Below, one piece after another: positions 1 to 64,000 of a DNA stretch of 64,000 bases (the first letter of the stretch is position 1; each line of letters starts with the position of its first letter). This stretch comes from Micromonospora sp. WMMD1128 (GTDB lineage Bacteria; Actinomycetota; Actinomycetes; Mycobacteriales; Micromonosporaceae). Position numbers and translations under genes: made by a program. The notes below the pieces were generated by a model. That model had not been told where the DNA came from. It saw nothing but the letters and a program-made list of their open reading frames with translations, and searched no databases. Where the stretch lies: assembly GCF_027497235.1 (NCBI RefSeq), contig NZ_CP114902.1, positions 3,423,501 to 3,487,500 on the forward strand. The letters are read 5' to 3'.

Positions 1-243
1 GGCCGTAGATCGCGTACGGGCGGTCGGCGCGGGCGGCGATGGCGTCGGCCACCTCGGCGACGGTGAAGCGCGGATCCTCCATGATCCGGTTCTCCCGGCC
101 GGGTAGCTGCACCGGCAGCACCTCGACGCCCGGACCGAACGCGGCCGGCCAGTGCCGGAACGCGCTGGCGCCCGCGCCCGCGTAGGGCAGGCAGAACAGC
201 CGTACCGGCGCCTCGGGTCGGCTGCCGGCGGAGACGAACCAGT

Positions 244-247
<4 letters not shown>
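1..247 (-). CDS. Type II thioesterase, 3' end outside window
   Basis: Reading leftward from a GTG at 247, 82 residues are visible. They match the N-terminus of stand-alone (type II, GrsT/TEII-like) alpha/beta-hydrolase thioesterases: the block LFCLPYAGAGASAFRHW (oxyanion region), then VLPVQLPGRENR and a DRPYAIYG segment just before the expected GHSMG nucleophile elbow, which lies beyond the window edge. These enzymes clear misprimed or stalled acyl groups from carrier proteins of NRPS/PKS lines. The start codon overlaps the stop of the upstream NRPS-PKS gene (GTGA at 244-247), so the two are translationally coupled and belong to one biosynthetic operon running out of the window to the left. 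Family call is firm; substrate is unknown. Confidence 0.9.
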
Positions 248-3711
<3,464 letters not shown>

Positions 3712-4039
3712 GTCAGGAGACGGACGGCTCTCCACCGACGGCGGGCACGCAGCATGGAATGAACGTGATCATTGATTCCCCCCCAGGACTTCACGTTGGA
3801 AGCAGAATATGGCCCGACCCCTCGACCGGAAGAGCATCGATGCGGGTCAAGCCGAAGGGGGGAAGGCCCCTGGCACCACGGGCGGAGGAATCCGTCCGAT
3901 CATCCCTCTAGCGCGAAGACGATTTTCAGCGTAGGCACCTACTGGCGAGTTATTTTACGGTGAAAATACTTTCGGGCCGCGAAATCTTCACCTGGCGGCC
4001 CCGATGCCGGCAGCTCGACCCGGATCGCGGGGAGCCTGC
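3712..4039. promoter_or_regulatory. Intergenic region with AT-rich palindrome upstream of the NRPS-PKS operon
   Basis: About 330 bp with no convincing gene. It is far more AT-rich around 3918-3990 than the surroundings and contains TATTTT-ACGGTG-AAAATA at 3951-3968 (6-bp arms, 6-bp centre), a plausible operator for the leftward operon. A weak hairpin lies near 3879-3899 (GGGCGGA / TCCGTCC). The DUF2267 gene converges on this region from the right, so only the NRPS-PKS gene needs a promoter here. Confidence 0.4.
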
Positions 4040-4435
4040 TCAGACATCGTACGGCGGACGCGGAATCGGGTCCACCATCGCGTCGAACCCCTTGGGCAAC
4101 TGCGCCACCAGATCCTGGAACTCGCCCACGGTGACCGTCTCGCGCAACGTCTCCAGCACCGCCCGGGTGCCCACCTGGGCGACCGCCGGATCCACCGCGG
4201 CCCGGTCGGCCACCCGGAAGAGGAAGTCCACCAGGGCGCCGGTCGCCCCGGCCGGTTCGGACGTCGTCAGGTAGCCGCCGACGTCGTCCGGGAGTTGGGC
4301 CGCCAGATCGGCCGACTCGTCGGCGGTGATCCGTTCGGCGAGGGTCTGCAACACCGCCCGGGAGATGGTGGCGGCCTGGTCGCCGGGAAGCTCCGCGCGG
4401 CGCGCCACCGCCTCGACGAACATGGGAAACCGCAT
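4040..4435 (-). CDS. DUF2267 family protein
   Basis: 131 aa, small and soluble, with two similar helical halves: MFVEAVARRAEL...ITADESADLAAQLPDDVGGYL and ...LRETVTVGEFQDLVAQLPKGFDAMV. The twice-repeated 'DLxAQLP' pattern is characteristic of DUF2267, a family of unknown biochemical role, often predicted as stress-associated in actinobacteria. The ATG at 4435 is chosen because the sequence directly upstream on this strand carries a strong Shine-Dalgarno (GGGGAGGGG about 5 nt before the ATG). A longer reading from 4462 is possible but lacks such a site. It lies downstream of the GH63-type gene on the same strand but 90 bp away, so co-transcription is possible rather than certain. Confidence 0.75.
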   Translation of the reverse strand: MRFPMFVEAVARRAELPGDQAATISRAVLQTLAERITADESADLAAQLPDDVGGYLTTSEPAGATGALVDFLFRVADRAAVDPAVAQVGTRAVLETLRETVTVGEFQDLVAQLPKGFDAMVDPIPRPPYDV

Positions 4436-4525
4436 GCCGCCCCTCCCCTCGTCGCCGGCCACCGACCCGCCGCCGCCCGCCGACCCCGGCGAGTACCCGC
4501 GCCCACCCCCACCAAACGACGTGGC

Positions 4526-5890
4526 TCAGCCCTCGGCGAGCGCGTCCAGCACCAGCGCCGCGGTCCAGCTGAACGCCGGTGAGCCGAGGCCGACGCCGGT
4601 GTCCGGGTGGAAGTACTCGTGGCAGCCGGCACGGTCGACCAGGTCGAGCAGGGACTCCCGCAGCCCGGCCGCCAGGTCGGCCCGGCGGTGGGTCCGCAGC
4701 CCCTGCCAGAGCAGCCAGCCGGTGTTCACCCAGCTCGGTCCGCGCCAGTACCGCAACGGATCGAAGTCCGGCGCGGTGCGGTCGTGCGTGGGCAGCGGCC
4801 GGGCCATCCGGGCGGCCAGGCCGAACCGGGGTGAGCACGCCTCGGCCAGCACCGCCCGCACCTGCCGTTCCGGCAGCTCGGGCAGGGCCAGCGGCATCAA
4901 CCCGAGCACGGTACGCGCCGGCACGAGCCGGTCGGTGCGGACGTCGCGGGGGCGGAACGTGCCGGCGACCGGGTCCCACAGGCGGGTCACCAGCGCCTCG
5001 GTGATCCGGGCCGCCCGGTCGCGGTGCGGGCACGGGTCCGCGCCGACGACCGTCGCGATCCGGGCCAGCGCGTACTCGGCGACCCCGAGGGCGGCGTTGA
5101 CGAGCGGGCACTCCACCAGGAACGGGTGCCGGCCGAGCAGGCGGTCGTCCCGGTAGCGGCCGGCGCGGTAGCTCTCCACCAGCGCGACGTACCGCGCGTA
5201 GTCCAGGTCGGTGGGTCGGTGCGCGGCGTCGGCGTACGCGGTGTCATGCCGGCGGTACACGCGCATCACCGACTCGTCGGCCGGCACCGCCCCCAGCGGG
5301 GCGTCCCAGGCCGGACTGTTGTCCAGGCCCGACTCCCACGGGTGCACGATCGCGGCCAGCCCGCCCCCGCCGACGTCCCGCCGCCCGGTCAGATAGCGCT
5401 GCTGGGCGACCAGCCGGGGATAGAGCCGCCGCAACGCCGCCACCGACGCCTCGGAGGGGGCGCGGCGGTGCACCAGCCACGCCGCCGGGGCGTGCACCGG
5501 CGGTTGGACGATGCCGGAGGTGGCCACCGCCGGTGCGCCGTCGACGCGGGCCGAGTCCCAGAACTCCGGCCCGGGAAAGTACGCGCCGACGCGCAACGCC
5601 GGGTTGAACACGATGTGCGGCACCCGACCGTCGGCCCACTGCGCGGCGAACAGCGTGCGCAGCTCGCGCCAGGCCCGGTCCGGGCGCACGTGGGCCAGCC
5701 CGACCGCGACGAACGCCGAGTCCCAGCTCCACTGGTGCGGATAGAGCGTGCGGGACGGGACGGTGTGGTCGTGTTCCCAGTTGGCGTCCAACGTGGCCAG
5801 CGCGAGCCGGCGCAGCCGGGCGTCGCGTTCCGCGCCGGCGCGTACCCCGGCGGCCAGGCTGCCGGTCAAGGGCGTCACGTCCTCCGTCAC
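4526..5890 (-). CDS. GH63-type glycosidase (glucosyl/mannosylglycerate hydrolase-like)
   Basis: About 454 aa with the (alpha/alpha)6-barrel motifs of the GH63/MGH clan: PHQWSWDSAFVAVGLAH near the N-terminus, HPWESGLDNSPAWD in the middle, YWRGPSWVNTGWLLWQGL, and a C-terminal EYFHPDTGVGLGSPAFSWTAAL. In the characterised cytosolic members these residues form the pocket that hydrolyses mannosyl- or glucosylglycerate; the acid/base residues sit in the ESGLDNSP and GSPAFSWTA segments. No signal peptide is seen. The start is uncertain: GTG at 5890 or 5878 are the best in-frame choices because a TACGAT -10-like hexamer at 5920-5925 would place transcription initiation near 5913, downstream of an ATG at 5941. 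The substrate is inferred from family resemblance; trehalose or other alpha-glucosides are alternatives. Confidence 0.78.
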   Translation of the reverse strand: MTEDVTPLTGSLAAGVRAGAERDARLRRLALATLDANWEHDHTVPSRTLYPHQWSWDSAFVAVGLAHVRPDRAWRELRTLFAAQWADGRVPHIVFNPALRVGAYFPGPEFWDSARVDGAPAVATSGIVQPPVHAPAAWLVHRRAPSEASVAALRRLYPRLVAQQRYLTGRRDVGGGGLAAIVHPWESGLDNSPAWDAPLGAVPADESVMRVYRRHDTAYADAAHRPTDLDYARYVALVESYRAGRYRDDRLLGRHPFLVECPLVNAALGVAEYALARIATVVGADPCPHRDRAARITEALVTRLWDPVAGTFRPRDVRTDRLVPARTVLGLMPLALPELPERQVRAVLAEACSPRFGLAARMARPLPTHDRTAPDFDPLRYWRGPSWVNTGWLLWQGLRTHRRADLAAGLRESLLDLVDRAGCHEYFHPDTGVGLGSPAFSWTAALVLDALAEG

Positions 5891-6034
5891 CAGGGTGCAT
5901 GAAGGGGGTGCCGGATCCGATCGTACCCCAAAAATGGGCATATGTGATTAGACGGCTACTCCCGGCGCCGGTCGGGGTCGACGCGACCGCCCGCGACGAC
6001 GGCGGGCGGGAGGTCCGACGGTTAACGTGAGCCC

Positions 6035-8292
<2,258 letters not shown>

Positions 8293-8376
8293 TTCCACCG
8301 AACTCCGCCCGCGTCGCCTGATCGCGACGTGGGCGGGTAATCCGCGCCCGAACCCGGGCCGGAGTCTGCGCCCCGC

Positions 8377-8392
8377 ATACCCCCCGGGGTAT
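8377..8392. promoter_or_regulatory. CsoR/CstR-type operator 2
   Basis: ATACCCC-CC-GGGGTAT has perfect 7-bp arms with a 2-bp centre, 26 bp before the persulfide dioxygenase start. It is closely related to the operator at 7987-8000. It implies a separate, coordinately controlled promoter for the enzymes. Confidence 0.72.
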
Positions 8393-8418
8393 AGCGGGCG
8401 AGGAGAGGAGAACGAGAC

Positions 8419-9819
8419 ATGACCGCAGAGGTGTCCGTCATCGCGACGTCCTCGCTCGGCGACCGCAGCTACCTGGCCTCCGACGGCCGGACGGCAGTCG
8501 TGGTCGACCCGCAGCGCGACATCGACCGGGTCCTGCACCTGGCCGGCGCCAAGGGGGTGCGCATCACCCACGTGGTGGAGACCCACATCCACAACGACTA
8601 CGTCTCCGGCGGCCTGGAACTGGCCCGGCTCACCGGCGCGCGTTACCTGGTCGCCGCCGCCGACCAGGTCGGCTTCGACCGGACGCCGGTGGCCGACGGC
8701 GACGTGGTGCCGGTCTCGGACGACCTGCGACTGCGGATCGTCGGCACGCCGGGCCACACGTTCCACCACCTGTCGTACGTGCTGGACCAGGCGAGCGACG
8801 GCGGCTGGACGCCGATCGGCGTGTTCACCGGCGGCTCGCTCCTGTTCGGCACCACCGGTCGCACCGACCTGCTCGGCCAGCGACACGCCCACGAGCTGGC
8901 GCACCACCAGCACGCCTCCGCGCGCAAGCTGGCCGACCTGCTGCCCGACGGCGCGCAGGTGTGGCCGACCCACGGCTTCGGCAGCTTCTGCTCGGCCAGC
9001 CAGGCCGACGCCCCCGAGTCGACCATCGGCCGGGAGAAGGACGTCAACCCGGTGCTGCGACTGGCCGCCGACCGGTTCGTCACCGAGACGCTCGCCGGCC
9101 TGGACGCCTACCCGGCCTACTACGCCCACATGGGCGTGGCCAACGCCGCCGGTCCCGCACCGGTGGACCTCACGCCGGTGGCCCGCGCCGACGCCGCCGA
9201 GCTGCGCCGCCGGATCGCCGCCGGCGAGTGGGTGGTCGACCTGCGGCACCGCAAGGCGTACGCGACGTCGCACCTTGCCGGCACCGTCAGCCTCGGCCTG
9301 GACGGGCCGATGTCGACCTGGCTCGGTTGGTTGATCGACTGGGCCGTCCCGATCACGCTCCTGGCCGAGACCCCCGGCCAGGTCGCCGACGCCCAGCGGG
9401 AACTGGTCCGGATCGGGATCGACCGGCCCGCCGCCCAGGCCACCGGTGCGCCTGAGCGGTGGGCCACCGCACCGTCGGAGCTGCGTGACCTGCCCGTGGC
9501 CGACTTCGGCGCCCTGGCCGACGCGCAGGCCGGGAACACCCCGGCCGGCCTACCGGACCCGCAGGTCGTCCTCGACGTCCGGATGACGAACGAGTGGACG
9601 GCCGGGCACGTCGACGGCGCGGTCCACGTCCCGCTCCCCGACCTGCCCGCGCGACTCGCCGACGTCCCCGCCGGGACGGTCTGGGTGCACTGCGGCTCCG
9701 GCTACCGGGCCACCGCCGCCGCGTCCCTGCTGGCCAACGCTGGTCGGGACGTCGTGCTGATCGACGACGCGTTCGGCCGGGCCGAGGCGGCCGGCGTCCG
9801 CATGGCGCCCGCCGCCTGA
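8419..9819 (+). CDS. Persulfide dioxygenase-rhodanese fusion (CstB/ETHE1-like)
   Basis: 466 aa. Residues ~1-240 are a metallo-beta-lactamase fold of the ETHE1 persulfide-dioxygenase type: VVETHIHNDYVSGG supplies the mononuclear iron ligands, with GTPGHTFHHLSYVL and VFTGGSLLFGTTGRTDL following. Two rhodanese modules follow. The middle one (~255-340, EWVVDLRHRKAYATSHLAGT) has lost its active Cys and is structural. The last (~375-466) keeps VWVHCGSGYRATAAAS with catalytic Cys. Such fusions oxidise low-molecular-weight persulfides to sulfite and use the rhodanese to make thiosulfate. The ATG 8419 follows a GAGGAG-type RBS. It heads a co-directional run with a membrane rhodanese and a TauE/SafE exporter, a complete cytosolic sulfide-stress pathway. 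Confidence 0.9.
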   Translation: MTAEVSVIATSSLGDRSYLASDGRTAVVVDPQRDIDRVLHLAGAKGVRITHVVETHIHNDYVSGGLELARLTGARYLVAAADQVGFDRTPVADGDVVPVSDDLRLRIVGTPGHTFHHLSYVLDQASDGGWTPIGVFTGGSLLFGTTGRTDLLGQRHAHELAHHQHASARKLADLLPDGAQVWPTHGFGSFCSASQADAPESTIGREKDVNPVLRLAADRFVTETLAGLDAYPAYYAHMGVANAAGPAPVDLTPVARADAAELRRRIAAGEWVVDLRHRKAYATSHLAGTVSLGLDGPMSTWLGWLIDWAVPITLLAETPGQVADAQRELVRIGIDRPAAQATGAPERWATAPSELRDLPVADFGALADAQAGNTPAGLPDPQVVLDVRMTNEWTAGHVDGAVHVPLPDLPARLADVPAGTVWVHCGSGYRATAAASLLANAGRDVVLIDDAFGRAEAAGVRMAPAA

Positions 9820-9926
9820 CCTCCCCTGCCCCGCCCGGCCGGCGCGCCGACAGCGCCGGCCGGCGATGCCCCCTGCCCGCGACGGCTCCCGCCGACCCGG
9901 TGGCCGTCCGCCCCCGAAGGAGAACC

Positions 9927-10514
9927 ATGACCACGACCAACCCGTCGACCGTCGACGCGACCACCTTGCGCGAGCTGATCGCCACCGGCCACGCCCCCCG
10001 GATGCTGGACGTCCGCACCCCGGGCGAGTTCGAGACCGCACACGTCCCCGGCGCCTACAACGTGCCCCTGGACCTGCTCCGGGAGCACCGCGACGAGCTG
10101 CGCAACCACCTCGACGAGGAGGTGGTGCTGATCTGCCGTTCCGGCGCCCGCGCCGCTCAGGCCGGGCAGACGCTCGCCGCCGCCGGCCTGCCCCATCTCC
10201 GGGTGCTCGACGGCGGCATGCTCGCCTGGCAGGCCACGAACGCCCCGGTCAACCGGGGACGCCCGCGCTGGGACCTGGAACGCCAGGTGCGGCTCGTCGC
10301 CGGCTCGATCGTGCTGGCCGCCGTCGTCGGCTCGGTGTGGCTGCCCGGCCTGAAGTGGGTCGCCGGGTTCATCGGCGCCGGCCTCACCGTCGCCGCCGTC
10401 TCGAACACCTGCGCCATGGGCATGCTGCTCAGCAAGCTGCCCTACAACCGGGGCGCGAGCTGCGACCTGGACACCGTCGTCGGCCAGCTGCGCGACACGG
10501 GGCGGCGGTCGTGA
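9927..10514 (+). CDS. Membrane-anchored rhodanese with DUF2892 domain
   Basis: 195 aa. The N-terminal ~105 residues are a single rhodanese domain (RMLDVRTPGEFETAHVPGAYNVPL, active loop ICRSGARA with the catalytic Cys, then VLDGGMLAW). The C-terminal ~75 residues carry two transmembrane helices with the DUF2892-like SNTCAMGMLLSKLPYN signature. It probably relays sulfane sulfur at the membrane, passing it to or from the downstream permease. RBS GAAGGAG precedes ATG 9927. Its stop overlaps the next gene start (GTGA, 10511-10514), showing translational coupling. Confidence 0.88.
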   Translation: MTTTNPSTVDATTLRELIATGHAPRMLDVRTPGEFETAHVPGAYNVPLDLLREHRDELRNHLDEEVVLICRSGARAAQAGQTLAAAGLPHLRVLDGGMLAWQATNAPVNRGRPRWDLERQVRLVAGSIVLAAVVGSVWLPGLKWVAGFIGAGLTVAAVSNTCAMGMLLSKLPYNRGASCDLDTVVGQLRDTGRRS

Positions 10515-11407
10515 CCGCCCTGGCGCTGACCCTGGTCGGCGCGGTGCTGATCGGGGTGAGCCTCGGCCTGCTCGGCGGCGGGGGGTCCATCCTCGCGGTG
10601 CCGCTGCTGGTCTACGTCGCCGACCTGCCCGCCAAGGAGGCCATCGCCACCTCGCTGCTCGTCGTCGGCGCCACCAGCGCCGTCGGCGTACTGCCGCACG
10701 CCCGCGCCCACCGGGTGCGCTGGCGCACCGGGCTGGTCTTCGGCCTGGCCGGGATGACCGGCGCGTACGCCGGCGGCCGGCTGGCCGAGTTCGTCCCGGC
10801 GAACGTCCTGCTCACCGCGTTCGCGCTGATGATGCTCGCCACGGCGGCGGCGATGATCCGCGGTCGCCGCCCGGCCGCGGGCCGGCCCGTGCCGCACGAG
10901 CTGCCGGTGTTCCGGGTCGTCCTCGACGGAATCGTCGTCGGCCTGGTCACCGGTCTCGTCGGCGCCGGCGGCGGCTTCCTGGTGGTGCCCGCCCTGGCGC
11001 TGCTCGGCGGCCTGCCGATGCCGGTGGCGGTCGGCACCTCGCTCGTCGTCATCGCGATGAAGTCCCTCGCCGGCCTGGCCGGCTACCTGTCCAGCGTCAG
11101 CATCGACTGGGGCCTGGCGACCGCCGTCACCGCCGCCGCGATCGTCGGCAGCCTGCTCGGCGGCCGGCTGGCCGGCCGGATCCCGGAGGACGTCCTGCGC
11201 CGCGCGTTCGGCTGGTTCGTCGTGGTGATGGGCGTGTTCGTGCTGGCCCGGCAGTTGCCGCCGGTCGCCGGACTCGGGCTGGCCGTTCTTGCCACGGCCG
11301 GTACGGTCACGGTGGCGGTGTGGGGCCGCCGAAGAAGGGATTACTGTGGACAGTCGCGCCTGGGACGACAGGTACGCCAACGCATCCGGACTGGTGTGGA
11401 CCGCTGA
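10511..11407 (+). CDS. TauE/SafE family sulfite/organosulfur permease
   Basis: 298 aa, about 8 hydrophobic segments, with the duplicated family signature: LGLLGGGGSILAVPLLVYV in the first half and GLVGAGGGFLVVPALALLGG in the second. TauE/SafE proteins are predicted exporters or importers of sulfite and sulfonates. In cst-type operons they are thought to remove the sulfite or thiosulfate made by the persulfide dioxygenase. GTG start at 10511 overlaps the upstream stop. The last ~20 codons (RRRRDYCGQSRLG...) overlap the start of the following methyltransferase gene by 62 bp. Confidence 0.88.
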   Translation: MTALALTLVGAVLIGVSLGLLGGGGSILAVPLLVYVADLPAKEAIATSLLVVGATSAVGVLPHARAHRVRWRTGLVFGLAGMTGAYAGGRLAEFVPANVLLTAFALMMLATAAAMIRGRRPAAGRPVPHELPVFRVVLDGIVVGLVTGLVGAGGGFLVVPALALLGGLPMPVAVGTSLVVIAMKSLAGLAGYLSSVSIDWGLATAVTAAAIVGSLLGGRLAGRIPEDVLRRAFGWFVVVMGVFVLARQLPPVAGLGLAVLATAGTVTVAVWGRRRRDYCGQSRLGRQVRQRIRTGVDR

Positions 11408-11954
11408 ACCCAACCGCTTCGTGGTCGAGTCGGTCGCCGGTCTGAGTCCCGGCTCAGCGCTGGACATGGCCGCGGGCGAGGGGCGCAACGCGGTCTGGCT
11501 CGCCGGTCAGGGGTGGCGGGTCAACGCGGTGGACTTCTCGACCGTGGCCGTCGAGCGAGGGCGTGAGCTGGCCGCCGCGCGGGGCGTCGCGGTCGACTGG
11601 CGGATCGCCGACGTGACCGCGTACCGGCCGGTGCCGGGCAGCTACGACCTGGTGCTGATCAGCTACCTGCACCTGCCCGGCGCCGACTTCGCCGGCGTGC
11701 TCGCCGCGGCGCGCTCGGCGCTGCGTCCCGGCGGCACGCTCGTGGTCGTCGGCCACGACCTGGCGAACCTGGACGGCGGCACCGGCGGCCCGCAGGACCC
11801 GAGCGTGCTGCTCACCCCCGAGGCGGTGGTCGACGGGCTGGCCGGGCTGCGCATCCGGCGGGCGGAGACGGCCCGCCGACCGGTGTCGACCACGGACGGC
11901 GGCACGGTCGACGCGCTGGACACCGTGGTGGTGGCCAACCGCCCCGCCGGCTGA
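11346..11954 (+). CDS. Class I SAM-dependent methyltransferase (TehB/TPMT-like)
   Basis: 202 aa. Starts WDDRYANASGLVWTAEPNRFVVE, typical of small methyltransferases related to thiopurine S-methyltransferase and tellurite-resistance TehB. Motif I SALDMAAGEGRNAVWLAGQG, acidic motif II VNAVDFS, and motif IV SYDLVLISYLHLP are all present. The GTG at 11346 is favoured by an AAGGGA site upstream and by its overlap with the permease gene 3' end, placing it as the last gene of the sulfur operon. Thiol or chalcogen methylation would fit that context but is inference; only the fold and cofactor are firm. Confidence 0.82.
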   Translation: MDSRAWDDRYANASGLVWTAEPNRFVVESVAGLSPGSALDMAAGEGRNAVWLAGQGWRVNAVDFSTVAVERGRELAAARGVAVDWRIADVTAYRPVPGSYDLVLISYLHLPGADFAGVLAAARSALRPGGTLVVVGHDLANLDGGTGGPQDPSVLLTPEAVVDGLAGLRIRRAETARRPVSTTDGGTVDALDTVVVANRPAG

Positions 11955-12038
11955 GCCACCGGCGGCGGTCGTTCCCGCCGGCCACCCCGGTGCCGGCCGG
12001 TAACATCCCGGGGACGGGATCGGCGGAGGGGACACCGG

Positions 12039-12749
12039 GTGGGCGTGCGTTTCGAGGAACTGGCCTGGCGGGAGACGCCGATCGGGGAGATCAGCCTGCG
12101 CCGCCGACACGACCCGGCACTGCACGCCGACGTGTACGAGGTGAAGCTCGGCGACGAATACCTCATGTCCAGCGCCTTCCCGGTGGCGGAGATCGAGCTG
12201 GCCCGGCTCGGGCTGGCCCCGCTCACCGGGGAGTCGCTCGACGTGGTGGTCGGCGGGCTCGGCCTCGGCTACACCGCGCGCACCGCGCTCGAGGACTCCC
12301 GGGTGCGCTCGCTGCTGGTGGTCGAGGCGATCGAGGACGTGATCGACTGGCACCGGCAGGACCTGCTGCCGTTCGCCGCCGGCCTGGCGGGGGACCCGCG
12401 TACCCGCTTCGTCCGGGCGGACTTCTTCGCCGCGGTCGCCGACGGCGGCTTCGACCCGGACGAGCCCGGGCGGCGGTTCCACGCGGTGCTGCTCGACGTG
12501 GACCACTCCCCCCGCCACGTGCTGCACCCCGGCCACGCCTCGTTCTACACGGTCGAGGGGCTGCGTCGGCTGGCCGCGCTGCTGCACCCGGACGGGGTGT
12601 TCGCGCTCTGGTCGAACGACCCGCCGGACCCGGAGTTCCAGCGCACGCTGACCGAGGTGTTCCCGACCTCGGTGGCGCACGTCGTCCGGTTTCCCAACCC
12701 GTTGCAGGGGCGGGAGGCGGCGAACACCGTCTACGTGGCGCGACGTTGA
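12039..12749 (+). CDS. Spermidine-synthase-fold methyltransferase-like protein
   Basis: 236 aa. The core reads as the spermidine synthase/SAM Rossmann fold: LDVVVGGLGLGYTARTAL (nucleotide-binding loop), VRSLLVVEAIEDVIDWH (acidic residue after strand 2), FHAVLLDVDHSPRHVLHPGHASFYTVEGL (gate region) and DGVFALWSNDPPD. The N-terminal beta domain of true polyamine synthases is reduced to ~60 residues, so polyamine transfer is doubtful and 'spermidine synthase-like' is as far as the sequence goes. GTG 12039 follows GGAGGGG by 8-9 nt. It is a separate transcription unit after the sulfur operon. Confidence 0.75.
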   Translation: MGVRFEELAWRETPIGEISLRRRHDPALHADVYEVKLGDEYLMSSAFPVAEIELARLGLAPLTGESLDVVVGGLGLGYTARTALEDSRVRSLLVVEAIEDVIDWHRQDLLPFAAGLAGDPRTRFVRADFFAAVADGGFDPDEPGRRFHAVLLDVDHSPRHVLHPGHASFYTVEGLRRLAALLHPDGVFALWSNDPPDPEFQRTLTEVFPTSVAHVVRFPNPLQGREAANTVYVARR

Positions 12750-12822
12750 CCGTCGGCGGCGGGCATGCTCGCTGGCGCAGTGGGAAAGCGCCGGGCGCAC
12801 CGTAGGAGACGGGAGGCACCAC

Positions 12823-13002
12823 ATGCGTGCGTTGCTCTGGGTGGTCGGCGTGGTCGCCGGCGTCCTCATCCTGCTCGGGCTGCTGCTGGAGGCGGTCCGC
12901 TGGCTCGTGATCATCGGCGTGATCGCGCTGGCCGCGGTCATCATCTTCGGCATCCTGAAGACCCGGCGGGTGGTGCACCACCACTCGACGCCCCGCCGCT
13001 GA
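12823..13002 (+). CDS. Small two-helix membrane protein
   Basis: 59 aa. MRALLWVVGVVAGVLILLGL and VRWLVIIGVIALAAVIIFGI form two closely spaced hydrophobic helices. The protein ends in a basic, His-rich tail (KTRRVVHHHSTPRR). The ATG is preceded by GGGAGG with 6-nt spacing, and the reading frame has the expected third-position GC. It follows the spermidine-synthase-like gene by 73 bp. Similar 'hydrophobic protein' genes are common in actinomycetes; the function is unknown. Confidence 0.7.
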   Translation: MRALLWVVGVVAGVLILLGLLLEAVRWLVIIGVIALAAVIIFGILKTRRVVHHHSTPRR

Positions 13003-13052
13003 GCTGGTCGGAGGACCTGCCCGCAACCGTGAGCCGTCGGCCGGTACGGATG

Positions 13053-14018
13053 TCACACGGCGAGGTGGGCGTCGACCGTGTGCGGCAACTCGAACAGGCC
13101 GAACACGGACGGATCGGCGAACGTCACGCAGCGCCGGATCAGGCCGTCCCGCACCGTGAACACCTGGACGGAGTGGGCCCGGCCGCCACCGGTCGCCGGG
13201 TCCGGCGCGTACGCGGCCAGGGCCGGACTGCCGTTGGCCGCCACCGCTCGCAGCCGCCAACCGTCGCCGCGCATGGCGAAGACCCGCGCCATGAACTCGC
13301 GGTAGTGCGTCCGGCCGGCGAGCCAGAGCGGCACCGGAGGCATCTCCAGCACCACGTCGTCGGCGAGCAGCCGGGTCAGGCCGGGCACGTCGGCCGCCTC
13401 GAACGCGGTCAGGTAACGCTCGACCGTCGCCTGCTCGTCCGGGTCGGCGGGCTCGCGCCACTCGTCGAGGACCGGCCCGGCGGCCCGCAGGCTCGCCCGG
13501 GCGCGTTGCAGGCTGCTGTTCACCGAGGCGACGCTGCTGCCCAGGGCCTGCGCCACCTCGGTGGCGGGCAGTTGGAGCACCTCGCGCAGCAGCAGCACGG
13601 CCCGTTGCCGCGCCGGCAGCAGTTGCAGCGCCGCGACCAGGGCGAGCCGCAGTCCGGCGCGCTGCTCGGCGGCGTCGGCCGGGTCACCGAGCCGGGTGTC
13701 CGGGAACGGCTGCAACCAGGAGACGTGCCGGCTCGGCACCAGCGGCGCGTGCGGGTCGTCGCCGGGCGGGCCGAGGCCGCTCGGCAACGGCCGCCGGGCC
13801 CGCCCCGCCAGGGCGGTGAGGCAGGCGTTCGTGGCGATCCGGTGCAGCCAGGTGCGCAGCGACGCCTGCCGCGGGTCGTACCTGTCGGCGGCCCGCCAGG
13901 CCCGCACCAGCGTCTCCTGCACCACGTCCTCGGCCTCGTCGACGGAGCCGAGCATCCGGTAGCAGTGCGCCAGCAGATCGCCGCGGTACGCCTCGTGCTT
14001 CGTCGGGTCCCCCGCCAC
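13053..14018 (-). CDS. ECF-type RNA polymerase sigma factor with SnoaL-like C-terminal domain
   Basis: 321 aa. Sigma-70 region 2 (~10-75): YRGDLLAHCYRMLGSVDEAEDVVQETLVRAW. Region 4 (~130-185): LQLLPARQRAVLLLREVLQLPATEVAQALGSSVASVNSSLQRARA. The C-terminal ~115 residues form a SnoaL/NTF2-like domain (VERYLTAFEAADVPGLTRLLADDVVLEMPP...), as in ECF groups (SigG/SigJ-like) that carry their own sensor or regulatory domain in place of an anti-sigma. No anti-sigma gene is adjacent, which fits. A TAGGCT hexamer ends 7 nt before the GTG start, so the mRNA is probably leaderless. The divergent DHFR-like gene lies across a 10-bp inverted repeat. Confidence 0.88.
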   Translation of the reverse strand: MAGDPTKHEAYRGDLLAHCYRMLGSVDEAEDVVQETLVRAWRAADRYDPRQASLRTWLHRIATNACLTALAGRARRPLPSGLGPPGDDPHAPLVPSRHVSWLQPFPDTRLGDPADAAEQRAGLRLALVAALQLLPARQRAVLLLREVLQLPATEVAQALGSSVASVNSSLQRARASLRAAGPVLDEWREPADPDEQATVERYLTAFEAADVPGLTRLLADDVVLEMPPVPLWLAGRTHYREFMARVFAMRGDGWRLRAVAANGSPALAAYAPDPATGGGRAHSVQVFTVRDGLIRRCVTFADPSVFGLFELPHTVDAHLAV

Positions 14019-14031
14019 CCGTGCGAGCCTA

Positions 14032-14068
14032 CGCGGAACTCCCTGCCCGGGATGCGATGAGTTCCGCG
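14032..14068. promoter_or_regulatory. Inverted repeat in the divergent sigma/DHFR-like intergenic region
   Basis: CGCGGAACTC (14032-14041) and GAGTTCCGCG (14059-14068) are perfect 10-bp arms around a 17-bp centre. Each arm contains GGAAC, the usual ECF -35 core, so the site could be a target of the adjacent sigma factor or an operator. Confidence 0.5.
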
Positions 14069-14134
14069 CGTGGCGCCGGTATGTGCGGGTGAGGGCGGCC
14101 CGACCGGAGCCGCCACGACCGCAGGGAGCCTTCG

Positions 14135-14695
14135 ATGGGCGACGTCATCGTCATTCAGTTCGTCACGCTTGACGGCGTGGTCTCCGACCCCGACGGGCGC
14201 GGCGGGACCGACCACGGCGGCTGGGCGTTCCGGTACGGGCCGGAGGCGGTCGCCGGTGACAAGTTCCGCCTCGGGCAGCGGATGGAGCGCGGCGTCCAGC
14301 TCTACGGCCGGCGGACCTGGGAGCACTTCGCCGGGCTCTGGCCGAGCCGGGACGGGGACTACCCCCGGCTGATGAACGCCGTGCCGAAGCGGGTGGCGAC
14401 CCGCACCGGCATCGACGCGACCGCCTGGTCGAACTCGGCGGCGATCGACGGCGACCCGGTGGCCTGGGCCGTCGACGAGCGAACGCGCCGGGACGTGGTG
14501 GTGATCGGCAGCCTGAGCCTGGTGCGGGCGCTGGCCTGCGCCGACGTGGTCGACGAGTACCGGCTGATCACCTTCCCGACGGTCCTCGGCCGGGGTGACC
14601 GGCTCTTCGCCGACGGCCCGCCCGCCGACTTCCGGTTCACCGCGGCCGAACCGGTCGGCGCGGCCACCTTGACGGTCCTACGCCGCACCCGGTGA
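14135..14695 (+). CDS. Dihydrofolate-reductase-family protein (RibD C-terminal fold)
   Basis: 186 aa. IVIQFVTLDGVVSDPDG at the N-terminus and YGRRTWEHFAGLWPS, then VVVIGSLSLVRALACADVVDEYRLITFPTVLGRGDRLF, match the RibD_C/DHFR-like reductases widespread in actinomycetes (YwjB/YyaP type). They have the DHFR fold and bind NADPH but rarely reduce dihydrofolate. The RBS CAGGGAG lies before ATG 14135. It is divergent from the ECF sigma gene and could be part of its regulon. The substrate is unknown. Confidence 0.85.
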   Translation: MGDVIVIQFVTLDGVVSDPDGRGGTDHGGWAFRYGPEAVAGDKFRLGQRMERGVQLYGRRTWEHFAGLWPSRDGDYPRLMNAVPKRVATRTGIDATAWSNSAAIDGDPVAWAVDERTRRDVVVIGSLSLVRALACADVVDEYRLITFPTVLGRGDRLFADGPPADFRFTAAEPVGAATLTVLRRTR

Positions 14696-14819
14696 GCAGC
14701 TCGGTCTCCGCGCCGATCGGGGACCGGGGAGTGCGCTGAGCAGCCGCCCGCCGTCGTCGGCGTGCCGGCACCTGTCGCGTCCCGCGGTCGGTGTCGGTAC
14801 CGGCGCCTACGCTGTGGCG

Positions 14820-15917
14820 ATGGTGGACCGTCGGCAGGTGATGAGCTTCCGCGTCCGGGCCCAGCAGCTCGACCGCGCCAAGGGTGCGCTTGACGACACG
14901 ACCGTGCTCGACCTCGGGGTGCAGGACACCGGCCCCGACGGCGGCCGGTGGGCGCTGGCTTTGCGCGGGGTCGACGTCTCCGCGCCGGCCGACGACGAGC
15001 TGGTCGTGCTGTGGACCGTGCGCGGCGCCCCCCATCTCTACCGCCGTGCCGACGTCGACCGGGTGGCAGCCGCGGTGGAGCCGTTCTCGTACGCCGACGC
15101 GGCCAAGCGCATCTACGACGCGGCCAAGCCGTTGCGGGCGGCCGGCATCGGGATCCTCGACGCGCTCGACGAGGTGGCCGCCGGCATGCGGTCGATCGTC
15201 ACCGAGCCGACGGTCAAGGGTGACGTCTCGGGCCGTCTCGCCACGATGCTGCCCGAGCCCTACCTGCGCTTCTGCCGGCCGTGCGGTGTCACCCACATCT
15301 ACGAGATGCCGTTCCGGCTGGCCGCCGTGCGCGCCGGGTTGGAGCTGGCGCCCGGCACCTCGCCGCCGGTCCTGCGCCGCATTCCGCGGTTCCGTCGGGC
15401 GGCGGCCCCGGGCGAGCGATTCGACCTGGTCCGCGCCTACCTCCGGCTGCTCGGCCCGGCCACGCCGAAGCACGTGGCCGACTACCTCGACGCCCCGGTC
15501 AGGGACGTGAAGGCCCGCTGGCCGCAGGACGTGGTGGAGGTGACCGTCGACGGCGAGACCCGCTGGCTCCTGGCCGCCGACGAGGCGGCGTTGGCGTCGG
15601 CCGGGAGCACCGGGGTCCGCCTGCTCGGCCCGTTCGACCTGTTCCTCCAGGCGAAGGACCGGGCGACGCTGGCGCCGGACGCGGCCCGGGCCAAGGAGTT
15701 GTGGCCGGTGCTCGGCCGACCGGGCGCGGTGTTGATCGACGGCGACCTGGTCGGCGCCTGGCGTCCCCGCAAGTCCGGCACCCGCCTGACGGTCACCGTC
15801 CAGCCGTGGCAGAAGCTCCCCGACAGCCGCCGCCGGGCCGTCGTCGAGCAGGCCGAACGCCTCGCCGCGCACCGCTCGGCCACCCTCGCGGGCGTCGAGT
15901 TCGCCGACTCCCGCTGA
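14820..15917 (+). CDS. Winged-helix DNA-binding protein (HTH_42/YcaQ-like)
   Basis: 365 aa, related to the PF06224-type 'winged helix DNA-binding domain-containing protein' family (AlkX/YcaQ group of DNA glycosylase-like proteins). Recognisable parts are the opening VMSFRVRAQQLDR, LVVLWTVRGAPHLYRRADVD, RAYLRLLGPATPKHVADYLDAP (winged helix), and RLLGPFDLFLQAKDRATLAPD with a closing VLIDGDLVGAWRPRKSG. The related enzymes unhook or repair alkylated and cross-linked bases; the activity of this member is unknown. TACGCT (14808-14813) ends 6 nt before ATG 14820, predicting a leaderless transcript; an in-frame GTG at 14814 is less likely. Its stop codon lies at the edge of palindromic repeat B. Confidence 0.8.
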   Translation: MVDRRQVMSFRVRAQQLDRAKGALDDTTVLDLGVQDTGPDGGRWALALRGVDVSAPADDELVVLWTVRGAPHLYRRADVDRVAAAVEPFSYADAAKRIYDAAKPLRAAGIGILDALDEVAAGMRSIVTEPTVKGDVSGRLATMLPEPYLRFCRPCGVTHIYEMPFRLAAVRAGLELAPGTSPPVLRRIPRFRRAAAPGERFDLVRAYLRLLGPATPKHVADYLDAPVRDVKARWPQDVVEVTVDGETRWLLAADEAALASAGSTGVRLLGPFDLFLQAKDRATLAPDAARAKELWPVLGRPGAVLIDGDLVGAWRPRKSGTRLTVTVQPWQKLPDSRRRAVVEQAERLAAHRSATLAGVEFADSR

Positions 15918-15970
15918 TCATGAAGTTGACTGCCGGGAGAGCGCTCCCCCAGGCCGCCAACTTCATGATC
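15916..15970. repeat. Nested palindromic repeat, copy B
   Basis: GATCATGAAGTTG (15916-15928) and CAACTTCATGATC (15958-15970) form perfect 13-bp arms. The loop contains GGGAG/CTCCC. The element begins inside the stop codon of the winged-helix gene and lies between convergent genes, so it could act as a bidirectional terminator. Confidence 0.88.
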
Positions 15971-16004
15971 GTCAAGCCTTTCGCGCCGGCTCGCGTCGAT
16001 CGAC

Positions 16005-16673
16005 TCAGGTGAAGCACTCGATCGTCGCGGGGATCAGGCCGTGGCGTCGGACGACGTCGGTGAGCCGGTGGAGCAGCGGGCGCAACGCCTCCCGGTCGAG
16101 CGGCTCGGCCGTCACGTCCAGGCACCATGCCACCCCACCGCCGACGCGACGCAGATCCCAGCGCAACGCCGTCCCGTCGAGGTGCAGCCGACCCGTGCCG
16201 ACCACACCCGGGTCGGTGCCCCCGTCGAGACGCAGGGCCACCCGCAGGCCGGTCAACCGCTCGGCGTCGAGGTCACCGGCGAACAGCACCCGGTGCACGG
16301 CCGGGCCGAAGCCGAGCCGCAGCGGCGCGGTGGCCGCCAACGGCACGTCGTCCCGGAAGCGGTCGCGCAGCGCGTCGTCGTCCGGCAGCACGCCGCCGCC
16401 GAGCCGGCGGTAGGTCTCCTCCGCGTCGGCGCGGGTGACCGCGCGCACCCGGGCGCGCACGTCCGGGTTCGCGCGGACGGCCCGCGTGAACGCCGCCGCA
16501 CTCCACCAGCCGCCGTCCGCAGGCGTCCAGCCGGCGGTACGCAGGCGCGTGGCGGACAGGTCGTCGGCCAGCTCGAACTCCTCGACCAGCAGTCCGACCG
16601 GCGCGGCCGGGCCCAGCAGGTAGTAGTCGAGCGTGGACGGGGCGACGACCGACGTCGCCAACGGCTGGGTCAC
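16005..16673 (-). CDS. Hypothetical protein, unrecognised family
   Basis: 222 aa, soluble, with no signal peptide or transmembrane segment. I do not recognise the family. Visible features are an N-terminal VVAPSTLDYYLLGPAAPVGLLVEEFELADD, a central RLGGGVLPDDDALRDRFRDDVPL and a C-terminal region of alternating strands with a single Cys (VAWCLDVTAEP) and another near the end (TIECFT). Coding is supported by the length, by third-position GC and by a TACCGT -10 box (16680-16685) ending 6 nt before the GTG start, the leaderless arrangement used by its neighbours. It lies 18 bp before a methyltransferase gene on the same strand, but each has its own promoter. Confidence 0.7.
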   Translation of the reverse strand: MTQPLATSVVAPSTLDYYLLGPAAPVGLLVEEFELADDLSATRLRTAGWTPADGGWWSAAAFTRAVRANPDVRARVRAVTRADAEETYRRLGGGVLPDDDALRDRFRDDVPLAATAPLRLGFGPAVHRVLFAGDLDAERLTGLRVALRLDGGTDPGVVGTGRLHLDGTALRWDLRRVGGGVAWCLDVTAEPLDREALRPLLHRLTDVVRRHGLIPATIECFT

Positions 16674-16691
16674 CCCGGCACGGTAGCGCGC

Positions 16692-17330
16692 TCACCGGTG
16701 GGCGAAGACGAACCCGCCCGCGACACCCGGGGCCGGGCGGTGCGTCATCTCCGCCGCCACGGTGAACCCGGCGGCGTCCAGCCAGGCCGCGACCCGCTCC
16801 GGCGGGCGGCGGTGCACGTGGACGCGCATGGGGTGACCGCCGTATCCCTCGGTCTTGAGCCGGCTGCCGTCGCCGGCGTGGAACCCGAGCAGCACGACGC
16901 CGCCGGGCCGCAGCACGCGCCGGAACTCGCCCAGCACCGCCGGCACCTCGCCGTCCGGGACATGGATCAGCGAGAACCAGGCGAGCAGCCCGGTCAGGGC
17001 CTCGTCGGCCAGGTCGAGGCGGGTCATGGTGCCGACCTCGAACCTCAGGCCCGGATGGTCCCGCCGGGCCATCTCGATCATCCGCGGGGACAGGTCGACG
17101 CCGAACGCGTCCAGTCCGAGGCCGTGCAGGTGAGCGGTGAGTCGACCCGGCCCGCAGCCGACGTCCGCGACCGTCCCATGCCCCCGCGCCCGCACCAGCT
17201 CGGCGAAGAGCGCGAGGACGCCGCGCTGGAACGGTTCCTCGGCGAGCGCGTCGCGCAGCATCTCGGCGTAGCTGGCCGCCACCGTGTCGTAGGAGATCCG
17301 GGTGTCGTCGAGCCAGCCGGGTGCGTCCAT
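16692..17330 (-). CDS. Class I SAM-dependent methyltransferase
   Basis: 212 aa. Begins ISYDTVAASYAEMLRDAL, then motif I TVADVGCGPGRLTAHLHGLG, motif II AFGVDLSPRMIEMARRDHPGLRFEVGTM, motif IV LTGLLAWFSLIHVPDGEVP and motif V LRPGGVVLLGFHAG. It is a paralogue of the gene at 20168-20776: same length, same LAW-S-IH-P signature, same C-terminal organisation. These are typical UbiE-like enzymes of unknown substrate. TAGGGT (17337-17342) ends 6 nt before ATG 17330, so the mRNA is probably leaderless. Confidence 0.85.
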   Translation of the reverse strand: MDAPGWLDDTRISYDTVAASYAEMLRDALAEEPFQRGVLALFAELVRARGHGTVADVGCGPGRLTAHLHGLGLDAFGVDLSPRMIEMARRDHPGLRFEVGTMTRLDLADEALTGLLAWFSLIHVPDGEVPAVLGEFRRVLRPGGVVLLGFHAGDGSRLKTEGYGGHPMRVHVHRRPPERVAAWLDAAGFTVAAEMTHRPAPGVAGGFVFAHR

Positions 17331-17404
17331 CGCCGTACCCTAGCCACCGCCGCCGCCACGGCTGCGATCCGGTGCCACCGCTCCCGGGACCGGCCGGCGG
17401 CGCG

Positions 17405-18355
17405 TCACCGCGACGCCGCCGCCGGGCTGAGCCTCGGCCAGGACGGGCGCCACACCGGACCGGGCGGCGGCGGCAGGCCCGCGAGGTGGTCGACGAGCGG
17501 CCCGAGCGCCGGGTGCGGGGCGGTCGCGGCCAGCATGAGCGAGATCGGGTACGCGAGCGTCGGGTTGATGATCGGGATGCGGCGCAGGTCGTGGCCGGCC
17601 GGCCAGAGGTGGCGGTCCCGCGCGCCGACGAAGGTGGCCAGGTCGGCGGTGTCGGCCAGCGCGTCGAGGAGCACCTCGACGCCGAAGTTCGGGCCGGTCG
17701 CGTCGATGCGCAGGTCGAAGGCGGTGGCCACTTCGTCGTAGAACTCGGACCATTCGCTGCGCGGGACGATGCCCGGCACCCAGATCCGGAGCTTGCGCAG
17801 GTCGGGCGGGCTGAGGGTGCGAGCGGCGGCGAGCGGGTGCCGGGGGCCGACGAGGAGTTCCAGCGGGTTGTCGAAGGCGTGGACCATCCGTACGCCGGGC
17901 GGCAGCGTCGCCGGGTCGGTGACGGTCCGGAAGGCGGCGTCGAGGTCGCCGGCCCGGACGGCGGCGGCGACCAGGTGCGGGTCGTCGACCCGGAACGTCA
18001 CCACGTCGAGGTCGACGCCGGGTCGCGACCGCCAGTAGTCGTGCAGGATGACGGCCTGCGCGCTGCGCAGGCCGAGCACGTCGATCCGCAGCGCCCGCGA
18101 GCCGGACCGGACCGCGGCGACGGCCCGGTCCGCGGTCGCGACGACGTCCCGGGCGTGCGCGAGGAACGCCTGGCCGTCGAGCGTCAGCTCGACCCCTCGG
18201 GCGGTACGGGTGAACAGGCGGACCGCCAGTTCCCGCTCCAGGGCGGCGACCCGTTTCGAGACGGCCTGCTGGGTGACGCCCAGTTCGTCGGCGGCGTGTC
18301 GCAGCTGCCCCAGCTCGGCCGCCCGGACGAACGATCGCAGTGCCTCGGTGTCCAC
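17405..18355 (-). CDS. LysR-family transcriptional regulator
   Basis: 316 aa. The N-terminal winged helix-turn-helix is clear: LRSFVRAAELGQLRHAADELGVTQQAVSKRVAALERELAVRLFTR. A type-2 periplasmic-binding-fold effector domain follows (~90-300). It is transcribed divergently from an MFS transporter, the classic LysR arrangement, with a perfect palindrome (18374-18390) between them. TAGGGT (18362-18367) ends 6 nt before the GTG start, so the regulator's own message is probably leaderless and its promoter abuts the operator. It probably controls the exporter in response to that pump's substrate, which the sequence does not reveal. Confidence 0.92.
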   Translation of the reverse strand: MDTEALRSFVRAAELGQLRHAADELGVTQQAVSKRVAALERELAVRLFTRTARGVELTLDGQAFLAHARDVVATADRAVAAVRSGSRALRIDVLGLRSAQAVILHDYWRSRPGVDLDVVTFRVDDPHLVAAAVRAGDLDAAFRTVTDPATLPPGVRMVHAFDNPLELLVGPRHPLAAARTLSPPDLRKLRIWVPGIVPRSEWSEFYDEVATAFDLRIDATGPNFGVEVLLDALADTADLATFVGARDRHLWPAGHDLRRIPIINPTLAYPISLMLAATAPHPALGPLVDHLAGLPPPPGPVWRPSWPRLSPAAASR

Positions 18356-18373
18356 CGGCCCACCCTAGGGCCG

Positions 18374-18390
18374 CACAACCGATGGTTGTG
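18374..18390. promoter_or_regulatory. LysR-type operator palindrome
   Basis: CACAACC-GAT-GGTTGTG has perfect 7-bp arms with a 3-bp centre, between the divergent LysR and MFS genes. A further GGTTGTTTG half-site follows at about 18405, the usual recognition-plus-activation site layout of LysR regulators. Confidence 0.7.
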
Positions 18391-18446
18391 GCTCGCCGGT
18401 CGCCGGTTGTTTGCTCCCGCGCCGCCCCGGCCGGTCTGATGCGCGG

Positions 18447-19799
18447 ATGCGCGAGAATCTGGGCCCCGACTTCGGCCGGCTGTGGTCGGCGTACGCGGTC
18501 AGCACGTATGGCACGTGGCTCGCCTTCGGGGCGTTTCCGCTGCTCGCGGTGCAGGTGCTGCACTCGTCGGCGTTCGCGGTGTCGCTGCTGGAGGCGGCCG
18601 GGCTGGCCGTCGCGGCGCTCGTCGCGCTCCCGCTCGGCCCGTGGGTCGAGCACCGACGCAAGCGCCCCGTGATGATCGCCATGGACGTGGTCCGGTTCGC
18701 CGCCATGGTGAGCGTGCCGGTCGCGTACGGCCTGGGTCTTCTCTCCTACGGGCAGTTGCTCGTCGTCGCGGTGGTGACCGGGACGGCGGGCATCGCCTTC
18801 ACGGCGGCGTCCGGCGCGTACCTGAAGCATCTGGTCCGCGGCGACCACCTGGTGGTGGCGAACGGACGGTTCGAGGGCACGAGCTGGGTGGCGATCGCGG
18901 CCGGTCCGCCGCTCGGCGGCGCCCTTGTCGGGCTGCTCGGTCCGGTCGTCACCGTCACCGCCGACGCGGTGAGCTACCTGCTGTCCGCGCTGGCGGTCCG
19001 CCGCATCCGCGGCGACGACGTCGCGGCGCCGTGGGCCGGCGGGTCGCGCGCCGCCGCGCTGGCCGCCGGCTGGCGGTTCATCCGGTACGACCCGGTGCTG
19101 CGGCGGCTCTTCCTCAACGCGGCGCTGGTCGGCGGCCTGATCACGGCCACCGTGCCACTGCTGGCTGTGCTGCTGCTCGGCGAGTACGGCTTCCCGGCCT
19201 GGCAGTACGGTCTCGCCTTCGGGGTGCCGGCGCTCGGCGGCTTCGTGGGCGCCCGGCTCTGCCCCCGTCTGGTGCGGCGGTACGGGCCGCACCGGGTGCT
19301 GACCGGGTCCGGCTGGCTGCGCTCGATCTTCCCGCTCGGTCTCGCGTTGGTCGGGCCGGGCCTCGCCGGGCTGCTCACGGTGATCGTCGTGGAGGCCCTG
19401 CTGATCACGTGCATGGGGGTGTTCAACCCGATCCACGCCGCCGAACGCCTGCGGCGCACTCCCCCGGACCGGGTCGCCCGGGTGCTGAGCGCGTGGAGTG
19501 TCGGCAGCCGGCTGACGCAGGCCGCGTCGACGCTGGTGTGGGGTGTGCTGGCCACGGTCATCGGCCCGCTGGCCGCGATCGTCGTCTCCGGTGTGTGTCT
19601 GCTCGCCACCCCGCTCCTGCTGCCCGGCGCGGCGCTCATGCGGTCGCAGAGCATCGGTCAGACCCGGGTCGAGCTGCCGATCCGGAGGGTTCAGCGGCGC
19701 TCCACCGGGGCTCCGGCGCGGATGGCGCGCGGGATCTCCGCCACCTCGTCGACGCGGTCCAGCAGCCGGTCCAGGTCGTCGGCGGGCGCGGGTGAATGA
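18447..19799 (+). CDS. MFS transporter (MFS_3 type) with antisense-overlapping tail
   Basis: 450 aa with 10-12 hydrophobic segments; the opening FGRLWSAYAVSTYGTWLAFGAFPLLAV and the WVEHRRKRPVMI loop after TM2 are typical of MFS_3/enterobactin-exporter-like drug pumps. Export of a small molecule is likely, under the divergent LysR regulator. The start (ATG 18447) is the best positioned but lacks a strong RBS. The last ~36 residues are Ser/Arg-rich (ISATSSTRSSSRSRSS), unlike an MFS tail, and are encoded by the strand opposite the OsmC gene. The original stop was probably lost and the frame ran on into the neighbour. Confidence 0.88.
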   Translation: MRENLGPDFGRLWSAYAVSTYGTWLAFGAFPLLAVQVLHSSAFAVSLLEAAGLAVAALVALPLGPWVEHRRKRPVMIAMDVVRFAAMVSVPVAYGLGLLSYGQLLVVAVVTGTAGIAFTAASGAYLKHLVRGDHLVVANGRFEGTSWVAIAAGPPLGGALVGLLGPVVTVTADAVSYLLSALAVRRIRGDDVAAPWAGGSRAAALAAGWRFIRYDPVLRRLFLNAALVGGLITATVPLLAVLLLGEYGFPAWQYGLAFGVPALGGFVGARLCPRLVRRYGPHRVLTGSGWLRSIFPLGLALVGPGLAGLLTVIVVEALLITCMGVFNPIHAAERLRRTPPDRVARVLSAWSVGSRLTQAASTLVWGVLATVIGPLAAIVVSGVCLLATPLLLPGAALMRSQSIGQTRVELPIRRVQRRSTGAPARMARGISATSSTRSSSRSRSSAGAGE

Positions 19800-20080
19800 A
19801 GCTCGACGTGGTAGGTGATGCCGGTGGACGCCCAGGTCGTCGTGTCGAAGCCCCCCGCGGCCGTGACGCGCACCCCGTCGACGCGGATGCCCATCTCGCC
19901 CGCCTCGCGGTACACGTCGTTGAGCACGCAGCCCGCCGCCGCGACGTGCAGGAGGTGGGCCCCGGTGAAGTCGGCGGTGACCGTCACGCCCTCCGCCGTC
20001 CACCGGTGGGGGAACCGGACCGTTTCGGCGGCACCCGACCGGTACGAGCCGGCGCCGACCACCACTTCGAACTCGCCCAC
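19691..20080 (-). CDS. OsmC-family protein lacking the second redox cysteine
   Basis: 129 aa. The OsmC/Ohr fold is visible in GAHLLHVAAAGCVLNDVYREAGEMGI (first conserved Cys) and in the beta-rich second half. The second conserved cysteine, usually in a C-P motif near the end, is replaced here (IRAGAPVERR), so a two-Cys peroxidase cycle is not possible. The protein may be a one-Cys variant or a binding protein. It converges on and overlaps the MFS gene by 109 bp. The GTG start has only a weak upstream GGGGCGAG. Confidence 0.8.
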   Translation of the reverse strand: MGEFEVVVGAGSYRSGAAETVRFPHRWTAEGVTVTADFTGAHLLHVAAAGCVLNDVYREAGEMGIRVDGVRVTAAGGFDTTTWASTGITYHVELHSPAPADDLDRLLDRVDEVAEIPRAIRAGAPVERR

Positions 20081-20167
20081 CGGCTCGCCCCGTTCGCTCG
20101 TACCACGTCGGACCCGGCCATTGTGCCCCCGCCCGGGGCGTCCGGCCAGGAGTGCGACGCACAGGCG

Positions 20168-20776
20168 TCAGCCGGCGGTCCGCGTCGCCGCGACGGCGGC
20201 GTGCGGCCGGCGGACGCCGTCGCCGGGCCGGTGCACCCGTTCCACCTCGCTGAAGCCGGCTCGGGCCAGCCGTTCGGAGAACTCGTCGACCGGCCAGCGG
20301 TAGGCGGTGACGACCTTGTGGTCGAACGCGGCGACCTCGTCGCCGACGAAGATGCCCAGCACCACCGTGCCGCCGGGCGCCACGACCCGACGGAACTCGG
20401 CGAGCACCGCGTCGAGGTCGTCGGGCGGCAGGTGGATCACCGACCCCCAGGCCAGGATGCCGGCGGCGGCGTGGTCGGCGACGGCGAGGCGCGCCATCGA
20501 GCCGAGCACGTAGCAACCGTCCGGGTGGCTGGCCCGCGCGTGGGCGATGAACTCGCCGACGAGGTCGAAGCCGATCGCGTCGACGCCCTGCGCGCGGAGG
20601 AAGTCGGTGAGGTGGCCGGGTCCGCAGCCCAGGTCGAGCACCGTGCCGGTCCGGCCGCCGAGGTGACGTCGGATGAAGGCCCGGTCGTCGGCGTGGACCT
20701 GCTCACTCGTGCCGAACAACGCGATGTACTGGTTCGCGACGGCGGCGTACGCCCGGCGCACCTGCTCGGTCCTCAT
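20168..20776 (-). CDS. Class I SAM-dependent methyltransferase
   Basis: 202 aa. RAYAAVANQYIALFG, motif I TVLDLGCGPGHLTDFLRAQG, motif II AIGFDLVGEFIAHARASHPD, motif IV AAGILAWGSVIHLPPDDLDAVLAEFRRV and motif V APGGTVVLGIFVGDEV. It is closely related in layout to 16692-17330, pointing to a local duplication or parallel acquisition. TAGGGT (20783-20788) ends 6 nt before ATG 20776 (leaderless). No substrate can be named. Confidence 0.85.
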   Translation of the reverse strand: MRTEQVRRAYAAVANQYIALFGTSEQVHADDRAFIRRHLGGRTGTVLDLGCGPGHLTDFLRAQGVDAIGFDLVGEFIAHARASHPDGCYVLGSMARLAVADHAAAGILAWGSVIHLPPDDLDAVLAEFRRVVAPGGTVVLGIFVGDEVAAFDHKVVTAYRWPVDEFSERLARAGFSEVERVHRPGDGVRRPHAAVAATRTAG

Positions 20777-20823
20777 GCCCCGACCCTAGAGCCCCGGTCA
20801 CGGTCCTTCGCGGTAGGTCAGGC

Positions 20824-20876
20824 GATCAAGGAGTTGGGACATTGTGGAGATCGTCTTCGACGCGAACTCCTTGATC
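20824..20876. repeat. Nested palindromic repeat, copy C
   Basis: GATCAAGGAGTT (20824-20835) and AACTCCTTGATC (20865-20876) are perfect 12-bp arms around a 29-bp centre holding CGTC/GACG. It is a variant of the GATCATGAAGTT family with compensatory changes in both arms. Confidence 0.82.
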
Positions 20877-21017
20877 ATGTCGACGAGGGGGGGGTGGGCT
20901 AGGCTCGGGTGGTGGCCTTCGAGCAGCCTTTGACCATGCGCTGGCCGTCGCTTGACGACGAGCGTCGACTGCCACTGGTTTCCTGATCGGCGGCGGACGG
21001 GATGGGGGGCGGACGGG

Positions 21018-21197
21018 ATGGGACGGAAGGGCACGCTGATCCTGCTGGCGGGTGCCGTCGTCGTCGGTCTCGTCAGTCTTGTGATGGCCATGCTCGACCC
21101 CTCCCGGGTCGGCTCCTGGGCGACCGCCCTCGGCATGGCCTGTGTGGCGAGCGCGCAGGTGCTCCGGCTGCGGGAGCTGAGAAAGCGCGGCCGGTGA
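21018..21197 (+). CDS. Small two-helix membrane protein
   Basis: 59 aa: TLILLAGAVVVGLVSLVMAM and GSWATALGMACVASAQVL form two hydrophobic helices, with a basic tail LRLRELRKRGR. ATG 21018 is the best start; the reading frame continues upstream to 20952 but with no hydrophobic or coding character. It stands alone between palindrome C and the hydrolase remnant. It is probably expressed, but unrecognised. Confidence 0.55.
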   Translation: MGRKGTLILLAGAVVVGLVSLVMAMLDPSRVGSWATALGMACVASAQVLRLRELRKRGR

Positions 21198-21207
21198 GAC
21201 AGCGGCC

Positions 21208-21303
21208 TCAGGGCCGCAGGTAGCCGGACAGCCGATCAGCGAGTTGCTTCGGGCGGCTGAGCGCCACCGAGTGACCGCCGCGGATCAACACGAACGTCGC
21301 CAT
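21208..21303 (-). pseudogene. Alpha/beta-hydrolase remnant, central part deleted
   Basis: A 31-codon open frame from ATG 21303. It begins MATFVLIRGG, the first strand and oxyanion loop of EstA/salicylate-esterase-like hydrolases (normally VLIHGG), and continues immediately into HSVALSRPKQLADRLSGYL, the C-terminal catalytic-His strand and last helix of the same family. Roughly 190-200 residues including the nucleophile elbow are gone, and the join is in frame. It is non-functional as an enzyme. Confidence 0.65.
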
Positions 21304-21386
21304 GCCCGAAGCGTCGCACGAGGGCCCGACATCTCGTCGACGGACGGACGGTCTCGTGCGTCGTACCCTCCGGTTAGCCTTCCGTC

Positions 21387-21992
21387 ATGCCGAGCCCCGA
21401 GCTGGACGAGTTGGTCGTCGCGGACGCCGAGGAGCTGCGCGCCTGGTTGTCGGCCCACCACGCCACCTCGCCCGGCGTGTGGCTGGCCCTGACCAGAAAG
21501 GGCGGCACCGTGACGACGCTGACCTGGCAGCAGGCGGTCGACGAGGCGTTGTGCTTCGGCTGGATCGACGGGCAGGCCCGCCGGCGGGATCAGGAAAGCT
21601 CCTGGATCCGGTTCACCCCGCGCCGGCCCCGCAGCGGGTGGTCGCAACGCAACGTCGCGCACGTGGCGCGGCTGGAGGCGGCCGGGCGGATGCAGCCGGC
21701 GGGCCGCGCCGTGGTGGAGGCCGCGAAGGCGGACGGGCGTTGGGCCGCCGCCTACGCCCCGTCGTCGGAGGCCGAGGTGCCGGCCGATCTGCTCGCCGCG
21801 ATCGCCGCCGATCCCGCTGCCCAGGCCATGTTCGACGTGCTCACCAGGACCAACCGGTTCGCTCTCGCCCACCGGCTCAACGCTGTGAAGCGGGCGGAGA
21901 CCCGGGAGCGGAAGATCGGCGAGTTCGTCGCCATGCTGGCCCGCCACGAGACCCTCCACCCGCAGAAGGCCAGGCCCTCCGCCACGCCCTGA
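21387..21992 (+). CDS. YdeI/OmpD-associated family protein
   Basis: 201 aa. The signature LTWQQAVDEALCFGWIDGQARRRDQESSWIRFTPRRPRSGWSQRN matches the YdeI/DUF1801-like 'bacteriocin-protection' family. The C-terminus has the usual helical NRFALAHRLNAVKRAETRERKIGEFVAMLARHE. It is cytosolic; family members are linked to cell-envelope stress or antimicrobial-peptide tolerance but have no defined biochemistry. TAGCCT (21375-21380) ends 6 nt before the ATG, predicting a leaderless mRNA. Confidence 0.88.
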   Translation: MPSPELDELVVADAEELRAWLSAHHATSPGVWLALTRKGGTVTTLTWQQAVDEALCFGWIDGQARRRDQESSWIRFTPRRPRSGWSQRNVAHVARLEAAGRMQPAGRAVVEAAKADGRWAAAYAPSSEAEVPADLLAAIAADPAAQAMFDVLTRTNRFALAHRLNAVKRAETRERKIGEFVAMLARHETLHPQKARPSATP

Positions 21993-24993
<3,001 letters not shown>

Positions 24994-25002
24994 CCGGACA
25001 CA

Positions 25003-25034
25003 GCCGGGGCCGGGTCACGCGACCCGGCCCCGGC
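25003..25034 (+). terminator. Hairpin terminator after the beta-helix/ricin gene
   Basis: GCCGGGGCCGGGTC and GACCCGGCCCCGGC form a perfect 14-bp stem with an ACGC loop, 9 bp after the stop codon. There is no U-tract, as is common in actinomycete terminators. Confidence 0.8.
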
Positions 25035-25090
25035 GCGGCTCCGGCAAAGTGACTTGCACGGTCACCAGGTTGAGGCTTTGACTGCTTGCC

Positions 25091-26047
25091 ATGCCTACCC
25101 CCGCACCGGTCTTCGTCGCCGGCACGGGCCGTTCGGGGACGTCACGGATCGCCGACATCATCGGCGAACACCCGCTGATCCACCGGATTCCGATGGAGAC
25201 CCGGTTCATCGTCGACCCGGGTGGCCTACGGGACCTGGCCGACGCGCTCACCCACCGGTACGACCCGATCGTCGGTGAGGACGCCCTGCACCGGCTCAGC
25301 GACCTGCTCACCGTACGAATCCCCGGCCGGCGCGACGACCGTGGCGGTACCGTCCCCGAACTGGTCGGCGAGCGGCGCTACCGGGACGCGGTGCACCGGC
25401 TCTGGCCACGGTTGGTCGCGTGCGCGTACGACGAACCCACGCCCGCGGAAGGCTTCGGCGACGCCGACCGGCCCGCCGGACCGTTCGCGCCGCCCAGCCG
25501 GCGGCGGATACTCCCCCGGCATTTCCGCGACCGGGACGAACTGCTCGGCATCCTGCGTGACCTGGTCGACACCATGTTCGGCGGGGCAGCCGTCGACGCG
25601 GGCAAGCCGACCTGGTGCGAGAAGACACCGTTCAACCTGCTGTGCATGGATTTCCTCTGGGAGCTGGTGCCCGAGGCGACGATCGTGCACATCAAACGGC
25701 ACCCGCTCGCCGTGCTCGCGTCCCACCTGGCCCAGCCGTGGGCGCCACCCACGGTCGACGGCGCGCTCGCCTACCTCACGGCGGTCTACCACCGGTGGCT
25801 CACCTGGAGGAACACGGTCGACCTCACCGGCAGGCGGTACGTCGAGGTGAAGGCGGAGGATCTCGCCGCGGACTGGCCGGGTCAGCGCCGCGCCCTGTTC
25901 GCACAGCTCGGAGTGGACGACGCCGTCACCGTCGCCACGTTCCAGTCGCACAAGCTTGCGCACCGCGACAACCAGTTCGACGACGAGACCCGCGAATACG
26001 TCACGGCAGCGCTCGGCACGATCATCACCGCCATGGGGTACGAGTGA
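25091..26047 (+). CDS. Sulfotransferase family protein
   Basis: 318 aa, cytosolic. The PAPS 5'-phosphosulfate loop PVFVAGTGRSGTSRIADIIGEH is at the N-terminus and the 3'-phosphate-binding strand ATIVHIKRHPLAVLASHL lies at ~205-222, so the PAPS-binding frame is complete. W-CEKTPFNLLCMDFLWELVPEA between them is characteristic of actinobacterial sulfotransferases acting on lipids, glycans or small metabolites. It follows the ricin-domain gene but is separated by a terminator, so it is independent. It differs clearly from the second sulfotransferase at 56270-57235. The acceptor is unknown. Confidence 0.85.
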   Translation: MPTPAPVFVAGTGRSGTSRIADIIGEHPLIHRIPMETRFIVDPGGLRDLADALTHRYDPIVGEDALHRLSDLLTVRIPGRRDDRGGTVPELVGERRYRDAVHRLWPRLVACAYDEPTPAEGFGDADRPAGPFAPPSRRRILPRHFRDRDELLGILRDLVDTMFGGAAVDAGKPTWCEKTPFNLLCMDFLWELVPEATIVHIKRHPLAVLASHLAQPWAPPTVDGALAYLTAVYHRWLTWRNTVDLTGRRYVEVKAEDLAADWPGQRRALFAQLGVDDAVTVATFQSHKLAHRDNQFDDETREYVTAALGTIITAMGYE

Positions 26048-26054
26048 CGGGCAG

Positions 26055-26597
26055 TCAGGAGACCGACGGCGGCCAGCGGTGAGTGCGCCACTCGTGCCAC
26101 GTCGCGAACCCGGCCGGCGGGTCACCGATCGGTTCGCTGCCGTCGAGTTCGCCGGGCGTGGGGATCTCGATGGCGGCGGCCCACGCGGCGAGTTCCTCGT
26201 CGGACATGGGCCACGTCGTGTGCGGCGCTTCGGCTTGGCGCCTGTCGAGTCGTCTGCGCTGTTCGGCCGCGGTGAGCGCGAAGTAGCGCATCTCCACCGT
26301 CGCGCCGAGGTCCGCCGCGGCCTGCCGCAGGGCGGAACGCTCGGCCCGACTCCAGAGGCCGAAGTCGATCACCACGTTGGTGCCGAGTTCGAGGGCGCGC
26401 AGCCCGATCTGGATGAGCCGTCCTTCGATCACATCCGAAGCCGACGGCGGGTTGTCGTGCCCGTAGAGAGCCTTCACCCATTCGTCCTTCGTGAGGCGAA
26501 GTGCCTTCCGCTCGATCTCGATGCGTCGAGCGGATGTGGTCTTTCCGGTGCAGGGGAGCCCGACGGTCAGGAAGAGTGTTGGTTGCCCCATCATCAC
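26055..26597 (-). CDS. P-loop kinase (AAA_33/zeta-like)
   Basis: 180 aa. Walker A LTVGLPCTGKTTSARRIEIE, an acidic KDEWVKALYG at the first specificity helix, VVIDFGLWSRAERSALRQ as Walker B-like region and a lid RRRLDRRQAEAP. This is the small AAA_33/'ATP-binding' kinase type related to polynucleotide and zeta kinases; the substrate could be a nucleotide, an antibiotic or a cell-wall sugar. ATG 26597 or 26591 both lie after GGGAAAC. No partner antitoxin gene is adjacent. Confidence 0.78.
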   Translation of the reverse strand: MMMGQPTLFLTVGLPCTGKTTSARRIEIERKALRLTKDEWVKALYGHDNPPSASDVIEGRLIQIGLRALELGTNVVIDFGLWSRAERSALRQAAADLGATVEMRYFALTAAEQRRRLDRRQAEAPHTTWPMSDEELAAWAAAIEIPTPGELDGSEPIGDPPAGFATWHEWRTHRWPPSVS

Positions 26598-26672
26598 CCG
26601 TTTCCCGCCGTGCCTCGGTCGACAACGTCAGGATAGGGTTCACGGGGCCGGTTCATGGGGCAAGGAGTAGTC

Positions 26673-27080
26673 GTGAGCGACTGGAACGACAAGATCATCG
26701 AGGAGTTCCGTGCCAACGGCGGCCAGGTGGGCGGCCAGTTCGCCGGCGCGCCGCTGCTGCTGTTGCACACCGTCGGCGCGAAGAGCGGCCAGCCTCGCGT
26801 ACACCCGATGATGTATCAGAAGCTCGACGGCGGCTGGGCCGTGTTCGCGTCTAAGGCCGGCGCGCCCACCAATCCCGACTGGTATCACAACGTGCGCGCC
26901 CAGCCGCGGGTCCGGGCGGAGATCGGCACGGACACGGTCGAGCTGGTCGCCCGGGTCGCCGACGGGGACGAGCGGGAACGGATCTGGAGCGCGCAGAAGG
27001 CCGCGTACCCGGGCTTCGCCGACTACGAGCGGAAGACCAGCCGCGAGATCCCGGTGGTCGTGCTGGAACCCGCGCCTTGA
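26673..27080 (+). CDS. F420-type nitroreductase/deazaflavin-dependent oxidoreductase (DDN family)
   Basis: 135 aa. LLLLHTVGAKSGQPRVHPMMYQKLDGGWAVFASKAGAPTNPDWYHN is the signature of the FDOR-A/Ddn split-barrel family that uses cofactor F420H2 to reduce quinones and nitro compounds, in keeping with an actinomycete. The GTG at 26673 is preceded by AAGGAG with 5-nt spacing. It runs ahead of a second, shorter member (27114-27470) and may be co-transcribed with it (33-bp gap). Confidence 0.88.
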   Translation: MSDWNDKIIEEFRANGGQVGGQFAGAPLLLLHTVGAKSGQPRVHPMMYQKLDGGWAVFASKAGAPTNPDWYHNVRAQPRVRAEIGTDTVELVARVADGDERERIWSAQKAAYPGFADYERKTSREIPVVVLEPAP

Positions 27081-27113
27081 CGTGAAGCCCGGTCGAGGTC
27101 GGATCATCGGCGC

Positions 27114-27470
27114 ATGTCGGTGACGGACGAGGCGCGGCGGGCACTGGATCGGCAGCAGACGGTGGACATCACCACCATCGGGCGGCGCAGCGGCCAGCCG
27201 AAGCGAATGGAGATCTGGCGCTACCGGGCCGCCGGCCGCTACTGGCTGACCGGCAGCCCGGGCGCGCGTGACTGGTACGCCAACCTGCTCGCGCATCCCG
27301 CGTTCACGCTGCACCTGACCGGCCTGGACCTTCCGGTACGCGGGCGCGCGGTGACCGACCCGGACGAACGGGCCCGCGTGTTCGGGGAGATCGTCCCGAC
27401 GCTGGACTGGGCCGGCAGCCTGGAGAGCTGGCTCGCCGGAAGCCCGCTCGTGGAGATCGAGCTGACCTGA
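27114..27470 (+). CDS. Nitroreductase/quinone-reductase family protein (DUF385 split barrel)
   Basis: 118 aa. VDITTIGRRSGQPKRMEIWRYRAAGRYWLTGSPGARDWYANLLAHP gives the same T-G-R-x-SG...W-Y-N-L core as the gene before it, but in a shorter form closer to FDOR-B/DUF385 proteins. It probably binds F420 or a flavin; a catalytic role is unproven. A tandem pair of this kind often arises by duplication, though the two sequences are now well diverged. Confidence 0.85.
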   Translation: MSVTDEARRALDRQQTVDITTIGRRSGQPKRMEIWRYRAAGRYWLTGSPGARDWYANLLAHPAFTLHLTGLDLPVRGRAVTDPDERARVFGEIVPTLDWAGSLESWLAGSPLVEIELT

Positions 27471-27476
27471 TCGCGG

Positions 27477-28145
27477 TCAGCGGATCTCCCAGGCCGGTCG
27501 CAGCGGTTCGTCGTTGTGCACGATGATGTCGGCGTGCGCGGTCGGGCGGGCCGTGGCGACGTAGAGCTGCTGGGCGGGGATGTACCGCTCGCGCCAGCGC
27601 CGCTCGACCTCGGCCCGGGCGGACACCTGGCGCTCCCGGATCACGGCACGCTCCACGATGGTGTCGAGCGCGGTCGACACGAGGACACGCAGGTCCCACC
27701 GGTCGATCAGTTCCGGGCGCATGAGGAAGACACCGTCGAAGAGCAGCACCGCGTCGGCCGGCGCGGTCCGGATCGGCGGGGACAGCACGGTGTCCCCAGC
27801 GTGGTCGTAGACCGCGTGTTGGAAGCGTCGGTCTCCCCCGGGCCCGAGTGGATCGAGCAGGACCCGGTTCAACGCGCCGTGGTCGTGGGCGTCGCGGTAG
27901 CAGCCCTCGGCCGAGAACTCACCGCGCGGATAGCGCCGCGCCCGCGGGACCAGGAAGTCGTCGACAGTCGCGCGGATGACGTCGCGGCCCTGCTCGCGCA
28001 GGACCGCAGCCAACTCGTCGGCGAGCGTGGTCTTGCCGGCGGCGGGCGGTCCGTCGACGGCCACCCGCGTCGGATGCCCCACGGCGACGGATCCGACCGC
28101 CTCGGCCAGGCAGCGCAGCAGATCGTCGCGGGTGCCCCGGTCCAT
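27477..28145 (-). CDS. Uridine-kinase-like P-loop phosphotransferase
   Basis: 222 aa. Walker A TRVAVDGPPAAGKTTLADELAAVL, a D-D-F motif IRATVDDFLVPRARRYPRGEFSAEGCYRDAHD and AVLLFDGVFLMRPELIDRWDLRVLVST place it in the uridine/cytidine kinase-like family (phosphoribulokinase/UPRT superfamily). These proteins phosphorylate a nucleoside or similar small substrate. ATG 28145 with GAGGGGA upstream is chosen over the GTG at 28163. It converges on the F420-type gene with a 6-bp gap. Confidence 0.82.
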   Translation of the reverse strand: MDRGTRDDLLRCLAEAVGSVAVGHPTRVAVDGPPAAGKTTLADELAAVLREQGRDVIRATVDDFLVPRARRYPRGEFSAEGCYRDAHDHGALNRVLLDPLGPGGDRRFQHAVYDHAGDTVLSPPIRTAPADAVLLFDGVFLMRPELIDRWDLRVLVSTALDTIVERAVIRERQVSARAEVERRWRERYIPAQQLYVATARPTAHADIIVHNDEPLRPAWEIR

Positions 28146-28203
28146 CGTCGGTCCCCTCACCAAGACGCCGAGCCGACCCTATGCCCTCCCGCCCGCAAGA
28201 TGC

Positions 28204-28422
28204 TCACCGCAACCACCCCAGGAACCGCCGGGGCAACGCCCCCGGCGGCGCCCAACCGAGGTCCGCCGTCGCCCGTACGGGCTGCGCCCCCATGTACAAC
28301 GCCAGCGACACGGGCGCACCCTCGAACTCCTCCCGCAACTCCCGCCGCCGCGTCGCGCACGGCCACGGCCCGTCGCACCCACCGCACGTCCAGACCGGCA
28401 ACACCGGCCCGTGCGCGCTCAC
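28204..28422 (-). CDS. Small Cys-rich protein, last of three coupled genes
   Basis: 72 aa from GTG 28422. It contains a zinc-finger-like C-x2-C-x5-C: LPVWTCGGCDGPWPCATRRREL, then EFEGAPVSLALYMGAQPV and a C-terminal GALPRRFLGWLR. The start overlaps the stop of the upstream 54-residue gene (GTGA at 28419-28422). I recognise similar small proteins beside XRE-type regulators in Micromonospora-like genomes, but no function is known. Possibly metal- or nucleic-acid-binding. Confidence 0.6.
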   Translation of the reverse strand: MSAHGPVLPVWTCGGCDGPWPCATRRRELREEFEGAPVSLALYMGAQPVRATADLGWAPPGALPRRFLGWLR

Positions 28423-28583
28423 TCCCGCACCCCGATAACGCGGGCCACGCCCGCCCGCGCCACCTGCCGACAGGGGTACGCAGTGAGCCGCCCGTGCCAC
28501 ACTCGGTGGCGGCCCACACACGTCCCGTCCACCCCGGATACGTGCGCCACGGGCATGATCCGGATCAGGCTCTCGTCGCTCAC
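28419..28583 (-). CDS. 54-aa protein, middle of three coupled genes
   Basis: A short frame read from GTG 28583: SDESLIRIMPVAHVSGVD, then GTCVGRHRVWHGRLTAYPCR and QVARAGVARVIGVRE. Both ends overlap neighbours by four bases (GTGA at 28580-28583 and 28419-28422), which strongly supports translation. One C-x20-C pair is present. No family recognised. Confidence 0.6.
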   Translation of the reverse strand: MSDESLIRIMPVAHVSGVDGTCVGRHRVWHGRLTAYPCRQVARAGVARVIGVRE

Positions 28584-28936
28584 TGGTCACCCTGGGCAGG
28601 CCAGTGGCCGCGATTGATCGGTATCCGGTGGCGACTCCGACACGGCAGCTCTCCGCCACAGCGGCACACCCATCTCCACCTCAGCCATGACCACCTGGGC
28701 CGGTGCCGTCGCGCAAGCGTCATCGCCACGGCGAGCAGAATTCCCTCGTACGGCAGAAGACGTCGGCGCGACGCGGCGACCGTGGCGCGAGCGGCTGGCT
28801 GAGTCGGCGTCGATGGGATCGTCTGCAACTGATCCGATTCGGCCAACGCGAGAATCCGCCGTTTGGCCGCCTCCCACTCGGCCGCTTGGATCTCCTCACC
28901 CCTGGAGACTCTCCTCCGGCCGCCCCGACCACGCAT
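28580..28936 (-). CDS. 118-aa basic protein with Cys/His-rich C-terminus, first of three coupled genes
   Basis: ATG 28936 follows a good GGAGG (6-nt spacing). The N-terminal half is helical and charged (GEEIQAAEWEAAKRRILALAESDQ), the middle is ATVAASRRRLLPYEGILLAVAMTLARRHRPRW, and the end is WVCRCGGELPCRSRHRIPINRG, with three Cys and a His in a compact, possibly metal-binding cluster. Its stop overlaps the next start. The gene lies 134 bp downstream of the XRE regulator on the same strand. The function is unknown; the arrangement suggests a small regulatory or adaptor cassette. Confidence 0.6.
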   Translation of the reverse strand: MRGRGGRRRVSRGEEIQAAEWEAAKRRILALAESDQLQTIPSTPTQPAARATVAASRRRLLPYEGILLAVAMTLARRHRPRWSWLRWRWVCRCGGELPCRSRHRIPINRGHWPAQGDQ

Positions 28937-29070
28937 CTTCGACCTCCGTCCGCCGGGGCATGGCATAGCCTCACCGATAGAGGTGTCGACGCCGCACCCG
29001 CCACAGCGAGGCAGTCGCCCCGCCCGAAACGGACACTAGAACCAAGCGGTAATGAACCAATTACCTATGG

Positions 29071-30261
29071 TTATGGGGCCAGCGTGATGCCGAGCCGCCC
29101 CGCCAGTAGGCGAAGCTCGTGGGGCACGGCCCGGCGCTTGGCACGTTGCGCCATCGCGACGACGGCGTCCTGAGCCAGCGGGTTGAGCGAGAAGGGCACC
29201 GGCGCGGCCTGCTCCGCGCGCACGAACGCCCCAAGCGCGTCACCGTCCCGGCGACCGGAATCGGCCAGCGCTCGCCCGAGGTCGAGCCAGTACGACATCT
29301 GCCGGATCGAAGCCGCGAGAACCTGAGGCCGTACCGTTCGGGCCAGCTCGATCACCCGGCCGGGCTCGCCCGACTCACCGGCGATGGACATCTCCCACAG
29401 CACCACGTTCGTCGGTCCGAACCCGCAGCCGTTGAATCCCACGCCGTCCTGGGGATCCCCGAGCGTCGCGGCCTCCTGGCCCGCCTCGGTCAGGTGATCG
29501 CGAGCGGCATCCGGGCGTCCGCTCACCGTCGACGCAAGCGCCGCCGAGAGATGCAACTGGCCCAGCATCTGGCGGACCCGCTCGTCCGACGCGGCGGACT
29601 GGAGTGCCGCCAGCGAGCGATCAGCCGCCCGCGCCGCCAGGGACGCCGACTCGATGGGCAGGCTCTGCGCGTACGCGAATCGGGCTGCCCCCAACCACGC
29701 CGGGTCCTCGACGTCCTCGGCCGCGGACACCGCCACCCTCGCGGCGTTCAAGGCGAGATGCCGGTACCCGAGGTGCCGCAGACAGGCCGACGCCTGATAA
29801 GCCACCCGCACGAGCACCGTCCCGCCCGATGCGGCGGCGTCGAGCAGAAGCCCCGGCAGCATCTGGGCCATCGCCGGAAAGTTCGAGCGGTGACGGAGTT
29901 GCTCACTTCGCGCGACACCGGCGTCCAACTCCTGCGGCGTGCGCGTGGGCACCCGCCGCGCGCCATCCTCGATCTCGATCAGCGCGGACCAGATCGCCGG
30001 CACGCGCTCAGCCGCGTGCTCGCGGGCCGGGTCACCGGTCTCGGTGCCCTGACCGAGCAGATCCGCGACGGTCACCTGCAACGCGGCGGCGACCGCGACC
30101 AGGGTGGACCGCCTGTCGATCGTCTTGCGGCCGGACTCGACCTGCGAGATGTAGGACTGACTGACCCCGGCCAGTCCGGCGAGGACGGCCTGACTCATCC
30201 CGCCACGACGCATCCGCCAGTATCGGATCCGGGCTCCGATCGTGTCGGTCTTCCTGACCAT
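29071..30261 (-). CDS. XRE-family regulator with TPR-like C-terminal domain
   Basis: 396 aa. N-terminal helix-turn-helix (~8-65): IRYWRMRRGGMSQAVLAGLAGVSQSYISQVESGRKTIDRRSTLVAVAAAL. The remaining ~300 residues are Ala-rich paired helices of tetratricopeptide type (LHLSAALASTVSGRPDAARDHLTEAG etc.), typical of actinomycete regulators that sense a peptide or metabolite through a TPR-like domain. ATG 30261 follows GGGGAGG. It precedes the three coupled small genes on the same strand and is the likely regulator of that cassette. Confidence 0.88.
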   Translation of the reverse strand: MVRKTDTIGARIRYWRMRRGGMSQAVLAGLAGVSQSYISQVESGRKTIDRRSTLVAVAAALQVTVADLLGQGTETGDPAREHAAERVPAIWSALIEIEDGARRVPTRTPQELDAGVARSEQLRHRSNFPAMAQMLPGLLLDAAASGGTVLVRVAYQASACLRHLGYRHLALNAARVAVSAAEDVEDPAWLGAARFAYAQSLPIESASLAARAADRSLAALQSAASDERVRQMLGQLHLSAALASTVSGRPDAARDHLTEAGQEAATLGDPQDGVGFNGCGFGPTNVVLWEMSIAGESGEPGRVIELARTVRPQVLAASIRQMSYWLDLGRALADSGRRDGDALGAFVRAEQAAPVPFSLNPLAQDAVVAMAQRAKRRAVPHELRLLAGRLGITLAP

Positions 30262-30368
30262 GCTTCGTCGCCTCCCCGGACAGGGACTGGGACCCGGCAT
30301 GGACAGCCGCGCCGGCATGCCGCCTTTCGGACGGTACACCGCACGGCCGAGGGCTTCGCTCCGCCGCC

Positions 30369-31145
30369 TCAGACCGTACTGCCGAGCCGGTCGAGGAGGA
30401 ACCGCGCCGTGGCGTCGACAACGTCGTCGAAGTCCCTGCCGTGGCCCGGGTAGTGGAAACCGTGTTCGGCGTGCGCGTACTCGACGAGCGTGCACTCGTT
30501 GCCGGAGCGCGTCATCGCGTCCCGGAACCGCCGCACCGCCTCGATCGGCTCGACCTCGTCGCGGATGCCGTGGTGGATCTGCATCGGCGGATGCCCCGGC
30601 CGCACGAATTCGATGAGCGAATACTCGACCAGCCGGCCCGCCGCGATGCCGATCTGCTGTTCCAGGCGGCGCCGCATGGCCGGCGCGAGGGCGCCAAGGT
30701 CCAGTCCCGCGGGATTGAGGGTCACCACGCCCGCGACGCCGGGCGTGGGCGCGGTCATCGCCGCGACCAGCGCGAGATGAGCCCCGGCCGAACTGCCGCC
30801 CGAGGCCAAGTGACGCGCTTCGAGCCCGCGCGACGCGGCCAGCCGGCCGAACCGTTCGACCGCGCGCCGCACGTCGGCGATGCAGTCGTCGATGCTGACC
30901 GCGCCACGACCGAGCAGCCGATACCCGGCTGAGACGGCGAAGATCCCGTGCGCGGCCAGTCGCCGGCAGTGCGGGGCGAGCCCGGCCGCCGAGCCTTCGC
31001 GCAGGGCGCCGCCATGGAACAGGACGACGCCGGCACGCGGTCTCGTGCCAACCGGCTCGAACACCAGCAGGGGCAGCTCCCTGCCGTCGGCGGCCGAGGT
31101 ACGAATGTTCCGGCGACCACCTGGCGTACCGGAGGGCTTCGACAT
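30369..31145 (-). CDS. Alpha/beta-hydrolase fold esterase (HSL/BD-FAE-like)
   Basis: 258 aa, complete. Oxyanion motif GVVLFHGGALREG (HGG), nucleophile HLASGGSSAGAHLALVAAM (GxSxG), acid region IHHGIRDEVEPIEAVRRF and catalytic-His region EYAHAEHGFHYPG: a full Ser-Asp-His set. Family members hydrolyse small esters or formyl-type amides. Start ATG 31145 (MSKPSGTPGG) is preferred to 31157. It lies upstream of the XRE gene on the same strand, with a 107-bp gap. Confidence 0.85.
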   Translation of the reverse strand: MSKPSGTPGGRRNIRTSAADGRELPLLVFEPVGTRPRAGVVLFHGGALREGSAAGLAPHCRRLAAHGIFAVSAGYRLLGRGAVSIDDCIADVRRAVERFGRLAASRGLEARHLASGGSSAGAHLALVAAMTAPTPGVAGVVTLNPAGLDLGALAPAMRRRLEQQIGIAAGRLVEYSLIEFVRPGHPPMQIHHGIRDEVEPIEAVRRFRDAMTRSGNECTLVEYAHAEHGFHYPGHGRDFDDVVDATARFLLDRLGSTV

Positions 31146-31184
31146 GCGCCTATCCATTCCTACGTGGCTGACGACCCCGCCCGT

Positions 31185-31988
31185 TCATCGCAACCGGACC
31201 GCTTCGAAGTAACTGAACCGGACATCAGCCGGCGCACCGGCGGCATCGCCGAAGGCGAATGCGTGCAGCCCTACCGGGCCAGGCCCGAGTGGGTCACCGG
31301 CGCCGTCACTGCTCTGCGCCGACAGGACCACATCACCGTTGATGGACATGGTCAGTTGTACCCCGCCTGCGGCATCTCGGCAGTCGACGGTCATGGTGTT
31401 CTCGCGAGTGACATCGAAGCCAGGAATGTTGGTCTGAGCCAGAGCCAGCTCGTAACCGTTCTTGATGTACGCATCTCCCGCGTGAGTCACGCTGAACTCA
31501 TACTGTCGGCTGTTGTCCGCGATGCCCCGGCACCAGATACCCCATCCGCCCTGGCCGGCCTCCAGGTGCGCCTTGGCCGAGATTCGCACGCCGGCCGGAA
31601 CCGGGTGAATCGGTGCGGTGATCCATTTGGCGAAGCCCGGGTTGGGCTGAATTCGCAGTTGTCCCAATTCGTAGCGCGCGGTGCCACGTTCGTTGTCATG
31701 CCCGACCTGCCAGCCGCGATCAGCGGTGTGGAAGTTCTCTTCGAGCAGCAGATCATCATCGGTTGATCGACTTGTACCTGAGGTTCGCGAACCAGCCGTG
31801 TTCGGCGACATCGGTTGACGCCCGGCGCTCCCGCCGCTGTTCATCGGAGGCAAGAATACGAGCGCCGTCGCGACCAGGATGAGCAACACGCCAGAGCCAG
31901 CGACGATCAACTTACCGCGACCACGCAACATGCCGGCCAGTGTGACCATTACACCGGCGACCCCGATGATCAATCCTGCCAGCTCCAT
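31185..31988 (-). CDS. Membrane-anchored protein with extracellular concanavalin/LamG-like domain
   Basis: 267 aa. Two N-terminal transmembrane helices (LAGLIIGVAGVMVTLAGM, LIVAGSGVLLILVATALVFL), a Ser/Thr/Gly-rich linker (~48-76), then ~190 residues beginning LLLEENFHTADRGWQVGHDN. That domain has the jelly-roll pattern of 3-keto-disaccharide hydrolase/LamG-like modules (GWGIWCRGIADNSRQYEFSVTHAGDAYIKNG, FAFGDAAGAPADVRFSYFEAV). It probably binds cell-wall or exported glycans. The base composition is lower in GC than its neighbours, hinting at a different history. No specific function assigned. Confidence 0.72.
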   Translation of the reverse strand: MELAGLIIGVAGVMVTLAGMLRGRGKLIVAGSGVLLILVATALVFLPPMNSGGSAGRQPMSPNTAGSRTSGTSRSTDDDLLLEENFHTADRGWQVGHDNERGTARYELGQLRIQPNPGFAKWITAPIHPVPAGVRISAKAHLEAGQGGWGIWCRGIADNSRQYEFSVTHAGDAYIKNGYELALAQTNIPGFDVTRENTMTVDCRDAAGGVQLTMSINGDVVLSAQSSDGAGDPLGPGPVGLHAFAFGDAAGAPADVRFSYFEAVRLR

Positions 31989-32074
31989 GGCACATCCGCA
32001 GTACCCCTCATCCGGCTTTCTGCGATTCTAAGAACGCGCCGCAAGCCTTCCCTCAGAGAATGGTTTGCCGCCGC

Positions 32075-33886
<1,812 letters not shown>

Positions 33887-34035
33887 CGGGGTTCCTTCCG
33901 TCGTACCCGGATACGGGATCGGTCCGGGAAGTCAGGTGCCAGCCGTCCGTCAGGGGCGTGCCTGAGTCTGACCGCAGGCCGGGTCGACCCGGACCCGGCC
34001 GGTAGTTGGATTCCTCGGCGAACGGATTACCACCT

Positions 34036-35376
34036 GTGGACAACGTTCTCTCGAAAGTATCGCCCATCTGCGCCGCGTTCGCGCTGGCCACGCTGATCGG
34101 CGCATCCCCCGCCCTCGCCGCGGAGGCGGCCCCGGCGCCGGACCTGCCGCCGGCGCTCGCCCCGCTGACCGCGCTCTACCAGACCGCGGCGTGCGACCCC
34201 GACGGTCCCACCGGGGCCGACGGCACGCTCGCGACCCAGCTCAACTCGCGGTTGAACGCCGACATGCGCGGCTACATGTCGGCGTATCGCGTCTCCTGCG
34301 CCCGGGAGGTGGTCGAGGCGGTGCGGGACCGGGGGCTCTCCTCCCGCGCGGCGGTCATCGCGATCACCACCGTGATCGTCGAGACCCATCTGCAGAACAT
34401 CAGCGAGGAGGTGGACCACACCAGCCTCGGTCTGTTCCAGCAGCAGGAGTGGTGGGGCACCCGGGCGCAGCGGCTGAACCCGGACTACGCCACGAACGCC
34501 TTCCTCGACGCGATGGTGCGGAAGTATCCCAGCGGGAGCTGGGCCAGCGCCCCGATCGGCGAGGTCTGCCAGGCGGTGCAGGTGTCGGCCTATCCAGACC
34601 GTTACCAGGCGCAGGCATCGGACGCGCAGATCATCGTCGACAGCCTCTGGAATGTCCCCGCCCCTCGTCTCGAGGACATTCCGGTGTCGGGTGACTGGAA
34701 CGGCGACGGCACCGACACCGTCGGCGTCTACCGCCCCTCCAACTCCACCTTCTATCTCCGCGACACCAACAGCGGGCCCGCCACCCGCGTCTTCAAATTC
34801 GGCCACGGACCCTCCGGCGACATCCCCGTCGCCGGCGACTGGAACAACGACGGCAAGGACACCGTCGGCGTCTTCCGCCCCAGCAACTCCACCTGGTACC
34901 TCACCAACGGCACCACCACCGACGCCCAGTTCATCTTCGGCCACGGCGGATCCGGCGACATCCCCGTCGCCGGCGACTGGAACAACGACGGCTACGACTC
35001 CGTCGGCGTCTTCCGCCCCAGCAACTCCACCTGGTACCTCACCAACGGCACCACCACCACCGACCACCAGTTCATCTTCGGCCACGGCGGATCCGGCGAC
35101 CTCCCCGTCACCGGCGACTGGAACAACAACGGCACAGACACCGTCGGCGTCTTCCGCCCCAGCAACTCCACCTGGTACCTCACCAACGGCACCACCACCA
35201 CCGACCACCAATTCATCTACGGCCACGGCGGATCCGGCGACCTCCCCGTCACCGGCGACTGGAACAACAACGGCACAGACACCGTCGGCGTCCGCCGCCC
35301 CGACAACAACACCGTCTACCTCCGCAACACCAACAACGCCGGAGCCGTAGACATCCAATTCATCTACGGCATCTGA
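34036..35376 (+). CDS. Secreted lysozyme-like protein with five C-terminal FG-GAP-like repeats
   Basis: 446 aa. The signal peptide is VLSKVSPICAAFALATLIGASPALA. The N-terminal domain (~35-200) has the lysozyme/transglycosylase-like pattern ITTVIVETHLQNISEEVDHTSLGLFQQQEWWG...LNPDYATNAFLDAM of actinobacterial cell-wall hydrolases. From ~215 on, five ~47-residue repeats follow, each with D-x-PV-x-GDWNxDGxDxVGVxRPSNSTxYL-type calcium-binding beta-propeller sequence. The GTG at 34036 is chosen because it starts a clean signal peptide; upstream TTG codons do not. Its 3' end overlaps the SARP gene by 13 bp. The repeat half is nearly identical to that of the gene at 38959-40362. Confidence 0.85.
   Translation: MDNVLSKVSPICAAFALATLIGASPALAAEAAPAPDLPPALAPLTALYQTAACDPDGPTGADGTLATQLNSRLNADMRGYMSAYRVSCAREVVEAVRDRGLSSRAAVIAITTVIVETHLQNISEEVDHTSLGLFQQQEWWGTRAQRLNPDYATNAFLDAMVRKYPSGSWASAPIGEVCQAVQVSAYPDRYQAQASDAQIIVDSLWNVPAPRLEDIPVSGDWNGDGTDTVGVYRPSNSTFYLRDTNSGPATRVFKFGHGPSGDIPVAGDWNNDGKDTVGVFRPSNSTWYLTNGTTTDAQFIFGHGGSGDIPVAGDWNNDGYDSVGVFRPSNSTWYLTNGTTTTDHQFIFGHGGSGDLPVTGDWNNNGTDTVGVFRPSNSTWYLTNGTTTTDHQFIYGHGGSGDLPVTGDWNNNGTDTVGVRRPDNNTVYLRNTNNAGAVDIQFIYGI
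34671..35373 (+). repeat. FG-GAP-like tandem coding repeats, block 1
   Basis: Five tandem units of about 141-144 bp with very high mutual nucleotide identity, strongest around GACTGGAACAACGACGGC and CCCAGCAACTCCACCTGG. The block is nearly the same, base for base in long stretches, as 39648-40359, with the same first and last units. Confidence 0.9.
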
Positions 35377-38300
35377 CCGACACGCGGAACGGCGGGACCC
35401 GGCACCCCCGCCGGGTCCCGCCGCCGTGGTGACCGGGCCAACCGCGCCTCGATCGCCTCGCAGGCGCGTTCCCGGTCCGGTAGCGGCGTCGTCCCGAGCA
35501 ACTCGCGGAGCGCCCTGCCGTGCCGGCCGGCCGTTTCCGTCTCGCCCAGGCAGATCGCCGCCCGGGCCTGCACGATGAGAGCGTCGGCGTGCAGTGGCCG
35601 GTAGGCGTTGCGCGAGGCGATCTGGAGCGCCTCCGTCCCGGCCCGATATGCCTGCTCGGCGGCGTCGCTCAGCAGGGCCGCTTCGGCGACGCCGATGGTC
35701 GACTGGCACTCGAAGTATTGAAAGCCGCGGCTCCGGCTGATCGACAGACTCTCGATGAACCGGGCTTGGGCCTCCTCGACGGCGCGGCTGCCGAGCAACG
35801 CGTACCCCAGGGTGTTGAGGGTGGCCGCCTCGGCCCGCAGGTTGCGCTGTTTGCGGGCGAGCCGCAACGCCTCGGCGGCGTTGTTCACCGCGGGCACCCA
35901 TTCGTGCAACTGGCGGTCGAGTTGGCTCAGCTCGTCGAGGACCGACAGCTCGCGCAGGGTCGAGCCGGTACGTCGGTAGTAGTCGAGCGCGGCTTCGAAG
36001 TGGGCACGGGCCGGCTCGAAGTCTTCCATCTGCCGCAGGACCATCGCCAGGTTGTGCCGGTTCGCCATCGCCGACAGGTGCCGCGCCGACCTCTCGTTCA
36101 ACCGTTGGGCCGCCCTCAGGTGGTCGGCCGCCTCGGTGAGTTGCCCCCGTTCGTGGCACAGGGTGCCCAGGTCGTTCAACGTCACCGCCCGCACGTGATG
36201 GAACTCCGGACCGCCGCCGAGATCCAGTGCCCGCTGGTAGAGCTCCTGTGCCTCGGCGGGCCGACCCAGCTCGGCCTGGACGAGCCCGAGGTTGTGCGAC
36301 AGGTATGCCTCGCCGACGTGCCAGCCGCTGGCGCGGGCGGCGGCGATGCCCCGGCGGTAGTCGTCGGCGGCGAGGTGGTGCTTGCCGGCCGCCCAGTGCG
36401 CCTGCCCGATGGTCTGGTGCATGGCGGCCTGGGCCCGCACGTCACCCGCGGCCTGCGCGGCGGCCAGCCCGGCCGCCCCGCTCGCGAGCCAGGCGACCAG
36501 GTCGCCCGAGACGAAGAAGTAGCCGCGGAGCTGGTCGGCCAGCTCCCACGACCGTGCGCCGTGCCCGTCCGCCGGTGCGGCTTCGACGGCGGCGATGAGG
36601 TTGCCCACCTCCTCGCCGAGCCACGCCGTCGCGGCATCGACGTCGGGGAACGGGTACGGTGTCGGCTCGACGTCGATCGGCAACCGCACCATGTCGGCGT
36701 AGACCAGGCTCATCGCGGAGGCGGTCCGCGCGAGATACCAGGTGTAGAGGCGGCCCAGCGCGGCGGCGCGGTCGACGGATGCCCCCCGGGTCTCACCGTC
36801 CCGCAGCGCATAGAGTCGCAGCAGGTCGTGGTAGCGGTAGCGACGGTCCGCGCAGCCGGGCTGGAGCAGGTTCTCCGCGACGAGGTGGTCGAGCGCCGCG
36901 CGGACGGCCCGCGGCTCGACGCCGAGCAGCGCGGCGACCGCGTCGGCCGAGAAGCTCTCCCCCGGGATCAGCGCGGCCGTGCCGAACACCTCGGCCGCCG
37001 TCGGCGGCAGGTCACGGCAACTGATCGCGAAGCTGCTCGTCACGGTGCGGTCGCCGAGGCTCAGTCGGGCGAGCCGCGACCGCTCGTCGGTGAGTCCCCG
37101 CACCACCTCGGCGATCATGCTCTCTCGGCGGCCCGCCAACCGGCCCGCCACCAGCCGCACCGCGATCGGCAACCGGCCGCACGCCTCGACCAGCGCCTCG
37201 GCGTCCCGACGCTCGGTCCGGACGCGGGTCTCCCCCAGCGCTGCCCGCAGCAGGCCCAGTGCCTCCGTCGGCGTGAACACCGCCAGGGGCGTCGCGCCGG
37301 CGCCGTCCAACTCCTCGCACCGGTTACGACTGGTGACAAGCACCGCGCTTCCGCCCGGACCCGGCAGCAGCAGGCGGACCTGGGCGGCGTTGTGCGCGTT
37401 GTCGAGCACGACAAGCACCCGCCGGTCGGCGAGGACGCTCCGGTAGAGCGCGGCGGCCTCCCGCTCGTCGCCGGGGACGGACCGCGCCTCGACGCCGAGC
37501 GCCCGCAGCAGCCGGGCCAGGGCGTACGCCACCGGTACCGGCCGGTCGTCGCTGCCACGCAGGTCGATGTAGAGCTGACCGTCCGGGAAGTCGCGGCGCA
37601 CCTCCCAGGCCGCCATCAGGGCGAGGCTGGTCTTGCCGACACCGGCCATGCCGGAGATGACGTGGACGGCGGGTGATCCGCCACGCGGATAGCGCAGCGC
37701 CCGCTCGATCCCCCGGAGTTCGTCGGCGCGTCCGCAGAAGTCCGCCGGTGGCGCCGGGGTCTGCCGCGGCGTGACCGCACCGCCGCTCACCGGAGAGGTG
37801 CCGGCAGCGCGAACGTGCTCTCCGCTGACCACGGCCTGCCGGGCCTCGACCAGCTCGGCGCCGGGATCGATGCCCAGTTCGTCGGCGAGCCGGCGGCGGA
37901 CGCTTTCGAACGCCTCGATCGCGGCGGCCTGCTGGCCGCAGGCCGCGAGCGCGACCACCAACCGCGCGTGCAGCGACTCGTGCCACGGGTACCGCCCGGC
38001 CAGGCGGCGCAGGAGTGGGAGGACCTGGCGTTGTTCGCCCACCACCTCCCCGAGTCGCGCCAGCCGGACGGCGATCTCCACGCGTTCCTCGGCCAGTGCC
38101 GTGACCAGCGGGTCCCCGGAGAGTTCCGGCACGTCCTGGACGACGTCGTCACCGCGCCACATGGTGGAGGCGTCGAGGAGCAGGTCGAAGGCGCGTCGGG
38201 GCGGGATGGTCGGCGCCGCGGCCTCGGCCACGCGGGACCGGTAGGCCACGAGATCGAGTTGCTCGCCGTCGACGTGCAGCCGGTAGCCACCCGAGTCGAG

Positions 38301-38822
38301 GGTCACCGCGGGCGTCGGGTCGGGCTGGCGCCTCGGCTCCAGCAGACGACGGATCCGGCTCACATGGGTCTGCACCACGTTGGCCGCCGACGGCGGTGGC
38401 CGCTCCCCCCACAGCAGGTGGATCAGCTCGTCCCGGTTGACCGGCCGGCCGGGTTCCAGCGCGAGGCGGGCCAGCACGACACGGTGCCGGCCGGCGCGGA
38501 GATTGACGGGCCGACCGGCACGGGTGACGAGCAGCGGCCCCAGCGCCCAAAGTCGGGCCGGGCCGGGCGCCTCGACCCGGGCGCGCTGCGGCGGCCGGGC
38601 GAGCTGGGTGAACCGCTCGCGGTCCTCGTGGTGCAGCCCCAACGCGTCCGCGAGGGCGCGCAGTGAGCGGCCCCGCGGCCTCCCGCTGCGCCCCTGTTCG
38701 AGGTCGCGTACCACACCGACGCTGACCCCCGCCTGGTCCGCGAGGTCGGCCTGGGTCAGGCCACGGCCGACCCGCGCGCTCCGCAACAGGTCACCCAGGC
38801 CCTCATGTCTACGATCGTCCAT
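35364..38822 (-). CDS. AfsR/SARP-family transcriptional regulator (XRE + SARP + NB-ARC + TPR)
   Basis: 1152 aa. Order: XRE helix-turn-helix (~8-65, LGDLLRSARVGRGLTQADLADQAGVSVGVVRDLEQGRSG); OmpR-like winged helix (~90-175, LRAGRHRVVLARLALEPGRPVNRDELIHLLWGERPP); BTAD (~200-340); NB-ARC ATPase with P-loop VISGMAGVGKTSLALMAAWEV and DRRVLVVLDNAHNA; about 500 residues of TPR pairs (ALDLGGGPEFHHVRAVTLNDLGTLC etc.). AfsR-like proteins integrate ATP/ligand and phosphorylation signals to activate secondary-metabolite or development genes. ATG 38822 follows GGGGGAG. Its 3' end is unusual: the last ~20 codons run through the terminator of the convergent gene. It lies between two copies of the repeat-tailed secreted enzymes. 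Confidence 0.93.
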   Translation of the reverse strand: MDDRRHEGLGDLLRSARVGRGLTQADLADQAGVSVGVVRDLEQGRSGRPRGRSLRALADALGLHHEDRERFTQLARPPQRARVEAPGPARLWALGPLLVTRAGRPVNLRAGRHRVVLARLALEPGRPVNRDELIHLLWGERPPPSAANVVQTHVSRIRRLLEPRRQPDPTPAVTLDSGGYRLHVDGEQLDLVAYRSRVAEAAAPTIPPRRAFDLLLDASTMWRGDDVVQDVPELSGDPLVTALAEERVEIAVRLARLGEVVGEQRQVLPLLRRLAGRYPWHESLHARLVVALAACGQQAAAIEAFESVRRRLADELGIDPGAELVEARQAVVSGEHVRAAGTSPVSGGAVTPRQTPAPPADFCGRADELRGIERALRYPRGGSPAVHVISGMAGVGKTSLALMAAWEVRRDFPDGQLYIDLRGSDDRPVPVAYALARLLRALGVEARSVPGDEREAAALYRSVLADRRVLVVLDNAHNAAQVRLLLPGPGGSAVLVTSRNRCEELDGAGATPLAVFTPTEALGLLRAALGETRVRTERRDAEALVEACGRLPIAVRLVAGRLAGRRESMIAEVVRGLTDERSRLARLSLGDRTVTSSFAISCRDLPPTAAEVFGTAALIPGESFSADAVAALLGVEPRAVRAALDHLVAENLLQPGCADRRYRYHDLLRLYALRDGETRGASVDRAAALGRLYTWYLARTASAMSLVYADMVRLPIDVEPTPYPFPDVDAATAWLGEEVGNLIAAVEAAPADGHGARSWELADQLRGYFFVSGDLVAWLASGAAGLAAAQAAGDVRAQAAMHQTIGQAHWAAGKHHLAADDYRRGIAAARASGWHVGEAYLSHNLGLVQAELGRPAEAQELYQRALDLGGGPEFHHVRAVTLNDLGTLCHERGQLTEAADHLRAAQRLNERSARHLSAMANRHNLAMVLRQMEDFEPARAHFEAALDYYRRTGSTLRELSVLDELSQLDRQLHEWVPAVNNAAEALRLARKQRNLRAEAATLNTLGYALLGSRAVEEAQARFIESLSISRSRGFQYFECQSTIGVAEAALLSDAAEQAYRAGTEALQIASRNAYRPLHADALIVQARAAICLGETETAGRHGRALRELLGTTPLPDRERACEAIEARLARSPRRRDPAGVPGPAVPRVGQMP
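35391..35422 (+). terminator. Terminator after the lysozyme-like gene, inside the SARP coding end
   Basis: GGCGGGACCCGG (35391-35402) and CCGGGTCCCGCC (35411-35422) are perfect 12-bp arms. The same arms recur after the second repeat-tailed gene (40379-40408). On the opposite strand this sequence codes for the C-terminal tail of the SARP protein. Confidence 0.8.
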
Positions 38823-38958
38823 TTCTGACTCCCCCGTGTTCGGACGGATCGTAGTACGAGGTCCACTACAGGATCTGTCCCTCCAGCGGTACGTCAGGAG
38901 CGCTCTCCACACTCGTCAGCAGGCGGGCGGCAGCTCGCCGACACGGGAGGAGAACACA

Positions 38959-40362
38959 TTGCACTCATCCGCTCGACGGCGCGCGTCACTGGCGCGCCGT
39001 ACCCTGGTGCCGGTGGCCGTGCTGGCCGCGACCGTGGTCGCGATGCCGATGCCGGCATCGGCCGCGCTCGACAGCACGGCGGCGCGCCTGGCCGCCACCA
39101 CCGTGCCGGGCGACCCGGCGCTGCCCGAGTACCCCGGCCTGTCCCCGCGTCAGGGGGCGGCCGCCGCGGTGAGCACCACACCGGTGCCCTGCGACAGCAA
39201 CGGCTCGGACAAGGACATGCGTCGGTCGGACGCGGTCAGCCGGGCCCGAAGCTGGCTCAGCGTGGGTGGCGTCCCCTACAGCCAGAGTCGCTGCTACAAG
39301 AACCAGTACGGTGACTACCGCACCGACTGCTCGGGCTTCGTCGCGATGGCGTGGGGTCTCGGCGGATCGGGAAGTTCCTTCTGGACCGGAAACCTGGACA
39401 CCCGGTCGCACACGATCCCACGCGCCGACCTGGCGCCGGGCGACGCTCTGCTCCGGCACACCGGTGACCCCAGCGAGAACCACGTGGCGCTGTTCGTGAA
39501 GTGGGGCAACTCCGCGCACACCGAGCCGGTGGTCATCGAGCAGACGGGCAGCGCGGACACCATCGAGCGCACCTGGAGTTCCAGCTACGCCGGCCTCTAC
39601 ACCCCGGTCCGCTACGACAACATCCTGGAGGACGTGTCCCCGGAGGACATTCCGGTGTCGGGTGACTGGAACGGCGACGGCACCGACACCGTCGGCGTCT
39701 ACCGCCCCTCCAACTCCACCTTCTATCTCCGCGACACCAACAGCGGCGACGCCACCCGCGTCTTCAAATTCGGCCACGGACCCTCCGGCGACATCCCCGT
39801 CGCCGGTGACTGGAACAACGACGGCAAGGACACCGTCGGCGTCTTCCGCCCCAGCAACTCCACCTGGTACCTCACCAACGGCACCACCACCACCGACGCC
39901 CAGTTCATCTTCGGCCACGGCGGATCCGGCGACATCCCCGTCGCCGGCGACTGGAACAACGACGGCTACGACTCCGTCGGCGTCTTCCGCCCCGGCAACT
40001 CCACCTGGTACCTCACCAACGGCACCACCACCGCCACCAACAACACCGACTACGAATTCAAATTCGGCCACGGACCCTCCGGCGACCAACCCGTCGCCGG
40101 TGACTGGAACAACGACGGCAAAGACACCCCCGGCGTCTTCCGCCCCAGCAACTCCACCTGGTACCTCACCAACGGCACCACCACCACCGACCACCAGTTC
40201 ATCTACGGCCACGGCGGATCCGGCGACATCCCCGTCACCGGCGACTGGAACAACGACAACACCGACACCCCCGGCGTCCGCCGCCCCGACAACAACACCG
40301 TCTACCTCCGCAACACCAACAGCGCCGGCCCGGTAGACATCCAATTCATCTACGGCATCTGA
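38959..40362 (+). CDS. Secreted NlpC/P60-like cell-wall hydrolase with five FG-GAP-like repeats
   Basis: 467 aa from TTG 38959, chosen because a strong GGGAGGAG sits 7-8 nt upstream. Signal peptide SSARRRASLARRTLVPVAVL-AATVVAMPMPASA. Residues ~85-220 form an NlpC/P60-like papain fold: GDYRTDCSGFVAMAWGL holds the catalytic Cys, and ENHVALFVKWG the His. These enzymes cut peptidoglycan stem peptides. From ~225 five FG-GAP-like repeats follow, starting and ending exactly like those of the lysozyme-like gene. The two enzymes probably share a wall- or calcium-binding anchor and were built by copying one tail. It is divergent from the SARP gene, with a 136-bp shared promoter region. Confidence 0.87.
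   Translation: MHSSARRRASLARRTLVPVAVLAATVVAMPMPASAALDSTAARLAATTVPGDPALPEYPGLSPRQGAAAAVSTTPVPCDSNGSDKDMRRSDAVSRARSWLSVGGVPYSQSRCYKNQYGDYRTDCSGFVAMAWGLGGSGSSFWTGNLDTRSHTIPRADLAPGDALLRHTGDPSENHVALFVKWGNSAHTEPVVIEQTGSADTIERTWSSSYAGLYTPVRYDNILEDVSPEDIPVSGDWNGDGTDTVGVYRPSNSTFYLRDTNSGDATRVFKFGHGPSGDIPVAGDWNNDGKDTVGVFRPSNSTWYLTNGTTTTDAQFIFGHGGSGDIPVAGDWNNDGYDSVGVFRPGNSTWYLTNGTTTATNNTDYEFKFGHGPSGDQPVAGDWNNDGKDTPGVFRPSNSTWYLTNGTTTTDHQFIYGHGGSGDIPVTGDWNNDNTDTPGVRRPDNNTVYLRNTNSAGPVDIQFIYGI
39648..40359 (+). repeat. FG-GAP-like tandem coding repeats, block 2
   Basis: Five units like those at 34671-35373. The first ~240 bp and the final unit are almost identical between blocks; the middle unit here has a longer Thr/Asn segment (TTTATNNTDYEF). 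Identity at synonymous sites points to recent duplication or gene conversion rather than selection alone. Confidence 0.9.
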
Positions 40363-40378
40363 CCGACACCCCCCAACC

Positions 40379-40408
40379 GGCGGGACCCGGACACCACCGG
40401 GTCCCGCC
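40379..40408. terminator. Hairpin terminator between convergent genes
   Basis: GGCGGGACCCGG and CCGGGTCCCGCC with an ACACCA loop: perfect 12-bp arms, 16 bp after the NlpC/P60 gene and 10 bp before the end of the convergent AAA gene. It is a duplicate of the hairpin at 35391-35422, with identical arms. Confidence 0.85.
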
Positions 40409-40418
40409 GCCGTGGTCG

Positions 40419-41885
40419 TCAGCCGCGGCCCAGCCCGGCAACGGCCTCCCGCAGGTCGCCCTGGTCGATCGGGGCCGGCGGCGCGCCCTCCGTGGCCTCC
40501 CGGAGTGCCTTGGCGAGTTGCACCCGGCGTAACGCCTCGCGCAGGTCCGCGCCGGTGAGCCCGGCCGTGTCCACGGCGAGGGCGGCGGGGTCCACGTCGG
40601 CGGCGAACATCCGGAAGCCGGGCCGCTCGTGCCGGTCGATCAGCTCCCGGATCATCTTGGTGAGGATCTCCGCGCGGCCGGACTCGTCCGGCGCCGGAAT
40701 GGCGATCTTCAGGTCGAAGCGGCCGGAGCGGATCAGCGAGGCGTCGACACGCTGCGGAAAGTTGGTGGTGGCCACCACGATGACGTCGGGGTTCTCCTCG
40801 AACAGCGTGTTCATCTCCTGCTTGAAGATGCCGGCGACCGCGTTGACCGCCTGGCTCGCCGCGTCGCCGCCCGCGCCCGCGTAGCTGATGATCGAGTCGA
40901 ACTCGTCGAAGAGCATCACGGTGGGCCGGCGGTAGCGGCGGGCGTCGCGGAAGATGCGCTTGATGTTGCGCTCCGAGCCGCCGAGAAACTTGTCCAGGAT
41001 CTCCGGGGTGCGGATCTCCACGAAGTCCGCGCCGACCTCGTTCGCCAGGGCCCGGGCAAGCATGGTCTTGCCGGTGCCCGGCGGGCCGTACATCAGGATG
41101 CCCTGCGGCCGGCGCGCGCCCCAGCGGGCCATCGCCTGCGGATGCCGGAACGACACCGCCACCTCGCGGAACCGCGCGACCACGTCGGCCAGGCCGCCGA
41201 CCTGGTCGAGGGTCACCGTCGCGCTGCGCGGCCCGGCCACCGCCACCGTTCGCCGCCCCACCAGGTACGTCCGCCCGCGCAACACGGTCGGCTCCACGTT
41301 GTCGCCGGTCAGCTCGCGGACGGCCTGGAACACCACGCCGAGCAGCGCGCGCAGGTGCTCCGGACCGACGTCGGCGCTCGGGACGTCGACGCGGATGCGT
41401 ACCGTGCCGTTGTCCTGGTCCACGCGGGGACGCAGGCCGGCGGCCTCGGCGGCGCGCAACACCTCCCGGCCGGCCGGGTCGCGTGGCGGCGCGACGAGCG
41501 CGGCGCCGGCAGGGCGCAGCCCGAGCCGGCGGCCCGCACCGGCCGCCGCCCGGCCCACCGCCGCGGCCGGGCCGTCCCCGCCCGCGGCGAGCCGCTCGGC
41601 GAGCAGCAGACCGACCGGCCCGGCCAGCCCGAGGGCGAGCAGACCGGCCGGCGCGGCCTCCACCCGCAGGTACGCCTCGAAGCGGTGCACCGGCTGCCCG
41701 TCGGCGATGTCGGCACGCACGGTGCAGCGGACCTCCCGCACCGGGGTGGGGAAGTCCGCGCCGGCCAGCATTTCCACCGGCCCGTCCGCGGCGGCGGCGA
41801 GCAGCCCGGCCGGGTCGACGATGCGCACCTCGGTGCCGAGCAACGACACCGTCTCCTCGTCCGTCCGCACCTCGTACCCGGTCAT
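40419..41885 (-). CDS. AAA+ ATPase (FtsH/Vps4-like ATPase domain with novel N-terminal domain)
   Basis: 488 aa. The AAA domain (~215-410) is complete: Walker A ILMYGPPGTGKTMLARALANEV, Walker B RPTVMLFDEFDSIIS, sensor-1 VIVVATTNFPQRVDASLIRSGRFD and a C-terminal AAA lid (GLTGADLREALRRVQLAKALRE). There is no protease HExxH motif. The N-terminal ~210 residues (TVSLLGTEVRIVDPAGLLAAAADG... and an Ala-rich segment) are not a domain I recognise and probably determine the partner protein. It may be an unfoldase or remodeller. ATG 41885 follows GAAGAGG. It is the second gene downstream of the alanyl-tRNA-synthetase-like gene on the same strand (67-bp gap), so it may fall under the same attenuator. Confidence 0.88.
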   Translation of the reverse strand: MTGYEVRTDEETVSLLGTEVRIVDPAGLLAAAADGPVEMLAGADFPTPVREVRCTVRADIADGQPVHRFEAYLRVEAAPAGLLALGLAGPVGLLLAERLAAGGDGPAAAVGRAAAGAGRRLGLRPAGAALVAPPRDPAGREVLRAAEAAGLRPRVDQDNGTVRIRVDVPSADVGPEHLRALLGVVFQAVRELTGDNVEPTVLRGRTYLVGRRTVAVAGPRSATVTLDQVGGLADVVARFREVAVSFRHPQAMARWGARRPQGILMYGPPGTGKTMLARALANEVGADFVEIRTPEILDKFLGGSERNIKRIFRDARRYRRPTVMLFDEFDSIISYAGAGGDAASQAVNAVAGIFKQEMNTLFEENPDVIVVATTNFPQRVDASLIRSGRFDLKIAIPAPDESGRAEILTKMIRELIDRHERPGFRMFAADVDPAALAVDTAGLTGADLREALRRVQLAKALREATEGAPPAPIDQGDLREAVAGLGRG

Positions 41886-41952
41886 GGGTCCTCTTCCCTC
41901 GCCGCGACGTGTGCTGTCGAGTCTGGCACCGGTCGGGCGGGCCGGCCACCGC

Positions 41953-43125
41953 TCAACCGGCGTCGGCGAGCAGGCCGTCGACCAGGTCGCGGGGCAGCCC
42001 GTGGGTGTCGTGCAGCCAGTGGTAGTCGCGTTCGGTCAACGGACCCCGCGCCCGGACCCGGTCGACGAGAGGTCGGCCGCGCCGCAGCAGCCCGCGGAAC
42101 CGGTGCTCCTCGTCGCACAGCAGCTCGGGCAGCGGGCCCGGGTCGACCGGCTGGCGGAACCGGCGCATCGTGTCCGCGTGGAGGGTCACCGGCAGGTCGC
42201 CGAGGCTCCGCGTCGGGTCGTCGCGCCACAGCACGGTGAGCGCGCGGCGCAGCAGCCGGCGCAGCACGTACCCCCGGCCGGTGTTGCCCGGGCGTACCCC
42301 GTCGCCGAGCACGACCACCGCGGCGCGCAGGTGGTCCGCGACCACGCGCAGGTCCGTGCCGGCCAGGTCCCACCGGTCGCGGACCGCGCCCGCCCACGGG
42401 CCCAACCCGTCGCCGGTGAAGACGGACCGGTCGCCGCGCAGCACCATCTCCAGCCGCTCCCGCCCCATCCCGGTGTCGATGCTGGTCAGCGGCAGCCGAG
42501 TGAGCCGACCGTCGGGGTGGCGGTGGTGGCTCATCTGCACGTGGTTCCACACCTCCACCCAGCGGTCGTCGCCGCTCGGGCGGCCGGTCGGCGGGCCGTC
42601 ACCGGTCCACACGAAGATCTCCGAATCCGGCCCACAGGGGCCGGTCGGCCCGTTGGACCACCAGTTCTCCTCGCCCAGCGCCTCCACCGGCACGCCGAGC
42701 GCGGTCCAGGTGTCCCACGCGGTCGCGTCCGGGTCGAGGTGGTCGTCGCCGCCGAAGACCGTCGCGTGCAGTTTTCGCGCCGGAATGCCGTAGCCGTCGG
42801 TGAGCAGCTCGAAGCCCCAGCGCAGGCTGGTCGCGATGTCGTAGTCGCCGAGCGACCAGGAGCCGAGCATCTGGAACACGGTCAGGTGGGTACGGTCGCC
42901 GACCTCGTCCAGGTCGGTGGTGCGCAGGCACCGCTGCACGTTCGCCAGTCGCCGTCCGCCGGGGTGCGGGCGCCCCAGCAGGTACGGCGTGAGCGGGTGC
43001 ATGCCGGACGTGGTGAACAGCACCGGGTCGCCCGGCGGCGGCACCAGGGAACTCTCCGGCGCGTCCCGGTGACCGAGGCGGTGGTAGTGGTCTTCGAAGA
43101 TGCGGGTGATCTCGTCGGATGTCAT
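41953..43125 (-). CDS. Catalytic-domain-only alanyl-tRNA synthetase paralogue
   Basis: 390 aa. It keeps the class II AlaRS aminoacylation core: motif 1 LFTTSGMHPLTPYLLG, motif 2 QRCLRTTDLDEVGDRTHLTVFQMLGSWSLGDY, WWSNGPTGPCGPDSEI, SIDTGMGRERLEMVL and motif 3 NTGRGYVLRRLLRRAL. It lacks the editing (HxxxH) and C-Ala domains of full AlaRS (~880 aa), so it could charge tRNA or activate alanine but not edit. Such paralogues may supply aminoacyl-adenylate/tRNA to another enzyme or protect against an AlaRS inhibitor; which applies here is unknown. ATG 43125 follows GGAAGG with 8-nt spacing. A Thr/Ala-rich leader peptide and terminator hairpin lie directly upstream, as in ribosome-mediated attenuation. 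Confidence 0.85.
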   Translation of the reverse strand: MTSDEITRIFEDHYHRLGHRDAPESSLVPPPGDPVLFTTSGMHPLTPYLLGRPHPGGRRLANVQRCLRTTDLDEVGDRTHLTVFQMLGSWSLGDYDIATSLRWGFELLTDGYGIPARKLHATVFGGDDHLDPDATAWDTWTALGVPVEALGEENWWSNGPTGPCGPDSEIFVWTGDGPPTGRPSGDDRWVEVWNHVQMSHHRHPDGRLTRLPLTSIDTGMGRERLEMVLRGDRSVFTGDGLGPWAGAVRDRWDLAGTDLRVVADHLRAAVVVLGDGVRPGNTGRGYVLRRLLRRALTVLWRDDPTRSLGDLPVTLHADTMRRFRQPVDPGPLPELLCDEEHRFRGLLRRGRPLVDRVRARGPLTERDYHWLHDTHGLPRDLVDGLLADAG

Positions 43126-43188
43126 GGCGGGCGCCTTCCGCGGGTATGGGCGTCCGGACGGTCCGCAGCGGTGGCGTGACACGACAAA

Positions 43189-43215
43189 GCCGGCGGACCG
43201 TTTCCGGTCGCCGGC
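43189..43215 (-). terminator. Attenuator terminator hairpin
   Basis: On the minus strand GCCGGCGACCG - GAAA - CGGTCCGCCGGC forms a stem with one bulged base, followed by TTTGTCGT. It begins 16 nt after the leader-peptide stop and ends 64 nt before the synthetase start. Its 5' arm also contains GGCGACCGG, which can pair with CCGGTTGCC in the leader codons (one G-U pair), giving a competing antiterminator. Confidence 0.75.
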
Positions 43216-43230
43216 GATGGGTGAGGCAGG

Positions 43231-43299
43231 TCAGGCGGCGGCAACCGGCGAGCGGGAAGCTCGCGCGGTCGCGGCGGTGATGGTTCGCCAACTCTGCAT
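43231..43299 (-). CDS. Leader peptide of the AlaRS-paralogue operon
   Basis: 22 codons. It opens M-Q-S-W-R-T-I-T and continues A-A-T-A-R-A-S-R-S-P-V, ending A-A-A-stop: seven Ala and three Thr codons in 22, concentrated in codons 6-14 and at the very end. There is no Shine-Dalgarno, but a TAGCGT -10 box (43307-43312) ends exactly 7 nt before the ATG, so the message should start at the ATG itself. Stalling at codons 9-14 for lack of Ala-tRNA (or Thr-tRNA) would leave the CCGGTTGCC at codons 18-20 free to form the antiterminator. Completing translation would cover it and let the terminator fold. Confidence 0.7.
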   Translation of the reverse strand: MQSWRTITAATARASRSPVAAA

Positions 43300-43306
43300 A
43301 CCCGCA

Positions 43307-43312
43307 ACGCTA
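43307..43312 (-). promoter_or_regulatory. -10 box of the leaderless leader-peptide transcript
   Basis: TAGCGT on the minus strand, 7 nt before ATG 43299. This spacing is the actinobacterial leaderless standard and matches at least eight other genes in this window. Confidence 0.65.
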
Positions 43313-43361
43313 ACCCACCCCGCCACCCCCGCCCACCCCTTTTCCCTGCCCGCCCGCCCCA

Positions 43362-43386
43362 CCCTGCCCTGCCCTGCCCTGCCCTG
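43362..43386. repeat. (CCCTG)5 microsatellite
   Basis: Five exact tandem CCCTG units, ending two bases before palindrome copy D in the non-coding stretch upstream of the leader peptide. Slippage-prone. Confidence 0.85.
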
Positions 43387-43388
43387 GT

Positions 43389-43443
43389 GATCATGAAGTT
43401 GACGGTCATGAAGGCCTGATTTGTCGCCGCCAACTTCATGGTC
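43389..43443. repeat. Nested palindromic repeat, copy D
   Basis: GATCATGAAGTTG (43389-43401) pairs with CAACTTCATGGTC (43431-43443), with one T-G mismatch at position 3 of the arm. Same family as copies A-C; here the central part also contains a partial arm repeat GGTCATGAAGGCC. Confidence 0.85.
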
Positions 43444-43494
43444 AAGGGTCGACGGCCGGCGTCACGACTGCGTGATCGATGTTCCGGGCGAGAT

Positions 43495-43536
43495 CTTGGA
43501 AGGAGAGGGCCCCTGGAGGGGCACTTTCCTTCCAAG
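43495..43536. repeat. Nested hairpin CTTGGAAGGA/TCCTTCCAAG
   Basis: Perfect 10-bp outer arms (43495-43504, 43527-43536) enclosing GGCCCCT-GGA-GGGGC. It lies in a non-coding stretch (43300-43871) that otherwise shows only palindromes and no supported gene. Confidence 0.75.
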
Positions 43537-43660
43537 TCACCTGGTCTCGTCGGGACGCCGCGCAGGCGTGAAAACGGGCAACCGGCCGCACGGTGGCCTG
43601 CTCTCCGGCCGGGTCTCGTGCGAGGAAGCGCGGGCGGTGATCGTTTGGCCATGATCAACA

Positions 43661-43719
43661 CCAGTTCGGTGAAGTGGGGGCATCGCCGGTGGTCGGATAC
43701 CGCCACATCACCGAACTGG
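43661..43719. repeat. 59-bp inverted repeat CCAGTTCGGTGA/TCACCGAACTGG
   Basis: Perfect 12-bp arms (43661-43672 and 43708-43719), span similar to the GATCATGAAGTT family but with a different arm sequence. It lies about 150 bp downstream of the glycosyltransferase gene end. Confidence 0.75.
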
Positions 43720-43871
43720 CGTCCGGCCTACCGACGTCTCCCGAGCACCGCGGGCATCAAGACGGCCAAACGGGTGCAAGCTGAGTCTGTTTACCGGTCA
43801 GATCTGTCCTACTCCCGGGATGTGGGAGGAATTGTTGGCAGGTGGGAGCAGTGCGGCGGGGCGAGGAGCGA

Positions 43872-45617
43872 TCAGGGGGTCGGGGTCGGGGTCGGAGCGG
43901 GAGTCGGGGTGAGCAGGCGGTGGTAGAGGGCGTTCAGGCGCTCGGCCTGGGACTCCCACGTCCAGGTGGGCAATGGGGAGTCCGGTCCTTCGTAGGCGGC
44001 GCGGTAGCGGGCCGGGTCGGCGAGCACCGCCCGGATCGCTCGGGCGAGATCGACCACGTCCCGGGCGCGGAACACCTCGCCCTGGCCGGTGGCCCGGACC
44101 GTGTCGGCCATGGTGCGGACGTCGCTGACCACGATCGGCAGCCGCGCGTGCGCGTACTCGAAGAACTTGGTGATCAGCGCGATCTCGTGGTTGGGCCAGT
44201 GGTGCAGCGGGATGAGGCCGACGTCGGCGCCGGCGAGGAACGCGACGAGCTGCCGGTGCGACACGTACGGCAGCACGTGCACCCGGTCGACGACGCCGTG
44301 CCGGGTGGCGCGGGCGACGACCTGGCGGACGTATCCGGCGGCGGGGTCGGCGACGACCAGGGCAAGGTGTACGCCGGGCAGCCGGGTCAGCGCCTCGACC
44401 ACGGTGTCCACTCCGCGCTGCACGGCCATCGCCCCGCTGTAGACGAGCAGCGGCGTGTCGGCGGTCAGGCCGCAGCGGTTCCGCAGGTCGGGTGCGCGCC
44501 CACCGGCCGCCCGAGCCGCGTCGGGCACGGCAGCGGCGGCGGACGCCGCAACCGCGGCGGGCGCAGCAACCGCGGCGGACGCCGCAACCGCGGCGGACGC
44601 GGCAACCGCGGCGGACGCGGCAACCGCGGCGGACGCGGCAACCGCGGCGGACGCGGCAACCGTGGCGGACGCAGCAGGTGCGGGTTCACCGGCTGCGGGT
44701 TCGGCGGCGGTGACGTGTGCCGGCTCGGCGACCGGGGCGTTGAGCACGACGGTCGGGCGTTCGGGCAGGTCGTGGTCGCGGATCAGTAGGTCGGCGAGCG
44801 TGTCGGAGACGGTCACGACCGCGTCGGCGTGGCCGACGTACTCCCGGACGTAGCCCAGGTGGGCGGGCAGCCAGCGGGCGTTGTCGCGACGGGGCCGGGC
44901 ACCGGGCAGCCACTCGTGGGCGTCCCAGACCAGTTTCACGACCCGCCCCTGGGCGCGGGCCCGGTCCACCGCGCGGGCGGCCACGCCGAGCATCCGGAAG
45001 TCGTGGGCGTGGATCAGGTCGGGGCGCAGCTCGTCGATGACCGGGCCGGCGAGCCGCTCGTACGCCCAGAGGCCGGGCTCCAGCCGGCGCCAGGCCCGGT
45101 CGCCGAGCCGGGCCTGCCAGTAGCGGACCTGCGCGTGCTCGACCGGTCGTCGGGCCAGCCGGGCGGCCCGCAACGCCAGCCCACCGCGCGCCACCAGCCG
45201 CCGCCGCAGGCCGCGCGCGCCACCACGCAGGACGGTCGCACCGACTCGACCGGCGCTCGCCGCGCCCGCGTCGTGCCGGCCGGCGGGCGCGTCCGGCGGC
45301 AGCACCCGCATCCCGGCGGGCGCGTCCGGTGGCAGCACCCGCATCCCGGCGGGCGCGTCCGGTGGCAGCACCCGCACCCCGGCGGGCGCGTCCGGTGGCA
45401 GCACCCGCACCTCGGCGGGCGCGTGCAACGGCAGCACCCGTACCTCGGCGTCGCCGAGCCGCCAGCGGCGCTCGGCGTCGACGTGGGCGCAGCCGAGCAG
45501 CGTGACGTCCCAGCCGGCGTCGGCGGCGGACCGGGCGGCCTTCTGCACCCGCGAGTCGCCCTCGACCGCGTTGTCGACGAGCATCACCACCCGCCGCGTC
45601 ACGGTGTCGCGCTGCAT
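43872..45617 (-). CDS. GT4-family glycosyltransferase with two in-frame tandem expansions
   Basis: 581 aa. The N-terminal GT-B domain starts RVVMLVDNAVEGDSRVQKAARSAADAGWDVTLLG. The acceptor/hinge part includes LRPDLIHAHDFRMLGVAARAV and LVWDAHEWLPG, and the C-terminal nucleotide-sugar domain has LLVYSGAMAVQRGVDTVVEAL, VHVLPYVSHRQLVAFLAGADVGLIPL and the EX7E-like HEIALITKFFEYAHARLPIV. This is the layout of retaining GT4 enzymes for exopolysaccharide or lipid glycosylation. Two repeats interrupt it: five 11-residue PPDAPAGMRVL-type units near residue 60-110, and an Ala-rich linker of seven AASAAV-type units between the two GT-B domains. The end is Pro/Thr-rich (TPTPAPTPTPTP). Start ATG 45617 has a weak RBS. 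Confidence 0.85.
   Translation of the reverse strand: MQRDTVTRRVVMLVDNAVEGDSRVQKAARSAADAGWDVTLLGCAHVDAERRWRLGDAEVRVLPLHAPAEVRVLPPDAPAGVRVLPPDAPAGMRVLPPDAPAGMRVLPPDAPAGRHDAGAASAGRVGATVLRGGARGLRRRLVARGGLALRAARLARRPVEHAQVRYWQARLGDRAWRRLEPGLWAYERLAGPVIDELRPDLIHAHDFRMLGVAARAVDRARAQGRVVKLVWDAHEWLPGARPRRDNARWLPAHLGYVREYVGHADAVVTVSDTLADLLIRDHDLPERPTVVLNAPVAEPAHVTAAEPAAGEPAPAASATVAASAAVAASAAVAASAAVAASAAVAASAAVAAPAAVAASAAAAVPDAARAAGGRAPDLRNRCGLTADTPLLVYSGAMAVQRGVDTVVEALTRLPGVHLALVVADPAAGYVRQVVARATRHGVVDRVHVLPYVSHRQLVAFLAGADVGLIPLHHWPNHEIALITKFFEYAHARLPIVVSDVRTMADTVRATGQGEVFRARDVVDLARAIRAVLADPARYRAAYEGPDSPLPTWTWESQAERLNALYHRLLTPTPAPTPTPTP
44548..44673. repeat. 18-bp tandem repeat x7 in the GT linker
   Basis: Seven units of GCAACCGCGGCGGACGCG with few changes, in frame (6 residues per unit, minus strand AASAAV-like). 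It sits between the two Rossmann domains of the glycosyltransferase, so copy-number change would alter linker length without a frameshift. Confidence 0.92.
45282..45446. repeat. 33-bp tandem repeat x5 in the GT N-terminal domain
   Basis: Five 33-bp units beginning GGCGGGCGCGTCCGG at 45282, 45315, 45348, 45381 and 45414; the last is degenerate. Each encodes 11 residues (MRVLPPDAPAG-like) and the number is a multiple of three, so the frame is kept. Confidence 0.92.
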
Positions 45618-45772
45618 CGGCCACCACACCCCTTCACCCTCGCCGGCCCGACCGGCGCGAGTGTACGGGGACGCGGGACCGCCCCGGCGATCACGGAATG
45701 CGGCCTGAGCTGGGAAGACACCGAACGTGCAGGTGGCCGCGGGCGGAAGTTCACCCGCCGTGCACGTGCCGG

Positions 45773-46912
45773 TCAGGCGGCGCCGGAGGGGACCAGCGGA
45801 CCCGGGGCGACCGGCTGCCGGCGGTCGCGCCGGTTGGGCAGCGACAGGCGGATGACCTTCCACCAGGCGGAGGCGACCTGCTTGGGCAGCGGGCCGGTGG
45901 TGTAGCGCAGCCCGTACCTGTCGAACAGCGCCCGCACCTGCGGGGCGATCTCCTGGTAGCGGTTGCTCGGCAGGTCGGGGAAGAGGTGGTGCTCGATCTG
46001 GAAGGACAGGTTCCCGGTCATGACGTGCAGCAGGCGGGGGCCGCTGATGTTGGCCGAGCCGAGCATCTGCCGCAGGTACCACTCGCCGCGCGTCTCGCCC
46101 TCGATGGAGGTCTTCTCGAACGTCTCCACGCCGCTCGGGAAGTGCCCGCACATGATCACCGAGTGGCTCCACACGTTGCGGATCAGGTTGGCGGTGAACG
46201 TGGCGGCGAGCGTGGACAGGAACGACGGGCCGGACAGCAGCGGGTGGATCACGTAGTCCTTGAGCACCTGGCGGCGGATCTTGCGGCCGACCGCCTTCGC
46301 CCTGGCCCGGAACGCCGGGTCCTTCAACCGCTTCTGCTTGAGGTGGTCCCCCAGCTCCAGGTCGTACGCGGCGATGCCGTACTCGAAGAAGGCGGCGTTG
46401 AGCAGGTTCCACACCGGCTGGCCCAGATGCATCGGGTGCCACGGCTGGTCCTCGTCGACGCGCATGATGCCGTACCCGAGGTCGTTGTCCTTGCCGACCA
46501 CGTTGGTGAAGCGGTGGTGCAGCTCGTTGTGCGACTGCTTCCACTGGGCGGCCGGGGAGACGTGGTCCCACTCCCAGGTGGTGGAGTGGATCTTCGGATC
46601 GCGCATCCAGTCCCACTGGCCGTGCAGGATGTTGTGCCCGATCTCCATGTTGTCGAGGATCTTGGCGATGGTGAGGCCGGCCGTGCCGACGATCCAGGCC
46701 GGCGGGAACAGCGAGAAGAGCAGCACTGCGCGGCTGCTCATCTCCAGCGTCCGCTGGGTCTTGATCACCTTGCGGATGTAGCGGGCGTCCCGCTCGCCCC
46801 GGTCGGCGATGACCCGGTCCCGGATCGCGTCCAGTTCCTTGCCGATGATCTCGATGTCCTCGGCGCTCAGGTGGGCGATCGGGTTGTCGGCCTTCTTCTG
46901 GATCACGGTCAC
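45773..46912 (-). CDS. Membrane fatty-acid (acyl-CoA) desaturase, DesA3-like
   Basis: 379 aa. Three histidine boxes are present: HNILHGQWDWM, QSHNELHHRF and QIEHHLFPDLP, with two long hydrophobic regions between them; the diiron site is therefore complete. The closest pattern is the actinobacterial delta-9 stearoyl-CoA desaturase. Its electron donor is probably the gene 14 bp upstream on the same strand (46927-48018), which codes for a ferredoxin/flavin reductase fusion; Mycobacterium uses the same DesA3-Rv3230c pairing. The operon is divergent from a PucR regulator. Confidence 0.9.
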   Translation of the reverse strand: MTVIQKKADNPIAHLSAEDIEIIGKELDAIRDRVIADRGERDARYIRKVIKTQRTLEMSSRAVLLFSLFPPAWIVGTAGLTIAKILDNMEIGHNILHGQWDWMRDPKIHSTTWEWDHVSPAAQWKQSHNELHHRFTNVVGKDNDLGYGIMRVDEDQPWHPMHLGQPVWNLLNAAFFEYGIAAYDLELGDHLKQKRLKDPAFRARAKAVGRKIRRQVLKDYVIHPLLSGPSFLSTLAATFTANLIRNVWSHSVIMCGHFPSGVETFEKTSIEGETRGEWYLRQMLGSANISGPRLLHVMTGNLSFQIEHHLFPDLPSNRYQEIAPQVRALFDRYGLRYTTGPLPKQVASAWWKVIRLSLPNRRDRRQPVAPGPLVPSGAA

Positions 46913-46926
46913 GTCGGTGGCTCCTG

Positions 46927-48018
46927 TCAGAGATCGATGTCGCAGGTACCGGCGGCGGCCGACACGCAGGTCTGGATCCGTACGCCGTCGCCCGGCACTG
47001 CCGTGGTGACGTCGCCGTTGCGCAGGTCACGCACCGCGCCCTGGCGCAGCGGCACGACACAGCCGAAACAGATCCCCATCCGGCAGCCCGAGGGCATGAG
47101 CACCCCCGCGTTCTCCCCCGCGTCGAGCAGGGTGGTGGCGCCGTCGGCCTGGACGGTCACCCCGGCCCCGGTGAAGGTCACCGTGCCGCCGTCGCCAGGC
47201 GTTATCACCGTAGGACGGAACCGCTCGGTGTGCAGCAGATCGGTGGCGTCCCGGGCCGCCCAGTGCGCCTCGGCCGCGTCCAGCAGGCCGACCGGCCCGC
47301 AGGCCCAGGTCTGCCGCCGGGCGTGGTCGGGCACCAGGTCGTCCAGTTCGGCCACGTCGAGCAGGCCGGCGGTCTCGGTGTGCCGCTCGACCAGGCGCAG
47401 CGCGCCGCGCCCGGCGAGCGCGCGCAGTTCCGCGCCGAAGATGACGTCGTCGCGGGTCGGCGCCGAGTGCACGAGCACCACGTCGGCCCGTTCGGCGAGC
47501 CCGGCCCGCAGCATCCCCATGACCGGGGTGATGCCGCTGCCGGCGGTGAGGAACAGGACCCGCTCCGGCGTCGCCGTGGGCAGCACGAAGTCGCCCTGCG
47601 CCTGGTCGAGCTGGACGATCGTGCCGGTCCGGATCCGGCGGACCAGGTGGTTGCTGACCTTCCCGTCCGGGATCGCCTTCACGGTCACGGCGATGCGGCC
47701 GTCCGCCGCGCCGGGCACCGAAGTGACCGAGTACGCGCGCCACTGGCGCACCCCGTCGACGTCCACGCCGAGGCGCACGTACTGCCCCGGCAGGTGGCCC
47801 CGCCAGCCACGACCCGGCTGGATCACCACGGTGGCCGCGTCCCGGGTCTCCGGGCGGACGGCGACGATCCGGCCGCGCAGCGGCGCGCCCGCGCGCAGCG
47901 GGGCGATCAGGTCGAGGTAGTCGTCGGGCAGCAGCGGGGTGGTGACCGTGCCGGCCAGCCGCAGCAGCCTGTGCCGGAAGGAGGCCTTCTGGGAGCGGCG
48001 GGGCGCAGTTGTGGTCAT
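46927..48018 (-). CDS. Ferredoxin reductase with C-terminal 2Fe-2S domain (desaturase partner)
   Basis: 363 aa. FAD domain (YVRLGVDVDGVRQWRAYSVTSVPGA), NAD(P) domain (LFLTAGSGITPVMGMLRAGLAE, WACGPVGLLDAAEAHW) and plant-type 2Fe-2S cluster (SGCRMGICFGCVVPLRQGAV...IQTCVSAAAGTCDIDL, four Cys). It transfers electrons from NADPH to the desaturase encoded next in the operon. ATG 48018 lacks a Shine-Dalgarno. The 84-bp gap to the divergent PucR gene contains a GTGA-AACGG-TCAC dyad (48065-48077) that could be its operator. Confidence 0.9.
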   Translation of the reverse strand: MTTTAPRRSQKASFRHRLLRLAGTVTTPLLPDDYLDLIAPLRAGAPLRGRIVAVRPETRDAATVVIQPGRGWRGHLPGQYVRLGVDVDGVRQWRAYSVTSVPGAADGRIAVTVKAIPDGKVSNHLVRRIRTGTIVQLDQAQGDFVLPTATPERVLFLTAGSGITPVMGMLRAGLAERADVVLVHSAPTRDDVIFGAELRALAGRGALRLVERHTETAGLLDVAELDDLVPDHARRQTWACGPVGLLDAAEAHWAARDATDLLHTERFRPTVITPGDGGTVTFTGAGVTVQADGATTLLDAGENAGVLMPSGCRMGICFGCVVPLRQGAVRDLRNGDVTTAVPGDGVRIQTCVSAAAGTCDIDL

Positions 48019-48102
48019 ATGACCAGCGTGGCTGCGCAATCGCATAACATCTTGACCAGCAAAGGTGAAACGGTCACGGTTTTTTGTTCGGAGGGTACAA
48101 AA

Positions 48103-49329
48103 ATGTCGCAGGAGGCCGGGACCGGGCAGCGTGCCGCCCATCTCGATCTCGACGCCGGGGTGGCGGCGATGCTGCGCGATCGGCTCCCGACGGTCGCCGA
48201 ACGCACGGTGAGCGCGATCACCGCCGAGGTGTCCGACTATTCCGGCGCGCTCACCGGCGCCATGCGGGAGAAGATCGAAAACGCGGTACGCATCGCGCTC
48301 GGCACCTTCCTCCAGCTCCTCGAGGGCACCCAGGCGTACGACCCGAGCACTCCCCTGGCACCGGCGCTGGAGGCAGCGTACGCGCTGGGCAGCGGCGAGG
48401 CCCGGTCGGGGCGGAGCATGGACGCGCTGCTGGCCGCGTACCGGGTGGGCGCCCGGGTGGCCTGGCGGGAGGTCTCCACCACGACGGTACGCAGCGGGCT
48501 GGCCGCCGAGACGGTCGCCGAGTTCGCCGAGCTGATGTTCGCGTACATCGACGAGTTGTCCGCGGCGAGCGTCGCCGGGCACGCCGACGAGCTGGCGAGC
48601 GCCGGCCGGGTGCGCCGCCGTGACCTGGAGCGGCTCACCCAGCAGCTGCTCGCCGGCGAGCCGGAGGAGTCGCTGCGGCGCAGCGCCGACCGGGCCGACT
48701 GGCCGCCGCCGCAGACGCTCACCGTCGTCCTGCTGCCCCGCCGGCACCTGCGCGCGGTGCTCGCCCTGCTCAACCCGCAGACGCTGGAGAGCGGCGAGGA
48801 CCTGCCGGGGATGAGCCCGGCCGAGGACCTGGCGGTGCTGTTGGTGCCGGACGCACACGGCGGCCGGCGTCGCCAGCTCGTCCGGCTGTTGCACGGGCAC
48901 CGGGCGGTGCTCGGCCCGGCCCGCCCCTGGCACCGGGTCGCCGCGTCCTACCAGCGGGCCACCCGCGCCCTCGCGCTCGGCCTCGACGCGCCGGACGCCG
49001 GGCCGGTCGACACCGAGCGTCACCTGTCCACGTTGCTGCTCAGCATGGACCCGGAGGCGCTCGCCGACCTGCGTACCCAGGCCCTCGCGCCGCTTGCCGC
49101 GCTGCCCCCGGCCACCGCGCACCGGCTGGCCGAGACGCTGCGGTCGTGGCTGCTGCACCAGGGCCGTCGCGACGACGTGGCGGCGGACCTGTTCGTGCAC
49201 CCGCAGACCGTCCGCTACCGGATGGGCAAGCTCCGCGAGCTGTTCGGCGACCGCCTGCTCGACCCCGCGACGGTCCTCGACCTCACCATCGCCCTCGCCG
49301 TCCCGGAGCAAGGCGGGGCCCCCGCTTAA
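48103..49329 (+). CDS. PucR/CdaR-family transcriptional regulator
   Basis: 408 aa. The central ~130-residue domain is of the type seen in CdaR/PucR regulators, and the C-terminal helix-turn-helix is clear: LLHQGRRDDVAADLFVHPQTVRYRMGKLRELFGDRLLDP (HTH_30). The N-terminal RsbR-like helical region (~15-170) may sense a ligand. ATG 48103 follows GGAGGG by 7 nt. It is divergent from the reductase-desaturase operon and probably regulates membrane-lipid desaturation, as is reported for similarly placed PucR-type regulators of desaturase genes. Confidence 0.88.
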   Translation: MSQEAGTGQRAAHLDLDAGVAAMLRDRLPTVAERTVSAITAEVSDYSGALTGAMREKIENAVRIALGTFLQLLEGTQAYDPSTPLAPALEAAYALGSGEARSGRSMDALLAAYRVGARVAWREVSTTTVRSGLAAETVAEFAELMFAYIDELSAASVAGHADELASAGRVRRRDLERLTQQLLAGEPEESLRRSADRADWPPPQTLTVVLLPRRHLRAVLALLNPQTLESGEDLPGMSPAEDLAVLLVPDAHGGRRRQLVRLLHGHRAVLGPARPWHRVAASYQRATRALALGLDAPDAGPVDTERHLSTLLLSMDPEALADLRTQALAPLAALPPATAHRLAETLRSWLLHQGRRDDVAADLFVHPQTVRYRMGKLRELFGDRLLDPATVLDLTIALAVPEQGGAPA

Positions 49330-49361
49330 CGCCTCCGGCAGAGGCGGGGCCCCCGCTTAAC
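49311..49361. repeat. Tandem AGGCGGGGCCCCCGCTTAAC palindromes
   Basis: The 20-bp sequence occurs twice (49311-49330 and 49342-49361), 31 bp apart, each with the self-complementary GCGGGG-C-CCCCGC. The first includes the PucR stop codon and the second lies just before the end of the convergent SARP gene, so the pair may serve as a bidirectional terminator. Confidence 0.85.
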
Positions 49362-49363
49362 AC

Positions 49364-52156
49364 TCACAGCAGCGCGGCGATCCGATCCGCGTCCGGATGG
49401 TCGTTGGCGCGCAGGATGTTCAACGCCTCCCGCCAGGTCTGCCGCGCGGCCTCGGCCTCTCCGGCGGCCGCCAGGGCGGCCCCGAGCCGACGCAGGGTGA
49501 ATCCCTCGTTCATCCGGTCACCCAGGTCGCGGTAGCGGGCGATGGCCTGCCGGTAGCAGTCCACCGCCCGGTGCGCGTCCACGTTCCGGTAGGCGTGTCC
49601 GAGGGTGTCCCAGACGCTGGCCTCGCCCATCCGGTCGCCAGCCCGTTGGAGGCGGTCCAGCGCCCGCCTGCCGTACGCGGCGGCCCGCTCGTGGTCGCCG
49701 AGCTGGGCGAGGCACCAGGCGACCGAGTTCAGCGCGTAGCTCTCGCCACGGTCGTGGCCGGCCTGGCGGAACAGGGTCAGGGCCTGCTCGTCGTGCCGGA
49801 GCGCCTCGGCCAGCTCACCCTGCTCCTCGGCCAGCCAGCCCAGGCAGCGGTAGATGAACGCCTGGCCCACCCGGTCGCCGAGGTCGTGATAGAGCGAGAG
49901 GGCTTGCCGGTAGTCCGCCCGCGCGTCGTCGAACCGGCGTAGTTCGACGCATGAGCTGCCGTGCAGCCGGTGTGCCTCCGCCACGGTGGCCGGGTCGCCC
50001 AACCGACGCGCGACGGTCACCCCCGCGCGGCCGACCCGTTCCCAGTCGTGCCGGTGGCCCCGCCGGGGCAGGAAGTTGGCCATCGCCCAGGACAGCCGCC
50101 AGGCCGGCCTGTCGAGCCCGTCGGCGACGGCCTGCTCGATCGCCGCCAGCAGCCCGGCGTGCTCGGCGGTGAACCAGGCCAGCGCCGCCTGCCGGTCGGC
50201 GAAGCCGAGCACCGTGACGCCCGGCGCCGGCGGCGGCACCGGCAACGGGTCGCGGTTCGGCCACAGCAGCCGGTCGGCGCCGAGGGCGGTGTGCAGGTAG
50301 TGGTCGAGGAGGCGTCCCCACGCGGCGCGCCGCCCGGCGCTGCCGTCCGGCGGCCCCAGTTCGTCCGCGTAGGCCCGGAGCAGGTCGTGGCGGGCGTACC
50401 GGCCGGGCAGGTGTTCGGTGACGAGGTGCGCGGTGGCCAGCTCACGCAACGGCGACCGCACCTCGTCGACGTCCCGGCCGGCGAGACTGGCCAGGGCCTC
50501 GGCGCGCAGGTCCGGACCGGCCGGCAGGCCCAGCAGCCGGAACAGTCGGTCCGCCGCCTCGGTGAGGCCCCGACGCGACCAGGAGAGCACGCTCCGGACG
50601 TCCGTGCCCGTGTCGCCGTGGGCGAAGGCGTCGAGATCCGGTCCGCCCCGGTCCGCGCGCAGCTCGGCGGCGAGCGATCCGAGCGGGAACTCCGGGTGGA
50701 TGGCGGCCCGGGCCGCCGCGACCGCCAACGCCAGCGGAAGCCGGGCACACGAGTCGATGATCTCGTCCACCGCCGCGTCCTGACCGGCCAGGCGTTCGGC
50801 GCCCAACCGGCGCGCCAGGAACCGCCGCGCCTGCCCGCGGTCGAGCAGTTCGAGCCGGACCGGACGGGCTCCGTCGACGGCGACCAGGCCGGGCAGTTGG
50901 CTACGGCTGACCGCGATCACGGCGCAGCCCGGCACCCCCGGCACCAGTGGACGGGCTCGCCCGGCGTCGTCGATGTTGTCGAGCACCACCAGGACCCGCC
51001 GGTCGGCCAGCAGGGACCGGTAGAGCGCGGTCTGCGCCTCGACGGTCGCCGGGATCCGCGACGGCGGTACGGCGAGCGCATCCAGGAAGACCCGCGCCGC
51101 CTCGCCCGGTTCCATCGCCAGCCCGGTGGGGTCGAAGCCGCGCAGGTCGACGTAGAGCTGACCGTCCGGAAAGCCGGCGGCGACGAGGTGCGCCAGGCGC
51201 AGCGCGAAGAACGTCTTCCCCACCCCGGCCGGGCCCGAGACCAGCACCGTCACCGGTTGCCGGCGGGACCCGTCGAGCAGGCGACGGGCGGTGGCCAGTT
51301 CGTCGGCGCGGCCGACGAAGTGCGGCGGGTCGGGCGGCAGCAAGGACGGACGGGCCAGTTTCGGCTGGTGGGCGACCGCCGGTCCGACGGGCAGGCGGCG
51401 GTGCAGGATCTCCCGCTGCAACTCCGCCAGCTCCGGCGCCGCGAGGCCCCGTTCCCGCAGCAGGCGCAGCCCCTCCCGGCACACCTCGGCAGCCTCGTCG
51501 ACCCGGCTGTCGGCGTAGAGCGCCCGGGCGAGCAGGCGGCGTGCCGTCTCGTCGTAGGGGTCGTCGACGACCAGGCCGGTCAACCCGTCGATCGCCTCGG
51601 CCCACCGACCGAGCGCCGACAGGGCCTCGGCGTGCCCGCGTCGCGCCGTACGTCGGGCGGAGTCGAGCCGGGCGACGTGCGCCAGGGTGAAGGGACGGTC
51701 GGCCACCTCGGCGAACGCCGGGCCGCGCCACAGCGCCAACGCCTCCGTCAACAGGGCGACGGCCCGTTCGATCAGGTCGGACTCGTCGGCGGCCAGCAGC
51801 CGCCGCGCCTCGGCGCAGCGGCGCTGGAACCGGTCGGCGTCGACCGCGTCCGGCGGCAGGTCGAGCCGGTACGCCGACCCGGCGCCGAGGCCGGTGGTGA
51901 CCAGGATCGGCGGCTGTCGCGGGCCGGTCGCCGGGGCGAGCGCCCGCCGTAGGTGCGAGACGTGACTGCGGAGGGTGGCGCGAGCCGCCTCCGGCGCCGG
52001 GTCGCCCCAGAGCAACTCGACGATCCGGTCCGCCGGCACCGCGGACCCGGCCTCCACGAGCAGCACCGCCAGCAGTTCCACGAGTCGCGGACCCAGCCGG
52101 ACGGGCCGGCCGTCGTGCTCCACCCGGATCGGCCCGAGCACGTCGACCCGCAGCAA
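49364..52156 (-). CDS. AfsR/SARP-family transcriptional regulator (SARP + NB-ARC + TPR)
   Basis: 930 aa. Winged helix (~1-90: LRVDVLGPIRVEHDGRPVRL...ELLAVLLVEAGSAVPADRIVELLWGD), BTAD (~95-245), NB-ARC with P-loop VLVSGPAGVGKTFFALRLAHLV and DRRVLVVLDNIDDA, then TPR helices to the end (SLYHDLGDRVGQAFIYRCLGWLAEEQGEL). Unlike the gene at 35364-38822 it lacks an N-terminal XRE domain. It probably activates a biosynthetic or developmental gene set in response to an ATP-dependent switch; no target can be named. Start TTG 52156; a TATAGT -10 box (52202-52207) would give a 5' leader of about 40 nt. Confidence 0.92.
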   Translation of the reverse strand: MLRVDVLGPIRVEHDGRPVRLGPRLVELLAVLLVEAGSAVPADRIVELLWGDPAPEAARATLRSHVSHLRRALAPATGPRQPPILVTTGLGAGSAYRLDLPPDAVDADRFQRRCAEARRLLAADESDLIERAVALLTEALALWRGPAFAEVADRPFTLAHVARLDSARRTARRGHAEALSALGRWAEAIDGLTGLVVDDPYDETARRLLARALYADSRVDEAAEVCREGLRLLRERGLAAPELAELQREILHRRLPVGPAVAHQPKLARPSLLPPDPPHFVGRADELATARRLLDGSRRQPVTVLVSGPAGVGKTFFALRLAHLVAAGFPDGQLYVDLRGFDPTGLAMEPGEAARVFLDALAVPPSRIPATVEAQTALYRSLLADRRVLVVLDNIDDAGRARPLVPGVPGCAVIAVSRSQLPGLVAVDGARPVRLELLDRGQARRFLARRLGAERLAGQDAAVDEIIDSCARLPLALAVAAARAAIHPEFPLGSLAAELRADRGGPDLDAFAHGDTGTDVRSVLSWSRRGLTEAADRLFRLLGLPAGPDLRAEALASLAGRDVDEVRSPLRELATAHLVTEHLPGRYARHDLLRAYADELGPPDGSAGRRAAWGRLLDHYLHTALGADRLLWPNRDPLPVPPPAPGVTVLGFADRQAALAWFTAEHAGLLAAIEQAVADGLDRPAWRLSWAMANFLPRRGHRHDWERVGRAGVTVARRLGDPATVAEAHRLHGSSCVELRRFDDARADYRQALSLYHDLGDRVGQAFIYRCLGWLAEEQGELAEALRHDEQALTLFRQAGHDRGESYALNSVAWCLAQLGDHERAAAYGRRALDRLQRAGDRMGEASVWDTLGHAYRNVDAHRAVDCYRQAIARYRDLGDRMNEGFTLRRLGAALAAAGEAEAARQTWREALNILRANDHPDADRIAALL

Positions 52157-52242
52157 CCCGAGATCACGCTCCGCCCCCGCCCGACGATCGCCGACCCCCC
52201 GACTATAGACGGCGGCGAATGGTCACGGCGGGGGCGGAGATC

Positions 52243-53340
52243 TCACCAGGGGCGCGTGCTCACGTAGACGTTGCCGCCGCCGAACGTGACCGGATCGCTC
52301 GCGCAGCCACCGAGGTTCGCGTTCTTCGCGTCGTCGTGGCCCCACAACCGGACCCGGACCGGGTCGATGCCCCCCTGCGGATCCTCGTTCCACGCGTCCC
52401 CGTTGTAGGACGTGTCACCCACTTTGTTGTTCTTGAACACGTTACCCACGCCGCAGTCCTCGCTGTCGAAGCGCCAGTCGCTCATGATGGCGTACGCGCC
52501 GGCCCGCCAGAACATGTTCCCGTCGGCGACGTTGTACTTGCTGTTGTGGCGGGTCCGGATCGGATCGCCGGTGACGTAGCCGAACCGGTTCCCGGCGATG
52601 GTGCTCGAATTGCTGTAGTTGGCGAGGTAGACCCCGTGAATGGCGGCCGGGCTGTCGTCGTTGGCAAGGTAGTAGAAGCGGTTTCCCTCGATCCGGGTGC
52701 CGGTCGAGTTCGTCACGTGGACACCGCCGTAGCCCGTGCCCGTACCGTTGGCGTTGTAGTGGTCCCCCAGGTATTGGAACGTGTTTCCCCGGATGACGAT
52801 GTCGCCGGCCCGGTCCCCCGGCTTCCCGGCGACCCGGATGCCCCCGTTGCGGAAGTACTGGAACGTGTAGCCCTCCACCACCACGCCGCTGTCGGCGGAC
52901 GTCAGCGTCATGCCGTAGCCGGCTGCGGCCGTGCCGACGTCGTCCCCCGTGGCCGACGTCGGCACGGCCGCCGACCGCATCCGCGATCCGTCGAGCACCA
53001 CCGCGCCGGTGCCCGGGATGGTCGAGAAGGTCACCCTGCCGCCGCGCGGGGCGTAACTCCACCGGATCGGGGAGGTGAGATGGTGGACGCCGCCCCGCAG
53101 CAGGACCCGGGCGTCGCGCGCACCTCGGGCCCGCAGGACCGACTCGGCCGCGGCCACCGAACCCACCGCCCGTTCGGGGGCGCTTCCGTCCCGCTGCTGA
53201 CCACCGTGGAGGGCGGCCGGCCCGGTCGGGTCCACGTAGACGGTCACCGGGCCCTCCGGCGCGGCCTGGGCCGCACCTCCGGGCAGAGCGGTCGCGGTCG
53301 CGACCGCCAACGCCATCGACCAGGCACGGATTCTGCGCAT
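52243..53340 (-). CDS. Secreted right-handed beta-helix protein
   Basis: 365 aa. Signal peptide AWSMALAVATATALPGGAAQA, then VTVYVDPTGPAALHGGQQRDGSAPERAVGSVAAAESVLR as the helix entry and rungs such as GVVVEGYTFQYFRNGGIRVAG, DIVIRGNTFQYLG, RIEGNRFYYLAN and TIAGNRFGYVTG. It is a pectate-lyase-like fold with no recognisable catalytic set and no lectin domain. It is a smaller relative of the 22294-24993 protein and is likely to act on extracellular polysaccharide. ATG 53340 follows AAGGAA. It is divergent from the encapsulin-cluster operon and is probably not part of it. Confidence 0.82.
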   Translation of the reverse strand: MRRIRAWSMALAVATATALPGGAAQAAPEGPVTVYVDPTGPAALHGGQQRDGSAPERAVGSVAAAESVLRARGARDARVLLRGGVHHLTSPIRWSYAPRGGRVTFSTIPGTGAVVLDGSRMRSAAVPTSATGDDVGTAAAGYGMTLTSADSGVVVEGYTFQYFRNGGIRVAGKPGDRAGDIVIRGNTFQYLGDHYNANGTGTGYGGVHVTNSTGTRIEGNRFYYLANDDSPAAIHGVYLANYSNSSTIAGNRFGYVTGDPIRTRHNSKYNVADGNMFWRAGAYAIMSDWRFDSEDCGVGNVFKNNKVGDTSYNGDAWNEDPQGGIDPVRVRLWGHDDAKNANLGGCASDPVTFGGGNVYVSTRPW

Positions 53341-53778
53341 GAGTCATTCCTTCCGTCCGACTGATGCCGACCTCGACAGATTGGAGGCGGGGTGTGGAAA
53401 CGGCGTGGAAGGTCCCACTCCGCCGGCCGGGTAGGCGAGGTGCGGCGGCGCGGCCGGGCCACCACGGGCGGTTCATCCTCGCGGGTGGACCGCGGTGGGC
53501 CCGACGCCCGCCACGAGGGGCAATTCCCTATTGTCCACTGTCACTGTGAGCGACGCCTGTGCGAATTCCCGATCGCATGTTGACGGCCGGAGATCGAAAG
53601 GCAATCATGATGGTCACTGGATCCACCTCACGCCAATGTCGGATCCGGTGGCTTCTCCCACTTGACGACGGGATCGCGCCGTAATGCGAGATTCCGCCGG
53701 GCGAGCACGCCCGGCGCGCACCGGCAAAAACCCATCGATCGAATAGGACATGCCGCCGCTCGCCCGAGGAGTCCGCCG
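53341..53778. promoter_or_regulatory. Divergent control region of the encapsulin cluster
   Basis: About 440 bp with no supported gene, including the most AT-rich bases in this part of the window (around 53540-53620). Main signal: CACTGGATCC (53615-53624) and GGATCCGGTG (53641-53650), an imperfect 10-bp dyad (9 of 10 paired). It is a candidate operator for the operon that starts at 53779. No riboswitch or leader peptide was found. Confidence 0.45.
53615..53650. promoter_or_regulatory. Candidate operator dyad upstream of the encapsulin cluster
   Basis: CACTGGATCC and GGATCCGGTG, arms 10 bp, centre 16 bp, one mismatch. Located 129 bp upstream of the first gene. Confidence 0.45.
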
Positions 53779-55095
53779 GTGAAGGGGAACGACGACGCTC
53801 TCGCGCCGAGCCGGCCAAGGCCGGTCTCGTGCGGCGCTGAGCTGCAAGAACAGCTCGCGCTGCACGGCGGTCGGCCGGTCCGGCGCACGCCGTGGCCCAC
53901 CTACGACAAAGGCGCGGTATTCGTACATCCCGAGGACGAGGAGGCCGCAATTCGGGCCATCCGTAGTCATCTCTACTTCCGCTACGACCACCGGCCGCAG
54001 AACGAAACCGAATGCGGTCGCTTCGAGGACGAACTGTGCCGTTATTTCGGCACCCGGCACGCTCTCGCCGTTTCCAGCGGCACGGCCGCGCTGGCTCTCG
54101 CCCTGATGGGCGCCGCCGTGCCGGCGGGGTCATTGGTCGCCTGCCCCGGATTCACTTTCGTCGCCACTCCGAGCGCCATTATGATGGCCGGCTGCCGACC
54201 ATTCCTGGTCGAGGTCGACGACGACCTGCGGATGGACCTCGACGACCTGCGCCGACGGTGGCGGCCGGACATCCGCGCCATCGCGGTGGTGCACATGCGG
54301 GGGTTCGCCGCCGACGTCGAGGCGCTCGCCGCGTTCGCCGCCGAGATGGGCGTGCCGCTGATCGAGGACACCGTGCCGGCGCTCGGGGCCGAACTCAACG
54401 GCCGCAAGCTCGGCACGTTCGGCGCGGCCGGCGCGTTCAGCACCCAGTCCGACAAGGCGCTCAACTGCGGTGAGGGCGGCTTCCTGCTGACCGACGACAG
54501 CACCCTGTTCGCCCGGGCGGTCGCGCTCTCCGGGGCGTACGAGGGGCGGCTGCGCCGGCACTTCACGCACGGCGAGCCGTCCGTGAGCGGCCTGGACCTG
54601 CCGCTGCTCAGCCTGCGGATGGACGAGATCCGGGCAGCTCTGCTGCGGGCCGAGCTGACCCGGCTGCCGCAGCGGCTGGGGTTGTTCCACCGCAACTACG
54701 CCCACGTCGCCGCGGCCCTGGCCGACCTTCCCGGCATCGCCGTACGACGACCGGTCGCGCCCGGGGCGTACCTCGGGGAGGCGTTCGTGTTCCGCGTGCC
54801 CGGCGGCGACGCGGGCTGGTTCACGCGGGCGCTGCGGGCCGAGGGGATCGACGCCCGCAACATCGGCGCGGACGACGACCTCAACGTCCGCGCGTTCTGG
54901 AACTGGCGCTTCCTCTACGACGACACGGCGGACCCGGCGCGGATCCGCGCGACCCTGCCGCGCACCGCGCGGCTGCTCACCGAGACCGTCGACGTGCCGC
55001 TGTCGTCGAACCTCACCCCGGACGACTGCGACGACCTGGTCCGCGCGGTCCGCAAGGTGGCCGCCGCCCGCGACCCCGCGCTGGCGCGGCCGTGA
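53779..55095 (+). CDS. DegT/DnrJ/EryC1/StrS-type PLP aminotransferase
   Basis: 438 aa, first gene of the operon. TRHALAVSSGTAALALALMGAAVPAGSLVACPGFTFVATPSAIMMAG is the sugar-aminotransferase signature; VHMRGFAADVEALAAFAAEMGVPLIEDTVPALGAEL supplies the PLP-ring Asp region and GAFSTQSDKALNCGEGG the Schiff-base Lys. Such enzymes put an amino group on keto-sugars or cyclitols in antibiotic pathways. The GTG at 53779 with GAGGAG upstream gives the usual N-terminus (LALHGGRPVRRTPWP); the reading frame continues further upstream without coding character. The stop overlaps the transporter start. Confidence 0.9.
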   Translation: MKGNDDALAPSRPRPVSCGAELQEQLALHGGRPVRRTPWPTYDKGAVFVHPEDEEAAIRAIRSHLYFRYDHRPQNETECGRFEDELCRYFGTRHALAVSSGTAALALALMGAAVPAGSLVACPGFTFVATPSAIMMAGCRPFLVEVDDDLRMDLDDLRRRWRPDIRAIAVVHMRGFAADVEALAAFAAEMGVPLIEDTVPALGAELNGRKLGTFGAAGAFSTQSDKALNCGEGGFLLTDDSTLFARAVALSGAYEGRLRRHFTHGEPSVSGLDLPLLSLRMDEIRAALLRAELTRLPQRLGLFHRNYAHVAAALADLPGIAVRRPVAPGAYLGEAFVFRVPGGDAGWFTRALRAEGIDARNIGADDDLNVRAFWNWRFLYDDTADPARIRATLPRTARLLTETVDVPLSSNLTPDDCDDLVRAVRKVAAARDPALARP

Positions 55096-56273
55096 GCGGC
55101 GCGGACGCCGAGCCGAAGCGCCTGCCCCGGCTCGCGCTGGTCGGGCTGCTCGGCGGGCTGTTCGCCGGCTACCTGGGGTTGACCGCCGTCATCCCGGTGC
55201 TGCCCGGCTTCCTGCGGGAGCGGCACGACGCCGGTGACCTCACCGTCGGCGTCGTGGTCACCGTGACCGCGGTGACCGCGCTGCTGGTCCGGCCGGTCGC
55301 CGGCGCGCTCGCCGACCGGTACGGCCATCGCACGGTGATGCTGACCGGCGCGCTCGTGGTGGCCGCCGGTGGCCTGCTGTACCTGGCGCCGCTGAGCGTG
55401 CCCGCGCTGGTGGCGGTGCGGCTGCTGCTCGGGGCGGGCGAGGCGGCGCTGTTCACCGCCGGCGCGGTGTGGATCGTCCAGCTCGCCCCGCACCACCGGC
55501 GCGGCCAGCTCATCGGCCTGTACGGGGTGAGCATGTGGGGCGGCATCTCCGCCGGCACGTTCCTCGGCGCGACCGTGCAGCAGGCCGGATACCCGGCGGT
55601 GTGGGCGCTCAGCGCCGCCGCCCCGGCCGTCGGGGCCGCGCTCGTCGCGGTGGCGCCGACGCCACCCCGCGCCGCCCCGGCGGCCCGGGGTGGTGGACTG
55701 CTGCTGCGCCCCGCACTGCTGCCCGGCGTGGCGCTGACGTTCGGCGCCGCCGGGTACGCCGGGCTGGCCGCGTTCGTGGTGCTGCACCTGGACGAGCGGG
55801 GCATCGGCCACGGGGTGGTGGTGCTGAGCTGCTTCAGCGCCGTCTACGCCGGCACCCGGCTCGTCATCGGTCACCTGCCCGACCGGCTCGGCCCCCGCCG
55901 GGTGGCCACCTGGTGCGGGGTGGGCGAGGCGGTCGGGCTGCTGGTCATCGCGGTCGCCCCGAACCTGCCGGTCGCGGTGGCCGGCAGCGTGGTGATGGGC
56001 GTCGGGTTCTCGCTGCTGCACCCGTCGCTGGCGTTGATGGTGATGAACCGCACCGACCCGGCGCGGCAGGGCGCGGCGATCGGGGCGTACACCTCGTTCT
56101 GGGATCTTGGGCTGGCGGTGTGGGGGCCGGCGACCGGTCTGGTCGCCGCCGGGTTCGGCTACCCGGCGGTGTTCGTGGCCGGCGCGGCCGGCGCGGCGGT
56201 CGCCGCCGCGATGGCGCTGCGCATCGGCCGCCCCGCCGCCGACCGGGTGCCGATGGAGGTACGGACGTCATGA
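55092..56273 (+). CDS. MFS exporter
   Basis: 393 aa, 12 hydrophobic segments. The conserved loop after TM2 reads VRPVAGALADRYGHRTVML and the second-half counterpart VIGHLPDRLGPRRVATW, both typical of MFS_1 drug/metabolite exporters. GTG 55092 overlaps the aminotransferase stop (GTGA) and its stop overlaps the sulfotransferase start (ATGA), so the three are translationally coupled. It probably exports the product of this cluster. Confidence 0.9.
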   Translation: MSGADAEPKRLPRLALVGLLGGLFAGYLGLTAVIPVLPGFLRERHDAGDLTVGVVVTVTAVTALLVRPVAGALADRYGHRTVMLTGALVVAAGGLLYLAPLSVPALVAVRLLLGAGEAALFTAGAVWIVQLAPHHRRGQLIGLYGVSMWGGISAGTFLGATVQQAGYPAVWALSAAAPAVGAALVAVAPTPPRAAPAARGGGLLLRPALLPGVALTFGAAGYAGLAAFVVLHLDERGIGHGVVVLSCFSAVYAGTRLVIGHLPDRLGPRRVATWCGVGEAVGLLVIAVAPNLPVAVAGSVVMGVGFSLLHPSLALMVMNRTDPARQGAAIGAYTSFWDLGLAVWGPATGLVAAGFGYPAVFVAGAAGAAVAAAMALRIGRPAADRVPMEVRTS

Positions 56274-57235
56274 GCGCACCCGTGACCGTGCTCAGCGTCA
56301 CCGGCTGGTGTCGCAACGGCAGCACCATCATCGGCAACGTCCTCGGCGAGGTACCCGGCGTGGTGCACGTCGGCGAACTGCACTTCCTGTGGAAGAACGC
56401 CACCGGTCGCGGGGTCAACGACAGGTGCGGCTGCGGACTGCCGCTGACCGACTGCCCGCTGTGGTCGGCGGTGCTGCCGGTCGGCCGTCCGGCCGGCGTG
56501 TCCGCGGACGCACACGCCGCCGAGGTGATCCGGCGCCAGCGCGCCCGGCTGCGGACCCGGCACACCTGGCGGGTGCTGCGCCGGGGCGCGGACGACGCGG
56601 CCACCCGCACGCACGCCGAGCTGCTCGGCGCGGTCTACCGGGAGGTGGCCGCGCGCACCGACGCCCGGGTGATCGTGGACAGCACCAAGATCCCCGGCGA
56701 GTCGGCGTTGCTGCCGCACGTGCCCGGCGTCGAGCCGTACTGGCTGCACCTGGTCCGTGACCCGCGCGCGGTGGCGCACTCCTGGCGGGAGCCGAAGGAC
56801 TACGTCTACGCCATGTCTGCGGCGCGCAGCACCGCGTACTGGCACGGGTTCAACCGGGCCTCGGCCGCGATCAACCGCCGGCACCCGGGGCGGTCGGCGT
56901 TCCTGCGTTACGAGGACTTCGCCGCCGACCCGGCCGGCAGCATCGGCACCCTGCTGCGGCTGGTCGGCGTCGACCCGGCCGGCAACCCGGTCCGGGACCG
57001 GACCGTCGAGCTGCGCGGCAACCACACGGTGACCGGCAACCCGGACCGGTTCCGCACCGGTCCGACGATCGTCCGGGACACGGACGACGGGTGGCGGCGC
57101 ACGCTCACCGGCCGGCAGCGCCTCGCCGTGGCGGCGCTGGCGTGGCCGCTGTCCGCCCGCTACGGCTACCGGTCCGGCGCGCCGGTCGGCGCGCACCCCG
57201 GCGCGGCGGTCCGCGCCGGTGAGACGGAGAGGTGA
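56270..57235 (+). CDS. Sulfotransferase (PAPS-dependent)
   Basis: 321 aa. 5'-phosphosulfate loop VTGWCRNGSTIIGNVLGEVPG and 3'-phosphate strand YWLHLVRDPRAVAHSWREPKD are both present; a Cys-rich NDRCGCGLPLTDCPLW follows the loop. It probably transfers sulfate to a hydroxyl of the small molecule made here. Sulfotransferases recur in published descriptions of encapsulin-containing natural-product clusters. ATG 56270 follows GGAGG and overlaps the MFS stop. Not closely related to the gene at 25091-26047. Confidence 0.9.
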   Translation: MSAPVTVLSVTGWCRNGSTIIGNVLGEVPGVVHVGELHFLWKNATGRGVNDRCGCGLPLTDCPLWSAVLPVGRPAGVSADAHAAEVIRRQRARLRTRHTWRVLRRGADDAATRTHAELLGAVYREVAARTDARVIVDSTKIPGESALLPHVPGVEPYWLHLVRDPRAVAHSWREPKDYVYAMSAARSTAYWHGFNRASAAINRRHPGRSAFLRYEDFAADPAGSIGTLLRLVGVDPAGNPVRDRTVELRGNHTVTGNPDRFRTGPTIVRDTDDGWRRTLTGRQRLAVAALAWPLSARYGYRSGAPVGAHPGAAVRAGETER

Positions 57236-58071
57236 CGGACGTGGATCTGGGGCTCACGGGTCGGGTGGCGCTTGTCGCCGGCGGCACCAGCGGCATCGGG
57301 CTGGCCTGCGCGAAGGAATTCGCCGCGGAGGGCGCGCACGTGGCGGTCTGCGGGCGCGACCCGCAGCGCCTCGCCGCGGCCGAGCGGGAGCTGGCCGCGG
57401 TGACCACCGGGCGGGTCAGCGCCACCGGCGTGGACGTCACCGACACCGACGCCGCCGCGCGCTGGGTCGACCGGGTCGCCGCCGACCTCGGCGGGGTGGA
57501 CGTGCTGCTGGTCAGCGGCGGCAGCCCGCCGTTCGGCACCGCCACCGCCTTCGCCACCGACGACTACCGGGCGGCCGTCGACCAGGTGCTGCTGCCCGCG
57601 GTCGCGCTGTCGCTGGCCGCGCTGCCGCACATGCGCGCCGCCGGGCGGGGCCGGCTGCTGCTCGTCGCCTCCGAGACCGCCTGCGTGCCGATCGGCCCGC
57701 TGGCGCTGTCCGGGGTGACCCGGGCCGCGCTTGTCCGCTTCGCCCAGGGGCTCGCGGTGGACGTGGGCCGCGACGGGATCACCGTGAACGTGCTCGCGCC
57801 CGGCGGGGTGCGTACCCCGCCGATGGAACGCGTGGCGGCCCGGCTGGCCGGCGACGACGGCGACGTGGAGACCCGGCTGGCCGCGATGGGCCACCACAGC
57901 GCGCTCGGCCGGCTGGCCCGCCCCGAGGAGGTGGCCGCGGTGGCCGCGTTCCTGGCGGGCGAACGGGCGTCGTACGTGACCGCCGGCGTGCACCTGATCG
58001 ACGGCGGCGCCGCCGCCACCGGCCCCGACCTGCCGCACCTGACCGGGATCCGCAAGGACACCTACGCCTGA
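57232..58071 (+). CDS. Short-chain dehydrogenase/reductase with altered catalytic residues
   Basis: 279 aa. The Rossmann glycine motif RVALVAGGTSGIGLACAKEFAAEG and the VDVLLVSGGSPP segment (NNAG equivalent) fit NAD(P)-dependent SDRs, with C-terminal LIDGGAAAT. The catalytic segment reads LLVASETACVPIGPLALSGVTRAALVRF: the normal Tyr-x-x-x-Lys is Ser-x-x-x-Arg by my alignment, so classical hydride-transfer chemistry is doubtful, as in a known SDR subgroup that keeps the fold. GTG 57232 overlaps the sulfotransferase stop; a GTG at 57241 is an alternative. Confidence 0.85.
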   Translation: MTDVDLGLTGRVALVAGGTSGIGLACAKEFAAEGAHVAVCGRDPQRLAAAERELAAVTTGRVSATGVDVTDTDAAARWVDRVAADLGGVDVLLVSGGSPPFGTATAFATDDYRAAVDQVLLPAVALSLAALPHMRAAGRGRLLLVASETACVPIGPLALSGVTRAALVRFAQGLAVDVGRDGITVNVLAPGGVRTPPMERVAARLAGDDGDVETRLAAMGHHSALGRLARPEEVAAVAAFLAGERASYVTAGVHLIDGGAAATGPDLPHLTGIRKDTYA

Positions 58072-58098
58072 GTCCGCCCGACCGCACAGGGGAGTCCG

Positions 58099-58938
58099 AT
58101 GTCCACGACCAGCCAGTTCACCGAGCGCGACGTCTCCGAGTTCTTCGACCAGACCACGCGGACGTACCTCAGCTTCTGGGACAGCGAGGGCGTGCTGCAC
58201 ACCGGCTACTTCGCCGCCGACGCCGACGCCGACTACCACGCGGCGGCCGACCGGACCTCGGACATCCTCGCCGAGGACGCCGGCATCGACGCGTCGTCGC
58301 ACGTGCTCGACGTCGGCTGCGGCTGCGGCAACTTCCTGCTGCGGCTGGCCGGACGCACCGGGTGCCGGGGCGAGGGGGTGGACCTGAGCACCGAGCGGGT
58401 CCGGTTCGCCGAACAGCGACGCGCCGAGCGCGGCGCCGGGCTGGACGTGTCGTTCCGGCACGGCTCGGCCACCGCCCTGCCGTACGCCGACGACACGTTC
58501 ACGCACGTGGTCAGCCAGGATGCGCTGTTCCTGGTGCCGGAGAAGCCACGCAGCCACGCCGAGATGTTCCGGGTGCTCGCCCCCGGCGGGGTGCTTGCCG
58601 TCTCCGACTTCCTCCAGCCCACCGAGCGGATCGGCGAGGCGGCCCGGCGGCACGTCTACGACCGGGTGCGCTGGAACGGCGGCTACTCGCTCGACGGCTA
58701 CCGCCGGGCGTTGACCGAGGCCGGGTTCGTGGACGTGGTGGCCCGCAGCCTCGACGCGCACATCCGGCAGACGTACCGGGTGCTGGGCCGCACCGCCCGG
58801 GAGCGTGCGGAGACGACGGCGGACGAGGCGGCGCGGACCTGGATCCTCGGCTTCGCCGAATCCTGCGACGAGATCCAGGCGGCCATCGACCGGGGCGAGT
58901 TCGGCTGGGGCATGTTCGTCGCCCGCAAGCCGGCCTGA
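58099..58938 (+). CDS. Class I SAM methyltransferase (UbiE/sarcosine-type)
   Basis: 279 aa. SEFFDQTTRTYLSFWDSEGVLHTGYF opens it, as in small-molecule N/C/O-methyltransferases of natural-product pathways; motif I SHVLDVGCGCGNFLLRLAGR, motif IV FTHVVSQDALFLVPEK and motif V LAPGGVLAVSDFLQP are complete. The end (ESCDEIQAAIDRGEFGWGMFVARKPA) resembles sarcosine/glycine-type enzymes. ATG 58099 follows AGGGGAG. It lies 27 bp after the SDR and 14 bp before the encapsulin-like gene, in the same operon. Confidence 0.9.
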   Translation: MSTTSQFTERDVSEFFDQTTRTYLSFWDSEGVLHTGYFAADADADYHAAADRTSDILAEDAGIDASSHVLDVGCGCGNFLLRLAGRTGCRGEGVDLSTERVRFAEQRRAERGAGLDVSFRHGSATALPYADDTFTHVVSQDALFLVPEKPRSHAEMFRVLAPGGVLAVSDFLQPTERIGEAARRHVYDRVRWNGGYSLDGYRRALTEAGFVDVVARSLDAHIRQTYRVLGRTARERAETTADEAARTWILGFAESCDEIQAAIDRGEFGWGMFVARKPA

Positions 58939-58952
58939 GGAAGGGACAGCAG

Positions 58953-59831
58953 ATGCCACAACCCATGGAGACCGTGAAGCGGACCATCGCCGAGGTGGTC
59001 GCCGCGCGGAAGACCCAGATGTCGCCGGGCGGACTGTTCGTCGAGGCGTTCGCCAAGGACGGCTTCGACACCAGCGTCGACTACGACGTCACCGTCACCG
59101 ACTCGCTGACCAGCTCCCGGCGCAAGCCGCGCTACCCGTCCCGGAACGTGCTGAAGGTGGTGGACCTGTCCCGGGATCCGCAGGACTTCTACTGGCACGA
59201 GAGCCCACCCCGGCCGGACGACCCGGCGGTCGACGGCGCGGACCTGCGCCGGGAGGCCGCCAACCACTTCCACCGCTCCCCCATCCCGCCGCTGCTCACC
59301 ACCACCGCGTGGGTGCAGGTGCCGGACACGCTGTGGGAGGACCCGGTCAGCTTCGCCCAGTTCATCGACTACCGGCTGGTGGTGCGGCTGGCCACCGCCG
59401 AGAACCACACCATCCTGCGCGGCGAGGGCGGGCTGCTGGCCATGCCGGACCTGGGCCGGCTCACCGAACCGGGGCCATTCGGCTCGACCATCCTGTCCGC
59501 CTGCAACGAGGTGGAGCAGATGGGCAGCACCGCGGACGGGCTGATCATCAACCCGGCCGACTACTACCGGCTGCTCGGCAACGGCACGCTGATGCGCGAC
59601 GTGGAGGAGAACGGCGTCTTCATCGTGCGTACCCGCCTGGTCGACCCGGGCACCGCGATCGTCGGCGACTTCGGCCACGGCGCGCTGCTGTTCGACGCCG
59701 GCCGCTCCACGATCGGGTTCGCCGAGCCACCGCCGGGCACGTTCGCCGAACCGGGAGTGGCGTTGCGCGCCGAGATCTGGGAGCGGGTCGTGGTCAACCT
59801 GCCCACCTGCTTCTTCGTCGTCACGCTCTGA
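58953..59831 (+). CDS. HK97-fold encapsulin-like shell protein (natural-product encapsulin type)
   Basis: 292 aa. The C-terminal two thirds follow the HK97 major-capsid fold: a helix before MGSTADGLIINPADYYRLLGNG (the 'adgiimnP.dw..l' segment), then AIVGDFGHGALLFDAGRSTIGFAEPPPGTF (P-domain and hairpin) and the closing VALRAEIWERVVVNLPTCFFVVTL. The N-terminal ~90 residues (TIAEVVAARKTQMSPGGLFVEAFAKDGFD...DLSRDPQDFYW) are divergent, and no head-maturation protease, portal, terminase or other phage gene is nearby. The context is a biosynthetic operon, which is the setting of the class described as Family 3 or natural-product encapsulins. Such a shell could enclose one or more of the neighbouring enzymes, but no cargo-loading peptide was identified. 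RBS GGAAGGG precedes ATG 58953. Confidence 0.78.
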   Translation: MPQPMETVKRTIAEVVAARKTQMSPGGLFVEAFAKDGFDTSVDYDVTVTDSLTSSRRKPRYPSRNVLKVVDLSRDPQDFYWHESPPRPDDPAVDGADLRREAANHFHRSPIPPLLTTTAWVQVPDTLWEDPVSFAQFIDYRLVVRLATAENHTILRGEGGLLAMPDLGRLTEPGPFGSTILSACNEVEQMGSTADGLIINPADYYRLLGNGTLMRDVEENGVFIVRTRLVDPGTAIVGDFGHGALLFDAGRSTIGFAEPPPGTFAEPGVALRAEIWERVVVNLPTCFFVVTL

Positions 59832-59843
59832 CCGGCGGCGACG

Positions 59844-61124
59844 ATGACGACACCGGCCCGCAGCGACCCCGACGTGCTGGTCATCGGCGCCGGCGTGGTC
59901 GGGCTGTGCTGCGCCTGGTTCCTGCGCCGCGCCGGCCTCACCGTGACCGTGGTGGACCGGGTTGAGGTCGGCGACCCGTCGGCCTGCTCGGCCGGGAACA
60001 CCGGCTTCGTCGGCACCCAGGGCTCGGCGCCGCTGGCCGAGCCCGGGGTGCCGACGAAGGGCGTCCGCTGGCTGTTCAGCCCGGAGAGCCCGTTCTCGGT
60101 CAAGCCCCGCCTCGACGGCGCGCTGCTGACCTGGTTGTGGCACTTCCGCCGGCACTGCACCGAACGGCACGCCCGCGCCGGCTTCGAGACGCTGCTCGCG
60201 CTCAAGCAACGCAGCCTGGCGCTGCTGCGCCAGATCTGCGCCGAGGGCGAGCTGACCGGCACGCTCACCGCCCGCGGCATGATCCTGGCCTGCCACACCG
60301 AGCAGGGGTACGCGCAGGCGCGCCGGACGATCCCGGCGGCGACCGCGCGTGGGGTGCCGCTGCGTGAGCTGGACGCCGCGGAGCTGGCCGAGTTGGAACC
60401 GGGCGTCGACTTCGCCGTGGCCGGCGCGCTGTTCAACGAGGAGGGCGCCGCGCTGCGCATCCCCGCGTTCCTGGTCGGCCTCGCCGAGGAGCTGCGGGCG
60501 CGCGGCGTGGAGATCCTCACCGGCGCCGAGGTACGCGACTTCGAGGTGACCGGCCGGCGGGTGCGTGCGGTCCGGACCGGCCGGGGCGACCTGCGCCCGA
60601 CCGAGGTGGTGATCGCCGCCGGGGTGTGGTCGGCGGCGTGCGCCCGGATGCTCGGCGTCGGGCTGACCCTGCAACCGGCGAAGGGCTACACGGTCACCGT
60701 GCCGGCCGGGCCGGGCACGCCCACCCGGCCGGTGCTGCTCAGCGAGGGCAAGGTCGCGGTGATGCCGCTCGGTGACCGGGTCCGCGTCGGCGGCACGCTG
60801 GAACTGTCCGGGCTGGACGCCTCGGTGTCGCCGCGCCGGGTGGACGGGATCCTGCACACCGCCCGGCGCTACCTGCCGGCGCTGGAGACCGACCGGCGGC
60901 TCGACGTGTGGAGCGGACTGCGCCCGTGCACCCCGGACAGCCTGCCGCTGATCGGCCGGGCCGGCGGTTGGGGAAACGTCAGCGTGGCGACCGGGCACGG
61001 GCACATCGGGATGGGCCTGGCCCCGGCCGGCGGGGAACTGCTCGCCCAACTCGTGACCGGTGCCGAGCCGGCCGTGCCCCTGGAGACGTTCGCCCTGGAC
61101 CGCTTCCGGAAGGGGATCTCGTGA
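59844..61124 (+). CDS. FAD-dependent oxidoreductase (DadA/DAO-like)
   Basis: 426 aa. VLVIGAGVVGLCCAWFLRRAGLTVTVVDR is the FAD-binding GxGxxG motif, followed by ACSAGNTGFVG, EVVIAAGVWSAACARMLG, and a C-terminal GLRPCTPDSLPLIGRAGGWGNVSVATGHGHIGMGLAPAGG (DAO family end). The overall order is that of D-amino-acid dehydrogenase (DadA), which oxidises D-amino acids or related amines to imino/keto acids. In a cluster that starts with an aminotransferase it may set the amine oxidation state. Its stop overlaps the next gene start (GTGA). Confidence 0.9.
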   Translation: MTTPARSDPDVLVIGAGVVGLCCAWFLRRAGLTVTVVDRVEVGDPSACSAGNTGFVGTQGSAPLAEPGVPTKGVRWLFSPESPFSVKPRLDGALLTWLWHFRRHCTERHARAGFETLLALKQRSLALLRQICAEGELTGTLTARGMILACHTEQGYAQARRTIPAATARGVPLRELDAAELAELEPGVDFAVAGALFNEEGAALRIPAFLVGLAEELRARGVEILTGAEVRDFEVTGRRVRAVRTGRGDLRPTEVVIAAGVWSAACARMLGVGLTLQPAKGYTVTVPAGPGTPTRPVLLSEGKVAVMPLGDRVRVGGTLELSGLDASVSPRRVDGILHTARRYLPALETDRRLDVWSGLRPCTPDSLPLIGRAGGWGNVSVATGHGHIGMGLAPAGGELLAQLVTGAEPAVPLETFALDRFRKGIS

Positions 61125-61822
61125 GTGACCGGCCGGAGATCGGGGTGCTCTGCCTCGACACCAGCTTCGACAAGATCCCCGGGCACATCCGCAACCCGGC
61201 GACGTTCGACTTCCCGGTGCGTTACCGGGTGGTCGAAGGCGCCACCCCGCAGCGGCTGGTACGCGAGGCCGACCCGACGCTGCTGGAGCCGTTCGTCGCC
61301 GCGGCCCGCGACCTTCAGGCCGCCGGGGTGGCCGGCATCACCGGCGCGTGCGGCTTCCTGGTGCTGTTCCAGGCCGAACTCGCCGCCGCGGTGGACGTGC
61401 CGCTGTGGTCGTCGAGCCTGGTGCAGGTGCCGATGGTGCACCTGATGGTCGGGCGCACCGTGGGGCTGCTGGTCGCCGACGAGGCGGCGCTCACCCCCCG
61501 GCACCTGGCCGCGGTCGGCGCGGCGGACGTGCCGGTCGCGGTCACCGGGATGGCCGGGCAGCCCGAGTTCCGCGAGGTGATGCTCCAGGGGCGGCGCGAC
61601 GCGCTCGACGTCGACCGGCTGGCCGCCGAGGTGGACGGCCGGGCGGACGCGCTCGCCCGCGCCCACCCCGACCTGGGCGCGCTGGTGATCGAATGCACCG
61701 ACCTGGTGCCGTTCGCCCACCGGATCCAGGCGCGGCTCGGCGTGCCGGTGTTCGACATCGTCACGCTGACCACGATGGCCCACGCGACGCTCACCCGCCG
61801 CCCCTACGCCGGGAGCCGGTGA
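61121..61822 (+). CDS. Asp/Glu/hydantoin racemase superfamily protein
   Basis: 233 aa. Two active-site cysteines are spaced as in the family: AGITGACGFLVLFQ (first half) and ALVIECTDLVPFAHR (second half), each on a strand followed by a helix, in a two-domain pseudosymmetric fold. Members racemise amino acids, hydantoins or maleate derivatives, or decarboxylate arylmalonates. GTG 61121 overlaps the oxidoreductase stop and follows GGAAGGGG. As the last gene of the operon, it fits a pathway that uses both amino-acid enantiomers. Confidence 0.85.
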   Translation: MSDRPEIGVLCLDTSFDKIPGHIRNPATFDFPVRYRVVEGATPQRLVREADPTLLEPFVAAARDLQAAGVAGITGACGFLVLFQAELAAAVDVPLWSSSLVQVPMVHLMVGRTVGLLVADEAALTPRHLAAVGAADVPVAVTGMAGQPEFREVMLQGRRDALDVDRLAAEVDGRADALARAHPDLGALVIECTDLVPFAHRIQARLGVPVFDIVTLTTMAHATLTRRPYAGSR

Positions 61823-61923
61823 CCGGCCGGAAGACGGAAACGCGCACCCTGCCTCCGGGTGGCACATACCGTGGGCAGGAGGGCAGCCGGGCAGGGAGGC
61901 GGCCGGGACCGGAGGGGGACGCC

Positions 61924-62094
61924 GTGACGGAGCCGGAAGAGGAGCAGGAGAAGACCGGCAAGACCGACCGGGTGCTGTTCTCCCCCGACGGCGACCCGCA
62001 CCACACGCTGGCGGAGGCCCCGCAGCCGGACGAGCACCTCGACGTCACCGCCACCGTCGACGACCGGACCGAGGTCGTCGACGACGAGCAGTGA
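61924..62094 (+). CDS. Small acidic hypothetical protein
   Basis: 56 aa, very acidic: EPEEEQEKTGKTDRVLFSPD, HHTLAEAPQPDEHLD, TATVDDRTEVVDDEQ. Probably disordered. The GTG at 61924 follows GGAGGG. It has its own promoter-like TACCGT at 61867-61872, 101 bp after the racemase, so it may not belong to the cluster. No known function. Confidence 0.55.
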   Translation: MTEPEEEQEKTGKTDRVLFSPDGDPHHTLAEAPQPDEHLDVTATVDDRTEVVDDEQ

Positions 62095-62112
62095 GCCGGG
62101 GCCGGGCCGCGC

Positions 62113-62373
62113 TCAGACCGGTGGGATGCCGGAGCGGCCGATGGCCGACATGTCGCCGCCGCCGATCTCACTGGGCGCGGCCGGCGGTGGGGCCGTGGCC
62201 TCGGTGCGGTCCTCGATGCAGGCGTCACCGAGCCCGTGCATCAACTCCCCGATGGCGGCCAGCGCCGACCCCTTGTCCGGGCAGGGCCGGCCGGTGGCGA
62301 GCACCTGGCCGTCGCCGCCGAGCACGGTGAACCCGACCCGGCCGTCGGTCTCGCTCTCGATGACGAACCTCAC
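62113..62373 (-). CDS. DUF1508 (YegP-like) protein
   Basis: 86 aa from GTG 62373, which follows GGAGG. RFVIESETDGRVGFTVLGGDGQVLATGRPCPDKGSALAAIGELMHG gives the two-stranded DUF1508 repeat (one copy). Function unknown; it is often near stress or osmoprotection genes. It lies directly downstream of the amidotransferase gene (17-bp gap), so the two may be co-transcribed. Confidence 0.78.
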   Translation of the reverse strand: MRFVIESETDGRVGFTVLGGDGQVLATGRPCPDKGSALAAIGELMHGLGDACIEDRTEATAPPPAAPSEIGGGDMSAIGRSGIPPV

Positions 62374-62390
62374 CGCGCTCCTCCCACCGA

Positions 62391-64000
62391 TCAGACGCCG
62401 TGGGTCTGCAACCACAGCTCCAGCAGGCCCAGCTGCCACAGTTTGTTGCTGCCGGCGGCGGCCTGCGCCCGGTCCGGCTCGGCGAGCAGCTCGTCGACGT
62501 ACGCCCGGCGGAACAGGCCGCGCCGCCGTGCCTCGGGCGCGCCGAGGGCCTCGACCACCAACTCTCGCACGGGACCGTCGACGTTGCGCAGCGCCGGCAC
62601 CGGGAAGTAACCCTTGGGCCGGTCGATGACCTCGGCCGGCAGCACCTCGCGGGCCACCTCCTTGAGCACCCCCTTGCCGCCCTGGGCCAGCTTGTGCTCC
62701 GGTGGGCAGGCGGCGGCGAGCGTCACCAGGTCCTGGTCGAGGAAGGGCGTCCGCACCTCCAGCCCCCAGGCCATGCTCATGCTGTCGACCCGCTTGACCG
62801 GGTCGTCGGGGAGCATCAGGTGGGTGTCCAAGCGCAGCACCGCGTCCACCGCGGTCTGCGCGCCGGGCGCAGCCAGCTCCGCGGCGACCAGCTCGCCGCT
62901 GACGTCGGCGTCGCAGGCGTACGCCGGGTCGACCACCCGGTTCAGCCCGGCGTGGTCGCGGTCGAAGAACGCGGCGGTGAACTCGGCGGCGGCGTCCGGC
63001 CGGGCCGCCTCGGCGAGTCGGTGGTGGTAGCCGTAGCCGGCGAAGACCTCGTCGGCGCCCTGGCCGGACTGGGCCACCTTCACGTGCCGGGCCACCTGCT
63101 CGGAGAGCAGGTGGAACGCCACCACGTCGTGGCTGCCCATCGGTTCGGTCATCGCCGTCACGGTGGCCCGGACGGCGGGGCCGAGGTCGCCGTCGGCGAG
63201 GCGGATGCGGTGGTGGTCGGTGTCGAAGGCGCGGGCGACCAGGTCGGAGTAGTGGAACTCGTCGCCGGCCTCGTCGCCGCGGCTGTCGAAGCCGATGCTG
63301 AACGTCTGGAGGTGGTGCTGCCCGGCGCCGTCGAGCAACGCCACGATCATGCTGGAGTCGAGGCCGCCGGAGAGCAGCACCCCGACCGGCACGTCGGCGA
63401 CCAGCCGCCGCCGTACCGCGGTGCGCAGCGCGCCCCCGATCGCGGCCCGCCAGTCGCGGGCGTCCATCCCGTCGTGGGCCGGGTCGCGCCGGTAGTCGGG
63501 CCGCCAGTAGACGTGCTCGCGGGCGCGGCCGTCGGCCTCCACCACCCGGACGGTGGCCGGGGGCAGCTTGCGTACGCCGCGCAGGATGGTGCGCGGGGCC
63601 GGCACGATCGAGTGCCAGGACAGGTAGTGGTGCAGCGCGACCGGGTCGATGCCGGTGTCCACGTCGCCGGCGGCCAGCAGCGCCGGCAGGGTGGAGGCGA
63701 ACCGCAGCCGGCCGGGTGACTCGGCGAGGTAGAGCGGCTTGACGCCGAGCCGGTCGCGGGCCAGCACGAGCCGGCGTCGCCGTCGGTCCACGAGCGCGAC
63801 GGCGAACATGCCGACCAGGTGGTCGACGAACCGTTCACCCCACTGGGCGTACGCGACCAGGACGACCTCGGTGTCACTCGTCGATCGGAACGTGTGCCCG
63901 GCCGCCCGCAGCTCGTCGCGCAGCTCCGGATAGTTGTAGACGCAACCGTTGAAGACCAGGGCGAGGCCGAGGTCGTCGCGGACCATGGGCTGGGCACCGG
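62391..64000 (-). CDS. Asparagine-synthase-like amidotransferase (N-acetylglutaminylglutamine type), 5' end outside window
   Basis: 536 residues visible, lacking only the ~65-residue N-terminus with the nucleophile Cys (MCG...). The glutaminase part shows GAQPMVRDDLGLALVFNGCVYNYPELRDEL and TSDTEVVLVAYAQWGERFVDHLVGMFAVAL. The synthetase part shows the PPi loop VGVLLSGGLDSSMIVALL, VAQSGQGADEVFAGYGYHHRL and RVDSMSMAWGLEVRTPFLDQDLVTLA. The VFNGCVYNYPELR and SGQGADEVFAGY wording is characteristic of N-acetylglutaminylglutamine amide (NAGGN) synthases, which make an osmoprotective dipeptide, rather than general AsnB. A partner synthetase gene would be expected beyond the window. It runs toward the encapsulin cluster, on the opposite strand, and is probably unrelated to it. 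Confidence 0.85.
   Translation of the reverse strand, partial: GAQPMVRDDLGLALVFNGCVYNYPELRDELRAAGHTFRSTSDTEVVLVAYAQWGERFVDHLVGMFAVALVDRRRRRLVLARDRLGVKPLYLAESPGRLRFASTLPALLAAGDVDTGIDPVALHHYLSWHSIVPAPRTILRGVRKLPPATVRVVEADGRAREHVYWRPDYRRDPAHDGMDARDWRAAIGGALRTAVRRRLVADVPVGVLLSGGLDSSMIVALLDGAGQHHLQTFSIGFDSRGDEAGDEFHYSDLVARAFDTDHHRIRLADGDLGPAVRATVTAMTEPMGSHDVVAFHLLSEQVARHVKVAQSGQGADEVFAGYGYHHRLAEAARPDAAAEFTAAFFDRDHAGLNRVVDPAYACDADVSGELVAAELAAPGAQTAVDAVLRLDTHLMLPDDPVKRVDSMSMAWGLEVRTPFLDQDLVTLAAACPPEHKLAQGGKGVLKEVAREVLPAEVIDRPKGYFPVPALRNVDGPVRELVVEALGAPEARRRGLFRRAYVDELLAEPDRAQAAAGSNKLWQLGLLELWLQTHGV

Follow-up and report, generated by a model that had tools for sequence, protein, structure and literature searches.

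A family 3 encapsulin gene in a conserved eight-gene operon of Micromonospora with a putative amine/sulfate pathway

Natural product encapsulins were defined as Family 3 in 2021 by Andreas and Giessen, whose account of the family describes a theme of sulfotransferases and short-chain dehydrogenases (SDRs) and divides the clusters into six classes (PMC8346489). In that account the chloromyxamide cluster of Myxococcus is the only one studied experimentally (the role of its shell being then unsettled), and the family was at that time without a solved structure (PMC8346489); the matches listed from titles and abstract starts in the open-licence literature include no later experimental study of the family. 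The operon described here, from Micromonospora sp. WMMD1128, has in common with Family 3 as set out there (PMC8346489) the shell family, the setting in a biosynthetic cluster, a sulfotransferase and SDR, and an actinobacterial host, but differs in that none of its eight genes encodes an NRPS, a PKS or a carrier protein, and in that a racemase-like gene is seen only in its own class. The chloromyxamide cluster, so far as described in that paper (PMC8346489), combines a Family 3 shell with an amino-acid-type product, as this operon would, yet makes peptides with chlorinated pipecolic acid, whereas Pfam finds no peptide-forming enzyme among the eight genes. An earlier note on this DNA had recognized an encapsulin class of natural-product clusters in which sulfotransferases and SDRs recur, in agreement with the passages on Family 3 in PMC8346489; its further suggestion of a candidate undescribed type of pathway does not hold, because that theme was published in 2021 and an NCBIfam equivalog model for the shell exists. 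New here are the class membership of the operon, the near-universal sulfotransferase, an SDR with Ser/Arg in its active site, a class-specific SDR tail and azinomycin-type genes in a sister class.

A check of open reading frames across the window (the whole stretch of DNA analyzed, 64,000 nucleotides) places eight genes at 53779-61822, all on the forward (+) strand: an aminotransferase (AT), an MFS exporter (MFS), a sulfotransferase (ST), the SDR, a methyltransferase (MT), the shell protein (ENC), a flavin dehydrogenase (DAO) and the racemase-like protein (RAC). Four junctions (AT/MFS, MFS/ST, ST/SDR and DAO/RAC) are 4-bp overlaps, just as the earlier note had read them, and the remainder are gaps of 27 bp (SDR/MT), 14 bp (MT/ENC) and 12 bp (ENC/DAO). 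A weak resemblance to a sigma-70 promoter (TTGACG and AATCAT spaced by 17 nt; 53580..53608, +), a match to consensus only, lies approximately 170 bp upstream of the first gene; the search gave one such match, where shuffled versions of 53340-62140 gave 0.2 on average. Among the larger flanking genes, Pfam identifies a beta-helix protein and an AfsR-type regulator upstream and an asparagine synthase downstream, and finds no phage gene beside ENC, either within the operon or among the nearest of these larger genes, which upholds the earlier claim for the neighbors tested. The operon is found in named Micromonospora strains, its gene order and catalytic residues are maintained across genera, and its synteny extends to a Chloroflexi MAG; dN/dS is below 0.6 for all eight genes in comparisons with four congeners. 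Chance is excluded by this conservation together with the dN/dS values: this is a real biosynthetic operon, as had been supposed, and syntenic biosynthetic genes accompany the shell family.

ENC (58953..59831, +; 292 aa) scores 314.9 bits against the NCBI family 3 encapsulin equivalog model NF041188.2, for which the cut-off is 180, and by this match is assigned to Family 3, a family already named and experimentally little explored. Structure prediction followed by fold search returns the HK97 fold that had been proposed for this gene. The best structural and distant sequence matches are HK97-type phage capsids, with which ENC shares its fold; its score against Phage_capsid (PF05065), however, is 19.8 bits, below the gathering score of 24.2. 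Phage_capsid is the single Pfam family matched at E≤0.1, with no match to the Linocin_M18 or SrpI-like families (Family 1 and Family 2); a genome-wide search for SrpI was also without a match, its controls being equally silent, and the PDB copy searched holds no close sequence relative. The weak capsid match is what might be expected if ENC were the degenerate remains of a prophage capsid gene, left behind in an operon with which it has nothing to do, but the chance of this is vanishingly small: the gene is under purifying selection, is syntenic across genera and in the Chloroflexi MAG, has no match in PHROGs at E 0.1, and has no phage genes among its tested neighbors. A prophage remnant is rejected on these grounds. 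Four of the matches to NF041188 that fall below its cut-off (L054-L057) are without any of the operon genes and are presumed to be phage capsids.

Encapsulins of Family 1 and Family 2 form closed shells. Several solved encapsulin shells are among the structural matches listed for ENC, and ENC itself would most likely build an icosahedral compartment. That ENC is instead an open scaffold or oligomer, organizing the enzymes without enclosing them, would accord with the finding of no tag common to all members; it is improbable given that the HK97 core is kept, that the dN of ENC is the lowest or equal-lowest of the operon in four comparisons, and that the Family 1 and Family 2 relatives are closed.

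The loci compared here fall into four classes, and the class of the window operon (class A, whose shells form one clade) may correspond to one of the six in PMC8346489. Five loci whose shells duplicate that of another locus (L050, L052, L062, L065 and L067) were left out of the counts, as were the short stretches L028-L037, of which seven places were re-entered at length (L029, L031 and L032 were not); L003, whose shell was dropped by the overlap filter, does not enter the counts of gene order and of sulfotransferases, although all eight of its genes were seen. Of the 24 genomes above the NF041188 cut-off, four (G016, G051, G125 and G156) are consequently represented by no full-length locus. 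In 47 of 48 loci the shell gene has a sulfotransferase nearby, the lone exception being a cut contig, and ST and SDR are adjacent in the window operon as they are in classes C and D. Within the genus, 21 of 151 genomes have orthologues of ENC and RAC, the two always together, and therefore no operon lacking its shell was seen – contrary to what would be found were the shell gene absent from otherwise conserved operons, a possibility the earlier note had raised against itself. MT, MFS, DAO and the position of AT each vary in some loci: no complete eight-step pathway is therefore universal.

Our preferred reading, which we hold to be somewhat better than an even bet, is that this is a Family 3 natural-product encapsulin operon in which an ENC compartment stands beside a short amine/sulfate pathway. 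The family assignments first made from the letters alone agree with Pfam and NCBIfam, and the catalytic residues are intact apart from those of the SDR. AT (53779..55095, +; 438 aa), by Pfam and alignment a PLP aminotransferase of the DegT/DnrJ/EryC1/StrS family with Lys226 and Asp197 in 24/24 class A sequences, would place an amine on a small oxidized substrate, of which the SDR would alter the neighboring carbon. A hydroxyl would be sulfated by ST (56270..57235, +; 321 aa), a PAPS-type enzyme (Sulfotransfer_3, 31.4 against a cut-off of 27) in which the functional residues Arg15, Ser18 and Arg163 are present in 27/27 sequences. MT (58099..58938, +; 279 aa), a SAM-dependent methyltransferase by Pfam whose likeness to sarcosine/dimethylglycine N- and sugar O-methyltransferases stays under the NCBIfam cut-off, would methylate in most lineages but not all: the gene is absent from 6 of the 32 class A loci. 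Two enzymes may act on the amino end. The first, DAO (59844..61124, +; 426 aa), is an FAD enzyme of the D-amino-acid dehydrogenase/glycine oxidase group that scores below the cut-offs of those NCBIfam models; the second, RAC (61121..61822, +; 233 aa), belongs to the Asp/Glu/hydantoin racemase superfamily, lying above the cut-off of NCBIfam NF005679 (273.3, cut-off 231) and just below that of the Pfam racemase model (28.5, cut-off 31), and keeps both cysteines (Cys77 and Cys192) in 28/28 sequences. The product would leave through MFS (55092..56273, +; 393 aa), identified by Pfam and NCBIfam as the exporter it had been taken for and present in 29/32 class A loci. The shell would stand beside these steps, possibly with the SDR as cargo, and its likeliest purpose would be to hold a reactive intermediate, whether a carbonyl/imine or an activated amino sulfate.

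The SDR (57232..58071, +; 279 aa) is by Pfam a member of the Rossmann short-chain dehydrogenase family (structure model pLDDT 89.8), but its site consists of Ser147, Ser160 and Arg164, with Ser and Arg standing where the classical Tyr and Lys would be. The Ser/Ser/Arg arrangement is found in 40/40 loci and the SxxxR pattern in 120/120 homologues among the matches listed. In alignment APE0912 (2z1n) likewise has Ser/Arg, whereas L-sorbose reductase (3ai3) keeps Tyr/Lys. These substitutions bear on a reading in which sulfate is the final decoration: the SDR would make a hydroxyl, ST would sulfate it, the sulfated amine would be exported, and the shell would sequester an aldehyde or ketone. This is the hypothesis published for Family 3 by Andreas and Giessen in the sections on that family (PMC8346489), and both the neighboring ST and SDR genes (window operon, classes C and D) and the frequency of the MFS gene in class A are in keeping with it. 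Nevertheless, with Tyr/Lys missing from every locus and every listed homologue, it is doubtful that the SDR reduces carbonyls in the classical way, and the routine view that it is a ketoreductase supplying the hydroxyl is weakened; we regard final decoration as a serious contender that falls short of even odds.

Under the preferred reading, the best guess for a cargo is this same SDR, by way of a conserved C-terminal tail of 20 residues (260-279; 58009..58068, +) delimited by alignment. Of 29 class A loci, 24 have the tail motif, GPxLPHLTxxRKDTY, whereas in the other five (the Nocardia group) the tail diverges; model pLDDT drops across the tail, averaging 72 and 58 by block. Class C and D SDRs stop 3-6 residues past DGG, and the motif is absent from 11/11 of these loci. 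Because the two sister classes having this SDR hold no counterpart, the tail is ruled out as a family-wide cargo tag; it is a class-specific candidate, and could instead be a subunit contact. The chains of 3ai3 and 2z1n end 2-3 residues beyond the aligned core, and that of AerF (6jhb) about 10, as against about 16-19 for the operon SDR. AT has an N-terminal extension of ~34 aa ahead of its core, but not in every class A member: it does not occur in L017, L023 or L025, and in class D four of five loci carry a short form, which rules it out as a universal cargo tag.

The sister classes suggest a different use of the sulfate. Class C loci combine ENC, ST and SDR with genes for LysX/LysY/LysZ-like proteins, an M20 peptidase and a transketolase. 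In 6/6 class C genomes a match to a LysW-like carrier protein is found no more than 10 kb from the shell gene, above the curated cut-off in two; of the controls, 4/14 have a LysW match. In one class C locus (L044) a PAPS_reduct-domain gene also adjoins a GTP_EFTU-type gene, the two resembling the CysD/CysN pair of sulfate activation. Class B combines an A-T-reductase protein and an aldo-keto reductase with a sulfotransferase, a set that would turn an acid into an alcohol sulfate, or an amino acid into an amino-alcohol sulfate. In the azabicycle passages of PMC9570651, azinomycin and vazabitide are built through carboxyl phosphorylation, its reductase, a transketolase, an aminotransferase and sulfation – for vazabitide with a carrier protein as well – and the amine then displaces the sulfate to give an aziridine. 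Those passages make no mention of an encapsulin (PMC9570651), and encapsulins are not joined to aziridine chemistry in any of the matches listed from open-licence titles and abstract starts. The aminotransferase and sulfation logic of these pathways, as those passages give it, is common to the window operon, but their carrier-protein and transketolase genes are found in sister class C and not in the window operon (PMC9570651).

ST might thus activate a hydroxyl beside an amine, with sulfate as leaving group and an aziridine-like electrophile confined by the shell until export. The class C gene set, the CysD/CysN-like pair and the potential of class B to yield an (amino-)alcohol sulfate all point in this direction, as does the chloromethyl beside a ring nitrogen in the chloromyxamide product, reported in the Family 3 text of PMC8346489; this group could arise if chloride opened such a ring. 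Against this, the window operon region shows no match to LysX/Y/Z-type or transketolase genes within 10 kb, and its genome has no match to LysW. AziU3/U2 and Vzb10/11 are dedicated sulfate-eliminating aziridine synthases; no aziridine-forming enzyme was identified here with a set of queries that did not include AziU3/Vzb10-type sequences. We consider the displacement of sulfate in this operon unlikely, though far from negligible. Equally speculative, at about one chance in five, is the broader proposal that Family 3 encapsulins are containers for the making of electrophiles: sulfate would be displaced by an adjacent amine in all four classes to give an aziridine-like alkylator, the shell would shield the cytoplasm of the producer, and the window operon would be a small version without carrier protein or megasynthase.

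An eight-gene operon without megasynthases offers nearly the simplest setting for settling what the Family 3 shell does. Specific, testable predictions follow from the sulfotransferase common to the classes, from the Ser/Arg site of the SDR and from its tail. If the azinomycin-type logic is true, then the shell could serve to confine an aziridine-type electrophile.

The operon at 53779-61822 belongs to a known family, the Family 3 (natural product) encapsulins, and represents one specific class of it. By gene calls and family searches, its eight + strand genes encode, in order, a DegT-type aminotransferase (AT), an MFS exporter (MFS), a sulfotransferase (ST), an SDR, a methyltransferase (MT), the shell (ENC), a D-amino-acid-dehydrogenase-like flavoenzyme (DAO) and an Asp/Glu-racemase-like protein (RAC). 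Recomputed coordinates and junctions confirmed the arrangement described in the earlier note, including its four 4-bp overlaps; the remaining gaps are 12-27 bp. The genome is one contig of 6.81 Mb, and the closest named shell relatives come from Micromonospora.

Directly upstream, on the opposite strand, lies a right-handed beta-helix protein (52243-53340, - strand); an asparagine-synthase family amidotransferase (62391-63986, - strand) lies downstream. Two large AfsR/SARP-like regulators (BTAD, ATPase, TPR) are found on the - strand at 49364-52156 and 35364-38912; the former, ~1.6 kb from the operon and on the opposite strand, could be its regulator. At the left end of the window an A-PCP-KS hybrid (AMP-binding, PP-binding and ketoacyl-synthase domains; 244-3735, - strand) may mark a second biosynthetic locus, and a single protein at 22294-24993 (+ strand) combines a GH141 insertion domain with a lectin domain of the ricin type.

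Shell loci were gathered in two sets (27 and 30), among which four weak matches (L054-L057) stand without any operon gene. A tree was built from 49 shells, the window's included, after removal of five duplicate-shell loci. Four cluster classes were evident: class A, that of the window (AT-MFS-ST-SDR-(MT)-ENC-DAO-RAC); class B (A-T-reductase protein, aldo-keto reductase, Sulfotransfer_5, ENC, MFS); class C (ENC-ST-SDR with LysX/Y/Z-like, M20 peptidase, transketolase and AMP-binding genes; L041, L042, L044, L058, L059, L061); and class D (AT, ENC, ST-SDR, AMP-binding gene). Labels B and C derive from Pfam searches of representatives and were extended to other loci by similarity. The shells of class A (32 rows) form a single clade (support 100/99), as do those of class B (98/89), while classes C and D require two changes each; all labels together require 4 changes, vs a shuffled mean of 15.4. 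Class B (L038, L039, L040, L045, L064; MFS in 4/5) would amount to a highly compact route to an alcohol sulfate, accompanied by a Family 3 shell. PMC8346489 distinguishes six Family 3 cluster classes, and class A may coincide with one of them.

The eight genes are a unit. The complete order, the subject of a synteny check proposed in the earlier note, is kept in 20 of 32 class A loci, window included. Of the 12 exceptions, four are on cut contigs (L006, L018, L027 and L026, the last also without DAO), six have no MT (L016, L020, L021, L022, L024, L063), MFS is not in place in L013, and AT is displaced in L025. L025 is a Chloroflexi MAG, possibly mis-binned, in which AT has moved downstream and is inverted; its shell is ~10 residues short relative to the other 22 rows of the shell alignment. 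The 21 of 151 genus genomes with RAC orthologues (83-100% identity) are also the 21 with class A ENC (85-100%), and in each the two genes share a contig and are ~2 kb apart; G687 holds one more RAC relative (38% identity), and 17 more genomes have a shell at 27-46% identity. An otherwise conserved operon lacking the shell, one of the cases that would have spoken against the earlier note, was sought in this RAC-ENC comparison and none was seen. The note's interpretation holds in part: the shell does belong to a conserved eight-gene unit, but the candidate undescribed pathway is of known Family 3 type. Shells above the cut-off of the NCBI family 3 encapsulin model (NF041188, 180 bits) were found in 24/200 genomes of the taxonomic family and 9/394 of the taxonomic class, each total including the window's genome. 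Comparison with four congeners gives ENC a dN/dS of 0.17-0.34; the PLP lysine, the racemase cysteines and the tested PAPS-site residues of ST are invariant across class A alignments. An N-terminal extension of AT (53779-53880; xGNxxAPAPxRPxP) is kept in Micromonospora and missing from some class A loci.

The SDR is non-classical: Ser147 is kept, and Ser160 and Arg164 occupy the classical Tyr and Lys positions in 40/40 loci, window included. By pattern the replacement is present in 120/120 homologues among the matches listed, these sequences being mutual relatives and not independent cases. The Tyr/Lys to Ser/Arg change is also seen in the solved protein 2z1n when it is aligned with the window SDR; several best fold matches are tied, AerF and L-sorbose reductase among them. 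After the last DGG, class A SDRs continue for 16-24 residues, vs 3-6 in classes C and D (11 loci). Among the 120 homologues listed, tail length is identical in 115 and tail conservation is 0.79, vs 0.83 for the core. Of 29 class A loci (including L003), 24 have LP[HY] in the tail, the five without it being the Nocardia group (L016, L020, L021, L022, L063: four Nocardia and one genome treeing with them). This group, without MT, has a diverged tail as well; L024, with its tail intact, also lacks MT, which shows that these two changes are not strictly linked. In the structure model, confidence falls along the tail (block means 72, then 58), as would be expected of a free tag or of a subunit contact.

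At 47/48 loci a sulfotransferase is found no more than 10.5 kb from the shell; in the one exception, L026, the contig starts at the MT gene. Andreas and Giessen propose in PMC8346489 that SDR and ST act together to generate sulfated hydroxyls, with aldehyde or ketone intermediates retained by the shell. Sulfate might alternatively be a leaving group, as in the azinomycin route, where, according to PMC9570651, a neighbouring amine displaces sulfate to give an aziridine. Class C places genes of that kind (LysX/Y/Z-like, transketolase) beside ENC-ST-SDR, and 6/6 genomes match a LysW-like carrier no more than 10 kb from the shell (two of them above the curated cut-off). At L044 a PAPS_reduct-domain gene and an adjoining GTP_EFTU-type gene (a CysD/CysN-like pair; 12032-14190, + strand) also flank the class C cluster, to which sulfate activation seems dedicated. 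The chloromethyl adjoining a ring nitrogen in the single known Family 3 product (PMC8346489) would, we infer, be compatible with opening of an aziridine-type ring. However, LysW has no match in the window's genome, and the window operon contains no LysX/Y/Z or transketolase gene; the idea therefore reaches this operon by analogy, and we consider it unlikely there.

As to substrate, the closest solved relatives are 8-amino-octulosonate transaminase and deoxy-scyllo-inosose aminotransferase for AT, glucose O-methyltransferase for MT, and glycine and sarcosine oxidases for DAO; judged from these similarities, an amino polyol or amino acid would suit the operon. ST matches solved structures only weakly, and RAC has no solved relative at E 0.01.

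The value of the operon is that it is small and tractable, and that it offers three testable features: an ever-present sulfotransferase, a non-classical SDR and a class-specific SDR tail.
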